Shown in pieces: positions 1 through 64,000 of a stretch of DNA of 64,000 nt. Numbering within the stretch: the first letter of the stretch is position 1; every line of letters begins with the position of its first letter. This DNA is from Thelephora terrestris. Taxonomy: Eukaryota; Basidiomycota; Agaricomycetes; Thelephorales; Thelephoraceae. The DNA is taken from contig WIUZ02000021.1 of assembly GCA_015956445.1 (NCBI GenBank), forward strand, positions 1-64,000, written 5' to 3'. Under the pieces are notes generated by a model. That model saw only the letters and a program-made list of their open reading frames with translations, searched no databases and was not told the DNA's origin. Position numbers and translations under genes: made by a program.

Positions 1-2040
1 TCCTCAGTGCTACCTCCCCTTTGGCATGCGCTATTCACTTCTCGATGGGAGCTACACACTTTCTAACGATTGCCTTGTCATATTCGGTGCTACATTGCCC
101 TTGGCGTGTGCTATGCAATTCCCAACAAGAGCTATACTGTTTTTAATGAACGCTATGTAATCCTCAGTGCCACGGTCCACCTTTGCGTGTGCTATACAAC
201 TCACAGTAGGAGCTACATACTCCTTGGTCGCCGCCATGTAATCTTCGGTGCTGGATCCTCCTTGGCATGCGCTATTTGCTTTTTGATGGGAGCTACATAC
301 TCCTTGATGAATGTCATGTAGTCTCCGGTGCTACGCTGCCCATGGGATGTGCTATCAAATTCCCAATAAGAGCTATACTCTTTGTAATGATCCCTGTGTA
401 ATCCTCAGTGCTACGTTCCCCTTGGCATGTGCTATGCAATTCCCAATGGGAGCCACACACTTTTTATTGATCACGATGTAGTCTCCAGTGCTACGTCTCC
501 CTTGGTGTGTGCTATTAAATTCCCAATAAGAGCTACATGCTGTCTAATGGTTGCCATGTAATATTCGATGCTACGTCCTCCTTTGCGTATGCTATTCACT
601 TCCCCATAAGAGCTACACACTTTGGAATGATCACCATGTGATCCTCAGTGCTACATCATCCTTTGCGTGTGCTATTCACTTCCCAATGGGAGCTACATAC
701 CCCTTGATTATCGTCATGTAATCCTTAATGCTGCGTCCCCCTTGGCGTGTGCTATACAATTTCCAGTAGGGGCTACATACTCCTTGATGGTCGCCGTGTA
801 ATATTCGGTGCTACGTTCTCCTTGGTGTGTGCTATTCGATTCACAGTAAGAGCTACACTCCTTCTAATGATTGCTGTGTAATATACGGTGCTGTTTTCCC
901 CTCGGCGTATGCTGTTCACTTCCCTGTAAGAGCTACACACTTTAAATAATCACCATGTAATCCTCGGTGCTACGTCCTCCTCTGCGTGTGCTATTCACTT
1001 CCCAATGGGAGCTATCATACCCCTTGATCTATCTGTCATGTAATCCTTAATGACCTGCCCATCCCCCTTGGCTGTAGCTGCCTATACAATTCCAGTAGGG
1101 GCTACATACTCCTTGATGGTCGCCGTGTAATATTCGGTGCTCACGTTCTCCTTGTGTGTGTGCTATTCGATTCACAGTAAGAGCTACGCTCCTTCTAATG
1201 ATTGCTGTGTAATATACGGTGCTGTTTCTCCCCTCGGCGTATGCTGTTCACTTCCCTGTAAGAGCTACACAACTTTAATAATCACCATGTAATCCTCGGT
1301 GCTACGTCCTCCTCTGCGTGTGCTATTCACTTCCCAATGGGAGCTACATACCCCTGATTATCGTCATGTAATCCTTAATGCTGCGTCCCCCTTGGCATGT
1401 GCTATACAATTTCCAGTAGGGGCTACATACTCCTTGATGGTCACCATGTAATATTTGGTGCTACGTTGCCCTTGGTGTGTGCTATGGGATTTCCAATGAG
1501 AGCTACTCACTTTCTAATCATCGCTATGTAATTCTCAGTGCTGTGCCCCCCTTGGCGTGTGCTATGCAGTTCTCAATGCGAGCCACACACTTTTTATTGA
1601 TCACGATGTCATCCCCAGTGCTACGTTCCCCTTTTTGTGTGCTATTAAATTCCCAATAAGAGCTACATGCTGTCTAATGGTTGCCATGTAATATTCGATG
1701 CTACATCCTCCTTTGCGTATGCTATTCACTTCCCCATAAGAGCTACACACTTTGGAATGATCACCATGTGATCCTCAGTGCTACGTCCTCTTTTGCATGT
1801 GCTATTCACTTCCCAATTGGAGCTACGTGCCCCTTAGTGATCACCGTGTAGTCTCCGGTGCTACTTTCCCCTTGGCGTATGCTATGAAGTTCCCAGTAAG
1901 GGCTGCTCACTTTCTAATCACCACCATGTAATCCTTGGTGCTACGTTCTCCTTGGTGTGTGCTGTTCGATTCCCAATAAGATCTACATACTCCTTGATTG
2001 TTGCCATCTAGTCCTTAATGCTATGTTCTACTTGCTTTGT
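1..2040. repeat. 80-bp minisatellite array, left copy
   Basis: About 25 imperfect copies of an 80-bp unit fill this stretch. Each unit carries a GTGCTACG..CCTTGGCGTGTGCTATTC core, then GAGCTACA, then a CATGTAAT block. Longer multiples are also repeated: the segment near 775-1005 recurs near 1105-1360, and the one near 530-660 recurs near 1660-1790, so the array has higher-order structure. The same unit recurs at 12.5-13.3 kb. Short open frames here are by-products of a repeat that lacks stops. The array reaches the window edge, so its true length is unknown. Confidence 0.93.
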
Positions 2041-2041
2041 T

Positions 2042-3202
2042 CTATTCATTCCTCATAGCCTCCACAAGCACTGTACCACCTGCTTTTGAGATCCGCTTGT
2101 TCAACCTGGCCAGAACCCCCTCCCAGATGGCCCGACGATCCTTCATCTTCATCATAATCCCCTCTGCCTCAGACTTCTCCCTGAACTGAATTGACCGAGC
2201 TTCGGAACGAAGATTCTCCAACCCCACCGCCGAGAGGGTTGGATCCGAAGCCTGCTCGTCGAACTTGGCCAGGTCGGCATACCAGATGGTGGTTTGCGTG
2301 AGCTGGACTCCATGGCTTGGTCCAGCAGGTATCGGAGATGGTTGGGGTGCCCCTGTCTTAGTGGCTGTTGTCCTCGTTGTCGGTAGAGGGGTTGCTGGTG
2401 TCTGGTTGTTTGACCTGGGGTCTTGGGGCAGTGCCGGAGGTCCTATGATGTCCACTTTCCCAATCACCTCATCCTCAGGTATAGCCTTGGACATTGACCG
2501 GGTGGAGATCCGCGTTCGCTTTGAGGCTGGATCGACCTTCTCCGGCGATCGTGTCGCCAGATCTCGTTTTCTGGAAGGAGCTACAGGTTTTTTAACCTTG
2601 GTGCTGGAGACGGACAGTGCGCTCCGATCGACTTGTTTCCCCTTCGGGCCCGTCTCGCTGCCTGTGAGGGTACTCTCAGGGGGAGAGTTGTCGATCCCAT
2701 GGGTGTCTTCCTCCTCGAACAGTCGACTAGTTCCAGGTTTCAACAACTTGGCCCCTTCCAAGTGCATAGCGTATTCCGTGACGACTTTGCACGGCTCGAG
2801 CTTGTATAATCGGCATACGTCCCGATGACGATGCTGAGGGCCACAAAGTGTGTTCATTTTTCCCGATGCAAATATTTTAGGGGACGCACCAACCAGGCCG
2901 ACACGTATGACTGCCAACTAGCCATGAACTCTTGTGGTGCAGTCTTGAGGTGAGCCTCCAGGTACTTGAGGTGCCACAGCGCCAACACGGATTCCCATAC
3001 CGTATCTACAGCCTCAGGGACGGTTGACAGCTGGGTTCGCAGGGTTCTGAGCGCCCAGGGCGGGTGGTCGTCTGGAGTTGGCTTGAGTCTCTGAGTCTCG
3101 ACCTCCTGGAGTGCCTGAAACGGGGGTAGGATATTCCCATTTAGCGATGGGACCCAGGGAGTTGAGCAAGTCATCAGATGAGATATGGAGGCAGGGTGGC
3201 AA
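2042..3202 (-). CDS. hypothetical protein, two visible exons, 5' end unclear
   Basis: Two minus-strand exon blocks (about 3202-2890 and 2833-2042) are joined by a good 56-nt intron (2834-2889; donor GTGCGT, acceptor CTCAG) that keeps the frame open. The first block encodes a Trp-rich helical-looking segment (..AVDTVWESVLALWHLKY.., ..SWQSYVSAWL). The second gives a Tyr-rich start, a long Ser/Pro/Lys-rich linker with nuclear-signal-like KRTR, and a charged C-terminal helix ending at 2042. No catalytic motif is visible. The first exon may begin further upstream or be part of the GATA-like locus next door. I do not recognise the function. The stop lies right at the minisatellite boundary. Confidence 0.55.
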
Positions 3203-3409
3203 GTTAATCGTTATCTCTGCAAACGATCGGGGCCGTGTCGATTGTCCCGATCTGATGGGCGCTCCGATAAAAAAGACGCCTTATCAGAACGGGTGACATC
3301 ATCCGGTCCGAGTCCATTTCTAGCTCACTTTTGTTTGCTGGCGTGCCACATGCGCATGTTTACGAGTATAGGGTATAATCTACAGTGCTACATACGGAGA
3401 CATTTTATC

Positions 3410-4153
3410 ACCATTGGGGCAGGGACAGACTTCCCGCGCGGCTCTCTGCCAGGAAGATATCACGCTGAGACCCTTTCCTTTGCCTCTTACTATCAGCGTC
3501 AGCGTCGTCATCCTTGTCATCCTTATTTTCGGGAGTAGGTTCACGAGTGGAAGGCTTGGTCCTTGCGCTCCTTCGCCTAGCAAGATAAGTGGGAGTGTTA
3601 TCGCTGGCACCTCACTTGACGCGCTTCCTTCTGGGCTCGTCCTCCTCCTCATCTTCGTCATCATTGACAGCTCTCCCTTCGCCGGAAGCACGCTCCTAAG
3701 CTTTTGAAAGAGAAACAAGGACCTCGGCGGGTGCCCGTTTGGTCAAACGAGTGTTGGCGGTAGGGGAGGTATCGGTATAAGCGCTAGCCCGGAGGCAGCC
3801 GGCACACGCTTCCAGCGTTTGATAACGGTCTTTTTCATAGAGTTTGCACGGTGCGTGGCATGCAACTCGTTATAGATACCTGAAGATGAGAGTGACATTG
3901 GACGGACAGGGTGGGAAAAATCAGGATTAGATTTCGGAAAGATTAGGATAGAGTTTGGGGGACCAATTGCTCACCGCACGTGTACAGAGTTATTTCCAAC
4001 ATCATCCCTTCGCCACGAGGAAGTAGCGCTCGTACCACAATTGGCACAAGACAAAGCACCGACTGAATTAGAATTAGCGGCACCCTCTCCGTTCTTTTTC
4101 CCGTTTGTGGGGGGATTCTGGGGAGCGGTTGTGGATCTGAGGTGCCGGAGCAC
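3410..4153 (-). pseudogene. decayed GATA-type zinc finger gene
   Basis: Near 4048-3975 the minus strand encodes CANCGTSATSSWRRDDVGNN, the first half of a GATA finger (CxNCGTxxTxxWRRDxxGN). An apparent intron (GTGAGC at 3974 to CAG at 3880) leads to 3879-3787, which encodes GIYNELHATHR followed by SMKKTVIKRWKRVPAA, matching the basic tail after the second Cys pair. The second pair (expected CNACG) is damaged: the bases before the intron (..TGTACACGTGCG) resemble it but are out of frame with both sides. Further on, 3690-3410 encodes an acidic then Lys/Arg-rich segment that may be its C-terminal part. GATA factors are DNA-binding regulators; this copy should not fold a normal finger. A sequencing error is the main alternative to real decay. 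Confidence 0.6.
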
Positions 4154-6286
4154 ATTTGACAGTTTGATCCGCAGGTTTGGCGAGAGAATCTGCCGATCCC
4201 TAGTGTTCAGTCTTTGCGACGGCGTATAGAGAATCGTTACAAGTGATGTGAAAGCGACGGTACGAGGCAGAGAGACAGCAGCTGCTACGGCACCACTCTC
4301 ATCGCCATTGCTTCCGCTGGTACCATTCCCACAGTAACCTAACCCTGCATGACATTAGGAACGGCAAGCTTCGCAGAACGCAGCATCAGATGGATCAGCA
4401 CCGACACAAGAAAGGTGCCAAGAAAGACTCACGAGGGCGAAATGGCCACCGACGACGGTGTGCCACATAAAAGTTGCCATCTGACCGTTCACGCTGTTTT
4501 ACTCGTCTGCGAACGGCCCCCTGTTTATCCCACAGGTGACGTATTTCTTGACGAGGCTGATCATGGTTGTTTGAAGTGACGAATCCGTCCCGGTGGCACC
4601 TGTCCAGAGTTGCCGATCAGTTTGAAGGGGCTTGTATGTGAACCAATGTAGAGTGCCCGGTTTTCGAATTGCAGACCGGTTGTGGCGTCAGAAGATCTGT
4701 CGTGATGAGTGGGGTTAGACGTTGTGTGAGGCATAGGGCGGGGTGAATTACCTGCTGTCCAGCCTGATTCCGTGCTGGTTGAGTCTAACTGCGTACCACT
4801 TCGTCTCTGTGGTTCGAATGTTAAAATCGAAGCAATACTGTCTGTTCACAAAAGAACTCACGAGCCCGATACACGGGCGGCGGAAGCACGGTCAAGCCGA
4901 GCAGCCTATCCGCATAAAAGTTGTACAGCAAGCTCCACCTGGCGGTCACATCAGTAACGTGGAAATCAGCCAATGCTGATGACACGTACGGTGGGTCGTT
5001 CCTGTAGGAAAGTCGCGGAATCCCATCCGACAGGGTGCGGGCACGAACCTTCAACAGGGTGATCTTCGGTATGAGGTAAATTGGAGATGTACACTGCGTC
5101 ATGGCCGAGCAGGCCAAAGACTCTTGTTGGGATATGGGCTGATATGGGGCAGCTGTGTGGGTTATGAGTGTGGTGGTGATACACCCTGAGATGTGTGAGC
5201 TGACTCACCGAGGTCGTGATGGCGTACAGCCCTGATGGGCGTTGTTGAAAGCCGGGCAACCGTTGCCAAGGCAGAGATGTTTGCAACGACATTGACCGGG
5301 GTGTTATCCGCTGCGAAATGAGGGGTGGGGGTTTTGGTGTTCGCACCGTGTGAGGGCGCCCTAGCAATGCAGCGGAGTTGAGTACTGAGCGAAAGGAGGA
5401 GGCTGTGCGTTACCGCTTACCAACGTACGTTCCACCTCACAGTGCATGGAGGAGGGAGAGGTGTTTCGAGGGTTTAACCGAGTGGAGCGACAGGGGGGTC
5501 GCTCAACGCTCAAGATTAAACCCATGGGGGTAGAGGAGGTTCTTCGGGTGCAAATGATCGGGTCATCTTTAAAAAATAAAAATAAAAAGATCGGGTCATC
5601 CCGGGTCATCCTGGGTCATCCCTTCACCCACGTGACAACTCTTCGGGAAAGACTTCTGGTGGACCTTCCGAAGTGTGATTCGGAGGACTGGTAACGGGGC
5701 ACACGTGCTCCAACAGATGTGTGGGGTAAACGGGGTCTACCCCAAGGCCCGACGCCCAATCACCGTTCCCGAGAGCAGGGTGATCGACACCGTGGGTTCA
5801 GACTTTTTGGGGCAGAATTCCGACCGCCGAGAGCAGGACTTGGGCAGGAGTGTTTCATCTTGAGCTGGGGCTGGATTTCTGGCCCGTGCAGCTGGCCCGG
5901 ATTCACCCAAGCGTATATAGCAGAGGGGAATTTACGTTGGGGGCAAGTTGAACAAGCCATCAGGTGCAAGTTCACAATTCACACGGTTGCTCACACCTTG
6001 TGGGTCCCGACGCGGGTGCTCGCAATTGATTAGATAAGGTTTTGTGAATGTATTTAATGCAACCATCCCCATTTTTTTTGCCCCCCGGTTTGGAACTGCT
6101 CTCTTCCTTGCATCGTATCCATTACTGTTTCTTCCCGGCCATCGCTCCTATATTTTATGATGCGCTCTGCACTCGTATCCGATCTGGGAAGAAAAGATCA
6201 CAAGCTTTTGACAGTTAGAAAGTGAGTTATGTCGCATACGGCTCTGTCCATACCTGATATCCGGTTACAGCCCATGCGAGCTCTGT
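4154..6286. other. no gene recognised
   Basis: Many short open frames occur on both strands, but none shows a known domain, a consistent exon chain or composition like the neighbouring genes. A short ATC/GGGTCATC repeat lies near 5555-5620 (several GGGTCATC copies around an A-rich stretch). The last 200 bases may be the promoter and first exon of the small gene beginning at 6287. Confidence 0.5.
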
Positions 6287-6859
6287 TTGAAGGCTGGCAC
6301 CGCTTGCCAGGTCCCGAGGTCTGCTCCCGAAAATGCGTGCACCAGTTGTAGGAGCAAAAGGAAGGGTTGTTCTATCAAAGGGGTCAAGGCGCCCAGGAAG
6401 TTCATCACCCGCCAGGAAAAGTTGAAGGAGGGCCTGGATGCAGTCTCGGCAGAGATGGGTGAAATGTTGGCATTAATCGAACGTCTCGAAGAGGAGTCGC
6501 AACAGTCAGCGACAGGGAACGGCAACGAAGGTCAGAAGAGCTGTGAGAGTGAAGGTGAAGGAGTGGAAGAAACCGCTGGTGACGCCGACGAGGCTTCCAG
6601 CATAGGTAATCTTGATGGCGAGATTAACAATATGTTTGGGGATGGCGGGAGCTTTGATGATATGTTTGGGGATGGACGAAGCTTTGACGACATGTTCGGG
6701 GATGGACAAAGCTTTGACGACATGTTCGGGGATGGACAAAGCTTTGACGATGTAGATGCCAATGATTTTGGTGGCCTTGATGATGTTGATGACTTTGATG
6801 GCGCTGACAACTTTGACGGTGTCGACGACTTGGGCGACGTCGGGGGGTCCGTTGCCTAG
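6287..6859 (+). CDS. small protein with Cys cluster, coiled coil and acidic decapeptide repeats
   Basis: The open frame encodes CTSCRSKRKGCS (C-x2-C-x6-C plus basic residues), resembling half of a fungal Zn-cluster motif. It is followed by a Leu/Glu heptad region (about residues 42-70) and an acidic C-terminal tail. The tail holds four exact or near-exact decapeptides of the form MFGDGxSFDD, then DD/FD-rich variants to the stop at 6859. No start ATG lies at the frame's beginning, so an upstream exon probably supplies the N-terminus. The layout (basic DNA-binding-like Cys cluster, coiled coil, acidic tail) would fit a transcription regulator, but this is inference. The function is not recognised. 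Confidence 0.55.
   Translation: MKAGTACQVPRSAPENACTSCRSKRKGCSIKGVKAPRKFITRQEKLKEGLDAVSAEMGEMLALIERLEEESQQSATGNGNEGQKSCESEGEGVEETAGDADEASSIGNLDGEINNMFGDGGSFDDMFGDGRSFDDMFGDGQSFDDMFGDGQSFDDVDANDFGGLDDVDDFDGADNFDGVDDLGDVGGSVA
6632..6751 (+). repeat. four 30-bp in-frame tandem repeats
   Basis: Units start at 6632, 6662, 6692 and 6722. Each is 30 bp and encodes MFGDGxSFDD. The last two units are almost identical, which suggests recent slippage. The downstream sequence (FGGLDDVDDFDGADNFDGVD) looks like older, diverged copies. Confidence 0.9.
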
Positions 6860-7834
6860 AAATCTTGTGCGTCTTGTAGCCGGTGGACCTTTGTTTTGTA
6901 TGGACTTGGAGCTGTGTTTGTATGTGTGCTATCTCTTTTCAAATCGAAATTGGTAGAGCGTCCGGTTACGCGGCTTAGTTTTTCTCAATTTTGTCTGGTC
7001 CGTATGTTCCACACGGTCGGTACATATATTTGGCTGATACGACACAATTCTATGGAAAGCGAGAAGGGAAAACTAATGGCTGGAATAAATGGTAGAGGGG
7101 GCGCTGGCAGAGGTTGCGAGCCAGGTGGAGCTAGAAGGCTGCAGCTACAAAGAACAAGGGAGAAACAGTGTTGAGTGAGGACATGTGCAAGTGAGGCTCG
7201 CGCACGTCGCCTGAGTCGAGAAGCCAGAGGGAGGGAGCGTACATACAGGTGGGACATGGCTCACGGGCAGATGTTGCTACCATCACCATCATTGTCGCTA
7301 CTTGTCGTCGTGGCAGTCGGTGTTCCGACATCCGACAACATTCAAGTGATGGACGTACGTTGATCTGGGGTATAAGCCTTTTGCCTCCAGCACCGAGGCG
7401 TGGCGACGCCAGTGAGCGTGCAAACAGGCGATGAAGATTGGTGGGGCGATGAGCCGAGAAGGCGTGGAGAGCATGGAGGGAGAATGGGGCACGGTGGAAT
7501 CCGTACATGGCAGGAAAGGCCAGAGCGTGATGGAGTTTGTCGTGATGACGGAGGACTTGGTTCGGTGAGACCGGGAACTCTGTCCCGAAAAGGAAATTCT
7601 CATCAGTCACGCTGCTTACGTGGTTCGCATCTGGACCTCCCTATCGGATTTGGCGTTGTACACCTCATCTATAGGGTGGGCGTGCAGGGTAGGCCTGCTT
7701 CTGGTCACGCCTCGTTGTGACGTGTCATATAAGGCAAGGGATCGTTCCAAAGCCTACCTAACCCTTTCTTCTTATCTCCTGCGCCGCACGTCTTTTCAAC
7801 CTATCGATCCGCACAAGTTAGCGCTCGGGTGTTC
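6860..7834. other. intergenic, no supported gene
   Basis: A 159-residue minus-strand open frame (7610-7131) covers much of this stretch. Its His/Arg/Ser-rich composition, lack of domain and lack of splice context make it unconvincing. The right part (about 7640-7834) is the probable promoter and 5' leader of the zinc-finger gene that starts at 7835. Confidence 0.5.
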
Positions 7835-10800
7835 ATGGAGGATTATATCGAATCGAACGCAACCATTCACGAGGTCAGCCGCCCTTCTTCTCCTGTTCCG
7901 AAGTCCGCTGATTTCTTGCTTTATCGTCTTGAAGGCTACGGGACTTGTCGAACGAGTGCCGTTAGAACCGGAGATTAATAATCATCCAACTGTCGGTGAT
8001 GGTGAATCCCCGCAGTGGCGCCTGATGCCTGTGGCTAACGCCCAGATGGTATGTCCACCGAACCTGTGGTCGGATGTCTCGAACTGTTTAACGTCAACTG
8101 CCCATAGCTCGGTTCTCGGTCATCTACTCCTCACCCCGAGCGTGCGCAGAGTATCATTGACATCGACGAAGACTCCCCCTTGACCAACAGTTCCATGGAG
8201 GTTGAGATCGTTGCTGGCGAGCCCTCCCCGACCAAGGGATCCCGTTTGCCCCAAATTCCAACCAAACGCTCCGAGACGTCCCCCGTATCTTCCGTGAGTC
8301 TCTGCCGCTGTCTTTGCCAGGGAAAATTTGGCCAATCGAGATCATGATCGACCAGTCATCATCCACAGCTGCGTCAACATCAGAGGCGCGTGCAGTAGGA
8401 GAAGCGTTCCCTGATGGGACACATGAGACAGCCTCCGAATCAATCCCCCCTAACCCGCATTCTGATCAACACATGACCACTCCTGTCCGTGAGAATGCCT
8501 ACCTTGCTGTTTGGGACACCTCGAGTCCCACACCCCACTCTCAACCTTTCGAGGCTTCGGATTCGGATGTAGACGCCAGTGACCTGCCTGTGCTTGCGTA
8601 CGACCTTGATAACGATCCTACGGCAGAAACATACGAGATACCCGCTTACCCTAATTATCCCAACGACGAAATTTCTGAGCACTTATCAGCACGGTTCGTT
8701 ACCGGGCATATCATCGGAAGAATTTGTAAGGTTGAGTCTGACGAAGAGCCCGGAGACGCCGTGTTGAACGAATTCTTTGAATCGTCGGCTATCGCTTCCG
8801 AGGGTCCAGGCGATGAGGTCACACCATCGGATGCTTTTCGATCTGCCGAAGCGCCGTGGGATTGGCTAAGCGCGCCTAACTATGGTGACCTCAGCTTGGA
8901 GGATACGGTTCCTGTCACCGATCTACGTTCGATTATGACTATGGACGAGATCATCACACTGGGGGCAGGGGTTGGTTTACTGAGTCAGTAAACTGTGAGT
9001 AAATCACAAGTAAATGGAAAAAGAACCTAGCAAAATACTTGCCTGGCAAGCACAAAGCAAATTCACAATTTACTGAGCCAATTTACCTGCAATTTACTGG
9101 GTTCAGTATGTGCTCAGTATGTTTGCAGTTTACTGGGTCATGTGACCACAGTTTCCCCATTAGGTAAACCTCAGAAAAATTCACAATTTACTGAACAAAT
9201 TTACCAGCAATTTACTGAGCCACTTGCCCAATCAGTATGTTTTTAATTTGCTGAGTGGTTTGATCATGGTTTACTGGACTCAGTAAACTGGAAAAAAACC
9301 AAACTGGTTTACTGACAACATTCCTGATTGGTCAATTCTAAAAATAACCGAAAATTTACCTGGACGTGTCATTGTCAGTAAACTGCAAGTTTTCTTTCAG
9401 TAAATTGGAAATACACATCAGGTAAACTGGGAAAACACATAATGATTTGATCATGGTTTACTGGACTCAGTAAATCAGAAAAAAACCTAACCGGTTTACT
9501 GACGATGTACCTGATTGGCTAATTTGAAAATTTACCAGGACGTGTCTTTATCAGTAAACTGCAAGTTTTCTTTCAGTAAATCACAATTACACGTAAAGTA
9601 AACCAGAAAACACGTAAACTTTGGATTTACTCGCAGTTTACACGTGTTTTCTGGTTTACTTTACGTGTAATTGTGATTTACTGAAAGAAAACTTGCAGTT
9701 TACTGATAAGGACACGTCCTGGTAAATTTTCAAATTAGCCAATCAGGTACATCGTCAGTAAACCGGTTAGGTTTTTTTCTGATTTACTGAGTCCAGTAAA
9801 CCACGATCAAATCATTATGTGTTTTCCCAGTTTACCTGACGTGTATTTCCAATTTACTGAAAGAAAACTTGCAGTTTACTGACAATGACACGTCCAGGTA
9901 AATTTTCGGTTATTTTTAGAATTGACCAATCAGGAATGTTGTCAGTAAACCAGTTTGGTTTTTTTCCAGTTTACTGAGTTCAGTAAACCATGATCAAACC
10001 ACTCAGCAAATTAAAAACATACTGATTGGGCAAGTGGCTCAGTAAATTGCAGGTAAATTTATTCAGTAAATTGTGAATTTTTCCGAGGTTTACCTAATGG
10101 GGAAACTGTGGTCACATGACCCAGTAAACTGTAAACATACTGAGCACATACTGAACCCAGTAAATTGCAGGTAAATTGGCTCAGTAAATTGTGAATTTGC
10201 TTTGTGCTTGCCAGGCAAGTATTTTGCTAGGTTCTTTTTCCATTTACTTGTGATTTACTCACAGTTTACTGACTCAGTAAACCAACCTCTGCCCCCAGTG
10301 TCAACCAACAGCCTTGGGGACCAAACCCAGATATCTCCATCGATACCGCTCTCCTCCGCATGACCCCTGTGTTCTTGGAGCCGTGTTCCCCTACCCCCGC
10401 TCCGAGTTCTGCATCATCCCCGGATTTCCACCCAAGGCCCTTGACCATTCGGATTCCTGCGCGCCATGCGAGGTTGCAATCGGTGGGAGCCTCCCCTCAC
10501 TCGTTGGAGTCCAAGAGTCGAAGGAGCACCTCTGCGAAGACAACCTCGAGCATTCCTGCCGGTGATTGTTTGCCTTCCGACCCAGTGCCGGATTCCCCCC
10601 TGACCGAGCTCAGTGCTTCAGGGCCTACCGTAGGTGGCAGTGCTCTTACGTTGTCCATTGCATCAACCAGTGAGGTGGCAAACATGGTCGATGGACATGG
10701 CAGCGACTCGGATGCTCCGGTGCCTCGTGTAACAAGCACCGAGACAACCTCCTTGCAGGAACGGACGGGCAGCGCAAATGCGGAGGGACCCTACCGCAAC

Positions 10801-12354
10801 GTCAAACTTTCCGAGCCCACCTCCTGTCACCAATGTCGAAGCTCGAACACGCGTCCCAAGATGTCTTGTCGCGATTGTACAAGGAACTACTGTGTTTTGT
10901 GCATAGCTAAGAGGTACTCCTGCTCTGTGTTAATGTGGGTGGATTTTGACTGGATTATCCATGCCCATACTAGATACCACAATATCCTATTTGAGCAATT
11001 CAAGGATGATTTCGTTTGTCCTTCCTGTTGCAACGAGTGCAACTGCAGCAGTTGCTGTAGGAAGAAAAGAGAACCTTACATCTCCTGCCGTGGCATAAAG
11101 ATCGACGAGGAGATTGTGGCGAAACTTTTGTCCGGGGAAATTCGATCCTTGCCACCTGACTTGTTCGCCGGAAAAGGACCAAATGGTGGGGGCGGGCCAA
11201 AAGCCTCAAAACGCAGGGAGGTTACTTTGACCGTGGAGGAAGTCAAGACGACTGCCAGGCCGAAGCGACTCGCGACTCGCAGATTTGTCCCCGAGGCCAC
11301 CTACGATGAGGCTGAAGATGTGCCTACCACTCAAGGCTCTATCGTTCGTGGGAAGCCCAAAGAAGCGGCGGTGCAGACTCAGAGGATGTTGGAAGAAACT
11401 GGGAGGGGTGGGTATTGGGGTGCGGTGTACTCTATCGTCAGCGAACGTATTGGGACAAGCTACCTTGATCACAGCCTTCAAAGTCTGATGGTCGAAGCCC
11501 CAGGTTGCTCCTCCTCCTCAATGCCTAACGACGCCTCCGACAACCATGACACTGTAGCTGGTATCGCCTCCAACGACGAGGACAACACAGCTGAAGCTGG
11601 CACCCCTCCTTCCAACGACGACGGTGAAATCTTCAACATCTCCGGCAAAGACGAGGATGCTATAGCTGGTGTTGGCTCCAACGACGAGGACACCAGAGCC
11701 GAAGCTGGCACCCCTCCTTCCAACGACGACAGTGGAATCTTCAACGTCTCCGGCAAAGACGAGGATGCTACAGCTGGTGTTGGCTCCAACAACGAGGACA
11801 CCAGAGCCGAAGCTGACGCCCCCTCTTCAGACAACGACGGTGAAATTTTCGACACCTCCGACGACGACCACGACGCTGTAGCTGGTATTGGCTCAAACGA
11901 CGACGACGACGGGGCTAAGGCTGACACCCTCTCTCCAGATGACGATGGTGAAATCTTCAACAGCTCCGATGATGACGACGATGCTCTAGCTGGTATAGCC
12001 TCCAACGACAACGATAACAGGGCTAAAGCTGACGCCCTCTTATCCGGCAATGACGGCGAGATCCGCAACGCCTCCAGTGACGACGACGACTACGACGATG
12101 GGCAGTGTTACCAGATGATGGAAGATAGGCCAATGCTGGATGAGGAGAGCGCCATCTTTGTTCCAGCACCGGATACCTCTGGAGCTAGTCAAGACGGTGT
12201 TGGTGGTAGTAGCTCAGCTCCCACCTTTGGATACCATGAGCAGGTAGACTTTCAGCAGGGGCTTGTTGAGGCTGTGGCTGCTTGCTTACAAGACGCAGCA
12301 TCTGCGATGTTATTTTCCGAGCAATCCATTTACCTATCTGGGTTTGGATATTGA
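7835..12354 (+). CDS. zf-4CXXC_R1 (CDCA7-type) zinc-finger protein, split by a transposon
   Basis: Exons are 7835-7873, 7935-8048, 8108-8293 and 8356 onward, all joined in phase 0 with GTNNGT/AG introns, and the coding frame runs to the stop at 12354. A further 60-nt intron (10914-10973) is likely because its removal gives CIAKRYHNILFEQF. The zinc finger lies at about 10826-11085: CHQC, CRDC, CVLC, RY, then FVCPSC and CNECNCSSC, the signature of PF10497, the family of vertebrate CDCA7, where it binds DNA and links to chromatin remodelling. The N-terminus is Ser/Pro/acidic; the C-terminus has acidic 36-residue repeats. A foldback element (8957-10300) sits in coding sequence after DEII. With the element and one 3-bp duplication removed the frame is continuous, but as it stands translation stops inside the element, so the allele is probably inactive unless spliced around. 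Confidence 0.82.
8957..10300. mobile_element. CACTA-like foldback transposon, 1344 bp, in the zf-4CXXC_R1 gene
   Basis: The whole element is one giant inverted repeat: the arms (about 8957-9620 and 9635-10300) pair nearly base for base around a short spacer at 9621-9634. Tips are CACTGGGGGCAG/CTGCCCCCAGTG. The flanking 3-bp direct repeat TCA (8954-8956 and 10301-10303) matches the 3-bp target duplication of CACTA/EnSpm elements. The interior is built almost entirely from variants of TTTACTG/CAGTAAA and GTAAAT spaced every few tens of bases, with no open frame of note. It shares its 11-base tip with the elements at 43430 and 46662. It is non-autonomous; arm identity suggests it is young. Confidence 0.9.
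11555..12100 (+). repeat. about five 108-bp in-frame acidic repeats
   Basis: Coding repeat inside the zinc-finger gene. The unit is about 36 residues with the pattern AGxGSNDED, RAEA, NDDGEIF, S, KDEDA. Copies become more Asp-rich towards the C-terminus. Such tails are typical of disordered, highly acidic regions of nuclear proteins. Confidence 0.8.
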
Positions 12355-12499
12355 TGTGACTACTTTGCACGACCACTTTCTGTTGATCATATGTTGGGAC
12401 TGTAAATTCTGTACATTATCATTCTTGATTGACTTTTACTTATCCTAGGCATCTTGTAGGAATTTGATTCATCTGCTGAGCTCGAAGAAAAATCAGTAA

Positions 12500-13312
12500 G
12501 ATTGTGCAGAGTGAATGGGGTGCGGGTGCTCATGTGGCACCGTTGATGGTATGCTGGTGTCTTTCCCTTGGGGTGTGCTGTTCTTCTCCTAGTGGGAGCT
12601 GCACACTTCATTATAGTTGCCATCTACTCTTTGGCACTGCGTTCCCTGTGGCATGTGCTATTAATCTCCTAGTGAGAGCTACACACCTTTTAATGATTAG
12701 CATCTATGCTTCAGTGCTACATGTTTCGTGCCGTGTGCTATTCATTTTCTAGTGAGAGCTACACACTTCGTAATGATTGCCATCTACTCTTCAGTGCTAC
12801 ATTCCCCTTGGTGGGTGCTATTCATCTCCCGGTAAGAGCTACATGCTCATTGGTGATTGCTATGTGGTCCTCAGTGCTACGTTCCCTGTGGCGTGTGCTA
12901 TTCATCTCCTGATAAGAGCTACACACTTTTTAATGATTGGCATCTACACTTCAGTGCTATGTCCTCCTTGGTGCGTGCTATTCGTTTCCTTATGGGAGCT
13001 ACACACTTCGTAATGATTGGCATCTACTCTTCAGTGCTACATTCCCCTTGGTGTGTGCTATTCATCTCCCGGTAAGAACTACATGCTCATTGGTGATTGC
13101 TATGTGGTCCTCAGTGCTACGTTCCCTGTGGCGTGTGCTATTCGTCTCCTGATAAGAGCTACACACTTTTTAATGATTGGCATCTACGCTTCAGTGCTAT
13201 GTCCTCCTTGGTCTGTGCTATTCATTCCCTAATGGGAGCTACACACTTCGTAGAGATTGCCATCTGCTCTTCAGTGCTACGTTCCACATGGTGTGTGTCG
13301 TTCCCCTTTAGA
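12500..13312. repeat. 80-bp minisatellite array, right copy, with 240-bp higher-order period
   Basis: About ten 80-bp units of the same family as 1-2040. Here three unit types alternate: 12777-13016 and 13017-13256 match each other closely over 240 bp. The spacing is exact (12777, 12857, 12937, 13017, 13097). The zinc-finger gene and its neighbours are therefore bracketed by two arrays of one satellite. Confidence 0.92.
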
Positions 13313-13539
13313 TTAGGTCTTAGGCATTGTGCAGGAATTCGATCCATGTGAACGTTGAAACATTGAAATGTTATTGGGCAGTGAGTTTCCCACAGTTGCG
13401 ACCCGGTGTAAATTGAATCATTCCATTATTGGGTTTGGTAGATATCCCAGCTTTTTTGTTATATACAATGGAGCCCTCTCGGGCCGTGTGGTGCAAAGGG
13501 CCCGCTCTCGCGGGCCCGAGAGATAATAAACCTGTCCTA

Positions 13540-14072
13540 ACCCCTAACCTCCTAACCCCTAACCTCATAACCCTGACCTCCTAACCCCTAACTTCCTAAC
13601 CCTTAACTGTCCGAGGGGTTAGGTTACCTAACCTAACTGTCCGATGGGTTGGTTTACCTAACCTAACTGTCCGATGGGTTAGCTAACCTAACCTAACTGT
13701 CCGATGGGTTAGTTCACCTAACCTAACTGTCCGAGGTGTTAGCTAACCTAACCTAACCGTCCAATGGGTTAGTTCACCTAACCTAACTGTCCGAGGTGTT
13801 AGCTAACCTAACCTAACTGTCCGAAGTGTTAGCTAACCTAACCTAACTGTCCGAAGTGTTAGCTAACCTAACCTAACTGTCCGAAGTGTTAGCTAACCTA
13901 ACCTAACCTGTCCGATGGGTTAGCTAACCTAACCTAACTGTCCGAAGTGTTAGCTAACCTAACCTAACCTGTCCGATGGGTTAGCTAACCTAACCTAACT
14001 GTCCGAAGTGTTAGCTAACCTAACCTAACTGGCCGATGGGTTAGTTCACCCAACCTAACTGTCCGAGGTGCA
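13540..14072. repeat. 30-bp telomere-like satellite
   Basis: The array starts with degenerate CCTAACCCC repeats (13540-13610). It then settles into about 15 units of 30-31 bp made of CCTAACCTAACTGTCCGA plus GGGTTAGCTAA or a close variant. Each unit contains both strands' versions of the TTAGG-like word. It lies directly against the 3' end of the telomere-linked helicase gene, which fits a subtelomeric or former subtelomeric position. Short telomere-like words alone do not prove a chromosome end. Confidence 0.88.
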
Positions 14073-14304
14073 TGTATGGTATTGAATGGACCCAGTTAAT
14101 TCCTAAAATGTTCCAGCGTCTGTATCTTCTCCAGAGCGTGACGTGTGTATCCGCCAAAGTGGTTCGACAGACCGCCCGTCATACCAGATCCCCTCAACCG
14201 GACTTCAGCTGTAACAGACAGAGTGCAAGAGCTCTGTTCGAAAGTAACCTAACTCTGTACAAAGGGCACTACGACGGCGTGATAGCGGACGCAAACTAAT
14301 CAGT

Positions 14305-17300
14305 TCACCCTCGCGACATCCTCCAGAACATCAGAGTCCACCAATACAACCTGAGATGGTTTGGGATATCGTTCCCTGGTTGAGCTGTCAGCCACTCGAT
14401 GTACGAATCGATACCCTGCCCCCATGGGCATACACCCAGGTTCTCTTCTACAAACTTCTTGAGATCATCCGTGCCGTACTGGTAAAACGCGAAGAGGACA
14501 GGGCGGATGTAGTGCCGTAGAGTACACTCATCGGTGTTATGATAGACGGCACCGGCCATGTTCGTTTTTTCATTCTGTTTGATCTCTAGTCAACGGGGCG
14601 TTCAAAATGTGGCAACAAAATTACCGTCGGCAAGAGGCAATTCCAACACATGATCCCTTCTGCAAACTTCAGGTTATCCTTGAAATCCGTCCAGCCCACA
14701 GTTGATCGGGTAAGCGGCATCTTGGGACATCCCTTTCCAGACCGATGGGTAGTGCCCGCCTCACCTGCTATCATATAGCAAGGCGAGCACCCACGGTAGT
14801 TTTCCGTGACATCAGCTCTCACCTCGTGGACCATCTGTGCCGCAATCTCAAGCACCAGCTCGTTCGCCCAGATGTTCTTTGAGACCGAGACAGTCGAAGA
14901 TGCTGGTATGTGCTTCCTTCGCTCGTGGATGGCCGCCAAAGCCTTGCGTTCGATGTCCTCGAGGAGAGGGTTCTCCGTCCGCCGCGGTACCGTCACTGTC
15001 TCGGAAGGTTGGATCGGGCCTGTGACCTGGCTAACCCGCTGTCGTTTGTTTGCCCCACTCCCAGAGAATTCGTTGTCAGCATCGTGCAGGGCACGTTTAA
15101 GGAATAAATTCACCTTGGTTCTTCATCACGCTTCCGCTTTAGCTGGCTCAAAGGGGCTGGTCCTTGATTGGCGGGTGTGACGAGTTCAGGATGCGACGTG
15201 AGTGATCTGGATAGGTTCGCATCAGCGCAAGCCTCGAGAGATCAAAAAAATAACTTACTTGGTCGTCGGCAGTGAGTTCTCGCTAACCACATATTCTAGA
15301 GAAGACTGTGGGACGGTCGGAAGGTGCATCGCCTCGGGAGCGTTCTCAGAGGGGATTGTGAGGGTTGAAAATGGAACCAGGAGTCCTGGGTGTGGCTCCA
15401 ACGACTTTGCAGAGCACACGTCGCATGGAACCGCACCCTTGAGGAGAGTGCACGTGGTGCGCCGGTCGTCCAAGAAGGAGCTGAGAGTAACCCGACGGCA
15501 GATCGAGTTCTGAAGTGTCCACTCCCTCATTGTCTTCTTGCCATAGAGAGCATTTTCATCCCCGTCATCAGGCTCCCGTTCATCCATTGCAGCGTAGACA
15601 ACACTGATTGAGGCCTTGCCTCCACGCCCAGCTCTGCCACTCTCCTGAGCAAAGTCCAAGATTGACCAGGGAGTTCCAAAATGGAAGACGACGGCCACAC
15701 CTTCGATATCGATACCGCAGCCCAGCAACGACGAGCAGATGATAAACTTCTTCTTCCCATTGACCCAGTTCTGGAAGCTGGCTTTTCTCTCCTCGACCGG
15801 TCGTCCTGCGTGAAACGCGTCGCACCCCAACCTCTCAGCAATCTCGTCAACATCCTTCTTACTTCGGCAATAGACCAGCCCTCGGAACGAAGTCGACTTT
15901 GTCTTGGCAAGCCGGTCCTCGACAGCCACCACCAACTTCTCCTTTGCTTCATCGAGAGTTGGAGAAATGTCAACCCGGTAAGAGATTTCGGGCCTGTCTG
16001 TGGGGGCGTGGATGATGTGGCAATCGCTGATTCCTAAAGCGCCCAAGATCTCGGATCGAAGGGGAAGCGGACAAGTTGCTGTCATCAACAAGAAGGGGAC
16101 GCCTGTAACTGAACTTAGACTTCACCGTACAACGTTGGTTTTCAGACTCACCACAGCTGAGAAGGGGTTTTAACGCCGAGAAGCAAAAACGGAAGTCGGA
16201 GTGACTTTTCACAAGATGAACCTCGTCGATTACGAATTGTTTGAGGAGTCCGAGTCGATGCAATTCAAAGACGTGGTCGTTGAACCGCTTAGTCTGTGCA
16301 TGTTCAGGTGATACGTAAATGATCTTCGTCCTCGGTCGGTCGTTCTGTGGCGTCCATCGTGAGCTTTCAATCTTCAGGTCCGTACACCTGCGGTCAAAGT
16401 CGGTGTGGAGAGCGGAAAGAGGGAGAAGGACGCAGGTGATCCCGTGATCGCGGTTGGCAGCGGGGAGCATGTAAGCAAGTGTTTTCCCCATCGCAGTTGG
16501 TCCAACCAACAGGAGATGACGTTCGTGCGCGAGGACAAATTCAATCGCCTCCGCTTGCTCCGGGGTCTTGAACGTGGCTGAGCCGTTGCCTAGGAAATTC
16601 CGAAGCAGCCTTGTGAGTGACGGGTGGGGAACATAAAGTTCGCGTTGAAGTTGAGACGAAGGTTCTGTGTTCAACCCCCTCCTCTCTTGTAAGGCAAGCG
16701 CGCTCCCGATCGAATCGTTGATGGTTGAACGGAGGCTGATACTGAGGTTCGCCACCTGACTCACCAACCGGTTTATTTCCGATTCGAGCCCCGGCGTCGA
16801 GGTGAATGGCACGTGGCCTATCTGGTGGTGGGCGTTTGTTTGATTGGACTTGGAAGGGGATTCTATCGGTTGGATTCCTGAGAAGAAACGTCAGTGTGAT
16901 TTCTCATTAAAACTGAAATCTGAATACCAGTGATGTGCTGCCACCAACTTGAGGCACGATGGTATGCTGCGATCGCGCCCCTGTCACAGGGACGATCGGG
17001 CCTTAGGAGGTAATATTCGTCCGCCATGGAGGGGGAATGACCTTGTTGAAGGTCAGATACGTTGTCCGAACTCTTGAGCTTGATCGCCTCCGGGTCCCGG
17101 TGCTGATCGACAATGTTGCATTGAAGGTCTCGGAAGTCCGAGAGTCCAATCCCTTGACCAAGGTGAAGATGCGAGTCCCTCTTCAGACATTTAGAGAAGA
17201 CCTCTGAAGTGAACGGATGGTAAACCCCGGGAAAAAGCCGGTACCGTAGTTCCTCCACCGCGGAATCTAGCCCGAGAGCTCCTGCAAGGATGATCTCCAC

Positions 17301-20300
17301 CGGCCGGATGATGAACCAGTCGATGATGCAGGGTTGGTAAAGACTCTTCGGAACGAACCGGTATATCTTCTTTCGCCTCTCGGTCTAAAAAACAAACACG
17401 ATCAACGTGGTTCTCACCGCTTTGAGGAATAAACGTACAATGCCCGATGTCTTGTTGTACGATCCGACTAGACATAGTTCGTTGTCAATGACCCTCACGT
17501 TTCGGATGTCACCCTGGGGATGATTCCGGAGGTAGCTTGCTGTGAACTCTGTCCCACGCGCAGGCCCACCACCTGAGATATGAAGAAGGGTTGCCATTTT
17601 CGTTCGGGTGAGGGAGGACCTTTGAAGAAACTCGTGACAGCCGACGGCGTTGAGAATGAATCTTCCTCCCGGGAGTATGGTGCCGAACCGACCCTTGAGG
17701 CGAGGGTGCTCGAAGAGGGTCCTCAGAGCAGCATTTTCGTACTTTGACAGGTCGTTCCTCTCCATGTCTCCAAAGGAAAACCCCGGGTTGCTTGTGTTGA
17801 CTTCATCTACGAGAACCTCTGGTACCGTGACCAACAGCCACTCCTCATCCTCAAAGCCGATTCCACTGAATAGGTCCGACTGCATCCTCTTTACCTCCTC
17901 CAACAGCTTTCGGTACCACTCGCCGAAACTCCCGAGGTTGACCGCAATCTTCCCCATTATAGCCGTCTCTTTCCCAGGTCCAACAAAATTCACTTTGTTC
18001 TCCCGCTCTTGGTCACGTGAGACCTTCTTCGCCAGGTTCTTCGTGGTGTAGATCGAGGACAGCGGATAATCGGATCGGATCAGAAGCAGGTGTTTGTAGG
18101 TTTCGTAGACTCTGTAGTGTACAAGGTGAGATGACGCGTCTCGATCTACGGAATTAAGCTCACTCAAAAAATCCCTTGTTTTCCGTCGTGGCGTCGGAGG
18201 TGATGCAATTGAATATTGCACCTCGAGCGAAGAAAATCGTCTTGGAAAAGAATTGTGTGAAGACGTTGCACGGCCGGAGAGTTCCGCTTTCGTTGAACGA
18301 GTACAGGACGAGAAAGGAGAAGGCAAGGAAGGTGTATTTGTCGGCCTCGCCGCGTCTTTTCTGATTGAAGAGCAAGAAGAGGAATGTTTGAAGGGCCCCA
18401 TCCTGATCGGAGGTAGAGGTTGTTTGCAGCGTGGCCAAGAACTTGGTACCGGCGTCAGCGATTTCTTGAGTGAAGCTTGTCCGGAATTGGCTGATCTCGC
18501 CGGTGATGACGCCTAGGCAGAAGACGACGAGGTCGGTCGCTACCTTCCCATACGCCTTCCTCGTCTCTTCATTCTGCAAGTCTTTGAACTTGCTTGAGGT
18601 GAGGCCAATTCTAATATGATATTCAGCCGAGATGTTTGAAACCATAGCAGTCGACGGTCTACTTACCCAGCATAGTCGCCCATAGCAGCTTTCGTCTGAT
18701 GATCAGCTGTGCTCAGTTTCTGGGTGACGTCAACCGCAAACCGATCCACGCAGATCCGGACTTCGCTTCGAAGTTCAGGCTCTCGTTCCCTAACGGCATG
18801 TGTTATCTCTGCCCCAGTCCTTCCCTCCACGTATACGTCCCATTTTTCGAGGGCGAGGAAGTGGTGAGCGTCCCTTGGAGTCTTCAGAGACTTGATCGGG
18901 ATGTCGCTGAAGGGTATGGGCGCGTACTTTTTTTTGAGGTAGACGAGGGGATCGAGGGAAGCCGAGTCAGCCAATTCTTCTCTGGGCTCGGGATCGAGGT
19001 TGACGCCGAAATAAAGTCGCTTGGATTTGGGACGAAAGGTTTGTACAAGGCGTTCTCGGAAGGTTTTGCAACCAGAAATCGCTCTCATGTGCCTTCTCAT
19101 CGAGTCACGGGATTTGCAGGCGTGTCCGCACGTGTCGCAAGCGAGATACCCATCTACTAAGTCCAGGCCATAGATTGCGGTGATGATGGATCCAGGTCGT
19201 GATTCGAGGTCTATGCGGAGGTCGTACGTGTTTGCGAGCTCTTGGGAGAATGCAGTGCTGGTCGACATGGGAGGGTGAGAGGTGATGAGGTGTCCGGGTA
19301 ATTCGAGAGGCCTGATGGCAGAAGCGCAAGCAATACATATCAGAACCCTTGCAGCTGTGTTGACGCAGATCCCGAGCCGGGACATGGCTTCAGTCTGAAT
19401 GGTGTCTTCTGACCACCTGGCTGCTGTCGCATCTTTATGTAGGGGACCAGATCGTTCTTCGTCCGTGCTGTGGTCCGTAAATTCGTCGTCGTCCTCGTCG
19501 TTGTCTTCATGGGTGTCGATGTTTAGGAGGTTATCTTGACCTTGAGCGTCGTCATCTTCATCGGGGGCGCCCGGGATCTCGACCAATGTTTCATCCGCGT
19601 CGTCGAAAAAATCTTCCTCCATCGGCATGTCGAATAGTGTCGGGTCGTCGTTGTACATCTCGTCGGCCTCTTCCATGGTAATGTCTTCGTCAGGAAAGTA
19701 GGGGGATTGGATCTCCGGTGTTGGCGTCGGGTATGCTGAGGCGGTTTTGACGCCTACACCGGACACGGCGTATCTGCATTTCTTCACATGTCCCTGGTAT
19801 ATCCGTCTTCAGATTAGGGGTGATAAAGTAATACCATGGCACAAACCTGGAAGTTACACGAGTTCGACATTTTGACCTTGCACCCCGCGTAGGGACAATG
19901 GAGGGCTTTGTCCTCCGCTCGGTAGATCGTTGGTGATACACCACGCATTTTGACTTGGATCCCATCCCGGAGGAGGCCTTGATGGGTCTCGAAATCTTCT
20001 ACGCGTTCCTCAGGGCTATAAACGCGAATGTGAACAATCTCATCTCCTCTAGTGGGGAGAAAGCGAACCTTTCAAACATCTTCTTATCTAAACGAGGGGC
20101 GTAGATAAGATCGTGCGTGGGGGCAGGTTTGTCGAGTGGCAGGATAACGAGAAGGATATAGCCCTGGGGGGAGAGGAGCGGGGGGGGAGGGGATGAGTGT
20201 GGCGAGAAGAGCGAGGGAGGAGCAATCGCGAGGGCCTGAGTTCGGTCAGTGCCTGTGACTCGCGTTGAATTCAGAGATATGGAACTTACTCGAAGGCTTG

Positions 20301-20481
20301 ATCGAATAAGGCATGGCCATACGTGAGCCATCCGTTTCCTGTGCACTCGTTGGTATCCTTCGGTAGAGAACTGATCATGATCTGCATAGCATGATATTGA
20401 GTCGGATGGATTAGCGAAGAGAAAACAGTGCTCACCTTGCAGCCTACAGGGCGAGGTGTCCACCGGCATCGCAATAATCAC
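14305..20481 (-). CDS. telomere-linked RecQ-like helicase with N-terminal OrsD zinc-finger region
   Basis: A long multi-exon gene reading right to left. An N-terminal Cys/His finger (CPYAGC..FQGHVKKC) is joined across the 53-nt intron 19794-19846. An acidic stretch (about 19700-19430) follows, then the OrsD-type region with CIAC..H and CDTCGHAC..H (about 19340-19070). The frame continues across intron 18611-18666 (AYGKVATDLVVF) to conserved blocks GGGPARGTEF and ELCLVGSYNKTS (17600-17450). The helicase follows: GPTAMGKT (Walker A, 16503-16480), DEVH (16227-16216), MTATC after intron 16092-16138, GLVYCRSKKD, and QESGRAGRGG (motif VI). A Cys-rich tail (CMIC-like GIMCWNCLLP) ends near 14305. The arrangement matches fungal subtelomeric RecQ helicases (TLH/UTAS type). 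The helicase core looks intact; the start codon and the joint near 18160 are unresolved. Confidence 0.85.
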
Positions 20482-21039
20482 TTCGTGCGGAACAGTGCCT
20501 GGACCTGAATTTGGCCTGCCTCGGAGGCAGCTACGATCACCGATAGTGGGGTTTTTGACAGTTGACGGGTTAGCGTTTCAATTTGACTGTGTGAGGTTTG
20601 AATCGGTGTATGCGAGTGGCTGCGGGCGTGCTTAGAATGTTGAAGGATATTGGGGGAGGTCGAAATTGGCCTCAGGTAGCGTTCGGGAGGTCAATGCCCA
20701 GATTTCCTCTGGCATCTGTGATTTCCCACGACTGCTAACGTCCGGGTTAGGTTCCACAGTGGATTTTGGCGCTTTGATAGCACTGCGGACAGGTCAGTCC
20801 GGACACTGCTGATAGTTACCGCCATTCTTGGGCAATCAGACGACAGGTTGCCTTTTCCTCTCTGCGCTCCATACACTTCTCTCGCTCAAGACCTCAGTCC
20901 GGCATTTTCCGATCGGCTTCCCACGGGCTTGGGCCGCTGTCCGTGAGTGGCTCTCGGCGGTTACCACACGGATTCCCACGATCACTCATCCCACGCGGGT
21001 TCTGCCGCAGTGTCCTCCCTCAAAGGAGGTTACGTTGTG
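20482..21039. other. intergenic between helicase gene and tandem array
   Basis: No gene seen. A GC-rich block at about 20900-21045 (GGCTTCCCACGG..GATTCCCACG..CTCATCCCACG) recurs diverged at 21885-22030, where it appears to be inserted into the 640-bp array. The region just right of 20481 is the likely helicase promoter. Confidence 0.55.
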
Positions 21040-23905
21040 ATGTGGCGTTCCCTCACATGCAAGAGAAGGTTTTGTAAGCGGAGCGTTGTAAGTACTATAC
21101 ATACAAGTGCTCTGTCTCACTGGACTATGGTACCCGGGTTGACACCCGTCGTTGCCGGATGCCACCAACGTTCGGTTCGCGTGGGTGAACGCAGCGATGT
21201 ACAACTGCCTACAAATAATTTATGGAAAACGTCTCAGCACGGAGCTGTTTTATACATGAGTAGCTCTATTTTGTTTTAATCTGATATGTGTGCAGCATCA
21301 CGACTTTCGTTGTCGTCCGCCCACCATTTTTACCTCAAAAAGTGTTCTGATTGTTGTGCTTGCCTCATGCGCCGCGAAATAAATTCGACTTGAGGCGCAA
21401 TAATATGTAATTTTATTCGCTCTACAACTTTTCTCCCTATATCATACTTGATTGATCGGTTTGTTTGGCACGCGCCCTCTATAAAACAGGTATATATAAA
21501 AAACACCAAGAACGATTTTTGCCGCATGTAGGCGACGTTCAACAATAAAAGAAAGGCGGGAGGGTGTTCAGTTAGGGTCTTGTTACACTTCTTTTCTACT
21601 GTATGTGGGGTTTCTATTCACTCATTTTCTTTGCCGGTGCCGTGTGGAACCGAGCTGAGGAAGGGTGATCGTGGTATTGCGTCACCAATAGTTGCTGGTA
21701 CAAATATTTAAGCGGGACGTTGTAGGTACCCTATATACAATCAATTTGTCCCACTGTGGTGTGGTGCTCGGGCTAATACCCATTGTTGCCGGATCCTACC
21801 AATGTTCGGTTTTTGTCTTGGCGTTGTTCCGTGCTGCCGCACGCTTCTCTTGCTTGGGGTGTCGTTCCGGGAGTTTCCGTGTGGCTTCCCACGGCTTCGC
21901 GCCACCATTCCTGAGGCGTGACTCTCGGCAGTTACCTCGCGTATTCCCACGGTCGCTCGTCCCGCGGGGATTCTGCCTGGGTCTTCCCTCTAGATGGCTT
22001 AGGCTGGAGTGTGGCGTCTCCCGTCCCATTTGGAAGGTTTATTTGGGCGGGAAGTTGTAGGTACCTTATATGCAGGTATTTTATTATACTACAGTATAGT
22101 GCCGAGGTTTGAACCCGTCCTTGCCGAACACCGCTAATGTTCGGTTCGCGCGGGTGATCGCGAGCGATGTGCCACCCCCTGCAGATAGTTTATAGGGAGA
22201 ATCTCAGCGCGGAGATGTTATGAGCATAGATAGCTTGATTTGGTCTCGATAGACTGGATATAAACTATCGACGACTGTCGTTGCCGTCTGCTGACGATTC
22301 TGGGCTCGAAGTTACAATTGATCGTAGTTCTTGCCTTATTTTTCACAGAAAATATTCAGCTTCAAGCGCGATAATATGTAGTTTTGGTCGCTCTACAGGT
22401 TTGTTCCCTGTAGCATACTTGATTAATTGGTTTGTTTGGCACGCGCCCCCCCTGCAACAAACGAAAAGCACTAGAAACGCCGAAAAAACAACTTTCTGCG
22501 CAAGTAGGCGTTATTAGACAACAAAATAAAAGCGGGGGGATATGTAGGTAAGGTATGGCTACATTTTTCATCTATGGTATGCTGCTTGTTTATTCGTTCA
22601 TTGTTCTTGCCGGCGCCGTGTGGCACTGAGCTCAGCAGGGGGGCCCGTCATATCGTGTTTCCCATAGCATTTGGGACAGTCTTTTCGGCGGAACGTTGTA
22701 GTTATTTTGCGTGTGAATATTTTCTCTCACTATAGTATGGTACCCGGCTCGACTTCCGTTGTTGCCGCGTGCCACCCACGCTCGGTTTACGCGGGTGATC
22801 GCGAGTGATGTACCACCCCCTACGAGTGATCTATAAAAAAGTCTCAGCGGGAGGCTATTGTGTACATAGATAGTTTGATTTAGTACCAATGTATTACGCG
22901 TAAACCGTTAACGTCTGTCGTTGCCGTCTGCTGACGGTTTTCGGCTGGAAATGGCAGTCGATCGTTGTTTTTGCCTTGTAATTCGTGAAGGATATTCAAC
23001 TTGGGGGGCAATAATGTGCATTTTTAGTCGCTCTGCAAGTTTGCTCACCATGGCATACTTGATTGATCCAGTTGTTCGGCGTACACCCTCTATGGAGCTG
23101 CTAAGGCCCCCAAAATCGCTGAAAATGAATTTTCTCCGAGTGTACGCAATGTTGGGCAATAAAATAAAAGCGGCGGAGTATGTAGGTGACGTCTGGCTGT
23201 GTTTGTTCTCTGCCACTTGTGGGGTGTTTATTAGCTCTTTTCTCTTAATTTGTTGCCACCGCGTGGCACTGAGTTGAGGAGAGGAGGCCATCGTGTCTTA
23301 GGACCGGAAAGGTTGGATACAATTATTTAAGCGGGGGGTTGCAGGTGCTGTATGGACGAGTATTTTACCTCACTGTAGTATGGTACCCAGAGTGGAACCC
23401 GTCGTTGCCGGATGCCACCAATGTTCGATTCGCGTGGGTGATCGCGAGCGATGTACCACCCCCTACAAATAATCTATGGGAAAAGCCTCACCGCGCAGTT
23501 ATTATATGCATAGATAGCCTGATTTAGTACCGACATATTATGCATGAATTATCAACGACTGTCGTTGCCGTCTGCTGACGGTTTTCGGCTCGAAAACACA
23601 ATCGATCGCGGTTCTTGCCTTGTAATCCGCGGTAAATATTCAACTCAAAGCGCGATAATATGCGGTTTTTGTTGCTCTACAAGTTTGTTCACTAAAAGGT
23701 GGTTGGTCAATTGGGTCGTTTGGCACGCATCCTCTATAAAACTGCTAAAAACACGAAAAACACGAAAAAATGGGTATCTCCGCATGTAAACAACATTAGA
23801 CAATAGAATAAAACCGGGGGGGCATGTAATTAACGTCTATCTACAACATTTGTCTATTATATGGGGGGTGTTTATTGGTTCGTTGGCGTTGCCGACGGGA
23901 TATGG
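21040..23905. repeat. tandem array of about 640-bp units
   Basis: Units begin at a GCGG(g/a)ACGTTGTAG-like word at about 21063, 21712, 22050, 22690 and 23333. Three spacings are about 640-645 bp; the 21712 unit is a partial one of about 340 bp carrying the GC-rich block. Shared landmarks are TTGCCGGATGCCACC, CGCGGGTGATCGCGAGCGATG, CTGTCGTTGCCGTCTGCTGA and AATAAAAGCGG. Units are diverged by roughly 15-25 percent by eye. No long open frame runs through them. Confidence 0.85.
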
Positions 23906-24013
23906 CTTTCCACAATGATCAGGCAATATCTCTCTGACTATTGGTCACATGACCCAAGTTTGGCTGATGAAGATGGATATATTTGCATGCAGAATCTATT
24001 TTTAGCCTTACTC

Positions 24014-24058
24014 CCTATTATGCCCCGACGGCCCGTTGGGCCGTCTGGGCATAATAGG
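24014..24058. other. near-perfect 45-bp hairpin
   Basis: CCTATTATGCCC and GACGGCCC pair with GGGCCGTC and GGGCATAATAGG around a two- to four-base loop, with one mismatch. CTAGT follows within two bases of the arm. It marks the border between the 640-bp array flank and the G-poor tract and may be the end of a transposon. Confidence 0.75.
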
Positions 24059-24074
24059 ACTAGTTTGCCAGCCA

Positions 24075-25890
24075 CGGTTATTACCCCACCTCAACCTTGA
24101 TTACTCAACTATCCACCCTTACCACTCCACTCCTACCACCCCTCACCTGCCACCTCGCCCTCACCTCCTCAAACTTCCTCACTTGCCCTTACCACCTCAC
24201 ATCTCCTACCTTGTGATTGCCCCTCCACCCCTGTTCACTCACACTACCTCCGCACGTCTACCACCTTACCCTCACTTGCTCAAACTTACCACTCTACACT
24301 TGCCACCCCACAATTAACACCACAAGTACTCTACCTCACACCTACGCCTTGAACTTACTACCTCACACTTACAACTTCACTGTTACTCCACTAACGCTCA
24401 CTACCCACATTCACCACCTTACCCCTTGCCACTTCTCGCTTACTAAGCTACACCTACCACCTACCCTCACTTCCTCACAATTACTCACTCACACTCACCT
24501 ACCCCCACCACAACCTCACTCCCCCATGCCTTTTTTTTTCTACGCAACCACCGTTTTTTCACACTTTACTCTTGTTTACACTTACACTCCTACCACACCT
24601 GCCATTGTACAAGCTACTGCCCATACCTGCTGGACACAACCTACCCCCTGCACCCTTTTAAGCATTTACACCCATTTTTTCAGTCTCACACACACGCTAC
24701 TGTGACTCTACACAGTCCACAACTTTACACTATCTGTTATTGCTGACCAGCTACCCTAAGCCAACTCCACACTCACTGTACAACCCACCTGCTCTACCCT
24801 CTACTCCATACCACTTGTCTTTCTCCAAACACCTTGCCCTTCTACACCTTCTCACAGCCATACCGGTCTCCTACAAACTCTACAGCACACTCCTCACCTG
24901 GCTTGTGTCAAGATGTCATGATATGATCAAAACTACCTCCCAAGCTTTGTAAGCTTTCTCCACACACACACACACACACACATGGCAGCACAACTCTACT
25001 CCAATTCCTGAACAACCTAACCTAACCTCCACAACACACACCTGCTTGTGCTTACACTTTCGCTCTTCTGTAGACCCCCACAACCTCCTTTGCACACCCC
25101 CTACCCACCTACACCACAACCACATTATTCCCCCTCACTTGACACTCAGCCTATCCATCCGCACTAGCCGCTCTTTAACCCACCGACCTAGACATCCACA
25201 TTGTTCTGCACAGCTCACACTACAACAACCCTCTCATGTCTACCATCTCACACTTGCTCACCCTTGACACCTACTTCCACTACCCTTACTACTCCACCCT
25301 TACTCACTCACACTTAACATCCAAATTCTACTACAACCCACTTACTCACTCACACGCCTCACACCAACCTAAACATTCACCCTTTACGGTTCACACTCGT
25401 CTACCCACACCTACTACTTAGCTTTAACCACTCACTCACGTCTATCGCTTTACACTTACTCACACTTCACTGGGTCCAGGGTAGAATAGGTTTTGGGGGA
25501 TTATTCTAAACAATATTCTGAATATAATTAAAATAGTAAATGTATTATTTTCAAAACAGATTCTGCCCACATTCAAGGAATATGCAAATGCAAATGAACT
25601 CTCAGCAGAGTTGGCTCTGGGCATCAGATTTGAATAAAATAATCCTAGGATATGGCTAGAATATGTTTAAAATAAGACATGTTTATTATTCTGATTATAT
25701 TCTGAATATTATTTAGAATAATCCCCAGAAACCTATTCTATCCTGGACCCAGTGCTTGCCACCTCAAAATCACTACCTTACACTTGCTCTCACTGCCTCA
25801 CACTCCCCACCTCACATCCACTACTTCCCTCTTACCAACCTACACTTACCCACCCATGCTTATTCACCAACACTTACTGTCTCATGTTTA
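24075..25890. repeat. G-poor low-complexity tract (imperfect CTCAC/CTACCACC)
   Basis: The + strand is made almost only of C, T and A, in imperfect words such as CTACCACC, CTCACAC and ACTTAC, with a (CA)n run at 24961-24981. Long open frames here are low-complexity artefacts. The tract is interrupted by the 287-bp MITE at 25468-25754 and resumes unchanged after it. Confidence 0.85.
25468..25754. mobile_element. 287-bp MITE with CACTGGGTCCAGG ends, 3-bp target duplication
   Basis: Terminal inverted repeats of about 60 bp (CACTGGGTCCAGG, then TAGAATAGGTTT, then GGGATTATTCTAAA) are flanked by CTT direct repeats at 25465-25467 and 25755-25757. The body is A/T-rich, in sharp contrast with the G-poor tract it sits in. 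The CACTG tip and 3-bp duplication point to the CACTA superfamily, with a tip different from the CACTGGGGGCA family elsewhere in the window. It has no coding capacity. Confidence 0.88.
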
Positions 25891-25899
25891 TGTTTATTG

Positions 25900-26620
25900 T
25901 TTATTTACCCATGTTTGAGGTGGTGCCCTTTTCCAAGGAAGACCGGGTCAGGGGCGAGGATGAACTATGCTTGTAGATACATGGATGGTGTGGTGAGCAT
26001 GTGGGGTGATTGGGCAATGCACCCCGGCGCAACAGACTTCACCTCCCATTGATGTCCGTACCCCTTCAGGCCAGGCCATCCGACTGGGTTACCCTAGAGT
26101 GACTTTATGGTCCAAACAACAACCTTTAAGATCCTTTCAAGAAAACGTGAGTGATGGTAGTGGATCGACGAAACCACCTGACCTTCAAGATGGTGGAGCT
26201 CCAACCAAGCCTCATAATTTGTGAATAGGACTCTGGGAAACCATCGTGCACCTTGCTTTTTGGGATTCTTCCAGAGGTTAGCAATTGCAGATGTCTCGGA
26301 CCGATTGTAGTTTGTAGAAAACTATACTCCACATCGGTCATCAAGTCGATTGAAAAGATTGCAGTGGCTTCGTTGCCAACGTTGTCGATGAGTGATCCTC
26401 AAAAGTCTCTAGCACCTTTCAAGAACTTCAAGGTGGTGAGATCACGATGACCAGGGGAAGAACATTGTCCAATCAACTCCTGGTAGAATACCAGTGAAAG
26501 AAATAGAGTTCTGCCATGATACCCTCCTCCCATATATCTCATTAGCCAAGCTTGGGAGGCTCTATGTCTGCGGGGTTTCGAAAAAGGCATATTGAGTAAG
26601 GGAACGTAGTGTCTTTTTTG
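25900..26620. other. no gene recognised
   Basis: Unique-looking sequence of about 720 bases between the G-poor tract and the first 290-bp array. Short frames on both strands lack domains or splice structure. Confidence 0.5.
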
Positions 26621-26624
26621 GTAA

Positions 26625-27357
26625 CTTAATGCAGATATGAGACTTTGATGTGCTCATACAATTTGCCTAGTTCACCCCAGTGAGCATGTGGAAATGTCCA
26701 AACAGGAGGGCCAGACCTTTGCCCAAAAATCCTGAATTCCTCCCCCCCATGCTTCTGAGCATCCACAAGGCATATGTGTCTACTTCTGTGATTTTTAGAG
26801 CATTGTGGAACCATTTGGGTCACCCCCTCCCAACACACAGGGGGGGTCCAATCATGCAGAACACCTGCAAAATTCTAGCTTTTGCCTGGAAGGTCCTCCT
26901 TGGTGCTAGGGGAATGCAGATATGGGACCTTGATGTGCTCATATATTTGCCCAGTCCACCCCAGTGAGCATGTGGAAATGTCCAAACAGGAGGTCCAGAC
27001 CTTTGCCTAAAAATCCTGAAACCCTCTCCCCCATCCTTATGAGCATCTACAAGGTGTATGTGTCCACTTCTGTGATTTTTAGAGCATTGTGGAACCATTT
27101 GAGTCACCCCCTCCCCAACACACAGGAGGCACAAAGTCAAATCATGCAGGACACCTCCAAAATTCTGTATTTCTCCTGGAGGGTCCTCCTTGGCCCTATA
27201 GTAGTCTAGGGAACCCTACTATGGGACTCTAATGCACTCAGACATTTGCCCAGAAGATACTTTTCCTCCTGGTAAAGATGTGGAAATATCTCAAAAACCG
27301 GTCCGCCAATTTCCTTCAGAGTGGGTGGGGATTGATCCCACAGATGTCCTCTGAAAA
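26625..27357. repeat. 290-bp repeat array A with terminal cap
   Basis: About two and a half units of about 290 bp carry the landmarks GGACCTTGATGTGCTCATA, GGAAATGTCCAAACAGGAGG, GTGATTTTTAGAGCATTGTG and GGAAGGTCCTCCTTGG. The array ends in a cap: ACCCTACTATGGGACTCTAA, then GGAAATATCTC, then GATTGATCCCACAGATGTCC. The identical cap closes array B at 33361. Open frames here run on the minus strand in both arrays by repeat identity, not as genes. Confidence 0.88.
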
Positions 27358-27479
27358 AGTCTACACTTGTCTTCACTCGCTTGGTACTGTCATTCATCAA
27401 GAGGACCTCAGTCTCCTTGTCCAAAAGTATCTGTATTATCACCTCAATCCACTCTCCACAACACCGCCACACCAACTGT

Positions 27480-28045
27480 TGCACCGTGACTGTCCTTCAA
27501 CCGGCAACCGTGTTTTTCAAATCCACACGTACAAGTCTGCCATGTCAATATTCTCTGCCCCCGGCAACCAATGCAGCCCAGGTGGGATGTTCCATGAAGT
27601 GGTCCAGGCTGTTTCTTGTTGGGGAATGGGCGAAATACCAGGCCCTCGGTATGACTGTGTGTATGTCACAATGCGTGGCACCCCTGGGATAGGGATGCAT
27701 GATCTACAGGTTGCACGTGTCTACTTATTTTTCTCCTTCAGGTATGGATCCGAAACTCACGCCTGTGTGCTTGTCCACTGGTACAAATTATGGCACGATG
27801 AACCTGACCATGATAATGGGATGCACATCATGCAACCAGAATCAACTTCCGGTCAGCGGAATATGTCTGTCATAAGCGTAGACTCAATAGTTTGTGCCGC
27901 ACACCTCCTTCCAATTTTCAACAACTCTCATCTGGACCATTCATTCAATTATACCCAATCCCTAGATATATTCAAAGTGTTCTATGTAAATCATTTTATT
28001 GATCCCCATGCTTACAAATTAGTTATGTCGCCGTTGGTTCAATAG
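27480..28045 (+). pseudogene. fragment of a basidiomycete transposon-associated protein (C-terminal domain)
   Basis: An open segment encodes a folded-looking domain: GPRYDCVYV, ARVYLFFSFRYGSE, CVLVHWYKL, DEPDHDNGMHIMQP, MSVISVDSIVCAAHLLP and YVNHFIDPHAY. I recall the same order of motifs (YDC, FFSF, VHW, D/GM, AAHLIP, YVNKxxDxHAFE) at the C-termini of many basidiomycete proteins associated with Plavaka-type transposons. Only this domain remains; upstream the frame runs into the repeat cap at 27357. The assignment to Plavaka is from memory and only moderately sure. Confidence 0.5.
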
Positions 28046-28585
28046 CTCACTTTTTATTTGACTTATGTGTCACTTTGAAACCACTTCTGAAAGTGGAGAA
28101 ATAAATCTCGGAAGTGCATGCAAAAGAGGACTCTGAAGTGAACCAAAAGAACCCTCGACCTATGAAGTTAGTGATAAGCGTTGAAAGCGGCAGAAGTCGC
28201 AGAAGTCGCACGTGAGTTTGCTGATGTGCTCTCTGCCAGAGAGCAACTTCTTCTTGTACAGTATATATGACATTATGGCCAATACCTAGTTTCACAATAT
28301 CAAGTGACCAAATGCAAAATTGTACAGACCTATATTGTGCTAGGTCCAGATATATTGTGTTGTTGCTGTCCACAGGCCTTACTCGTACTGCTGATATAGT
28401 ACAAGCAGACCCATGCAGACCTGTGACCGGTCTGCCCCCACTTGTGCCTATGCTCACAAGACCTGAACCCACAATAATCCGTGTCCACATCATAACCTGC
28501 CAGACACAACCATGGGTTATCCAGATTGGCAATTATTCATGTCAGGCCTTGGCTGCCCTCCGAAGATTGGGGAAAAAATGTTTGA
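28046..28585. other. no gene recognised
   Basis: A/T-rich unique sequence between the domain fragment and the foldback. A 161-residue minus-strand frame has no recognisable domain. Confidence 0.45.
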
Positions 28586-28589
28586 AATA

Positions 28590-28985
28590 AAATTTTAAAA
28601 AAATATGGACATATAGAGAACGAGAAACGCAGTCGATCCCGCTAAACGCGCCCTCGAACGAACGAGAATTGAATGAGGAATGCCAGATTTTCGCCCTGGG
28701 TTTGAGTTGGCATTGCCAGCTCACCCGCGCGAATTGATGGGATTGATTGAACGTGCCTGCCTTTTTGGGAATACCTGGTGGGGAAGCCATGTCTTCCCAA
28801 AAGGGCAACCTCGATCAATCCCATCAATCCGCGCGGGTGAGCTGGCAATGCCAACTTAAACCAGGGCGAAAATAAGGCATTCCTCGTTCAATTCTCGTTC
28901 GTTCGAGGGCGCGTTTAGCGGGATCGACCGCGTTTGTTATTTCCCATGTCCTGGAATTTTTTCTAATTTTTTTAATTTTTTTTTC
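28590..28985. mobile_element. foldback/MITE-like inverted repeat of about 400 bp
   Basis: Arms of about 180 bp pair around a centre near 28785. The GC-rich inner arms contain CGATCCCGCTAAACGCGCC, CGAACGAACGAGAATTGA, GGCATTGCCAGCTCACCCG and GATTGATGGGATTGAT. The outer ends become A/T-rich and imperfect, so termini and target duplication cannot be set with confidence. It has no coding capacity. It may be a non-autonomous DNA transposon of a family other than the CACTG elements. Confidence 0.75.
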
Positions 28986-29379
28986 GTTCACTGGGTTGAC
29001 AACTACAGGACAATGAGAAGAATGAAAATAAATACAACACAGCTGGTGGGGCCGTGAAGGTGGCAAAACAAGTTGCCCGCCGCTCGGGCAACGCGCGTTC
29101 ACCGATCAGGATAAATTCTGTCACATGTGATCATTGATCCCATCAACCACTCTTGCTCTCGCCCGTCATCACCACTACCTGGTGTCCCACACCTGATGTG
29201 GTGACTTCCACCCTCTGATGTGGTGAAGTCCACATGATATGTGGTGTTTATTCTCTTTCTCTGTTGTGGTGAGTCAATTCTATTTTCTTTATGTCCTGCC
29301 TTGTGTTTTGTACGTGTTTTTTTCATTTTTTGCTTCAAATTAACGTGTTTTTTCGTGTCTTTTAGGTTTCTTTGGTATT

Positions 29380-29600
29380 GTGCCATACCATGACACGCTT
29401 TTTCCATGTCAATGCACAAAAAACGCGTTTTTTTTGTGCTGTGACATGGAAAAAAACGCGTTTTTTATGTTTTCATATGTTCAACCTGTTCTGTTCATGC
29501 CTTTTTGGTGTCAGGTCATGTTATGACGCGTTTTTTCATGCTTTAACACATGAAAAACGCGTTTTTTATGTTTTCTTGTGTTTCACATGGTTTTGACATG
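29380..29600. repeat. clustered ACGCG/T-run palindromes
   Basis: Several copies of AAAAACGCGTTTTTT-type palindromes, some with longer flanks (CACAAAAAACGCG then TTTTTTTTGTG), are separated by ATGTTTTC words. They lie just left of the 215-bp repeat array and may be its border or subterminal repeats. Confidence 0.75.
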
Positions 29601-29616
29601 TGCTTTTCTGTTTTTT

Positions 29617-30600
29617 TGCCTACTGGCTTATGCCCCTGGGCCTAGAGGCAAACGCCACAGGTCCTTGGGTGTAGTCAGGCCATGGTTGCATCCCACTGAT
29701 GGACCTAGTTGCAGACGCAACAGGTTCTGAGGTGTGATGCATTTACTTCTCTGTTTTCTCTTCTCTGTTATGCTCATGGACCTGGTGGCACATACCACAG
29801 GTACCTGAGTGTGATGTGTCTGTTTTTTTGTTTGCCTACTGGCTTATGCCCCTGGGCCTAGAGGCAAACGCCACAGGTCCTTGGGTGTAGTCAGGCCATG
29901 GTTGCATCCCACTGATGGACCTAGTTGCAGACGCAACAGGTTCTGAGGTGTGGTGTGTTTATTCCTCTCTTTCTCTTCTCTGTTATGCTCATGGACCTGG
30001 TGGCACATACCACAGGTACCTGAGTGTGATGTGTCTGTTTCTTTGTTTGCCTACTGGCTTATGCCCCTGGGCCTAGAGGCAAACGCCACAGGTCCTTGGG
30101 TGTAGTCAGGCCATGGTTGCATCTCACTGATGGACCTAGTTGCAGACGCAACAGGTTCTGAAGTGTGATGCATTTACTTCTCTGTTTTCTCTTCTCTGTT
30201 ATGCTCATGGACCTGGTGGCACATACCACAGGTACCTGAGTGTGATGTGTCTGTTTTTTTGTTTGCCTACTGGCTTATGCCCCTGGGCCTAGAGGCAAAC
30301 GCCACAGGCCCTTGGGTGTAGTCAGGCCATGGTTGCATCTCACTGATGGACCTAGTTGCAAACGCAACAGGTTCTGAGGTGTGGTGTGTTTATTCCTCTC
30401 TTTCTCTTTTGTGTTATGCTCATGGACCTGGTGGCATATACCACAGGTACTTGAGTGTGATGTGCCTGTTTCTTTGTTTGCCTACTGGCTTATGCTCCTG
30501 GGCCTAGAGGCAAATGCCACAGGTCCTTGGGTGTAGTCAGGCCATGGTTGCATCCCACTGATGGACCTAGTTGCAAACACGATGGGTTCTGAGGTGTGGT
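29617..30600. repeat. 215-bp tandem repeat, about 4.5 units
   Basis: TACTGGCTTATG starts at 29621, 29837, 30052, 30268 and 30483, a period of 215-216 bp. Each unit contains two related sub-blocks (CCTAGAGGCAAACGCCACAGG and GACCTGGTGGCACATACCACAGG), so the unit probably arose from an older ~70-110 bp repeat. Units are more than 90 percent identical by eye. Confidence 0.93.
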
Positions 30601-32390
30601 GTGTTTTTTCTACCCTTCCCTGCCATACCTTGTGTAAAGCCCAGCATGTCTATGCCCCCAGGAAGCTGGAGCTTTGCACATTTTTGTGCTGGAAGGTGGT
30701 GCTCACCAAAGACTAGGTTGCTGAAGCAATTGGTTTTGTCTCTGTGCACATAAGGGTGGATTTCATACGCCTTTTCTATGCCAGATTCTGTACAGAAAGC
30801 CCAGCATGTCTAACACCCCATGAAGCTGGCACTTTTCATATTTATGTGCTTGAATGTGGTATCTTACCAAAAGTCAAGTTGCTGGAGGCTGAGAATTTGT
30901 TTATGTTTTCACACATTACTTCCAAATTCCTCTGCATTGTTCAGGATTTACATTTCTTTTCAGTCTCAAAGGCCAAGTTGCATCTGCAATTGGCTTGGAC
31001 TGTTCCTGAAATTTCAGAGATGTAGTGATTTTTACTATTGACTCTAAGAAGCTAAATACCCATTGACTGAGTTGCAGACACAGCTTGGCATCGGTATGAT
31101 GTATTTTTCTCCCTATATTCACCAATTGAATTGCAGACACAGCTGGTCCCTGGATGTAGTATGTCCCATACATTGTCATGCATCTATTCAAAGATGGGGC
31201 TGAACACTACCTTATCTCACCCTCAACAGCTGCCACAGGAGGCTTACAAAATGTCACCAAGACCTGTCCACCATCCTGACTAGGCACAGCCTTTCTTTCT
31301 CTTTGTTTGTCTCTTTATGAACTGGCCCCACCTTTTTTCTGCCTTCTCACACTTCTATATCCCTTCCATCTGTCTGACTATTATTGTTTCTTTGTTCTAC
31401 TCTCTTTGTAGTATTTCAGTTTCATCTTTAACCCCCTGGACCTGCATTCATCATCTCCCACCTGTGATCTGTGTTCCTGACCTGCAACTCTAGACCCACA
31501 GTCAATATCTGCAACTCACATTCTCCCTTAGTGGTGGTTTTATTTCCCATCACCTTTGTGCATTCCCCAACATTTTCGCACCTCCTCTCTGCACCATTTA
31601 TGCTCTCTAGCTACTAATACTTTTGGTTTATTTCTCAGCCACACGTCTTGCTCCTACTTTTCTCTTCTGTCTAATGTGATCTCTCCCCTCCTCTCTTTTT
31701 TATCAGCTTCCCTTTGTTCATTTCTTCTCTATCCCTTGGCTTCTCAGAGCTTTCCTACTTTTATATATATCTAAATACTAAATACCTTTATCCCAATCAA
31801 GCAGCCAGCTTCTCTCTCCTTTTCCTCTTTCTTCTTCTTCTCTCTTGAAGCCTAGCAGTACCGTTAGAGTTTCCCTGTGGTCCCCTTATTATCTTGTATT
31901 TCGTCTCCTAGGTTCTTGTGATCTGTCTTGCCATTCTCACCTTCAAGTCTCCCATCTTGCTGGGTGGGAGATGGAGGACCAGATGTTTGTACAAAAACCC
32001 TGGATTCTTTGTCCCCACAGTTTGTAAGGTCTGTTGAGTGTGTACATGCACTCCTGTGATTTTTAGTCCCTTGTGGAATCATCTCAACCCGCCCTCTCAA
32101 AGAGAGCAGGATGGGAAAATATCCACACTAAACTCCTCATGTTGCTGACTTTCTGCCTCTGCATTCTCTAGTTGTATCCTATCCTGTGCGGATAACCAGT
32201 GTGCCTCATAACCAACCCCCTAGAGTTGCCAAGGCCCAGTCATTCAAGGCCCCTCCTCTCCCAGCCAACAAGGGTGGGACAACCTCAAGTCTATCCAGGC
32301 TCCTTGTACATAGGGCTTGGAACTGTGAGATGTGCTCTCTGTCCTGCTCACTGGTTGCAGCATTTCAAATCCACCCCCATGCCTCCTGAC
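30601..32390. other. T/C-rich sequence without genes
   Basis: Decayed relatives of the 215-bp unit (GCCCAGCATGTCTA, GAAGCTGG) continue to about 31000. A pyrimidine-rich stretch follows (31260-31860). A diverged partial copy of the 290-bp unit lies at about 31970-32100. No gene is supported. Confidence 0.55.
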
Positions 32391-32393
32391 CAT

Positions 32394-33361
32394 TCATTGC
32401 ACCCATCTTGGTGGTAAAGGTCTGGGCCCAAAAATCCTGAATCCCTCTCCCCCATGCTTATGAGCATCTAAGAGATATATGTGTTCACTTCTGTGATTTT
32501 TAGAGCATTGTGGAACCATTTGGGTCACCCCCTCCCAACACCCACAAGGGGGTCCAATCATGCAGGACACCTCCAAAATTCTTGATCTCTCCTGGAAGGT
32601 CCTCCTTGGTGCTATAGTAGCTTGGGGAATGCAGACATGGGACCTTGATGTGCTCATACATTTTCCCAGTTCCCCCTGGTGAGCATGTGGAAATGTCCAA
32701 ACAGGAGGGCCAGACCTTTGCCCAAAAATCTTTAATCCTTCTCTCCCATCCTCATGAGCATCTACAAGGTATATGTGTTCACTTCTGTGATTTTTAGAGC
32801 ATTGTGGAACCATTTGGGTCACCCCCTCCCAACACCCACAAGGGGATCCAATCATGCAGGACACCTCCAAAATTCTTGATCTCTCCTGGAAGGTCCTCCT
32901 TGGTGCTATAGTAGTCTGGGGAATGTGGATACTGGACCCTGATGTGCTCACACATTTGCCCAGTTCCCCCTGGTGAGCATATGGAAATGTCCAAACAGGA
33001 GGTCCAGACCTTTGCCTAAAAATCCTGAAACCCTCTCCCCCATCCTTATGAGCATCTACAAGGTGTATGTGTCCACTTCTGTGATTTTTAGAGCATTGTG
33101 GAACCATTTGGGTCACCCCCTCCCCAACACACAGGAGGCACAAAGTCAAATCATGCAGGACACCTCCAAAATTCTGGATTTCTCCTGGAAGGTCCTCCTT
33201 GGCCCTATAGTAGTCTAGGGAACCCTACTATGGGACTCTAATGCACTCATACATTTGCCCAGAGGACACTTTTCCTCCTGGTAAAGATGTGGAAATATCT
33301 CGAAAACCGGTCCGCCAATTTTCTTCAGAGTGGGTGGGGATTGATCCCACAGATGTCCTCT
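32394..33361. repeat. 290-bp repeat array B with the same terminal cap
   Basis: About three units of the family seen at 26625-27357, ending in the same cap, which finishes at GATGTCCTCT. Arrays A and B are about 95 percent identical over the last unit and cap, so one was copied from the other or both belong to a dispersed element with a fixed end. Confidence 0.88.
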
Positions 33362-33426
33362 ATGATATTCAAGTCTTCCTGGGGGAGATTAAATGTTGTT
33401 GTTCTAACTCACAGTCCTAAGTCACC

Positions 33427-33594
33427 CTTTAATAGCTCGTTGTGGATTCGCTAGGAATAGTACGCGCGTGTGTGTGTTTTGAATGATTGGTGTGAAGGAT
33501 AAGGAATGTGAAGCATTCAAAACATAAGAATTGGTAAGAAGAGTTCGAAGAAAGAGCGTGTTATAAAAAGTTTAAAAATACCATGTTCCTGACA
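33427..33594 (-). mobile_element. partial copy of the TGTCAGG element (5' end only, inverted)
   Basis: Read on the minus strand, this segment starts TGTCAGGAACATGG at 33594 and matches the first ~170 bp of the 3.3-kb elements at 37923 and 42658, including the ATAACACGCTCTTTCTTCGA stretch. The match stops near 33427. It lies directly against the 3' end of the PHD-like gene. It is an old fragment, with the rest of the element absent. Confidence 0.8.
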
Positions 33595-33612
33595 GCGAGG
33601 TAACTCCATCGC

Positions 33613-34808
33613 CTACTCTTGGGCAACCTTCTTGAGTTCGTTCCTAGCTTCTTCAACCCGCACGACTGATCCGCACGAAAGCATAAATAAGGACGAGTAT
33701 TTCATCCCTGCTACGTAGTCGCGTACGGCTTTGCCAACGATAACCTGAAAAAACTTGAAATTGTTTTAGCCTTACGTTGCAGCGTTAACTGGTTGCCTAC
33801 ATATTCGATGGTAGCAGAGAGAGGTGTCTGATACTCGTCGCTCTTGGAAGTGATGAAAAGATCGCCCCTTTCATCATCTGAATGCGTGTGGACTATGACG
33901 ACCACATGATCAAAGGTATTCCTAAGGGCAGGCATTGTGAGAATCTCGGTTTCCATATTGCGTAGAAGAAAACCTACATCTTTCTGAGACGCTGCACCCT
34001 TTTCACCATGGAGGCCTCATGTTGTTTTTGAGCTTCATCGTTGTTGAGATCGAAGAGGATTTTTTCGTGGTGGATGTTGCCCTTATGTTCCCGGGTATAG
34101 TTCGAAACCAGGGACATGAACAACATCGAACCTGCAGTACCCGTGTCCACCAGCGATTCAAGGATGAACTCGATTATGACCAATCAAGGTGTTCTGAGCC
34201 GGTTCTTGTATGTACTGGTAAGATTGTGGGTAGCCACCTCCATACCCAATGGAAAGACTGGCTTCCCGCTGCTCTTGTAAAAGAGCCCCTAAGAACTAAT
34301 CAGGATGTCGTTGTATTTCATCCAGAGCATCGACTGACCTCGAAAAGCGCACCCCGATGAGTACATCCCACGCATTTGTAATAGCAGGTGCTCAAGACTT
34401 GGTTGGTAACTTCGATGAGACCTGGGACACACGTCCCGCAGTTTGCAGCACCGCAGTTGTTGCATGTGACCAAGGTATCATGGCCGTCAGAGCACAGTGC
34501 ACACCACTGTGGATATGAGAATGATGACCCAAAAGTAGAGAGGGAGGGAGACGCACATCATCGGTAAACGGATCGCCCGCTTCTGGTTTATCCAGGTTCT
34601 CCTCTACCTGCATAACGTCACCTTGATCCCCCCCTTCAATCTCCATAGGCGGTGGGGTAGGGACCGCAGATGCAACACTTGAACTCCGGGAACCCCGGGA
34701 AGAGGCAGAGCGGGATCTAAGGAGCCGATCTGGAACCGGCACCAGTTCTATCCTTTTGGCGAGACCCCCAACGGATTTACGTGCAGTATTCTTTCGCCTT
34801 TTCACCAT
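33613..34808 (-). CDS. PHD-like Cys-rich protein of a family expanded in Agaricomycetes
   Basis: The start is chosen at 34808, giving MVKRRKNTARK, a basic nuclear-signal-like N-terminus. Exon 1 (34808-34557) joins exon 2 (34506-34353) across a GTGCGT..CAG intron. Exon 2 encodes WCALCSDGHDTLVTCNNCGA followed by NCGTCV and YYKCVGC, a PHD-like Cys pattern. Exon 3 (from 34288) continues with FYKSSGKPVFP. Downstream frames encode ILFDLNNDEA, then VVIVHTHSDDERGDLFI and FMLSCGSVV, in the order I recall from a large Agaricomycete family. The joint near 34190 changes frame, so either an intron is missed or the copy is damaged. The last block stops at 33613, only about 20 bases before the TGTCAGG element fragment. 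The function of the family is unknown to me. Confidence 0.6.
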
Positions 34809-35834
34809 GATGCTGGAGGGGTTGTGATTGGAAGGGGTGGGACAGCAACGTGGAGGGAGGATTGGTGGTGGAGGAAGAAGAAGAGAGAAGTGACTCGATC
34901 TAAAGGTGACTCGTTTTTCTACGACTGGAGCTAGCGCTTGGGGCTGCTTCCACGTGGCTGTCTGAAATTTTCTGAAAAGGAATCGCAATTTAACGTTTGA
35001 ATGATGTGGAAGAGGATGGATCAAATATTGACTGACTGACACGGGAGTCCCTGCTTCTGATTGGATCAACTCTCCTCTGAGACATGTAGGAACGGTTGCC
35101 ATCCGATAAATCAGAGGCAACCCTGGAGAACGGGGAGGGGAGGGACTAGAGGTGACGGAGCTCGGTCATTCTGACCTCCAGACTCCTCCCAAGCAGTCCC
35201 ATGAAGATAACTGGGATTAGAGAGATGCTACCAACAGGGAGAAGGACGATACATACCCATCGTCCAACTCCCCAGTCTGGACCCACGCAGCACATGGGCG
35301 TCAAAGAGGTGTGGAGGTCTTTGCTAGGGAGAAGTCAATTGGGACCAGTCTCATCTAATGGCAGATCAGGAGGGGCAGGTAGCAGATTCAGGGCTGGGGA
35401 CAGTCGCTGTCAGTTGCTTGTCATGAAGGGCAGGAATTGTATGGCAGTGACCTTATCCTTGGACTTGCCCGTCGATTACCAGGAAATGGAACCAAGGCGT
35501 TTTGTACGTGTGCTTAGTAAAACGAACACCTAGAACAAAACAGGATCAAGAAAAGAATATTGAGCATTCAAAGACACTACCAAAGCTACTGGGCAACCTG
35601 CACAACAGGTACCAGCATACTAGCTAAGTGAGGTTCAGGCGAATTTCCGTTCAAGCTCCACAAAAAAGAGCAGGAAATAATCGGACGAATTTATTGCAGA
35701 ACGTCAACATTGAGATTGACTGGGGAGAGGTAACAAATGGCAGCATAGTATAAAGTAAGCTCAAAATATCTTATGTATAAAAAGATTTAGCCAGTGGGAG
35801 GAGCCAAGAGTAAGAGGAACTCACTGTGATGTGG
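34809..35834. other. intergenic between PHD-like gene and orphan gene
   Basis: The first ~150 bases (34809-34960) are the probable promoter of the PHD-like gene. The rest has no supported gene; the 110-residue frame at 35201-35533 lacks domain or splice context. The right end is the 3' flank of the orphan gene. Confidence 0.5.
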
Positions 35835-38800
35835 TTACGGGCGAAGGGTGGCAACGGATGTCCTGGCCAAGGCTCGAGCGGCTACGAGGAAGGGGAGGTT
35901 GGCTGGATCATACTTGAGTCGTTTCTTCCAGTCCCGGGTCCGGACAGGCCCTGCAGTAGAGGCCATCAGGGCAGCTTTCCTTTCCGTGTACCAGAATTCA
36001 TCCGTGGGGGACCAAGCACCGAGGTCAAGGCCTGAGGAATCCCAATTCGTACATCTTGGCCACCAGCTGAGATGGCCGTCTTGTCGAAAAGCTGTATCTC
36101 GTAAGTAAAATGTCTCTGCAGAATTAATATAAGGTGCCTTACAGGAGAGGGGACACGTAGAGACTCCAACGACAACATCCTCCTGAGTGTCGGTAAGGTC
36201 AGGGGTCCAGTAATGGACTCCGTTCACCACGGCTTCGGAACACGCCTCCAGGTGGAAGAGACGAGTGATGTCAGACTCTTGGGGTGAGGGGAGGACGTCC
36301 ATGGCGATCCTCCGTAGGACACCACCAGCAGACAGAGCTGCAGCGTAAGCGTGTGGGTAGGCTTGGAAGAACCTGAGAGCCTTGTTTTGATAATTGATGT
36401 AGTCTGCACGGTCGAGTTGTCTGTCGAAGTGAGGAACGGGGAAGCTATTGAGGTGGGGAACAAACGAGCCAGGTTCCAGCCTCTCAGGATTGAGGATCTT
36501 GAATGGCAACCCCTTCCTAACCAGGTTGGCCACCAAATTGTCAGGGTCGTGATCCCACCCTTCCCTGTCAATCTGAAGGATGGTGAGCGGGTCTTCAATG
36601 AAAAATTTCCAGTTAACGGGAGGATGCCGAGTGAGGGTGATAATATACCCCTGCAGAGTGGTTGCGGTGGAATGCCTGATCCAAATCCTTGGGCCCCGAA
36701 ACCTAGTTGAAAATCCAGGGTGGCTGGTATCCGGCGACAGATCGCAAATCTTGGGTGGCCAAACTCCTTGGAGGAAAGAATCGTGGAGTTGAATGTAGCT
36801 GGTTAAGGTTCTCCCTTTCAAGCCGAGCCTTTGGGGCCAATGTGCTTCCGTGGTAGGGACAACGTCCCCTGAGACTAGAAGCCCGTATCGTTTGTAGGCA
36901 AAATCTTCAACGGGTATCAGAGGTGGAGGTTTTGGTAGCGAGCTACCTGGAATAGGGATGTCGTCCATTTCAACGTCAGGATCTGTATGAGGCGGGTTAT
37001 CGACTATCCGGTCTTCAAGTTCGGCTAGGCGATGAAGAGCTGGCTCGTCCCCAATGCCATCATCAACATCTTTCACGCTGAGGGGGGATTGGCTGGGGGG
37101 AGGGGCTTCTGCCGATCTGTCCACGAATCCAGCCTGAGGTTGCTGGCATCCAGTGTTGGCATCCACTAGAAAATACTCCACGGGAGCTGGCTCCCCCCAA
37201 GCTTCTTCATCTGGGACGTCGTCACCGTCCTCATAATAGTCGCCATCCATTTCGTCATCTTCATATTCATAGTCATCGACATTGTCGCGTTCGAACCAGG
37301 AGTTTTCATCGGGGGAACCGCTGACCGGGGAAACTGCAGCCATTCTATCGACAACTTCAAGGCGAGGCGTTTGTTCCTCTTTGTGAACTGGAGGTTCCAC
37401 CCATCGAGCGGGTGCAGGCCCTCCCCATGACGGGTTGTTGCCTTCGCCATCTAACTCATAATCGTCTTCCTCATCGTCTTCCTCATAGTCGTCGTAGTAA
37501 TTGCTGACCGCATTCGAAGTGGCGTTGGCAAAGTTGAACTCCTCACAATGGTTCCACTCGTTGAGCTCACAGTCGAACCTAGTACCAAATGAGAGAGTGA
37601 AGGGAATGAAGAAGACTGCAGCTCACCAGAGATGACGACGCTCAAATATTTCCCATTGTTGCGTTACTTGCCCCCTAGTGATCTGCGACCTTCGCCAACC
37701 GAGGACGGTTTTGTTCGTGGTTTCATCCACCGTTTCTGTGCGTTCGAACTCGAAGACCAGAGCACCTTGACCTCCAGGCTGGCTGAAAGTCTGTGCTGCC
37801 TGCTGCCGACTTGACCAGCTCTGTGGTTTGTTCTTAAAGGAATCAATCCTTGCTTTCCTCATCCTAACATACTGGTGGGGATCCATGTTCTGACTCGGGG
37901 TGGCAGGTGGAGATGCGGGTGGTGTCAGGAACATGGTATTTTTAAACTTTTTATAACACGCTCTTTCTTCGAATTCTTCTTACCACTCCTTATGTTTTGA
38001 ATGCTTCACACTCCTTATCCTTCACACCAATCATTCAAAACACACACACACGCGTACTATTCCCAGCGAATCCACAACGAGCTATACAAGTGCTATCTAA
38101 GTCCATCAAAAGTCGACTCTATCTTCGGCAGGCCTCATGGTCATCACCCTTCCATCTCGGAAATCGTAGTGCTGGCCCCTCCTTGCTAGGACCTCCCCGA
38201 ACATAGCGTCACCATCTTCGGCACTCAGCTGAACGACTAGTTCAAGCCGATAGGAAGAGATGCCTTCGAGCGGACCGATCAGCCTCCCAGATGTCACCGA
38301 ACTGCGGAACACCTGGTCCCACATCTCCATCACCGGATGACTGCTCGACAGCGCTATCGACGTAGTCGGCAAGCGACCCTCCGTCTCCCTCGTCGGACCC
38401 CTGGGTGGGATCCTGTCTTGCGAGTCGTAGCTGGTGGCGAAGCTGGATCTCCGACTCGACCTGTCGGTAGGGACGGTTGACCCGATAGCGGAACTCTCGT
38501 CCTCCACCTCGACCAGACTGGTCACCATCCGACTCAACTGGTCGAGGATAGGGATTAGCCGATGGAGCCATGCGATGAGCAGGACGGCGTCGAGAGCGTT
38601 TGCAACGTTGCCCCTTAGTCACCGGACGTACCTCGGCGACCCTCGGAGCATCTTCGGCTCGATCAACCTCCATGACCTCATCCTCGATCTTCACCAACTG
38701 ATGGATTGGCTGCAAGGCGCAGCGCCCACAGTTCTCCTTGTCGGAAGCGGCCAAGGTGGAAGCCGGACCTGGTGTCGGAACGGGAACCGCGTTCTCGATC

Positions 38801-41800
38801 GGAGGCGTCGCATAAGACGACGGGTTAGGCGATGGCAGTACCACCTCGTCGGCGTACTCCAACTCGAACGGAACGTCGGCAGTCCCCTGACCAACTAATT
38901 TGGGACCCTCCTTGCAGTTGCAGGTTTTGTCCTGCAAGGACTCGACCTGCGCTGTCAACACAGCCACCACGTTCTCGAGTTCTTCGGTCTAGGAAATGTC
39001 AGCTTCCATCATTTTAAGCAATGATGAAAGCGGCATTACCTTTTCATCCCTCCTGGCCAACGCTCCCTTGATGTTGTTATCCCTGACCTTCAGACCGGCG
39101 ATCAATTCTTGATGGTTGGCGACCATTGCCTCCAACGCCTCGTTCGTCCCCTGCTGAAAGGCAGCCAAGGTCTCCTTCAATTGAAGACCCTCTGCTGACA
39201 GACGAAGGACGTCTGCCTTCGCCTCCTTCACCTCGCGCTCCAATCGTTCAACCTAGGCGGTTTGGTTAGTCGAGAGTCATACTCGAATATCCAAACGGAG
39301 GACCTACTTTACTCTCCCCTTCCCGAACGAGCGACCACAACAACGACGTGGCGACAGTGGCCTGGCGGACGGCCCGAGGAACGGTTGCTCCGTGCTCCAA
39401 TAGGTCCTGATCGTAGATTCCCCTTTGCAGGGTGTACCAGAGCTCCTTCTTGATCGGATGCTCCAGCTCCCCGAACCTACCCCTCATTCGGAAAGCCACC
39501 TTCTCGGCAATGATCGTACGGACCCAGAGCTCATCGTCCCAGGTCAACCCCATCAAATGAGGCATCGTCTCCCAGAGACGTTCGGCGTCCACTTCCGTGA
39601 CGACCTCCAAGATCTAGAAGCCGTTAGCTGGACATCAACGCCCAAAAGAACGTAACCTCTACCTAGAGGAAGGCGTTAGTGCTAGCACACAAAGCTCTAG
39701 GTCTCCCCCATACCTGGTCATCCGTGGCATAGGGAGTCCCAGCCGCACAGGCGTAGGTTTTGCGAGCAGCAGCACGGCGGTCGATGCGAGAGATGGTGGA
39801 GATGCCATTGGCAACTTTGTAGGTATGGTTGTTGGGGAAGGACATGTTTTGGTAAGATGATGGGGAAATTGCTGGTGTTGCTGATCAAGGATGGCTCCAA
39901 GAAGACGTCCTTCTTATAGCCTAGATCGGTGATCCTTCACGTGACCTACCTCGACGAACCTCATTGGTCCGGGTCACATCAACTTCCGCCCCTGTACCAT
40001 CATCGTCGGCTTACTACATCAAGCTGACACCTCGGCCCGCGGGACGGCCTTGGAAGAACTTCGTTCCGGAACGCCTAGAACGCGCGCGCACTAAAAATAG
40101 GTCTCAAGACCCTGATGACCCCTTTATGACATCATGAACCCCTTTTACGACCTCTCATGACTTTACGATTACGACCAACCCTGGACCCTGATCACACACG
40201 TGGACAGTCACATCACAGTCTCCTAACCGGAGGAAGGACTCGCCGTTATTCGGAAGCATCGCCCTAGGATTCTTCTGGTTAGCCCAGCGCATGTGGAGTA
40301 GCCGTTAGCGTGAAACGCCGGCGAATCTGTAATCCCTCATGTCCCATGAGTCTAGGCCCGACCTCCTCATGTTCGGACGTACGTTGAGGTTACCACTTGT
40401 CCGTGATGCTGTTACCGCCTACAGACAACAAGGGATGTTGAATGTTTCTACTCCCGAATCCAGCTGGCAGAGGCCATGTAAAGGGAGATTGACACCTGGC
40501 CCTTGGGTGAGATCCCCAGGTACGAACTTTTACGACCCCATGCTCCCATTCCTTTTGGACTAGTGTTATCTTTACCCCTATGTTTCATGCAGACATTTCT
40601 TATCTTTTATGCAATCCTTCACACGCTAGTAAGGCCCTTTGTCCTTTATCTTCCCACGCGTCATCTTTGCTCGCTTCCCTTACTTAGCGTTCACACACTC
40701 CTTATCTCCCTTTGTTCTGGCTTGATAAGGGTATATTAGGGTATTGACGTCATGGCCACTCCTTTAGTATAAGTAGCAACTGTGGCTGTATCGTAGTACC
40801 TTAGTTTTGTTACCTCAGGAAATCCTCTGCCCTTCTCAGCCCAGTTGCAGTTAAGGACAAGTCAGAGTTTCTTGTTTGATCCAAGACATCCCCCATCTGC
40901 TCTCCCTCCCGCTCTGCGCGTCAACTGCTCCTCGTAACTATAGACTCTCAGCAGTCATCTTAGAACACCTCGAGCGTCCAGTCGATCAACTGGTGGAGTC
41001 ATCAATCCTGCTGTAGGGATCAACCCTTGTTTGTTAAACTGAACGAAGTACAGTTTAGGTTGGGTTTCTCTTTAGGATTTCGACCTGACTTGTAGTGACC
41101 TCGGACAACCTACCGGAAGAATAGAGACGTGATCGTTCTCTCACAAGCTAGTTGGACTAGTGAGTACTCTGCGGAGTCGGCTCAGTGCACTGGTAGTTGT
41201 TGGGGTAGAGTGGCCCTGATAGGTGGAGGCTGGCGATCAGAGGATGTAGTGGGAGGGAGACTGGCTGGGCGTCGAGGGTGGACCAACCCTGACAAGGAAG
41301 GGGCTGGGGGGTGCCACTTGTTAAGAATCGTGAACATCGGAAACTTGGAATAGGTAGAGAGTCCCAAAGGTATGGACCAGCTGACGTAAACTGGGACTCC
41401 GTAGTCCTGCATCAGCTCAAGGACATCGTACCCGTAATCTTCCGTGTACCTGACAACCACACCAGTAAAGTTTCGACCCTGTTTGATTTCACCTAGCGTA
41501 GCCCAGAGTAGTTTTGTAAGGAAGGCGGGGGTGGAATCATCGGGATCTCGGCGGTTTATGAGTCGGTCAACATGTTGTGGATTTTTGAACAGATCTTCAT
41601 GCTCGGCGTTACCAAAGGGGATAGATTTGTGGGATGAGATGAGGTATGAACAGTAAGCCAGCATATGATGGAACGAAAGAACAGCCGCGACGGATGCGTC
41701 TTTGGCAGGTCTCCTCTTGTCGAAATTGTATTTGTATCGGTAGGAGGAGGGGTAAAAGGGTACCTGGTGCTTGCTGGGGTAACCGCCTGCCTTCAACCGG

Positions 41801-42243
41801 TTTATCAGAGTCAGGATGGCAGTTTCAATCTTCCACCAAAGCTCGCAGGCTTTTTGGTCAATGAAAAATTTGTGTAGTTCCCCTGACACTGTCGGTTTTG
41901 CTTCAAAGTTTCTGAAGATCGGATAATGCAACGAAGTCACAGCAGGGAGATAGGGCAACCAATACTTTTCCCGCTGAGAATAATGTATAGGGAAGCCACG
42001 TGGATTTCCTGCAGGGGTGCCAGGGATGGGATTGCGAGAGAGGGGAAGGGTGAGGTTGCGATCCCAGAGAACGTCATATCTGGGGTTAGATTGGGAAACA
42101 AGTCCCATGGTTTCGGGAGAAGGGTCATGGGCAGGATCCTGTTCGAGTGTCGAGACCAAGTCGTTGCCAAATTTAAAAATCTGGAGCTGATGCTGATTGT
42201 GAGTGACAAATGAAGGCTAACAGCGTAAACGACTTACCGCCAT
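35835..42243 (-). CDS. large Agaricomycete orphan protein (paralog 1), split by a 3.3-kb element
   Basis: Exons on the minus strand: 42243-42238 (ATGGCG only), 42180-37627 (containing the insertion at 37923-41221), 37578-36143 and 36097-35835. Without the element and one 5-bp duplication the exon is continuous and the model gives about 984 residues. Shared blocks with paralog 2 include WLPYLPAV, YCSYLI, YGVPVYVSW, FDCELNEW, an acidic linker, FIEDPLTILQI, PHAYAAALSAGGVLRRIAMD and the C-terminal SWWPR..SGLDLGAWSP. Intron positions are the same in both. There is no signal peptide, membrane segment or catalytic motif. I recall this C-terminal pattern from large families of uncharacterised mushroom proteins. 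As it stands the gene cannot give a full product; it carries one insertion in exon 2 and another in its promoter. Confidence 0.8.
37923..41221 (+). mobile_element. 3.3-kb TG..CA element, copy 1 (solo-LTR-like, carries a gene)
   Basis: Starts TGTCAGGAACATGG and ends GGCCCTGATA, flanked by 5-bp direct repeats GGTGG (37918-37922 and 41222-41226). Length is 3299 bp. The 7-base ends are inverted relative to each other (TGTCAGG/CCTGACA in copy 2). The right 620 bp resemble a fungal LTR: a TATA-like TATAAGTAG near 40770, a pyrimidine-rich leader and a GTTGGGGTAGAGTGG end. The left and middle parts carry a spliced minus-strand gene. No second long direct repeat, polymerase or integrase is present. 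The best reading is a solo LTR or LTR-related non-autonomous element with an unusual cargo gene; a short-TIR DNA element is the alternative. It looks whole and recent by comparison with copy 2. Confidence 0.8.
38106..39845 (-). CDS. cargo gene of element copy 1: coiled-coil protein with basic/Cys C-terminal region
   Basis: The first ATG at 39845 gives MSFPNNHTYKVANG. Exon blocks follow at about 39845-39719, 39615-39306, 39255-39040 and 38990 leftward, separated by short introns with GT..TAG ends. The second block is globular (WETMPHLMGLTWDDELW, MRGRFGELEHPI). The third is a clear heptad coiled coil (VERLEREVKEAKADVLRLSA). The last holds CNCKEGPK, ENCGRC, an acidic stretch, then KRSRRRPAHR. 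Overlapping frames at 38970-38106 leave the C-terminus undecided. The same gene recurs in copy 2. No homology to known transposases is apparent. Function unknown; DNA binding or packaging would be a guess. Confidence 0.6.
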
Positions 42244-42329
42244 CGTACACTACAAAAACAGTAAACAGTGTGTCCTGGAGGAGTAGAGAGCACAAGTCTT
42301 CCCTGGATCAGGTGATCGGAGCAGAGGGG

Positions 42330-42657
42330 AGAGCAAAAACTCAACCAAAGGGTCAACCCTGAGGTGAGGCAATGAGGAGGAAGATGGTGGTCGGGGAGCA
42401 AAAGATAACAGCGAAGTCAGCTTGCTATATAAAGGCTGGGCCATTCCCACGGGGAAGCCCTCACGTGGAGAGAAAAAGGATGATGGGTAGGGGAAAAGGT
42501 GATGGATCGGCAGATCCAGCCAGTGTTTGGTACGGGACGTTCCGTAGATCCCAGCAGGAATACTGGGTAAGGACCTGAAGGGATGGAAAATCAAGATTAG
42601 TTCATCGATCAAAGTGACAGGCGGATAAGTGAGCGACATACGATGGCTGTCAGGAAC
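42330..42657 (-). promoter_or_regulatory. core promoter and leader of orphan paralog 1
   Basis: Read on the minus strand, this segment is about 90 percent identical to 51358-51700, upstream of paralog 2. It contains a TATA box (TTTATATAGC, near 42431-42424) about 190 bp before the ATG at 42243. The similarity stops around 42330, before the coding region. The open frame starting MSLTYPPV at 42639 therefore probably reflects promoter/leader DNA rather than protein. Confidence 0.7.
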
Positions 42658-42833
42658 ATGGTATTTTTAAACTTTTTATAACACGCTCTTTCTTCGAACT
42701 CTTCTTACCAATTCTTATGTTTGAATGCTTCACATTCCTTATCCTTCACACCATTCATTCAAAACACACAAAACGCGCATACATTCACGGCAATACGAAA
42801 CAACCTGGCTATACAAATGCTTCTACAACGTCC

Positions 42834-45103
42834 TCAAAAGTCGACTCTATCTACGGCAGGCCTGAAGGTCACCAAACGTCCATCTCGGAGATCGTAGTGC
42901 TGGCCCCTCCTCGCTAGGACCTCCCCGAACATGGCGTCACCATCTTCGGCACTCAGCTGAACGACCAGTTCAAGCCGATAGGAAGAGATGCCTTCGAGCG
43001 GACCGATCAGCCTCCCAGATGTCACCGAACTGCGGAACACCTGGTCCCACATCTCCATCACCGGGTGACTGCTCGACAGCACTATCGACGTAGTCGGCAA
43101 GCGACCCTCCGTCTCCCTCGTCGGACCCCTGGGTGGGATCCTGTCTTGCGAGGCGAAGCTGGTGTCGGAGTTGGATCTCGGACTCGACCTGTCGGTAAGG
43201 ACAGTGGACCCGATATCGGAATCCTCGCTCCTCACCTCGACCAGAGAGGTCACCATCCGACTCAACTGGTCGAGGGTAAGGGTTAGCCGATGGAGCCATG
43301 CGATGAGCAGGACGGCGTCGAGAGCGCTTGCATCGTTGCCCCTTAGTCACCGGACGTACCTCGGCGACAGTCGGTGCATCTTCGGCTCGGTCAACCTCCA
43401 TGACCTCATTCTCGATCTTCACCAACTGACACTGGGGGCAAGGGCCCGAATACCCACCGGGCACATTGTGATTACATTGTGGTCACAGTCAAAAAGTGAC
43501 TCCAATGTGCCCAGTGGGTACATTGTGAACACATTTTGAATGTACTCCATCATGTGAATCAAATTTCGCCACCACCAAACATGTAGATCACATTCAAAAC
43601 TTGCCCTAAAAAGTTTTTCGAATGCGATCGACGATCACATTCACAATGTATTCAACATGTGGAGGAATTGGTAGGGTACATTGTGAACACATTTTGAATG
43701 TCGTTGATTTTACAATGTGAATCGAATGTATTCAAAATATGCCTAGGACATGCGTTTTGGTGCATTATGGTCACATGACTGGGTACATTGTAAATGTGAT
43801 CAGTATTTGCCCAGCGGTAATATTAAATTCACATTTTTGGGCACATTTTGAATGTACCTGATTTTTACCCACCGGGCACATTGGGATCACTTGTTGACTG
43901 TAACCACAATGTAATCACAATGTACCTGGTGGGTATTTGGGCCCTTGCCCCCAGTGTGATGGATCGGCTGCAAGACGCAGCGCCCACAGTTCTCCTTGTC
44001 GGAAGCGGCCAAGGTGGAAGCCGGACCCGGAGTCGGAACGGGAACCGCGTTCTCAATCGGAGGCGTCGCATAGGACGACGGGTTAGGCGATGGGAGTACC
44101 ACCTCGTCGGCGTACTCCAGCTCGAACGGAACATCGGCTGTCCCCTGACCAACCAATTTGGGACCCTCTTTACAGTTGCAGGTCTTGTCCTGCAAGGACT
44201 CGACCTGCGCTGTCAACACAGCCACCACGTTCTCGAGTTCTTCGGTCTAGGAAATGTCAGCTTTCATCATTTTAAGCAATGATGAAAGCGGCATTACCTT
44301 TTCATCCCTCCTGGCCAACGCCCCCTTAATGTTGTTATCCCTAACCTTCAACCCAGCGATCAACTCTTGATGGTTGGCAACCATTGCCTCCAACGCTTCG
44401 TTCGTTCCCTGCTGGAAGGCCGCCAGAGTCTCCTTCATCTGAAGACCTTCTGCCGACAGACAAAGGACGTCTGCCTTTGCCTCCTTCACCTCACGCTCCA
44501 AACGTTCAACCTAGGCAGTTTGATTAGTCGAGAGTCATACTCGAATATTCAAACGGAGAACCTACCTTACTCTCCCCCTCCCGAACGAGCGACCACAACA
44601 ACGAGGTGGCGGCGGTGGCATGACGGACGGCCTGAGGAACGGTTGCCCCGTGCTCCAACAGGTCCTGGTCGTAGATCCCCCTCTGAAGGGTGTACCAGAG
44701 CTCCTTCTTGATCGGATGCTCCAGCTCCCCGAACCTACCCCTCATCCAGAAGGCTACCTTCTCGGCGATTATGGTGCGGACCCAGAGCTCGTCATCCCAG
44801 GTTAACCCCATCAAATGAGGCATTGTCTCCCTGAGACGTTCGGCGTCCACTTCCGTGACGACCTCCAAGATCTAGAAGCCGTTAGCTGGACATCAACGCC
44901 CAAAAGAACGTAACCTCTACCTAGAGGAAGGCGTTAGTGCTAGCACACAAAGCTCTAGGTCTCCCCCATACCTGGTCATCCGTGGCATAGGGAGTCCCAG
45001 CCGCACAGGCGTAGGTTTTGCGAGCAGCAGCACGGCGGTCGATGCGAGAGATGGTGGAGATGCCATTGGCAACTTTGTAGGTATGGTTGTTGGGGAAGGA
45101 CAT
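42834..45103 (-). CDS. cargo gene of element copy 2 (paralog of 38106-39845)
   Basis: Same exon layout and nearly the same protein as in copy 1: MSFPNNHTYKVANG at 45103, the globular exon at about 44873-44564, the coiled-coil exon at about 44513-44298, and the CNCKEGPK exon from about 44248 leftward. A CACTA foldback (43430-43956) lies in the last exon. Amino-acid differences from copy 1 are few in the first three exons and more numerous in the Arg/Glu-rich part. Confidence 0.55.
43430..43956. mobile_element. CACTA-like foldback transposon, 527 bp, nested in element copy 2
   Basis: Tips are CACTGGGGGCAAGGGCCC and the inverse. TGA duplications lie at 43427-43429 and 43957-43959. Element copy 1 supplies the empty site: there ACCAACTGATGG is uninterrupted near 38700. 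The body consists of variants of CACATTGTGAT, CATTTTGAATGT and their inverses, in inverted-repeat arrangement with a looser centre. It is non-coding. It inserted after copies 1 and 2 separated. Confidence 0.93.
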
Positions 45104-46661
45104 GTTTTGGTAAGATGATGGGGAAATTGCTGGTGTTGCTGATCAAGGATGGCTCCAAGAAGACGTCCTTCTTATAGCCTAGATCGGTGATCCTTCAGGT
45201 GACCTACCTCGACGAACCTCATTGGTCCGGGTCACATCAACTTCCGCCCCTGTACCATCATCGTCGGCTTACTACATCAAGCTGACACCTCGGCCCGCGG
45301 GACGGCCTTGGAAGAACTTCGTTCCGGAACGCCTAGAACGCGCGCGCACTAAAAATAGGTCTCAAGACCCTGATGACCCCTTTATGACATCACGAACCCC
45401 TTTTACGACCCCTCATGACTTTACGATTACGATCAACCCTGGACCCTGATCACACACGTGGACAGTCACATCACAGTCTCCTAACCAGAGGAAGGACTCG
45501 CCGCTATTCGGAAGCATCGCCTTAGGATCCTTCTGGTTAGCTCAGCGCATGTGGAGTAGCCGTTAGCGTGAAACGCCGGCGAATCTGTAATCCCTCATGT
45601 CCCATGAGTCTAGGCCTGCGCTCCTCATGTTCGGACGCACGTTGAGGTTGCCACTAGTCTGTGATGCTGTTACCGCCTACAGACAACAAGGGATGCTGTA
45701 TGGTCTCTATCTTTGGCCTCTCCAAAGGAAGCATCCAAGAAGATTTTCACCTAGCCCTTGGGTGTGATCCCCAGGTACGAACTTTCATGACCCCATGCCC
45801 CTCTTTCTTTTGGACTAGTGTTATCTCTACCCCTATGTTTCATGCAGACATTCGTTATCTTTTATGCAATCCTTCACACGCTAGTAAGGCCCTTTGTCCT
45901 TTATCTTCCCACGCGTCATATTTGTTCGCTTCCCTTACTTAGCGTTCTCACACTCCTTATCTCCCTTTGTTCGGACTTGATAAGGGTATATTAGGGTATT
46001 GACGTCATGGCCACTCCTTTAGTATAAGTAGCAACTGTGGCTGTATCGTAGTACCTTAGTTTTGTTACCTCAGGAAATCCTCTGCCCTTCTCAGCCCAGT
46101 TGCAGTTAAGGCCAAGTCAGAGTTTCTTGTTTGATCCAAGACATCCCTCATCTGCTCTCCCTCCCGCTCTGCGCGTCAACTGCGCCTCGTAACTATAGAC
46201 TCCCAGCAGTCATATTAGAACACCTCGAGCGTCCAGTCGATCAACTGGTGGAGTCATCAATCCTGTTGTAGAGATAAACCCTTGCTTGTTAAACCGAACG
46301 AAGTACGGTTTAGGTTGGGTTTCTCTTTAGGATCTCGACCTGACTTGTAGTGACCTCGGACAACCTACCGGAAGAATAGAGACGTGATCGTTCTCTCACA
46401 AACTAGTCGGACTAGTGAGTACTCTGCGGAGTCGGCTCAGTGCACTGGTAGTTGTTGGGGTAGAGTGGCCCTGACAATGGCAAGACAGTTTCTCCACTGT
46501 GGAGACTCATGCCCACGATAGATCCCTCCTGAACGAGTAGGCGAGGTGGATGTGAGGCCCAAAGCGTCCAGTGTTGAGAAAGAAGGGACGGATCGAGGGA
46601 TCAAAAGCCAGGAGGTGCCGGAAGAAACGGTGTGGAAGGGAAAAGAGAGGGTGGCAGGTAG

Positions 46662-47614
46662 CACTGGGGGCAAGGGTCAAATACCTGGTGGGTACATGCT
46701 GAACACATTGTGATCACAGTCAACAAGCGATCACAATGTGCCCAGTGGGGGAAATTTAAATACATTCAAAATGTGCCCGGCCATGTGAGTCCAATGTGCC
46801 CAGTAGGCACATTTTGATTGTGATCACAATGTACCCATCAATGTGATCTCAATGTGCCCACTGGGGACATTTTGATTGCAATCACAATGTACACACCAAT
46901 GTGGACTCAATGTGCCTGCTCTGCACATTTTGATTGTGATCACAATGTTCCCATCATTGTGTTCTCAATGTACCCAGCTCATTACATAATAGTTTCTTTC
47001 ACAATGTTGTCCACAATGTGTCCAGCATGTGGCTGAGCCACTCATTCAGACTTCTTTCACAAAGTATCCAGTGATGTGTCTAGAATGTGTACAGTCATAC
47101 ACATAGTGATTTCTTTGAAAGTTCATGGTGAAATCAAACAATATTGAGATTGCATTGTGATTACTTCAAAAAGAACCCCCTGGGGACATTATGGACACAT
47201 CACTGGGTAATCTTTGAAAGAAGTCTGAATGAGTGGCTCAGCCACATGCTGGACACATTGTGGACAACATTGTGAAAGAAACTATTATGTAATGAGCTGG
47301 GTACATTGAGAACACAATGATGGGAACATTGTGATCACAATCAAAATGTGCAGAGCAGGCACATTGAGTCCACATTGGTGTGTACATTGTGATTGCAATC
47401 AAAATGTCCCCAGTGGGCACATTGAGATCACATTGATGGGTACATTGTGATCACAATCAAAATGTGCCTACTGGGCACATTGGACTCACATGGCCGGGCA
47501 CATTTTGAATGTATTTAAATTTCCCCCACTGGGGCACATTGTGATCGCTTGTTGACTGTGATCACAATGTGTTCAGCATGTACCCACCAGGTATTTGACC
47601 CCTTGCCCCCAGTG
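46662..47614. mobile_element. CACTA-like foldback transposon, 953 bp, in the paralog 1 promoter
   Basis: Tips are CACTGGGGGCAAGGGTCAAA and CCTTGCCCCCAGTG, with TAG duplications at 46659-46661 and 47615-47617. The uninterrupted site is seen in the opposite promoter near 48862-48870 (read in reverse). Arms of about 410 bp surround a loop near 47075-47200. The arms are so alike that the same 60-residue frame appears at 46854-47036 (+) and 47238-47420 (-). The interior repeats ATTGTGATCACAAT-like words throughout. It is non-coding and young. Confidence 0.93.
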
Positions 47615-47662
47615 TAGAGAGCGTAGAACTGTTGCCTGAGAGTTCAGGTGCAGAAGAGTGCA

Positions 47663-47892
47663 CTCCAACGAGTCAAGTAAACTCGAAGCTGGTCGGAGGG
47701 CGACTCGAGCACAGGGGATAACGAGATCAAGGCGGCAATCTACCGAAGGAAGCTGGAGCCATCGCGGTGAGAGCGAGGGAAGCGATCTGCCCGAACCTTG
47801 AAGCTGTCGCTGTGAATGAGAGTCAAAGAGAGGGAACCCTCCAACGAGTCAAGTACACTCGAAGCTAGTCGGAGGGCTACTCGAGCGCAGGG
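47663..47892. repeat. duplicated 54-bp promoter module (47663-47717 and 47839-47892)
   Basis: Two direct copies of CTCCAACGAGTCAAGTA..ACTCGAAGCT..GTCGGAGGG..ACTCGAGC lie 176 bp apart. Each contains the inverted pair CGAGT/ACTCG and the palindrome CTCGAG. The same pair occurs inverted at about 48577-48635 and 48759-48815. It is a candidate binding module for a regulator shared by both orphan genes. Confidence 0.7.
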
Positions 47893-47938
47893 TAAACCGC
47901 CGCGGCGAGAGGGAGGGGAGGGAGATGATGGGGGTCAC

Positions 47939-48552
47939 CGTCAAGTGAAAGAAGGAGTCATCTCGAAGGAGGCAAATCGTGGCAAACGACACGTGATCAT
48001 CGGATCGGAGCTTGGATTCGGAATCTTTTTTGGAACAAAAGTGCCGGGACTGATCGTGGCAAACATGTGATCAACGGATCGGCGCTTGCACCCATTGGGA
48101 CAACAATTGAACAAATTCAATTACCAATTCAATTGCAAATACGATCATCACGGGACCTCACGGGACTCGTTCCGGGTACTTACGAGGCTGATCACGGCAT
48201 GGGCCGAATGAAATTTTTCTCAAGAGTCCCACGTGGATTATGATTAAAAAAGAATAAAATCTGGTTAAGTGAGTGACTGGGTGACTGAGTGACTGTCCGC
48301 AGGAATAGTTTGAACAGCAAATATACATATCCACCATAGAAGGGTGCCAGTTCCCGCATTTCGCGGTGTTCCTGACCCTCCAGAGTGGTCGGGGTCCTTC
48401 GTGTATCATCCGATTACATAAAATACAATCAATTAAGTATTGATGTCGGTGTAGCGGAGATGATCTTGGGACGATACGGTGCCTGGTCTTAAAATCTGCC
48501 ACGATCGGTCGTCTTTGCAACTCCTTCCATTGCTTAACGCTTAACCCCCACC
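47939..48552. other. unique centre between the two inverted promoters
   Basis: No gene seen. There is an internal ATCATCGGATCGG..CTTGGATTCGG / GATCAACGGATCGGCGCTTGC near-repeat at about 47990-48085, and a GAGTGACTGGGTGACTGAGTG run near 48270. Either divergent gene could be controlled from here. Confidence 0.55.
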
Positions 48553-48972
48553 ATCTCCCTCCCCTCTCTCTCGCCGCGGCGGTTTACCCTGCGCTCGAGT
48601 AGCCCTCCGACTAGCTTCGAGTTTACTTGACTCGTCGGAGGGTTCCCTCTCTTTGACTCTCATTCACAGCAACGGCTTCAAGGTTCGGGCAGATCGCTTC
48701 CCTCGCTCTCACCGCGATGGCTCCAGCTTCCTTCGGTAGATTGCCGCCTTGATCTCGTTATCCCCTGTGCTCGAGTCGCCCTCCGACCAGCTTCGAGTTT
48801 ACTTGACTCGTTGGAGTGCACTCTTCTGCACCTGAACTCTCAGGCAACAGTTCTACGCTCTCTACCTCCCACCCTCTCTTTTCCCTTCCACACCGTTTCT
48901 TCCGGCACCTCCTGGCTTTTGATCCCTCGATCCGTCCCTTCTTTCTCAACACTGGACACTTTGGGCCTCACA
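48553..48972 (+). promoter_or_regulatory. distal promoter of orphan paralog 2 (right arm of inverted repeat)
   Basis: Inverse, near-identical partner of 47938-46482 with both 54-bp modules. It is cut from the proximal promoter by the 2.3-kb element at 48973-51279. Here the site of the 953-bp foldback is empty, which proves that insertion came after the two promoters became copies of each other. Confidence 0.65.
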
Positions 48973-48995
48973 TGTCAGGGTTGTGGGCCTGCTTA

Positions 48996-49616
48996 CTATT
49001 TGTGGGGCGCTAGAGGATTAGTGGAGGGATGTGGGGTGTCGGGTCGAGTCTTGAAGGGGGTTCCGGGCGTAGAGGTGAGAGGAGGAGGGATATCAAGCGA
49101 GAGCGGTGACTCTGTTTGATAAGGATGAACGGGCGAGTGGTAGTCCTGACAGAACTGGTTCAATTGCTGAACGAACGGTTCGAAGTCTTGACCGCTGAGT
49201 TGTTCGAAGTGAACGAGGTACTCTATAATCGAATAAGGTAGTTCAGTTGGAATGTCCCACCAAAGAATGATAAGAGCGGGGGAGTGAGTGTGAACGTTGG
49301 TGGTTAAGTGAACTTTGGGAGAGGGGAAGTAAAAGGCAGGGCTAACGCTGAAGTAGACCGTTGCTAGGACACTTTCAGTGAGGTCCGAGTTCCAAAGGAA
49401 CTGATGGTCCGCGCCTAGAAGGAAAGGGGGAGTAGTGATTCCGGAGTCGAGAGCTGCGAAGGGGCGATAGTAAGGGAAATGAGTGAGTAAACCGGTAGTT
49501 CGGTTTACTTGAAGACTTCTGATGAGTTTATACTCCCAGATAGATCTCCTAGCGTCAGGGACGGTTGGTCTTTGAATGGGGCTTGTAGAGGGAAAAGGGT
49601 TAGGGGCGCTGAACAT
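48996..49616 (-). CDS. unknown protein of the 2.3-kb element, leftward gene
   Basis: Single open frame of 206 residues starting MFSAPNPFPSTSP at 49616 and ending 23 bp from the element's left end. It has a Pro/Ser-rich N- and C-terminus with a hydrophobic, aromatic middle (FYFPSPKVHL, ALIILWWDIPTELPY, FVQQLNQFCQDYH). There is no signal peptide and no known domain. The upstream 650 bp is shared with the rightward gene and contains a TATA-like TTATATACC near 49771 on its strand. Confidence 0.6.
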   Translation of the reverse strand: MFSAPNPFPSTSPIQRPTVPDARRSIWEYKLIRSLQVNRTTGLLTHFPYYRPFAALDSGITTPPFLLGADHQFLWNSDLTESVLATVYFSVSPAFYFPSPKVHLTTNVHTHSPALIILWWDIPTELPYSIIEYLVHFEQLSGQDFEPFVQQLNQFCQDYHSPVHPYQTESPLSLDIPPPLTSTPGTPFKTRPDTPHPSTNPLAPHK

Positions 49617-49904
49617 ACACTGGCAGGAGGATTCCTGCTTAATGAGTTAGAAAGAGGTAAGACGTGAGGAGAATTCCTCAGCTTACTTTGTATTCAGGTT
49701 GTGGGTAGAGAGGTACAGAAGAGATTGAGAATGGGGAAAAGAAGGAGCGAATGCTCTTCCTTATATACCCAATCCTCTACAGGAGTCATTATTCTACAAT
49801 GAGTCAAACAAGAGTCAACATGGTCTGTGCGTAGTTTAGGGTAGGGTAGATGAGTCAGAATGAGGGGACTTAGGATGACAAATAGTAATTACTCATACGG
49901 GAAC

Positions 49905-50095
49905 AAATGGGGTGCGAGTTGATAGAAGCGTTAGGGGATTTCTCGTGTTTCGTGGTAGCAATAGAAGCGTGATGGGGATTTCTCGCGATCGATGGGGATT
50001 TCTCTGGATCAATGGTAGTAATAGAAGCGCGGTGGGGATTTCCCATGATCGATGGGGATTTCTCCGATTTCGATGGGATCACGATCAGGGTTAAG
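49905..50095. repeat. GATGGGGATTTCTC repeats between the divergent genes
   Basis: About six copies of (GAT/GGT)GGGGATTTCTC occur within two and a half ~66-bp units (GGTAGCAATAGAAGCGTGATG). They lie in the shared upstream region of the two genes of the 2.3-kb element and are candidate operator-like sites. Confidence 0.8.
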
Positions 50096-50273
50096 GGTTT
50101 GTCTTTATCCTAATTCGGACTTTAATGGATAATGGGTTATTGTTTTCTCTTTTCGGTTCGCTTTTGAGTCAGGAGGTATTTAAGTCAGGGGGATTAATGA
50201 TCGTTCCCTCCATCGCCTCTTTTCCACTCCCACCAATCAACCACCACTCGCCTTTTAAACATCTGCTACTATT

Positions 50274-51174
50274 ATGTCTGCCTTCGCCGTCAACAACGCT
50301 ATTCTCAACGCGGCCGCCGTCCCCTTTACTCCGTCCTTTGAGACGGCTGCTCCCTACGATGTGGAGCAACACTTGTACGACACCCCTGCCAACATTGCCC
50401 ACGACAATCAGGTTGCCGTTGACTTCCTCACCGCCCATAACGCTCCCGCCGAGTTTTGGGAACAAGCTGGGTTCGAAGACCCTCGGCTTTCCGGACCTGT
50501 GGCCCCGGTTCAACATCCTGCCGCTGCTCAGTTATTGGACCCCATGGAGAGGGACAGGGAGGATAGGATTAGGAAGTTGGAGAAGCGGGTGGACCGCATG
50601 TACGTCATCGTGAATAGTTTGAATGATGACTTCTCTCACTTTGCTTTGGAACATTGGGGACCTTTCCAGGCGTCTCTCTTCCGATATTTCGGACATCAAT
50701 GTCGGGGAGCTTATTGCACCGACCCCCCTAGCGAGTCCCCAGTCATCCCTTCACCACCGCCAGGATCAGGGCGTTCCTCTCCCTCCATCCCCTCCCTGGA
50801 GTCCTGTCCCAGTTCGCCAGATGGTGGAGAGGTCCCAGAAGAAGACCCGCAAGAGTCCGATGACTCGTTCTGGTCAACGTTGTCGTCCCTCCGACAAGTC
50901 ACGACAGGTGAAGATGAAGTTGAAGGTGGAAGTGGCGGGTCTCCAAGACCGCTATGGGTTCTCCTTAGTGAGCGGGGCCTTGCTGGACGTGCGACGAGAG
51001 ATGTATGATAGTCTTTCTCATGATGTGTTGGGGTGTAGGGAATGTTGGCAGGATCCGGCGACGCGAGAGTGGTCTTATTGTCCGGAGAGTATTCATAACC
51101 CTCATCACTTTGCTCATCGCTGCCCCTTCCCTCAGAACTGTTCGTGTGATGTTGATCCGTTTGTCCTCGTTTGA
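50274..51174 (+). CDS. unknown coiled-coil protein of the 2.3-kb element, rightward gene
   Basis: Starts MSAFAVNNAILNAAAVPF at 50274. The middle has a short charged coiled coil (MERDREDRIRKLEKRVDRMY), then HFALEHWGPFQASLFRYFG, then a Ser/Pro/acidic stretch. The frame from 50274 closes at 51008. A second frame open to 51174 ends in a Cys/His-rich segment (CRECW, CPESIHNPHHFAHRC, CSCDVD) that looks genuine, so a short intron near 50880-50930 probably joins them. The exact splice is not settled. Small-protein-plus-Cys-cluster layout; function unknown. Confidence 0.6.
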
Positions 51175-51279
51175 ATTTGTAGTCTTTTTCCCTTATCCTT
51201 GTATTATTACTACTGCGAATAAGACCAATGTCTTGAATTACTTGTGCGATCTTGGCCACTATGTCACGCGTTCGTGACA

Positions 51280-51700
51280 TCACATCCACCTCGCCTACTT
51301 GTTCAGGAGGGATCTATCGTGGGCATGAGTCTCCACAGTGGAGAAACCGTCTTACCATCGTATGTCGCTCACTTATCCGCCTGTCACTTTGATCGATGAA
51401 CTAATCTCTCTTCTCTGTTCAAATCCAGTAGGTCAAGATCTCGATTTTCCACCCCTTCAGGTCCTTACCCAGTATTCCTGCTGGGATCTACAGAACGTCC
51501 CGTACTGAACACTGGCTGGATCTGCCGATCCATCACCTTTTCCCCTACCCATCATCTTTTTTCTCTCCACGTGAGAGGTTGCCTCCCCGTGGGAATGGCC
51601 CAGCCTTATATAGCAAGCTGATTTTGCTATCGTCTTTTGCTTCTTGACCACCATCTTCATCTTCATTGCCTCACCTCAGGGTTGACCCTTTGGTCGAGTT
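51280..51700 (+). promoter_or_regulatory. proximal promoter and leader of orphan paralog 2
   Basis: Near-identical to 42657-42330 plus 46540-46477 in reverse. TATA box CTTATATAGC at about 51604-51613, roughly 280 bp before the ATG at 51888. A 30-bp stretch near 51401-51435 is present here but absent from paralog 1. Similarity fades by 51700, well before the coding start. Confidence 0.7.
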
Positions 51701-51887
51701 CTTTCTCTCCTCTCTACTATATTCCACCTGCACCCTCTCCAAACTCCTCCAGGACGTTCGGACACAGTCAAGTTTGAACATACACTCTCAGGCTGAAGTG
51801 GTCACGACCTTCTGTAGGCTTGTGACTGGCCCCTTCCCACTTTCGATTTCTCCTTGTGACCCGTGGTCTTCCCTCTACTTTCATACC

Positions 51888-54562
51888 ATGCTGGTGAGTG
51901 CTTAGCTCTTCCCCTCTTTGCCCCAATCCTCACTGTGGGTCAGGGAGAAACGCTCCGGCTTCTCCGGCATCAGGGGAGTTTTCTTACCACGTTTGAAGAT
52001 CCCAAGCATGATCCCGAAACTATCAAGTCCGTCTGGAACAGTGATGACCAGGATGCCAACCTTTTCCCAGATCCACTTTCAGTTCCACTAAAACGCGACC
52101 CATTCCCTCATTATGGATCTATGAAGAACCCACACGGTTACCCCATTTGCTGGTCAGAGCCCAACTACGAATGGTACCCATACCTTCCTGCCGTCATCTC
52201 CTTCAAATACACCCTGTTCTTGGGCATGTCGACCAACCCCAACATCACGCACAATGGGTCAGGGTACAAACTGGATGATGAACAGATATCTCTGTGGGGG
52301 AATATCGAATACGTTTTATGCGCGGCCATCTCTGCAATCGGTGCTGGTCGTATCTGTCCCCTGGAACAGAGAGAACCCTTTCGCCCCTCGGAATATGGAT
52401 ACATGTTGACTCACAGCCAGTTGAAGTTTGCAAAGAAGTGCATGACGAAATCCCTCAACGCTTTCCAACGACTCCTCGGATACTGCTCCTACCTCATAGC
52501 CAGTCGTACTTACAAGAGTACTGAGACAAACCCGAACAACCCCGAGCCAAGTTTGGAGCAGTTGTTCTCTGTGGTCTATTCGAGACTCAATTCAACAGCT
52601 CGCAATTCGCATATCTTAGCAAAGCACCTTTTCAGGACACTTTCTGAGATACATGCAAGCCGAAACTTCGCAGGTATTGCCTTGCGGTGTACCGGACAGT
52701 ACGACTTCCCTGTGGTGAACGCGATGTACCGCTACGGAGTTCCTGTCTATGTGTCTTGGCCAAGTACCGGCAGAAACCCCTACCATTCATTGCACCAGGG
52801 CCACTACATCAAACGTTGGATTCCTTCCTCATTACCAGAGGCCCCAGAACAAACCCCCACACTTCCCACGTCGGTAACCACCCCTCCTCCCCTCGACCCA
52901 CCTCCCATCTATGGCACCCAACCTTTTGCCAAGAAGGTCCAGACCTACGACCATCCCATGGACTATGTCAACGAGCGGGTTAAGAAGATACCTATGGAGC
53001 TTGAAAACTCTCCCCACAAACAGGCCATGTTGGACCGTCTCCAATCGTCAAAGTCCTTTGCAAACCTTGGGAGTGCCAAATACTATAGGTTTGAAAGCAC
53101 TACCGTCCACGATGGTCAGAAGGAGCGTTGGTTTCGTGAACTGCTTACAAGGCATGATGCCCTGCGCGACCTGGAACTTACTGATAGCTGTCATCTGTGG
53201 TAAGAACTTTTGTTTCATTTCCACTTTCTTCTCACTGAAAAACCATGCAGGTTTGACTGCGTCCTCAACCAGTGGAACGCTTCAGAAGAATTCAATTTTG
53301 AACGGAACATGCACCTTAACCAAGAGCTCGCCAGCGACGAAATGGATGAGTTTGAATGGATAGAGGAAGATCCGATGGCTGTAGATATCCCTCTCCCAAC
53401 TTTCCAAGAGGGTTCTCTCCTGCATCAGCTTGAGACCTCTCAGTTCTCACTGGACACAGGCGTGGCAGAACTCTGGTTGGATAACCACATCTTTGCTTTG
53501 AAGAGCTGGGGGCTCCATCTGACCGGAGAAGAAGATCCCTCCTGCAACAAATTTTTTCCTAGAAGACTTGGCCTTTTCACAGAACGTCCTGACACGACTT
53601 TGCGAAGATTGTTCGATGGCGGGCTCAAAGGGCTCACTGCCGACTTCGATCTCCACCCGTCCCATCCTGGCAGAGACAGGCTCCCTCAGCAGCTGTCAGG
53701 GTCCGTCCTTCACATCCAGCCTGTTGGAAAGACATACTTGTTAACGGTCAGAGATAAAGACGCTTATCCCTGGAAGCTCTTGATCGAGGACCCCCTGGTC
53801 CTGCTCCAAATAGAAAGGGAACAGTGGCACCTCCAACCCAAAGGACTCGTTTCAAATCTCATCCAGAAAGGCCTCCGTTTCAAAATCCTCTACCCCTGCT
53901 ACCAGGAAGGAGCGACCTTCTATCGAAACCCGGGTCTTGTGACCCACCCAATGGGTAAAGCCCCGACTCACGCAGACTACCTGGCCTACTGTCTTGAGGT
54001 AGCCCACTTCTTTGAGCTCTACCCTCATACTCATGTGGCGGCGTTGTGTTCTGGTGGGATCCTTTGGAGGATTGCTGTCGACGTTCTTCCAATACCCGCA
54101 GAGTCCGACTTGGTCCACCCTTTCCATGAAGGAGCTTGTGAAACCCTCATAATCAATGGCCGACGATACTGGTCCCCCATTCTCTGTTTGGAGGACGAGG
54201 AGATGATTGTTGGGGTGTACAAATGGCCAGGCAAGTCCAGTTGAAACGTGACAGAGTGGTTTTACTCACGAGTTTTAGAGCACGAAAAGGATCGCCCTAA
54301 GCACAGCAGTTGGTGGCCGAAACCTGCTGCCTGGTCTACTTCCGGTCTTGAATTCTGTGCGTGGGCTCCGCTGGCAGAACATTGGTACCAGAAGAGGAAG
54401 AACGAGTTGAGGGAGGGGACAGGAAGAGCTATGCAGGGAAAAGATTGGAGGAGCGAGATCAAGTTTGAACGATCTCGGAGTCGCCCTTTCCATGAACTCG
54501 TCGTCAATTTCGCAAATGAATTTGTTCGGTCCCACAGGCTATCTCACACCCACTTACCATAA
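51888..54562 (+). CDS. large Agaricomycete orphan protein (paralog 2), apparently intact
   Basis: Exons 51888-51893 (ATGCTG), 51944-53199, 53251-54230 and 54279-54562 add to 841 residues with no internal stop. The six-base first exon is supported by the same structure in paralog 1. Intron 1 is GTGAGT..CAG, intron 2 GTAAGA..GCAG and intron 3 is a GC-AG intron (GCAAGT..TTTAG, 48 nt). Shared motifs: WYPYLPAV, YCSYLIA, YGVPVYVSW, FDCVLNQWN, LIEDPLVLLQIEREQW, PHTHVAALCSGGILWRIAVD, ILCLEDEEMIVGVYKW and SSWWPK..STSGLEFCAWAP. The N-terminal half is soluble-looking and the centre acidic. There is no signal peptide, membrane segment or enzyme motif. The promoter is disrupted at 48973 by the 2.3-kb element, leaving 608 bp upstream of the ATG. 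Function unknown. Confidence 0.85.
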
Positions 54563-55075
54563 ACTGTATCCGAAGTCTGTACTTGTCTTGCCCCATCTAG
54601 CACATCCGCACCTTTGTTCCCCACCATGCTAGACAATCTGCCCATCATCTGTTCAAATAAATTCACCTTTCCAATGGATAATCTTTCCTGCGCGAATGCC
54701 TGGCGAAATATTGACTTGTGGCAGCTGCCGATAGTCCGTCTAATTCGACTTTTTAGGGCTTACCTCTCGGGTTGCAATAAAGCCGGAAATTTTCATGCTT
54801 TCCCAGAGTTTCTTACCATCACAGAAGTGTGTCTGCGATCCTCATGAACTGCGCCAAGAGTCGCCCATGTTGTCGACATCTGTTTGAGATCTTGTACTTT
54901 CGTTTGCATGTATCTACCGCTTCCTATGATAGAATCAACCCCTTTTTTGGAATACCCCCCCTCCCTTCTCCGATCACAGGGTCACCAGGAGAAGGCCGAG
55001 AAAGCCGAGCGTTGCAGATGATTCCAGCGCGGGTGGTAATTGTGGCTGATTCTTAACTTTCTTTCTTGCTTTCAT

Positions 55076-56448
55076 CTGCGTTCCAGTACCACGATTTGTG
55101 ACTGGTTGCCTTTTGTCACTTGTACCCCCTTCGTTGATGATAACGATCCATACATAACCTCCGTCTCAAACACTTGTTGCCACCCGGAGGTGATCGCACA
55201 GTTGCTGGGGTCTCTGGCCTCTAACATGTGTAGCAGGTAGGAAGTGTTGCGCAATTTCAACTGAAGGATATCTTTTCTGCCCTTGTAGGCTTGTGGCCTG
55301 CCATAGAGTATACTGCAATAGTCTATCAGTGCGAGATGTGTGAACAAAACTCAATCTACTCACCGTCCGACTTGTGGATTTCCCCCTGGGAGTAGATGGA
55401 CTCTTCTTCATCTCCATCTGAGGGGTCCGTAACCTGGTCCATTGACTCTTCATCGGCTTCATCTGAGGGATCCGTGATCTCTTCCATGGACTCTTCGTCA
55501 TCTGCATCCCAGACGTCCACCTGGTCCATCCAATCTTCACCCCGTTCCTGAGGACTGTCAACCGAGTGACCTCCGGTCGGTTGGCTCAGCTCTACCCCTT
55601 CCATTGGGACCCCCTCTGTCAATACCTCCATCTTGAGCGGATGGTCCACAATGTCGACGGTTCCAGTGACCATATGGGATGGGAGTACCAACTCCTCCTC
55701 TTCTGGCATCGTAGATGGAACGTACTCAAGTTCATCAGCCCCTGGGCCATGTTCAAGGTCATCTATGGCCCTGAATAGTTCTTTGTTGAAGGACGGATTT
55801 GTTGGCCATGATCCAAACTCTAGGTCCGTCATCTCCTCTTCTTCCTTTTTCACCTTGACGCTGGAGGTATAGACGGCAGGTTCTTCGCCTGAAAGCTGCT
55901 CCTTTCTTGCTGAGCGACCCTCCTTGCGAGCGGCTGGCTCCTCCTTTCCTGTCGAGTCACCCTCCTTGTGAGAGGTTGGCTTTGAACCTCGTTCCTGAGC
56001 TTTGGACGAACGCGGCTTGGAAATGACTGCAGGGGGTAGAAGAGCCGACCTTACTGCAAAGGGTTGAGGAGTGACCCTTGCTCCAGCAGGTAGAGGAGCC
56101 AGCCTAGCAGGCTTTGGCCTCTTATGCTGTTTCTCCCAGGTAAAAGACTTGTAGACGGTGGCTGCATCCTCGGGGCTGAGAACGGGGTACGGGTGGACGA
56201 GGCTTCTCTTCAAGGGGGTCCTTCCAATTTCTTGGAAGAGGAATGAGTGGGCTTCTACATAGGAGTACCAGGCGTCGGACAATCCACATTTGGACTCCAG
56301 TCGGATCCCGGACAGGAGGTAGGCCCTTGCTGCACGCTGGGAGGATGTGGATGTGAGAGATTGGCCCGAACTCAATGTAAGCTCATGCTCCTCAAAGTCG
56401 TGGAAGAATAGCTGGGTAAAGCGGGGAAGCCGAGTCTGGAAGAGGCCT
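55076..56448 (-). CDS. unknown acidic/basic protein, cargo of the 54.6-57.1 kb unit
   Basis: The main exon is open from 56448 to about 55362 with no clear start: the frame runs right up to the junction with the LTR-like segment at 56449, so the N-terminus is missing or lies across it. It includes FFHDFEEHELTLSSGQS, GLSDAWYSYVEAHSFLFQE, a Lys/Pro-rich linker, KVKKEEEEMTDLEFG and an acidic tail with DPSDEADEESM repeats. A GTGAGT donor at about 55361 leads to short exons ending with VVLERR at 55076. No known domain. It is unrelated to the coiled-coil cargo gene. Confidence 0.5.
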
Positions 56449-57067
56449 ATCTTTTATGCAATCCTTCACACGCTAGTAAGGCCCTTTGTCCTTTATTCTC
56501 CCACGCGTCATATTTGTTTGCTTCCCTTACTTAGCGTTCCCACACTCCTTATCTCCCTTTGTTCGGACTTGATAAGGGTATATTAGGGTATTGACATCAT
56601 GGCCACTCCTTTAGCATAAGTAGCAACTGTGGCTGTATTGTAGTACCTTAGTTTTGTTACCTCAGGAAATCCTCTGCCCTTCTCAGCCCAGTTGCAGTTA
56701 AGGACAAGTCAGAGTTTCTTGTTTGATTCAAGACATCCCCATCTGCTCTCCCTCCCGCTCTGCGCCTCAACTGCGCCTCGTAACTATAGAACCCCAGCGT
56801 TCATATTAGAATACCTCGAGCGTCCAGTCGATCACCTGGTGGAGTCATCAATCCTGTTGTAGGGATAAACCCTTGCTTGTTAAACCCAACGAAGTATGGT
56901 TTAGGTTGGGTTTCCCTTTAGGATTTCGACCTGACTTGTAGTGACCTCAGACAACCTACCGGAAGAATAGAGACGTGATCGTTCTCTCACAAGCTAGTTG
57001 GACTAGTGAGTACTCTGCGGAGTCAGCTCAGTACACTGGTAGTTGTTGGGGTAGAGTGGCCCTGACA
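56449..57067 (+). repeat. third copy of the LTR-like 3' segment
   Basis: About 95 percent identical by eye to 40602-41221 and 45856-46476: TATCTTTTATGCAATCCTTC, TGATAAGGGTATATTAGGG, CATAAGTAGCAACTGTGG, CAGTTGCAGTTAAGGACAAG, GGTAGTTGTTGGGGTAGAG. The match starts abruptly at TATCTTTTATGC inside what is continuous element sequence in the other two copies. Confidence 0.9.
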
Positions 57068-58420
57068 GTCTGTACAAGTCCAAATGATACTCATTATCTT
57101 CAATCCTCCCATGTGAGATTGCAAAAGGTGTTGGGTTTGTTCTGTTGGAGTAAAGCTGTTCCGAGGAGTAGAGAGGAATCATAATGCACCTTGCATAAGA
57201 TTTGTGTAAACACCAGGCTTCTTTCCAGCTCACAAAGAAACATAATGAATATAATTGGTTTGTGGCTCCTTTCTTCTTGCTGGTTTGTATTTCAGTGGCC
57301 TTTTCCTGTTCTTCCCACAGGTTCCACCTTCCTGAAGTTTGTGCTTGTATCTGTACAATGCCTGTATGTGTATAGTTCCTCTCACCCTTTCTTTGGGCAG
57401 CCCTGGCTGCTATCGTCATGCCCATTGATCTTTGAGCAGTTCTGTGAGTAAGAGGGGGATTGTCAGTGGGCCAGCCCTACAAAGCTTGATTCGAGCTTGA
57501 TTCCCAGGAAACAAGCATGGAAGGTGGATTGCTGTCTTCAAGATGAGCATAGACCATGTGTTGGAACTCTGAGAAATTTGGCTAGAAAGTGACAAAGGTT
57601 TCAGCCAATATGATGTTGTGGTTGATTCACTATGTCAACTGAGTTCATTATCAAAAGTGTTCTGTTACAAACCAGGCTGGCAGCTGCACATGTTCATGGG
57701 GTGAGAGGAATGCCATTGTACCCTTTTTATCCTACCATGTACGCCCGTGAGGCTTCAGAGGAGGGGTCCGATGATTGTCTCCCTGATTATGTTGACAGCT
57801 CTCCCCAAGGATCACCTAATCCTATCAGCAATCAACTAGTCAATGTGCAACTCAGGCCCAGTGTCAGGTCATCCTGTGGGTCCCTCTGTCAGGCTTGAGC
57901 TGAAGGTCTGGCCCTGGCCTCAAGAAGGGGATGTGACCTTTTTAAGCTTGTTGTTGGATTGTGGGATGGATATTCCAGAGTGGGAGGTGGATTGGGAGGA
58001 TGGAGAAGAAGTCATGAAATCCTGAACAAGTTGAAGGGTCCATGTAATCACCTGGTTGGCTAAGGTTCAACTCCTAGTCTCTATATCATTTACAAGTTTG
58101 TGATCTTGTAACCAGCTACAATGTGACTCACAACTGATCTTGCACATCCAGTTTTCTTCTAGTCTGATAAGATAAGATATGAAAATCAGTGAGTGTGAGT
58201 TTGGAAAATTGGTGAAAAATATGATGAAAAATCCAGGGTCATGGCAATGCCTTGAATAACTCGGGTAATCTTTTCTATTATGTCAAGTGTTTGTAACACA
58301 CTTCAAGGTGCTGGAAGACAAGAATTCCATTATCTCAAGCGTGTCTGATGTTTTATGGCATAGTCTAGCAGTACAACCCTCGCACAGAGATTAATTGTAC
58401 ATGGATACCAAACTTCCCAT
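57068..58420. other. intergenic, no gene recognised
   Basis: The left part is probably the displaced 3' flank of orphan paralog 2. The rest is A/T-rich unique sequence. An 88-residue frame at 57632-57898 has no supporting features. A small CTTGATTC direct repeat lies at 57486-57505. Confidence 0.5.
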
Positions 58421-60413
58421 TCAAGTATTCTCTGCATTCAACATGGCCTTCTTACCAATTCGGACATCCCCGCAAAAGGGCAGGCCTTCTAATTGCACCT
58501 CGTTATCCCCAAGTCCGACAGCTTGTATTTGAACAGCAGCAATGCCGCTAATTCCGGCGAGAGCACCATTACTACCACCAAAGATGACCTGAATATATAG
58601 TCAAAAATGAGAGGATTCGATTGCAGCATGCCTTACCTTTCCGACAAAGTTCCTGAATTCTCGCTGTCTCCCTGGGAGCACTTCCAATGGAACGTCAACA
58701 AACTTCGCCGAGACAGCAAAAACCGAGCCCTCCCCACTTCCGTGACCCAATTGAACACTGGCGGACTGGAGCCATTCTCGCGGCCGGATGCGAGCAAACG
58801 CATTGAGAGGCAACGGATCGGGCAACGGCATAGGGTCAGGTAGGTCATCGTTCTCACTTTCTGACAATAGGTCCACTGTCCTAATGCTCTCAGGCACAGG
58901 GCCATCGTAAATCAGAAGCTGCGGATATACTGCGTCAACCAGTAATGACACATCCATGCCCTTTGGCAATACAATGTTCGCGAAAATTGTCCCACCCGCA
59001 AGCATTGTATCGGAATTTGAGGGTCTCATCTTCATGTCCTTGATCGTTATATTCCGCAGGACTTGGGGCCGCGGATCAGGGGCAGGAAATACTGTGGCCA
59101 AGATGAGATCCGGGAGAAGAGGAGTTGAGAAGAGTATTCTAGGAGGTTCCCCGCTGAGATACGAGGTCAAAAACCCGGAAAGCGAAGGAAAAGAGTCGTT
59201 TGCTAGCGCAACTGCGTGACCGCGGACGTAGATTGTTGTGTTCGGGTGAGTCAGGGTGAGAGGGTCGGTCTCGGCATACACAATTGGGAAGTGGTCGGCG
59301 GAGGTACCGTTCTGGTGACGGGGCACAGAGATTGTAAGTGGGAGTAAAGGTATGGTCAACTCTATCGAGCTAGGGAGGGGAGTCGAAAACGTTGCGGAGG
59401 CGTTGACGAGAAGTCGATCAAGGTCAGAGAAAATGTGGAACTTCTTCAACGTCACCAATTGCGAAAACGAGGGAAACGGTGCGTTATTTCCAGAGTCGGG
59501 AAGGCCAGGAATTTGCGGTACTGCGGAGTATTAAATGATGGACAGGAAAACAGCGGGGAAGGGGCTCACTCTTCGTCATCAAGGCAATCGAAACGTTCGA
59601 ACGCCCAATATTGAAGTTATCCCTCCAAGTGTGTTCGCCAACCTTCCCCCCCATCACACTTATGGAAGAGATGGTGGTAGAGACTTGGATAATGCCAGAT
59701 ATCCAACTCTCGTTGGCAAAACGAACGAGATCCTCAGTACGCTCTGTAAGGTGAATCTTGATCGGGATGGACATCGGCGTTAACCACTCCAGGTTGGAAG
59801 GAGGGTCCGAGGAGAGCGGAAGTTCGACAACGGGAGTAGATAGCACGGCGAGGTTTAACGGTGGCTTGTTGTGCGATGTCACGGCGATTTGAGAAAGCTC
59901 AATAGCAATCGTTCCAACTTTACGAACACCCCACCGGCCAACGCCTTTCCAAAGTTCAGTCCAGATGAGGTCTTCGTCGTCTGGACGGATGCGAAGGATT
60001 CTGCCCATGTCCAAACCCACTCTACAATCCACCCTTACCCACACTCCACCTTCCTTCGTTGCATTCAGAACTTCTATGCGGTCTGGTCCTTCGACGACGA
60101 GCCCGCGATCTACTACTTCCTGGACGGTGATGCTCGAGACGCGAGAAGAGTAACTGAGGGCGAACAGAATAATCAAGGCTAAGACGACAATGCACGCGGT
60201 GAGGGTAGCTGAGAAGACGATGAGGAGTCTCTTGAGGAGGTTCTGGTGGGGAGGTTGCTCTGATTGGGGTGAACGGGGGCGAGACTGATGGATTATATGA
60301 GAGGAGCCAGACGGTATAAGAGGCGTTCGTTCCGAGGGTTCTGGGGCAGATGCTCGTTGTTTCCCCTTGTCCATGGATGTATGCTGTTCGAGGTGTGAAT
60401 TGTCGGAATCCAT
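58421..60413 (-). CDS. type II membrane protein with large lumenal domain (fungal Tag1-like layout)
   Basis: Exons 60413-59570, 59520-58637 and 58588-58421 with introns of 50 and 48 nt give 631 residues; splices keep the frame (..KIPQIPGLPDS.. and ..FVGKVIFGGSNG..). Residues 1-60 are cytosolic-type, Ser/Pro-rich with ERTPLIPSGS. A single membrane segment (LLIVFSATLTACIVVLALII) follows at about 61-85, then a long beta-rich domain with many NxS/T sites, ending ..LEGLPFCGDVRIGKKAM. Length and layout resemble yeast Tag1 (YLR173W), a vacuolar membrane protein, but this is from layout only and could be another conserved fungal family. It is transcribed divergently from IMP dehydrogenase. Confidence 0.75.
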
Positions 60414-60618
60414 CGAGATTGAGTGACGATGGAAATATCCAGAAATCTGTTGTGTTCAAGCTCCACCTGTACGCATTGTAGGGTAAGCCTGAGACCAGCA
60501 GGAAGACGAAGGACATAAAGAGCCTAACCGGAGGGACTGAGATGATGTTACGGGCGTAAGCTCGGACCCTGAGGCTCCGAGCCGACGTGACCTGGGGTGG
60601 GATACATCACGTGCACAA
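60414..60618. promoter_or_regulatory. 205-bp shared divergent promoter
   Basis: The only sequence between the start codons of the membrane-protein gene and IMP dehydrogenase. No TATA box is evident. CACGTGCACAAATGG precedes the IMP dehydrogenase ATG, giving an E-box-like CACGTG at 60609-60614. Confidence 0.6.
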
Positions 60619-62469
60619 ATGGCTGCTCAAAATTATCTTCCACCATCGCAAGCGTTGCAAGTCCTCCAGGAGTACGAACATCAGGATGGCCTCTCCGTCC
60701 AGGATCTCATGAACTCAAAAATTCACGGTGGCCTCACCTACAATGATTTTTTGCTTCTTCCGGGAAGGATTGACTTTGCAGCAAGCGATGTCACCGTTGA
60801 GAGCAAGATCACTCGTAACATTACTCTCAACACTCCCTTCGTCAGTTCGCCCATGGACACGGTAACCGAAGGCAGAATGGCTATCTCTATGGCTGTGCGT
60901 CTTATCTTTTTTGGCATTGTCTTCTCGAGGGCGGAATTCGCGCTGACCATGCCTTCTGTTAGCTTCTCGGGGGGATCGGGGTGATACACCACAACCAATC
61001 GGCCACATCCCAGGCAGCCATGGTCAGAGCCGTCAAACGCTACGAGAATGGCTTCATAACTTCACCCGTTGTGCTCGGGCCAAACCACCGAGTCAAAGAG
61101 GTCCTCGATATCAAAGCTATGCAAGGGTTCGCGGGCATTCCCATCACTGGTGCGCTTCTGTTCGCCGATGCCATCGTGCGCATTTTAACAACCTATCTAG
61201 AGGACGGAAACCTTGGCTCAAAACTCCTCGGAATTGTCACCTCTAGGGATATCCAGTTCGAAGATCCCAATACGCTTCTCTCATCGGTCATGACAACATC
61301 GCTCGTGACTGCACAAGAGGGAATCACACTCAAAGAAGCGAACGCAATTCTGCGAACATCCAAGAAGGGCAAGCTACCGATCATCGACGGCGGAGGCAAT
61401 CTCAAATCTCTCCTATCCCGCTCTGATCTCCTCAAAACCCAGTCATACCCTCTTGCATCGAAGCGCCCGGACAGTAAACAGCTATATGCTGCTGCTGCCA
61501 TCGGAACTCGTCCAGCCGACCGCGATCGCCTCGCGGACCTGGTTGAAGCTGGCCTGGATATCGTAATTCTCGATTCTTCTCAAGGGAACTCCATTTATCA
61601 AGAGGAAATGATTCAATGGATCAAGGCGAACTTCCCTCAACTCGAAGTTATCGCCGGGAACGTTGTCACCCGCGAACAGGCAGCCAGACTTATTGCCGCG
61701 GGTGCTGATGGCCTCCGCGTCGGTATGGGATCGGGTTCGATTTGCATCACTCAGGAAGTAATGGCAGTGGGCCGACCTCAAGCCACTGCAGTCTACTCCG
61801 TGTCCGAATTTGCCAATAGATTTGGGGTCCCGGTAATTGCCGACGGCGGCATCAGTAATGTTGGCCACGTTGTCAAGGCTCTGGCTCTCGGTGCCAGCGC
61901 TGTCATGATGGGAGGACTCTTAGCTGGTACCACAGAAGCACCCGGAGAATATTTTTACCATGAGGGTGTCCGTGTCAAGGCTTACAGGGGTATGGGCAGC
62001 CTGGTTAGTATTACGGCATGCAAGGGGCGCATTTTCTGACTTGTTATCCTAGGAGGCCATGGAGCAGAAGGATCATACCACACCCTCTAAGGACAAACTT
62101 GGACCTAAAACTGCAACGATGGCTGCGAATCATGAGAATGCTGCCACTACTCGGTACTTCTCCGAGTCGTCTACCGTTAAGGTCGCACAGGGCGTCTCCG
62201 GAGATGTGCAGGACAAGGGGTCTGTCAAAGCCTTCCTGCCGTACCTCTATGCTGGCGTACAGCACTCATTCCAGGATATCGGCGTACGATCCACGAGGGA
62301 GCTCAAGGAAAAAGTAATTTCGGGAACGATACGGTTCGAGCTGAGGACCGCCAGCGCCCAAGTCGAAGGAGGCGTTCATGGGTTAAACTCGTAAGTAGCC
62401 TCTAAGACCGCCTCTCGCGACACTAACGCCACGCCCATTCCAAGGTATACGAAGAGGCTCTATGCCTGA
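60619..62469 (+). CDS. IMPDH: inosine-5'-monophosphate dehydrogenase
   Basis: Exons 60619-60894, 60963-61149, 61201-62003, 62053-62390 and 62445-62469 give 542 residues, the usual length. The enzyme oxidises IMP to XMP with NAD+, the rate-limiting step of guanine nucleotide synthesis, in the cytosol as a tetramer. Visible signatures: [10 protein letters not shown] near the N-terminus, SSPMDTVTE, the Bateman (two-CBS) insert at about residues 115-240 ([19 protein letters not shown]), [20 protein letters not shown] with the catalytic Cys at about residue 336, [20 protein letters not shown] and the flap motif YRGMGSLEAM. The 51-nt intron 61150-61200 has no stop and is a multiple of three, so it can be mistaken for coding sequence; its removal gives [12 protein letters not shown]. 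All catalytic elements look normal. Confidence 0.97.
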
Positions 62470-63291
62470 TCTCCCCGATTTCTCAGGCAGGGCGCTATAT
62501 CTAGCGGTTTGGTGTGACATAGATCTATTGCCTCCACGGCTCAAATTCACCGGACGAGTTCCTTGCTCATTTTCTCTTAATCGATGTCTTCAGTCGAGTT
62601 GTGCTATCACGCTCTTCAAGGATCAGTATCTGAGTCAGAAACTCCTGGGACACGCACACGCCTTCGAGCTTGGACTCGAATATGTGGATACCTACCAATC
62701 ATTTCCTCCCTGCCAGTCCCGAAGTACGCGCTATAAAACTATTTCGGCTTTGCATTTTTTACTTTCTCGTTCCTCGACTGTTAGATGGCGATGCCCCAAA
62801 ATCAAGTCGGAGTGTGAAGCCCTCCGTCAGATATTGTTTTGGAATTGCGTCGCTGACTTCTACGTCGAGCGGCGATCACTTTTTTTAATAGTAGGTCAAC
62901 AACCTTTCCTACGTCCATCAGGTCAGGGAGGAGCTTAAGTCGCGGAGTCGTGGGTATTGAAAACCCAATGACTGCCACTTATTTTCTCATCAATGAAGCC
63001 AGGGCTATCAGAGTCTCTTGGCCATTGCTTCTGACTGTTCATCTCGCAATTCACGCTCGGTCTATCCTTGTAGCGTTCGTCTGCTGGTCCCTATTGTTTC
63101 CTCATCACTCGTGTCCTTACATAATAAAAGTAGATAGTCGCGCACCCGCCGTAGTGGTAAAGTTCACTGCCTGATGTCCCTACCCGCGGGCCGTCGATGT
63201 CACACCCGCCCCGTCACTACACGTGGACTCCCGCGTGCGCCGCAGTGTTACCCACGGGCGCTTACTTTCGTTTCTCAGCTCATCGGAATTG
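62470..63291. other. intergenic, no gene recognised
   Basis: The 3' flank of IMP dehydrogenase and the promoter of the next gene. A 158-residue frame (62462-62938) overlaps the IMP dehydrogenase stop in another frame and is not convincing. Confidence 0.5.
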
Positions 63292-64000
63292 ATGGCTGGA
63301 GGCAGTCCCAGCTCTCAAGGAAACCGCTACAATCACAATGACGCCGCATTCGTGGAGTACAATACTCGAATTCAGTCGGGCAATCTCCCAACGTTCACCA
63401 CTGCAGCTTCCAAGTTCACCGAGTGGTTGGGCTCAGACAAGGCGTATTACCCTAACGCAAGAGCCCCAGTGCGTCTACGCTCTTGAATCCTCCAGTAAAC
63501 AGCCCTAATCGTCGAATCTCCTTTAGATTGTCTCCATCATCGAGGTATGCCAATGAAACTACGATTTATTCCTTTCCTGACGACACCATCATCGAGTCTG
63601 CACATGCCACCATCTGCCGCGTTCAAGGAGATCCATCTTCCCCTTTCACGCTAGGCAAGACTCTGCCTGGTCTCGATCCCTGGTATCAACCATACTTTTT
63701 GCTCCTCAAACAAGTCGGGGGTCGCTTGAATCATTTCGAGCCAGAACTCAGAGGTGTTATCCATCCGTCTTCGGTCCTCCCCCTTGCTGACGGTCCCTAT
63801 CGATCAGCACGTTTGCAGCTGTTGGTTGAGAATGCAGGGATAAAGATCGTGCAAGTGCCTACCCTTACGGAGAAGTCCAGTACACTAACAGAACGTGAGT
63901 TTTTACCTCGCTCTACAAATCCTTCACGGATCGCTCTTTCTTCCTCGTTGACAACGACTGTGTGACCCATACAGACGTAAAGGAAGACCCCGCCTTCGTC
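63292..64000 (+). CDS. unrecognised protein, 5' part, runs off the right edge
   Basis: The ATG at 63292 gives MAGGSPSSQGNRYNHNDAAF. Suggested exons are 63292-63468, 63527-63544, 63597-63894 and 63975 onward. Introns are GTGCGT..TTTAG, GTATGC..CGAG (with a CTGAC branch-like word) and GTGAGT..ACAG, all phase 0 where checked. The product includes FTEWLGSDKAYYPNARAP, CRVQGDPSSPFTLGK, LDPWYQPYFLLLKQVGG and IHPSSVLPLADGPYRSARLQ. No signal peptide or known domain is evident in this part. Confidence 0.65.

Follow-up and report, generated by a model that had tools for sequence, protein, structure and literature searches.

A 3.3-kb mobile unit with LTR-like ends carries a predicted four-exon minus-strand gene under apparent selection in Thelephora terrestris

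Two copies of one 3299-bp unit, independently inserted, lie in the 64-kb stretch of Thelephora terrestris DNA analysed here (the window, meaning that whole stretch). Judged from sequence, the unit is real, under selection and unexplained by duplication. Its most probable identity, to which we assign a rough probability of 0.55, is a very long (3.3-kb) solo LTR of a retroelement using a retroviral-type integrase, with an antisense accessory gene in U3. The two copies, their insertion marks and the resident gene split by copy 1 are as follows.

37923-41221, plus strand: copy 1 of the unit, 3299 bp, TGTCAGG...CCTGATA
37918-37922: left target-site duplication GGTGG of copy 1, perfect over 5 bp; the reading frame is restored once the flanks are joined
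41222-41226: right target-site duplication GGTGG of copy 1
42648-46476, plus strand: copy 2 of the unit, 3829 bp including a nested insert, TGTCAGG...CCTGACA
42643-42647: left target-site duplication ATGGC of copy 2, perfect over 5 bp
46477-46481: right target-site duplication ATGGC of copy 2
43430-43956: nested 527-bp CACTG...CAGTG foldback insert in copy 2, with a TGA duplication, interrupting exon 4 of the cargo gene
41227-42216, minus strand: 5' part of the coding exon of the resident gene split by copy 1, its 3' part lying below 37918

Copy 2 measures 3829 bp because the 527-bp insert is nested in it, and subtracting the insert and one TGA returns 3299 bp, the same length as copy 1. The terminal parts of the insert are inverted repeats, and we take it to be a CACTA-like MITE. 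Aligned with MAFFT, the two copies are 93.5% identical over aligned bases, with 215 mismatches and 10 gap columns among 3304. A preliminary description of this DNA had reported two full copies of a 3.3-kb element with TGTCAGG/CCTGACA ends; the unit length stands for both, copy 2 being enlarged by its insert, and the ends are exact for copy 2, while the right end of copy 1 reads CCTGATA.

Both 5-bp duplications are perfect, as had been described, and two further observations support them as insertion marks. Copy 1 sits in a coding exon of a minus-strand resident gene, and joining its flanks without the unit yields one frame of 429 aa, which can be aligned over its full extent with the initial part of the paralogue at 51860-53203 (131 of 438 positions identical, E 1e-47). 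For copy 2, an empty site is present in a paralogous promoter within 51251-51460 on the minus strand, upstream of the gene at 51 kb; it aligns with both flanks, lacks the unit and has a single ATGGT. Random pairs of 5-mers drawn from the window matched with a probability of 0.0011 (200,000 draws). Neither of the findings named beforehand as contrary to mobility, namely the same sequence at syntenic positions without duplications or 5-bp repeats arising by chance, was obtained. Reading copies 1 and 2 as the LTR pair of one element was rejected, each having its own duplication.

The termini are of the TG...CA type, with TGTCAGG on the left and, on the right, CCTGATA in copy 1 and CCTGACA in both copy 2 and a third right end of the family. 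The duplications GGTGG and ATGGC fall within the 4-6 bp used as a criterion for LTRs and are backed by the interrupted exon and the empty site. Inside copy 1 there are no direct terminal repeats longer than 13 bp, the best match being 13 bp, and no inverted 9-mer is common to its first 200 and last 624 bases, leaving inverted ends of 7 bp only. This lack of longer terminal repeats, direct or inverted, fits a single LTR and not a transposon with long terminal inverted repeats.

Inside the unit, on the minus strand, lies a gene of four exons and 465 codons (465 aa), referred to here as the cargo gene.

39845-39714, minus strand: exon 1 of the cargo gene in copy 1, ATG at 39845, 44 aa
39613-39308, minus strand: exon 2 in copy 1
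39252-39040, minus strand: exon 3 in copy 1, coiled-coil
38988-38242, minus strand: exon 4 in copy 1, including the stop codon
42970-45103, minus strand: cargo gene in copy 2, exons 45103-44972, 44871-44566 and 44510-44298, with exon 4 split into 44246-43957 and 43429-42970

The introns measure 100, 55 and 51 bases, all GT...AG, and the splice junctions fall at identical places in both copies; reading on from exon 4 of copy 2 into the nested insert meets a stop. Between the copies, 73 of 92 coding differences are synonymous in a piecewise count that omits ten columns beside the nested insert, and 74 of 93 in the full alignment, against 27.9 ± 4.4 expected (500 simulations, maximum 40). The comparison of synonymous with nonsynonymous change suggested in the preliminary description gave a dN of about 0.018 against a dS of about 0.26 (0.265 by NG86, 0.233 by YN00), as expected under purifying selection. 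A 170-codon frame overlapping exon 4, used as a control, gave a dN of 0.080 and a dS of 0.058. The synonymous bias, together with a dN that is low beside that of this unconstrained frame, indicates that the cargo gene was selected in the lineages giving rise to both copies. On these grounds of conservation, one 465-codon frame, shared GT...AG junctions and synonymous bias, the predicted gene is real, and the earlier description of the same four-exon minus-strand gene in both copies is upheld. As a candidate gene of its own the overlapping frame was rejected, its dN exceeding its dS; that it is open in both copies is without explanation and is counted against the best explanation.

Divergence between the copies is distributed in blocks. 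Across positions 39575-40134, which take in the start of exon 2, intron 1, exon 1 and the upstream region, they differ at 1 of 560 positions; divergence is 9-10% in exons 2 and 3 and reaches at least 30% in two short stretches. The longest identical run is 365 bases, compared with a maximum of 187 in 5000 shuffles. Such mosaic divergence requires either that lineages exchanged sequence by recombination or conversion or that the 39575-40134 block is very strongly constrained.

The predicted protein has a 3.5-residue hydrophobic period, characteristic of a coiled coil, over residues 146-262 (0 of 2000 shuffles were as strong), and a basic patch in exon 4 that, in our assessment, resembles a nuclear signal motif. 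Scanning exons 2-4 against Pfam returned no match at the cut-off: exons 2 and 4 had none at E 0.1, and exon 3 gave one sub-threshold SlyX match (E 0.021). No Pfam transposase was among the matches to these three exons, and the TRP28 domain (PF04195) was absent from them at E 0.1. Searches for relatives of exon 2 returned 0 in the PDB, 169 pattern stretches in GTDB contigs with none confirmed, and 7 in IMG/VR with none confirmed. Fungi being thinly represented in these collections, the lack of relatives there says little. An AlphaFold model of exon 2 from two sequences was poor, with a mean pLDDT of 53.3.

Beyond the two copies, the window contains two isolated ends of the same family.

56448-57067, plus strand: third right end (about 620 bp, with CCTGACA), which has no corresponding left part
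33424-33594, minus strand: fourth left end (about 170 bp, with TGTCAGG), which has no corresponding right part

The right end common to the family members measures about 620 bp. The third right end differs from copy 1 at 34 and from copy 2 at 26 of 620 positions (4-5.5%), and the right ends of copies 1 and 2 differ from each other at 20 of 621. At 56448 it borders sharply on a 365-aa minus-strand frame, a position equivalent to about 40598 in copy 1 coordinates, and the fourth left end breaks off just as abruptly at about 38095 in the same coordinates; the two are not paired with each other. A left counterpart of the third right end, looked for as GTCTG followed by a TGTCA start, was absent from the window; GTCTG itself is present 10 bases left of that right end's border. 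Profiles of the left, right and middle parts, searched against the window, detected no other strong match, the weak ones having E 0.055 or worse. Direct repeats of CACACTCCTTAT occur in both end regions of the unit, and CACACTCCTTAT and ATCCTTCACAC are common to the left and right end regions. The abrupt borders at about 38095 and 40598 could also have arisen if the gene-bearing middle had entered a shorter unit or been swapped within one. As to its general composition, the window has 50% G+C and is repeat-dense with many duplicated blocks; it contains an OrsD/C2H2 frame and an inosine monophosphate dehydrogenase frame (60963-62036) whose best match is PDB chain 4af0, presumably from the basidiomycete Cryptococcus neoformans; these frames, with modelled introns of 51-100 bases, point to a fungal and probably basidiomycete source. 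No tRNA or Rfam matches were found in its 64 kb.

Promoter-like sites occur at two places in the unit, one upstream of the cargo gene and one in the right end.

39913-39918, and 45171-45176 in copy 2, minus strand: TATAAG 73 bp upstream of the cargo ATG
40768-40773, and 46023 in copy 2, plus strand: outward-pointing TATAAG of the right end
40745, and 46000 in copy 2, plus strand: TGACGTCA upstream of the right-end TATAAG

The third right end has CATAAG and TGACATCA in place of TATAAG and TGACGTCA, so the box is present in two of the three right ends; the right end of about 620 bp with a TATA-like box proposed earlier thus keeps its length throughout and its box in copies 1 and 2. No long plus-strand frame lies beyond the promoter-like site in any of the three right ends. 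A putative promoter pointing outward is what an LTR needs, and here it is weak evidence because TATAAG recurs in the window (7 times on the plus strand, 5 on the minus strand) and no unusually long invariant run marks the site: the longest among the three right ends is 64 bases, and 1540 of 5000 shuffles had one as long.

Duplications of 5 bp with TG...CA ends are typical of a retroviral-type integrase. Taken together, the TG...CA ends, the 5-bp duplications, the lack of longer terminal repeats and the outward promoter-like site make a single LTR the most economical reading. We infer a full-length element, an RNA intermediate and regulation of the element by the cargo protein. The outward right-end promoter would start the genomic sense RNA of a full-length LTR-gag-pol-LTR element elsewhere in the genome. 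Since the cargo gene is antisense, splicing of that RNA would not remove its introns, which could persist through the RNA stage, surviving reverse transcription; the same logic is established for antisense-intron reporter genes. Integration would then produce the 5-bp duplication, and recombination between LTRs would leave a solo LTR in which the gene is still complete and has its own promoter. The cargo protein, with its helical N-terminal part, coiled coil and basic patch, may serve the element as a nuclear regulator or as an accessory factor, and template switching or gene conversion between lineages may have generated the block-wise divergence of the copies. Each copy is seen singly, with no direct-repeat partner, primer-binding site or polypurine tract found, and no gag, reverse transcriptase or integrase Pfam domain was detected in 30 translated stretches (29 distinct) of the window. 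The altered TATA box and TGACGTCA of the third right end count against a solo LTR.

The preliminary description had left the choice between a giant LTR with an antisense gene and an element moved in trans, both of which fit the data; a third candidate is a DNA transposon with its own transposase. Such a transposon would have 7-bp inverted ends and 5-bp duplications, and its minus-strand gene would encode either a transposase not yet described or a factor on which transposition depends, a direct explanation for purifying selection on the only gene of the unit. The inverted TGTCAGG/CCTGACA ends, the direct CACACTCCTTAT repeats in both end regions as candidate binding sites and the occurrence of every copy as a single unit agree with it. 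We nevertheless consider it unlikely, at something like one chance in five, since inverted similarity stops after 7 bp where longer terminal inverted repeats are expected, the three exons scanned have no Pfam match at the cut-off, the outward promoter-like site in the right ends of two copies has no obvious role, and the duplication size with TG...CA termini is the one usually left by a retroviral-type integrase.

Marginally less probable than the transposon is a non-autonomous, non-LTR cargo unit, a large derivative moved in trans by retroelement machinery, in which a host or element gene was captured between cis-acting ends of 170 bp on the left and 620 bp on the right. Because end regions also exist apart from the gene (56448-57067 and 33424-33594) and share CACACTCCTTAT and ATCCTTCACAC, the gene-bearing middle could indeed be a later addition; against this, no left end is joined directly to a right end within the window, and selection across diverged copies implies long service and not recent capture. 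An ordinary host gene multiplied by segmental duplication or by an assembly artefact, which a repeat-rich window with many duplicated blocks might bring to mind, is contradicted by the different flanks, the two different perfect 5-bp duplications, the empty site and the restored frame, and is very improbable.

Several LTR retroelements with antisense genes are available for comparison with the solo LTR favoured here. In the plant elements Retand, Grande and RIRE2, according to the accessible portions of the sources, the antisense aORF-3R lies between pol and the 3' LTR and has its own promoter, and many such antisense genes are conserved in most copies, some having putatively nuclear or DNA-binding products, sometimes with an SMC-type (coiled-coil) domain (PMC11963269, PMC7264820). 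The likeness is a gene carried antisense in the 3' portion of an LTR element; as far as those portions describe it, their gene differs in lying between pol and the 3' LTR, whereas the cargo gene lies inside the TG...CA unit, and the Retand-type TRP28 domain was not found in cargo exons 2-4. Among fungi, Boty/BcGypsy1 of Botrytis cinerea is described, in partial text, as a Ty3/gypsy element with an extra antisense gene, brtn (PMC8365987, PMC7264820), placed between pol and the 3' LTR (PMC7264820). Compared by that description only, Boty is likewise a fungal LTR element with an antisense gene and differs in that brtn is outside the LTR. Zhao et al. 2011 is reportedly the paper cited for brtn of Boty.

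The superantigen of MMTV, a mouse virus, is encoded inside a long LTR, as the cargo gene would be, but in sense orientation, and no relation is claimed. HBZ of HTLV-1 shares with the cargo gene an antisense orientation, splicing and a coiled coil and differs in that its coding region lies outside the LTR; again no sequence relation is claimed. In the portion of the source available, HBZ is an antisense, spliced gene with an LTR promoter that encodes a coiled-coil (bZIP) nuclear regulator (PMC10186651). A regulatory or accessory role has been proposed for the products of Grande, Retand and brtn and demonstrated for HBZ. The literature searched, consisting of titles and abstract openings with most subscription journals outside its scope, yielded no fungal LTR described as containing a spliced gene. 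Large retrotransposon derivatives (LARDs) have two LTRs, which reach several kb, and a non-coding middle. They resemble the present unit in being non-autonomous and retrotransposon-like, and differ in that here a single unit holds a selected gene. LARDs are reported also in Laccaria bicolor, in the part of the source available (PMC3411680).

Antisense accessory genes of LTR retrotransposons are therefore already published, to the extent that these partial sources describe them, and what differs here is a gene inside the TG...CA unit. The conserved cargo gene, called unusual in the preliminary description, is accordingly less so as an antisense accessory gene. If the unit is an LTR, it would be a variant of the known antisense-gene elements; if no full-length LTR element exists, it is possibly a new kind. 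At somewhat less than even odds, the LTR itself would be a complete gene locus under long-term purifying selection, so that every solo LTR would remain a full, promoter-equipped gene and a gene family would spread by way of the element's remnants; if there is no full-length element, a unit bearing a gene between retroviral-type ends would instead be mobilised by an undescribed type of transposase or entirely in trans.

Each insertion would copy the genes inside an LTR, and these would persist in solo LTRs after the element itself is gone; a retroelement could thereby keep a regulator expressed from its remnants or seed its host with gene copies. Antisense orientation would offer a simple reason for the persistence of introns through an RNA stage. 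Because the cargo gene is short, intact in copy 1 and equipped with a predicted promoter and a clear selection signal, the role of the antisense accessory genes of LTR elements would become testable in a fungus.

The third right end of the LTR-like unit family (56448-57067) has an abrupt left border, at which one end of an open frame lies, and its right flank, GTCTG, recurs 10 bases to the left of that border.

55356-56453, minus strand: 365-aa open frame

The other repeats in the window include a foldback of the same family as the insert nested in the second LTR-like unit; its arms share 98% identity, and it interrupts a 430-bp repeat whose other copy lies at 48973-48544. The direct repeats contain 294-bp tandem units, and the 5.3 kb that separates them includes a 215-bp satellite.

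46662-47614: foldback element, CACTG ends, arms 46662-47088 / 47614-47186
26628-27352 and 32628-33361: direct repeat pair, 91.4%
8956-10301: large palindrome, 1.35 kb, 97.7%
25468-25754: large palindrome
28625-28935: large palindrome

A telomere-like array adjoins a 30-bp satellite, close to open frames for DEAD and Helicase_C and one for OrsD/C2H2, an arrangement reminiscent of telomere-linked helicase genes.

13535-14070 and 14586-19808: telomere-like CCTAACCCC array and 30-bp satellite, helicase/OrsD frames nearby

The window also contains a pair of paralogous genes, whose proteins share about 30-39% identity and gave no Pfam match at the cut-off.

35835-42216, minus strand: paralogous gene, function unassigned
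51860-54559, plus strand: paralogous gene, function unassigned

The DNA upstream of both is 90.7% identical over 279 bases (42323-42597 versus 51715-51438); the coding part of the pair is much less conserved than the promoter.
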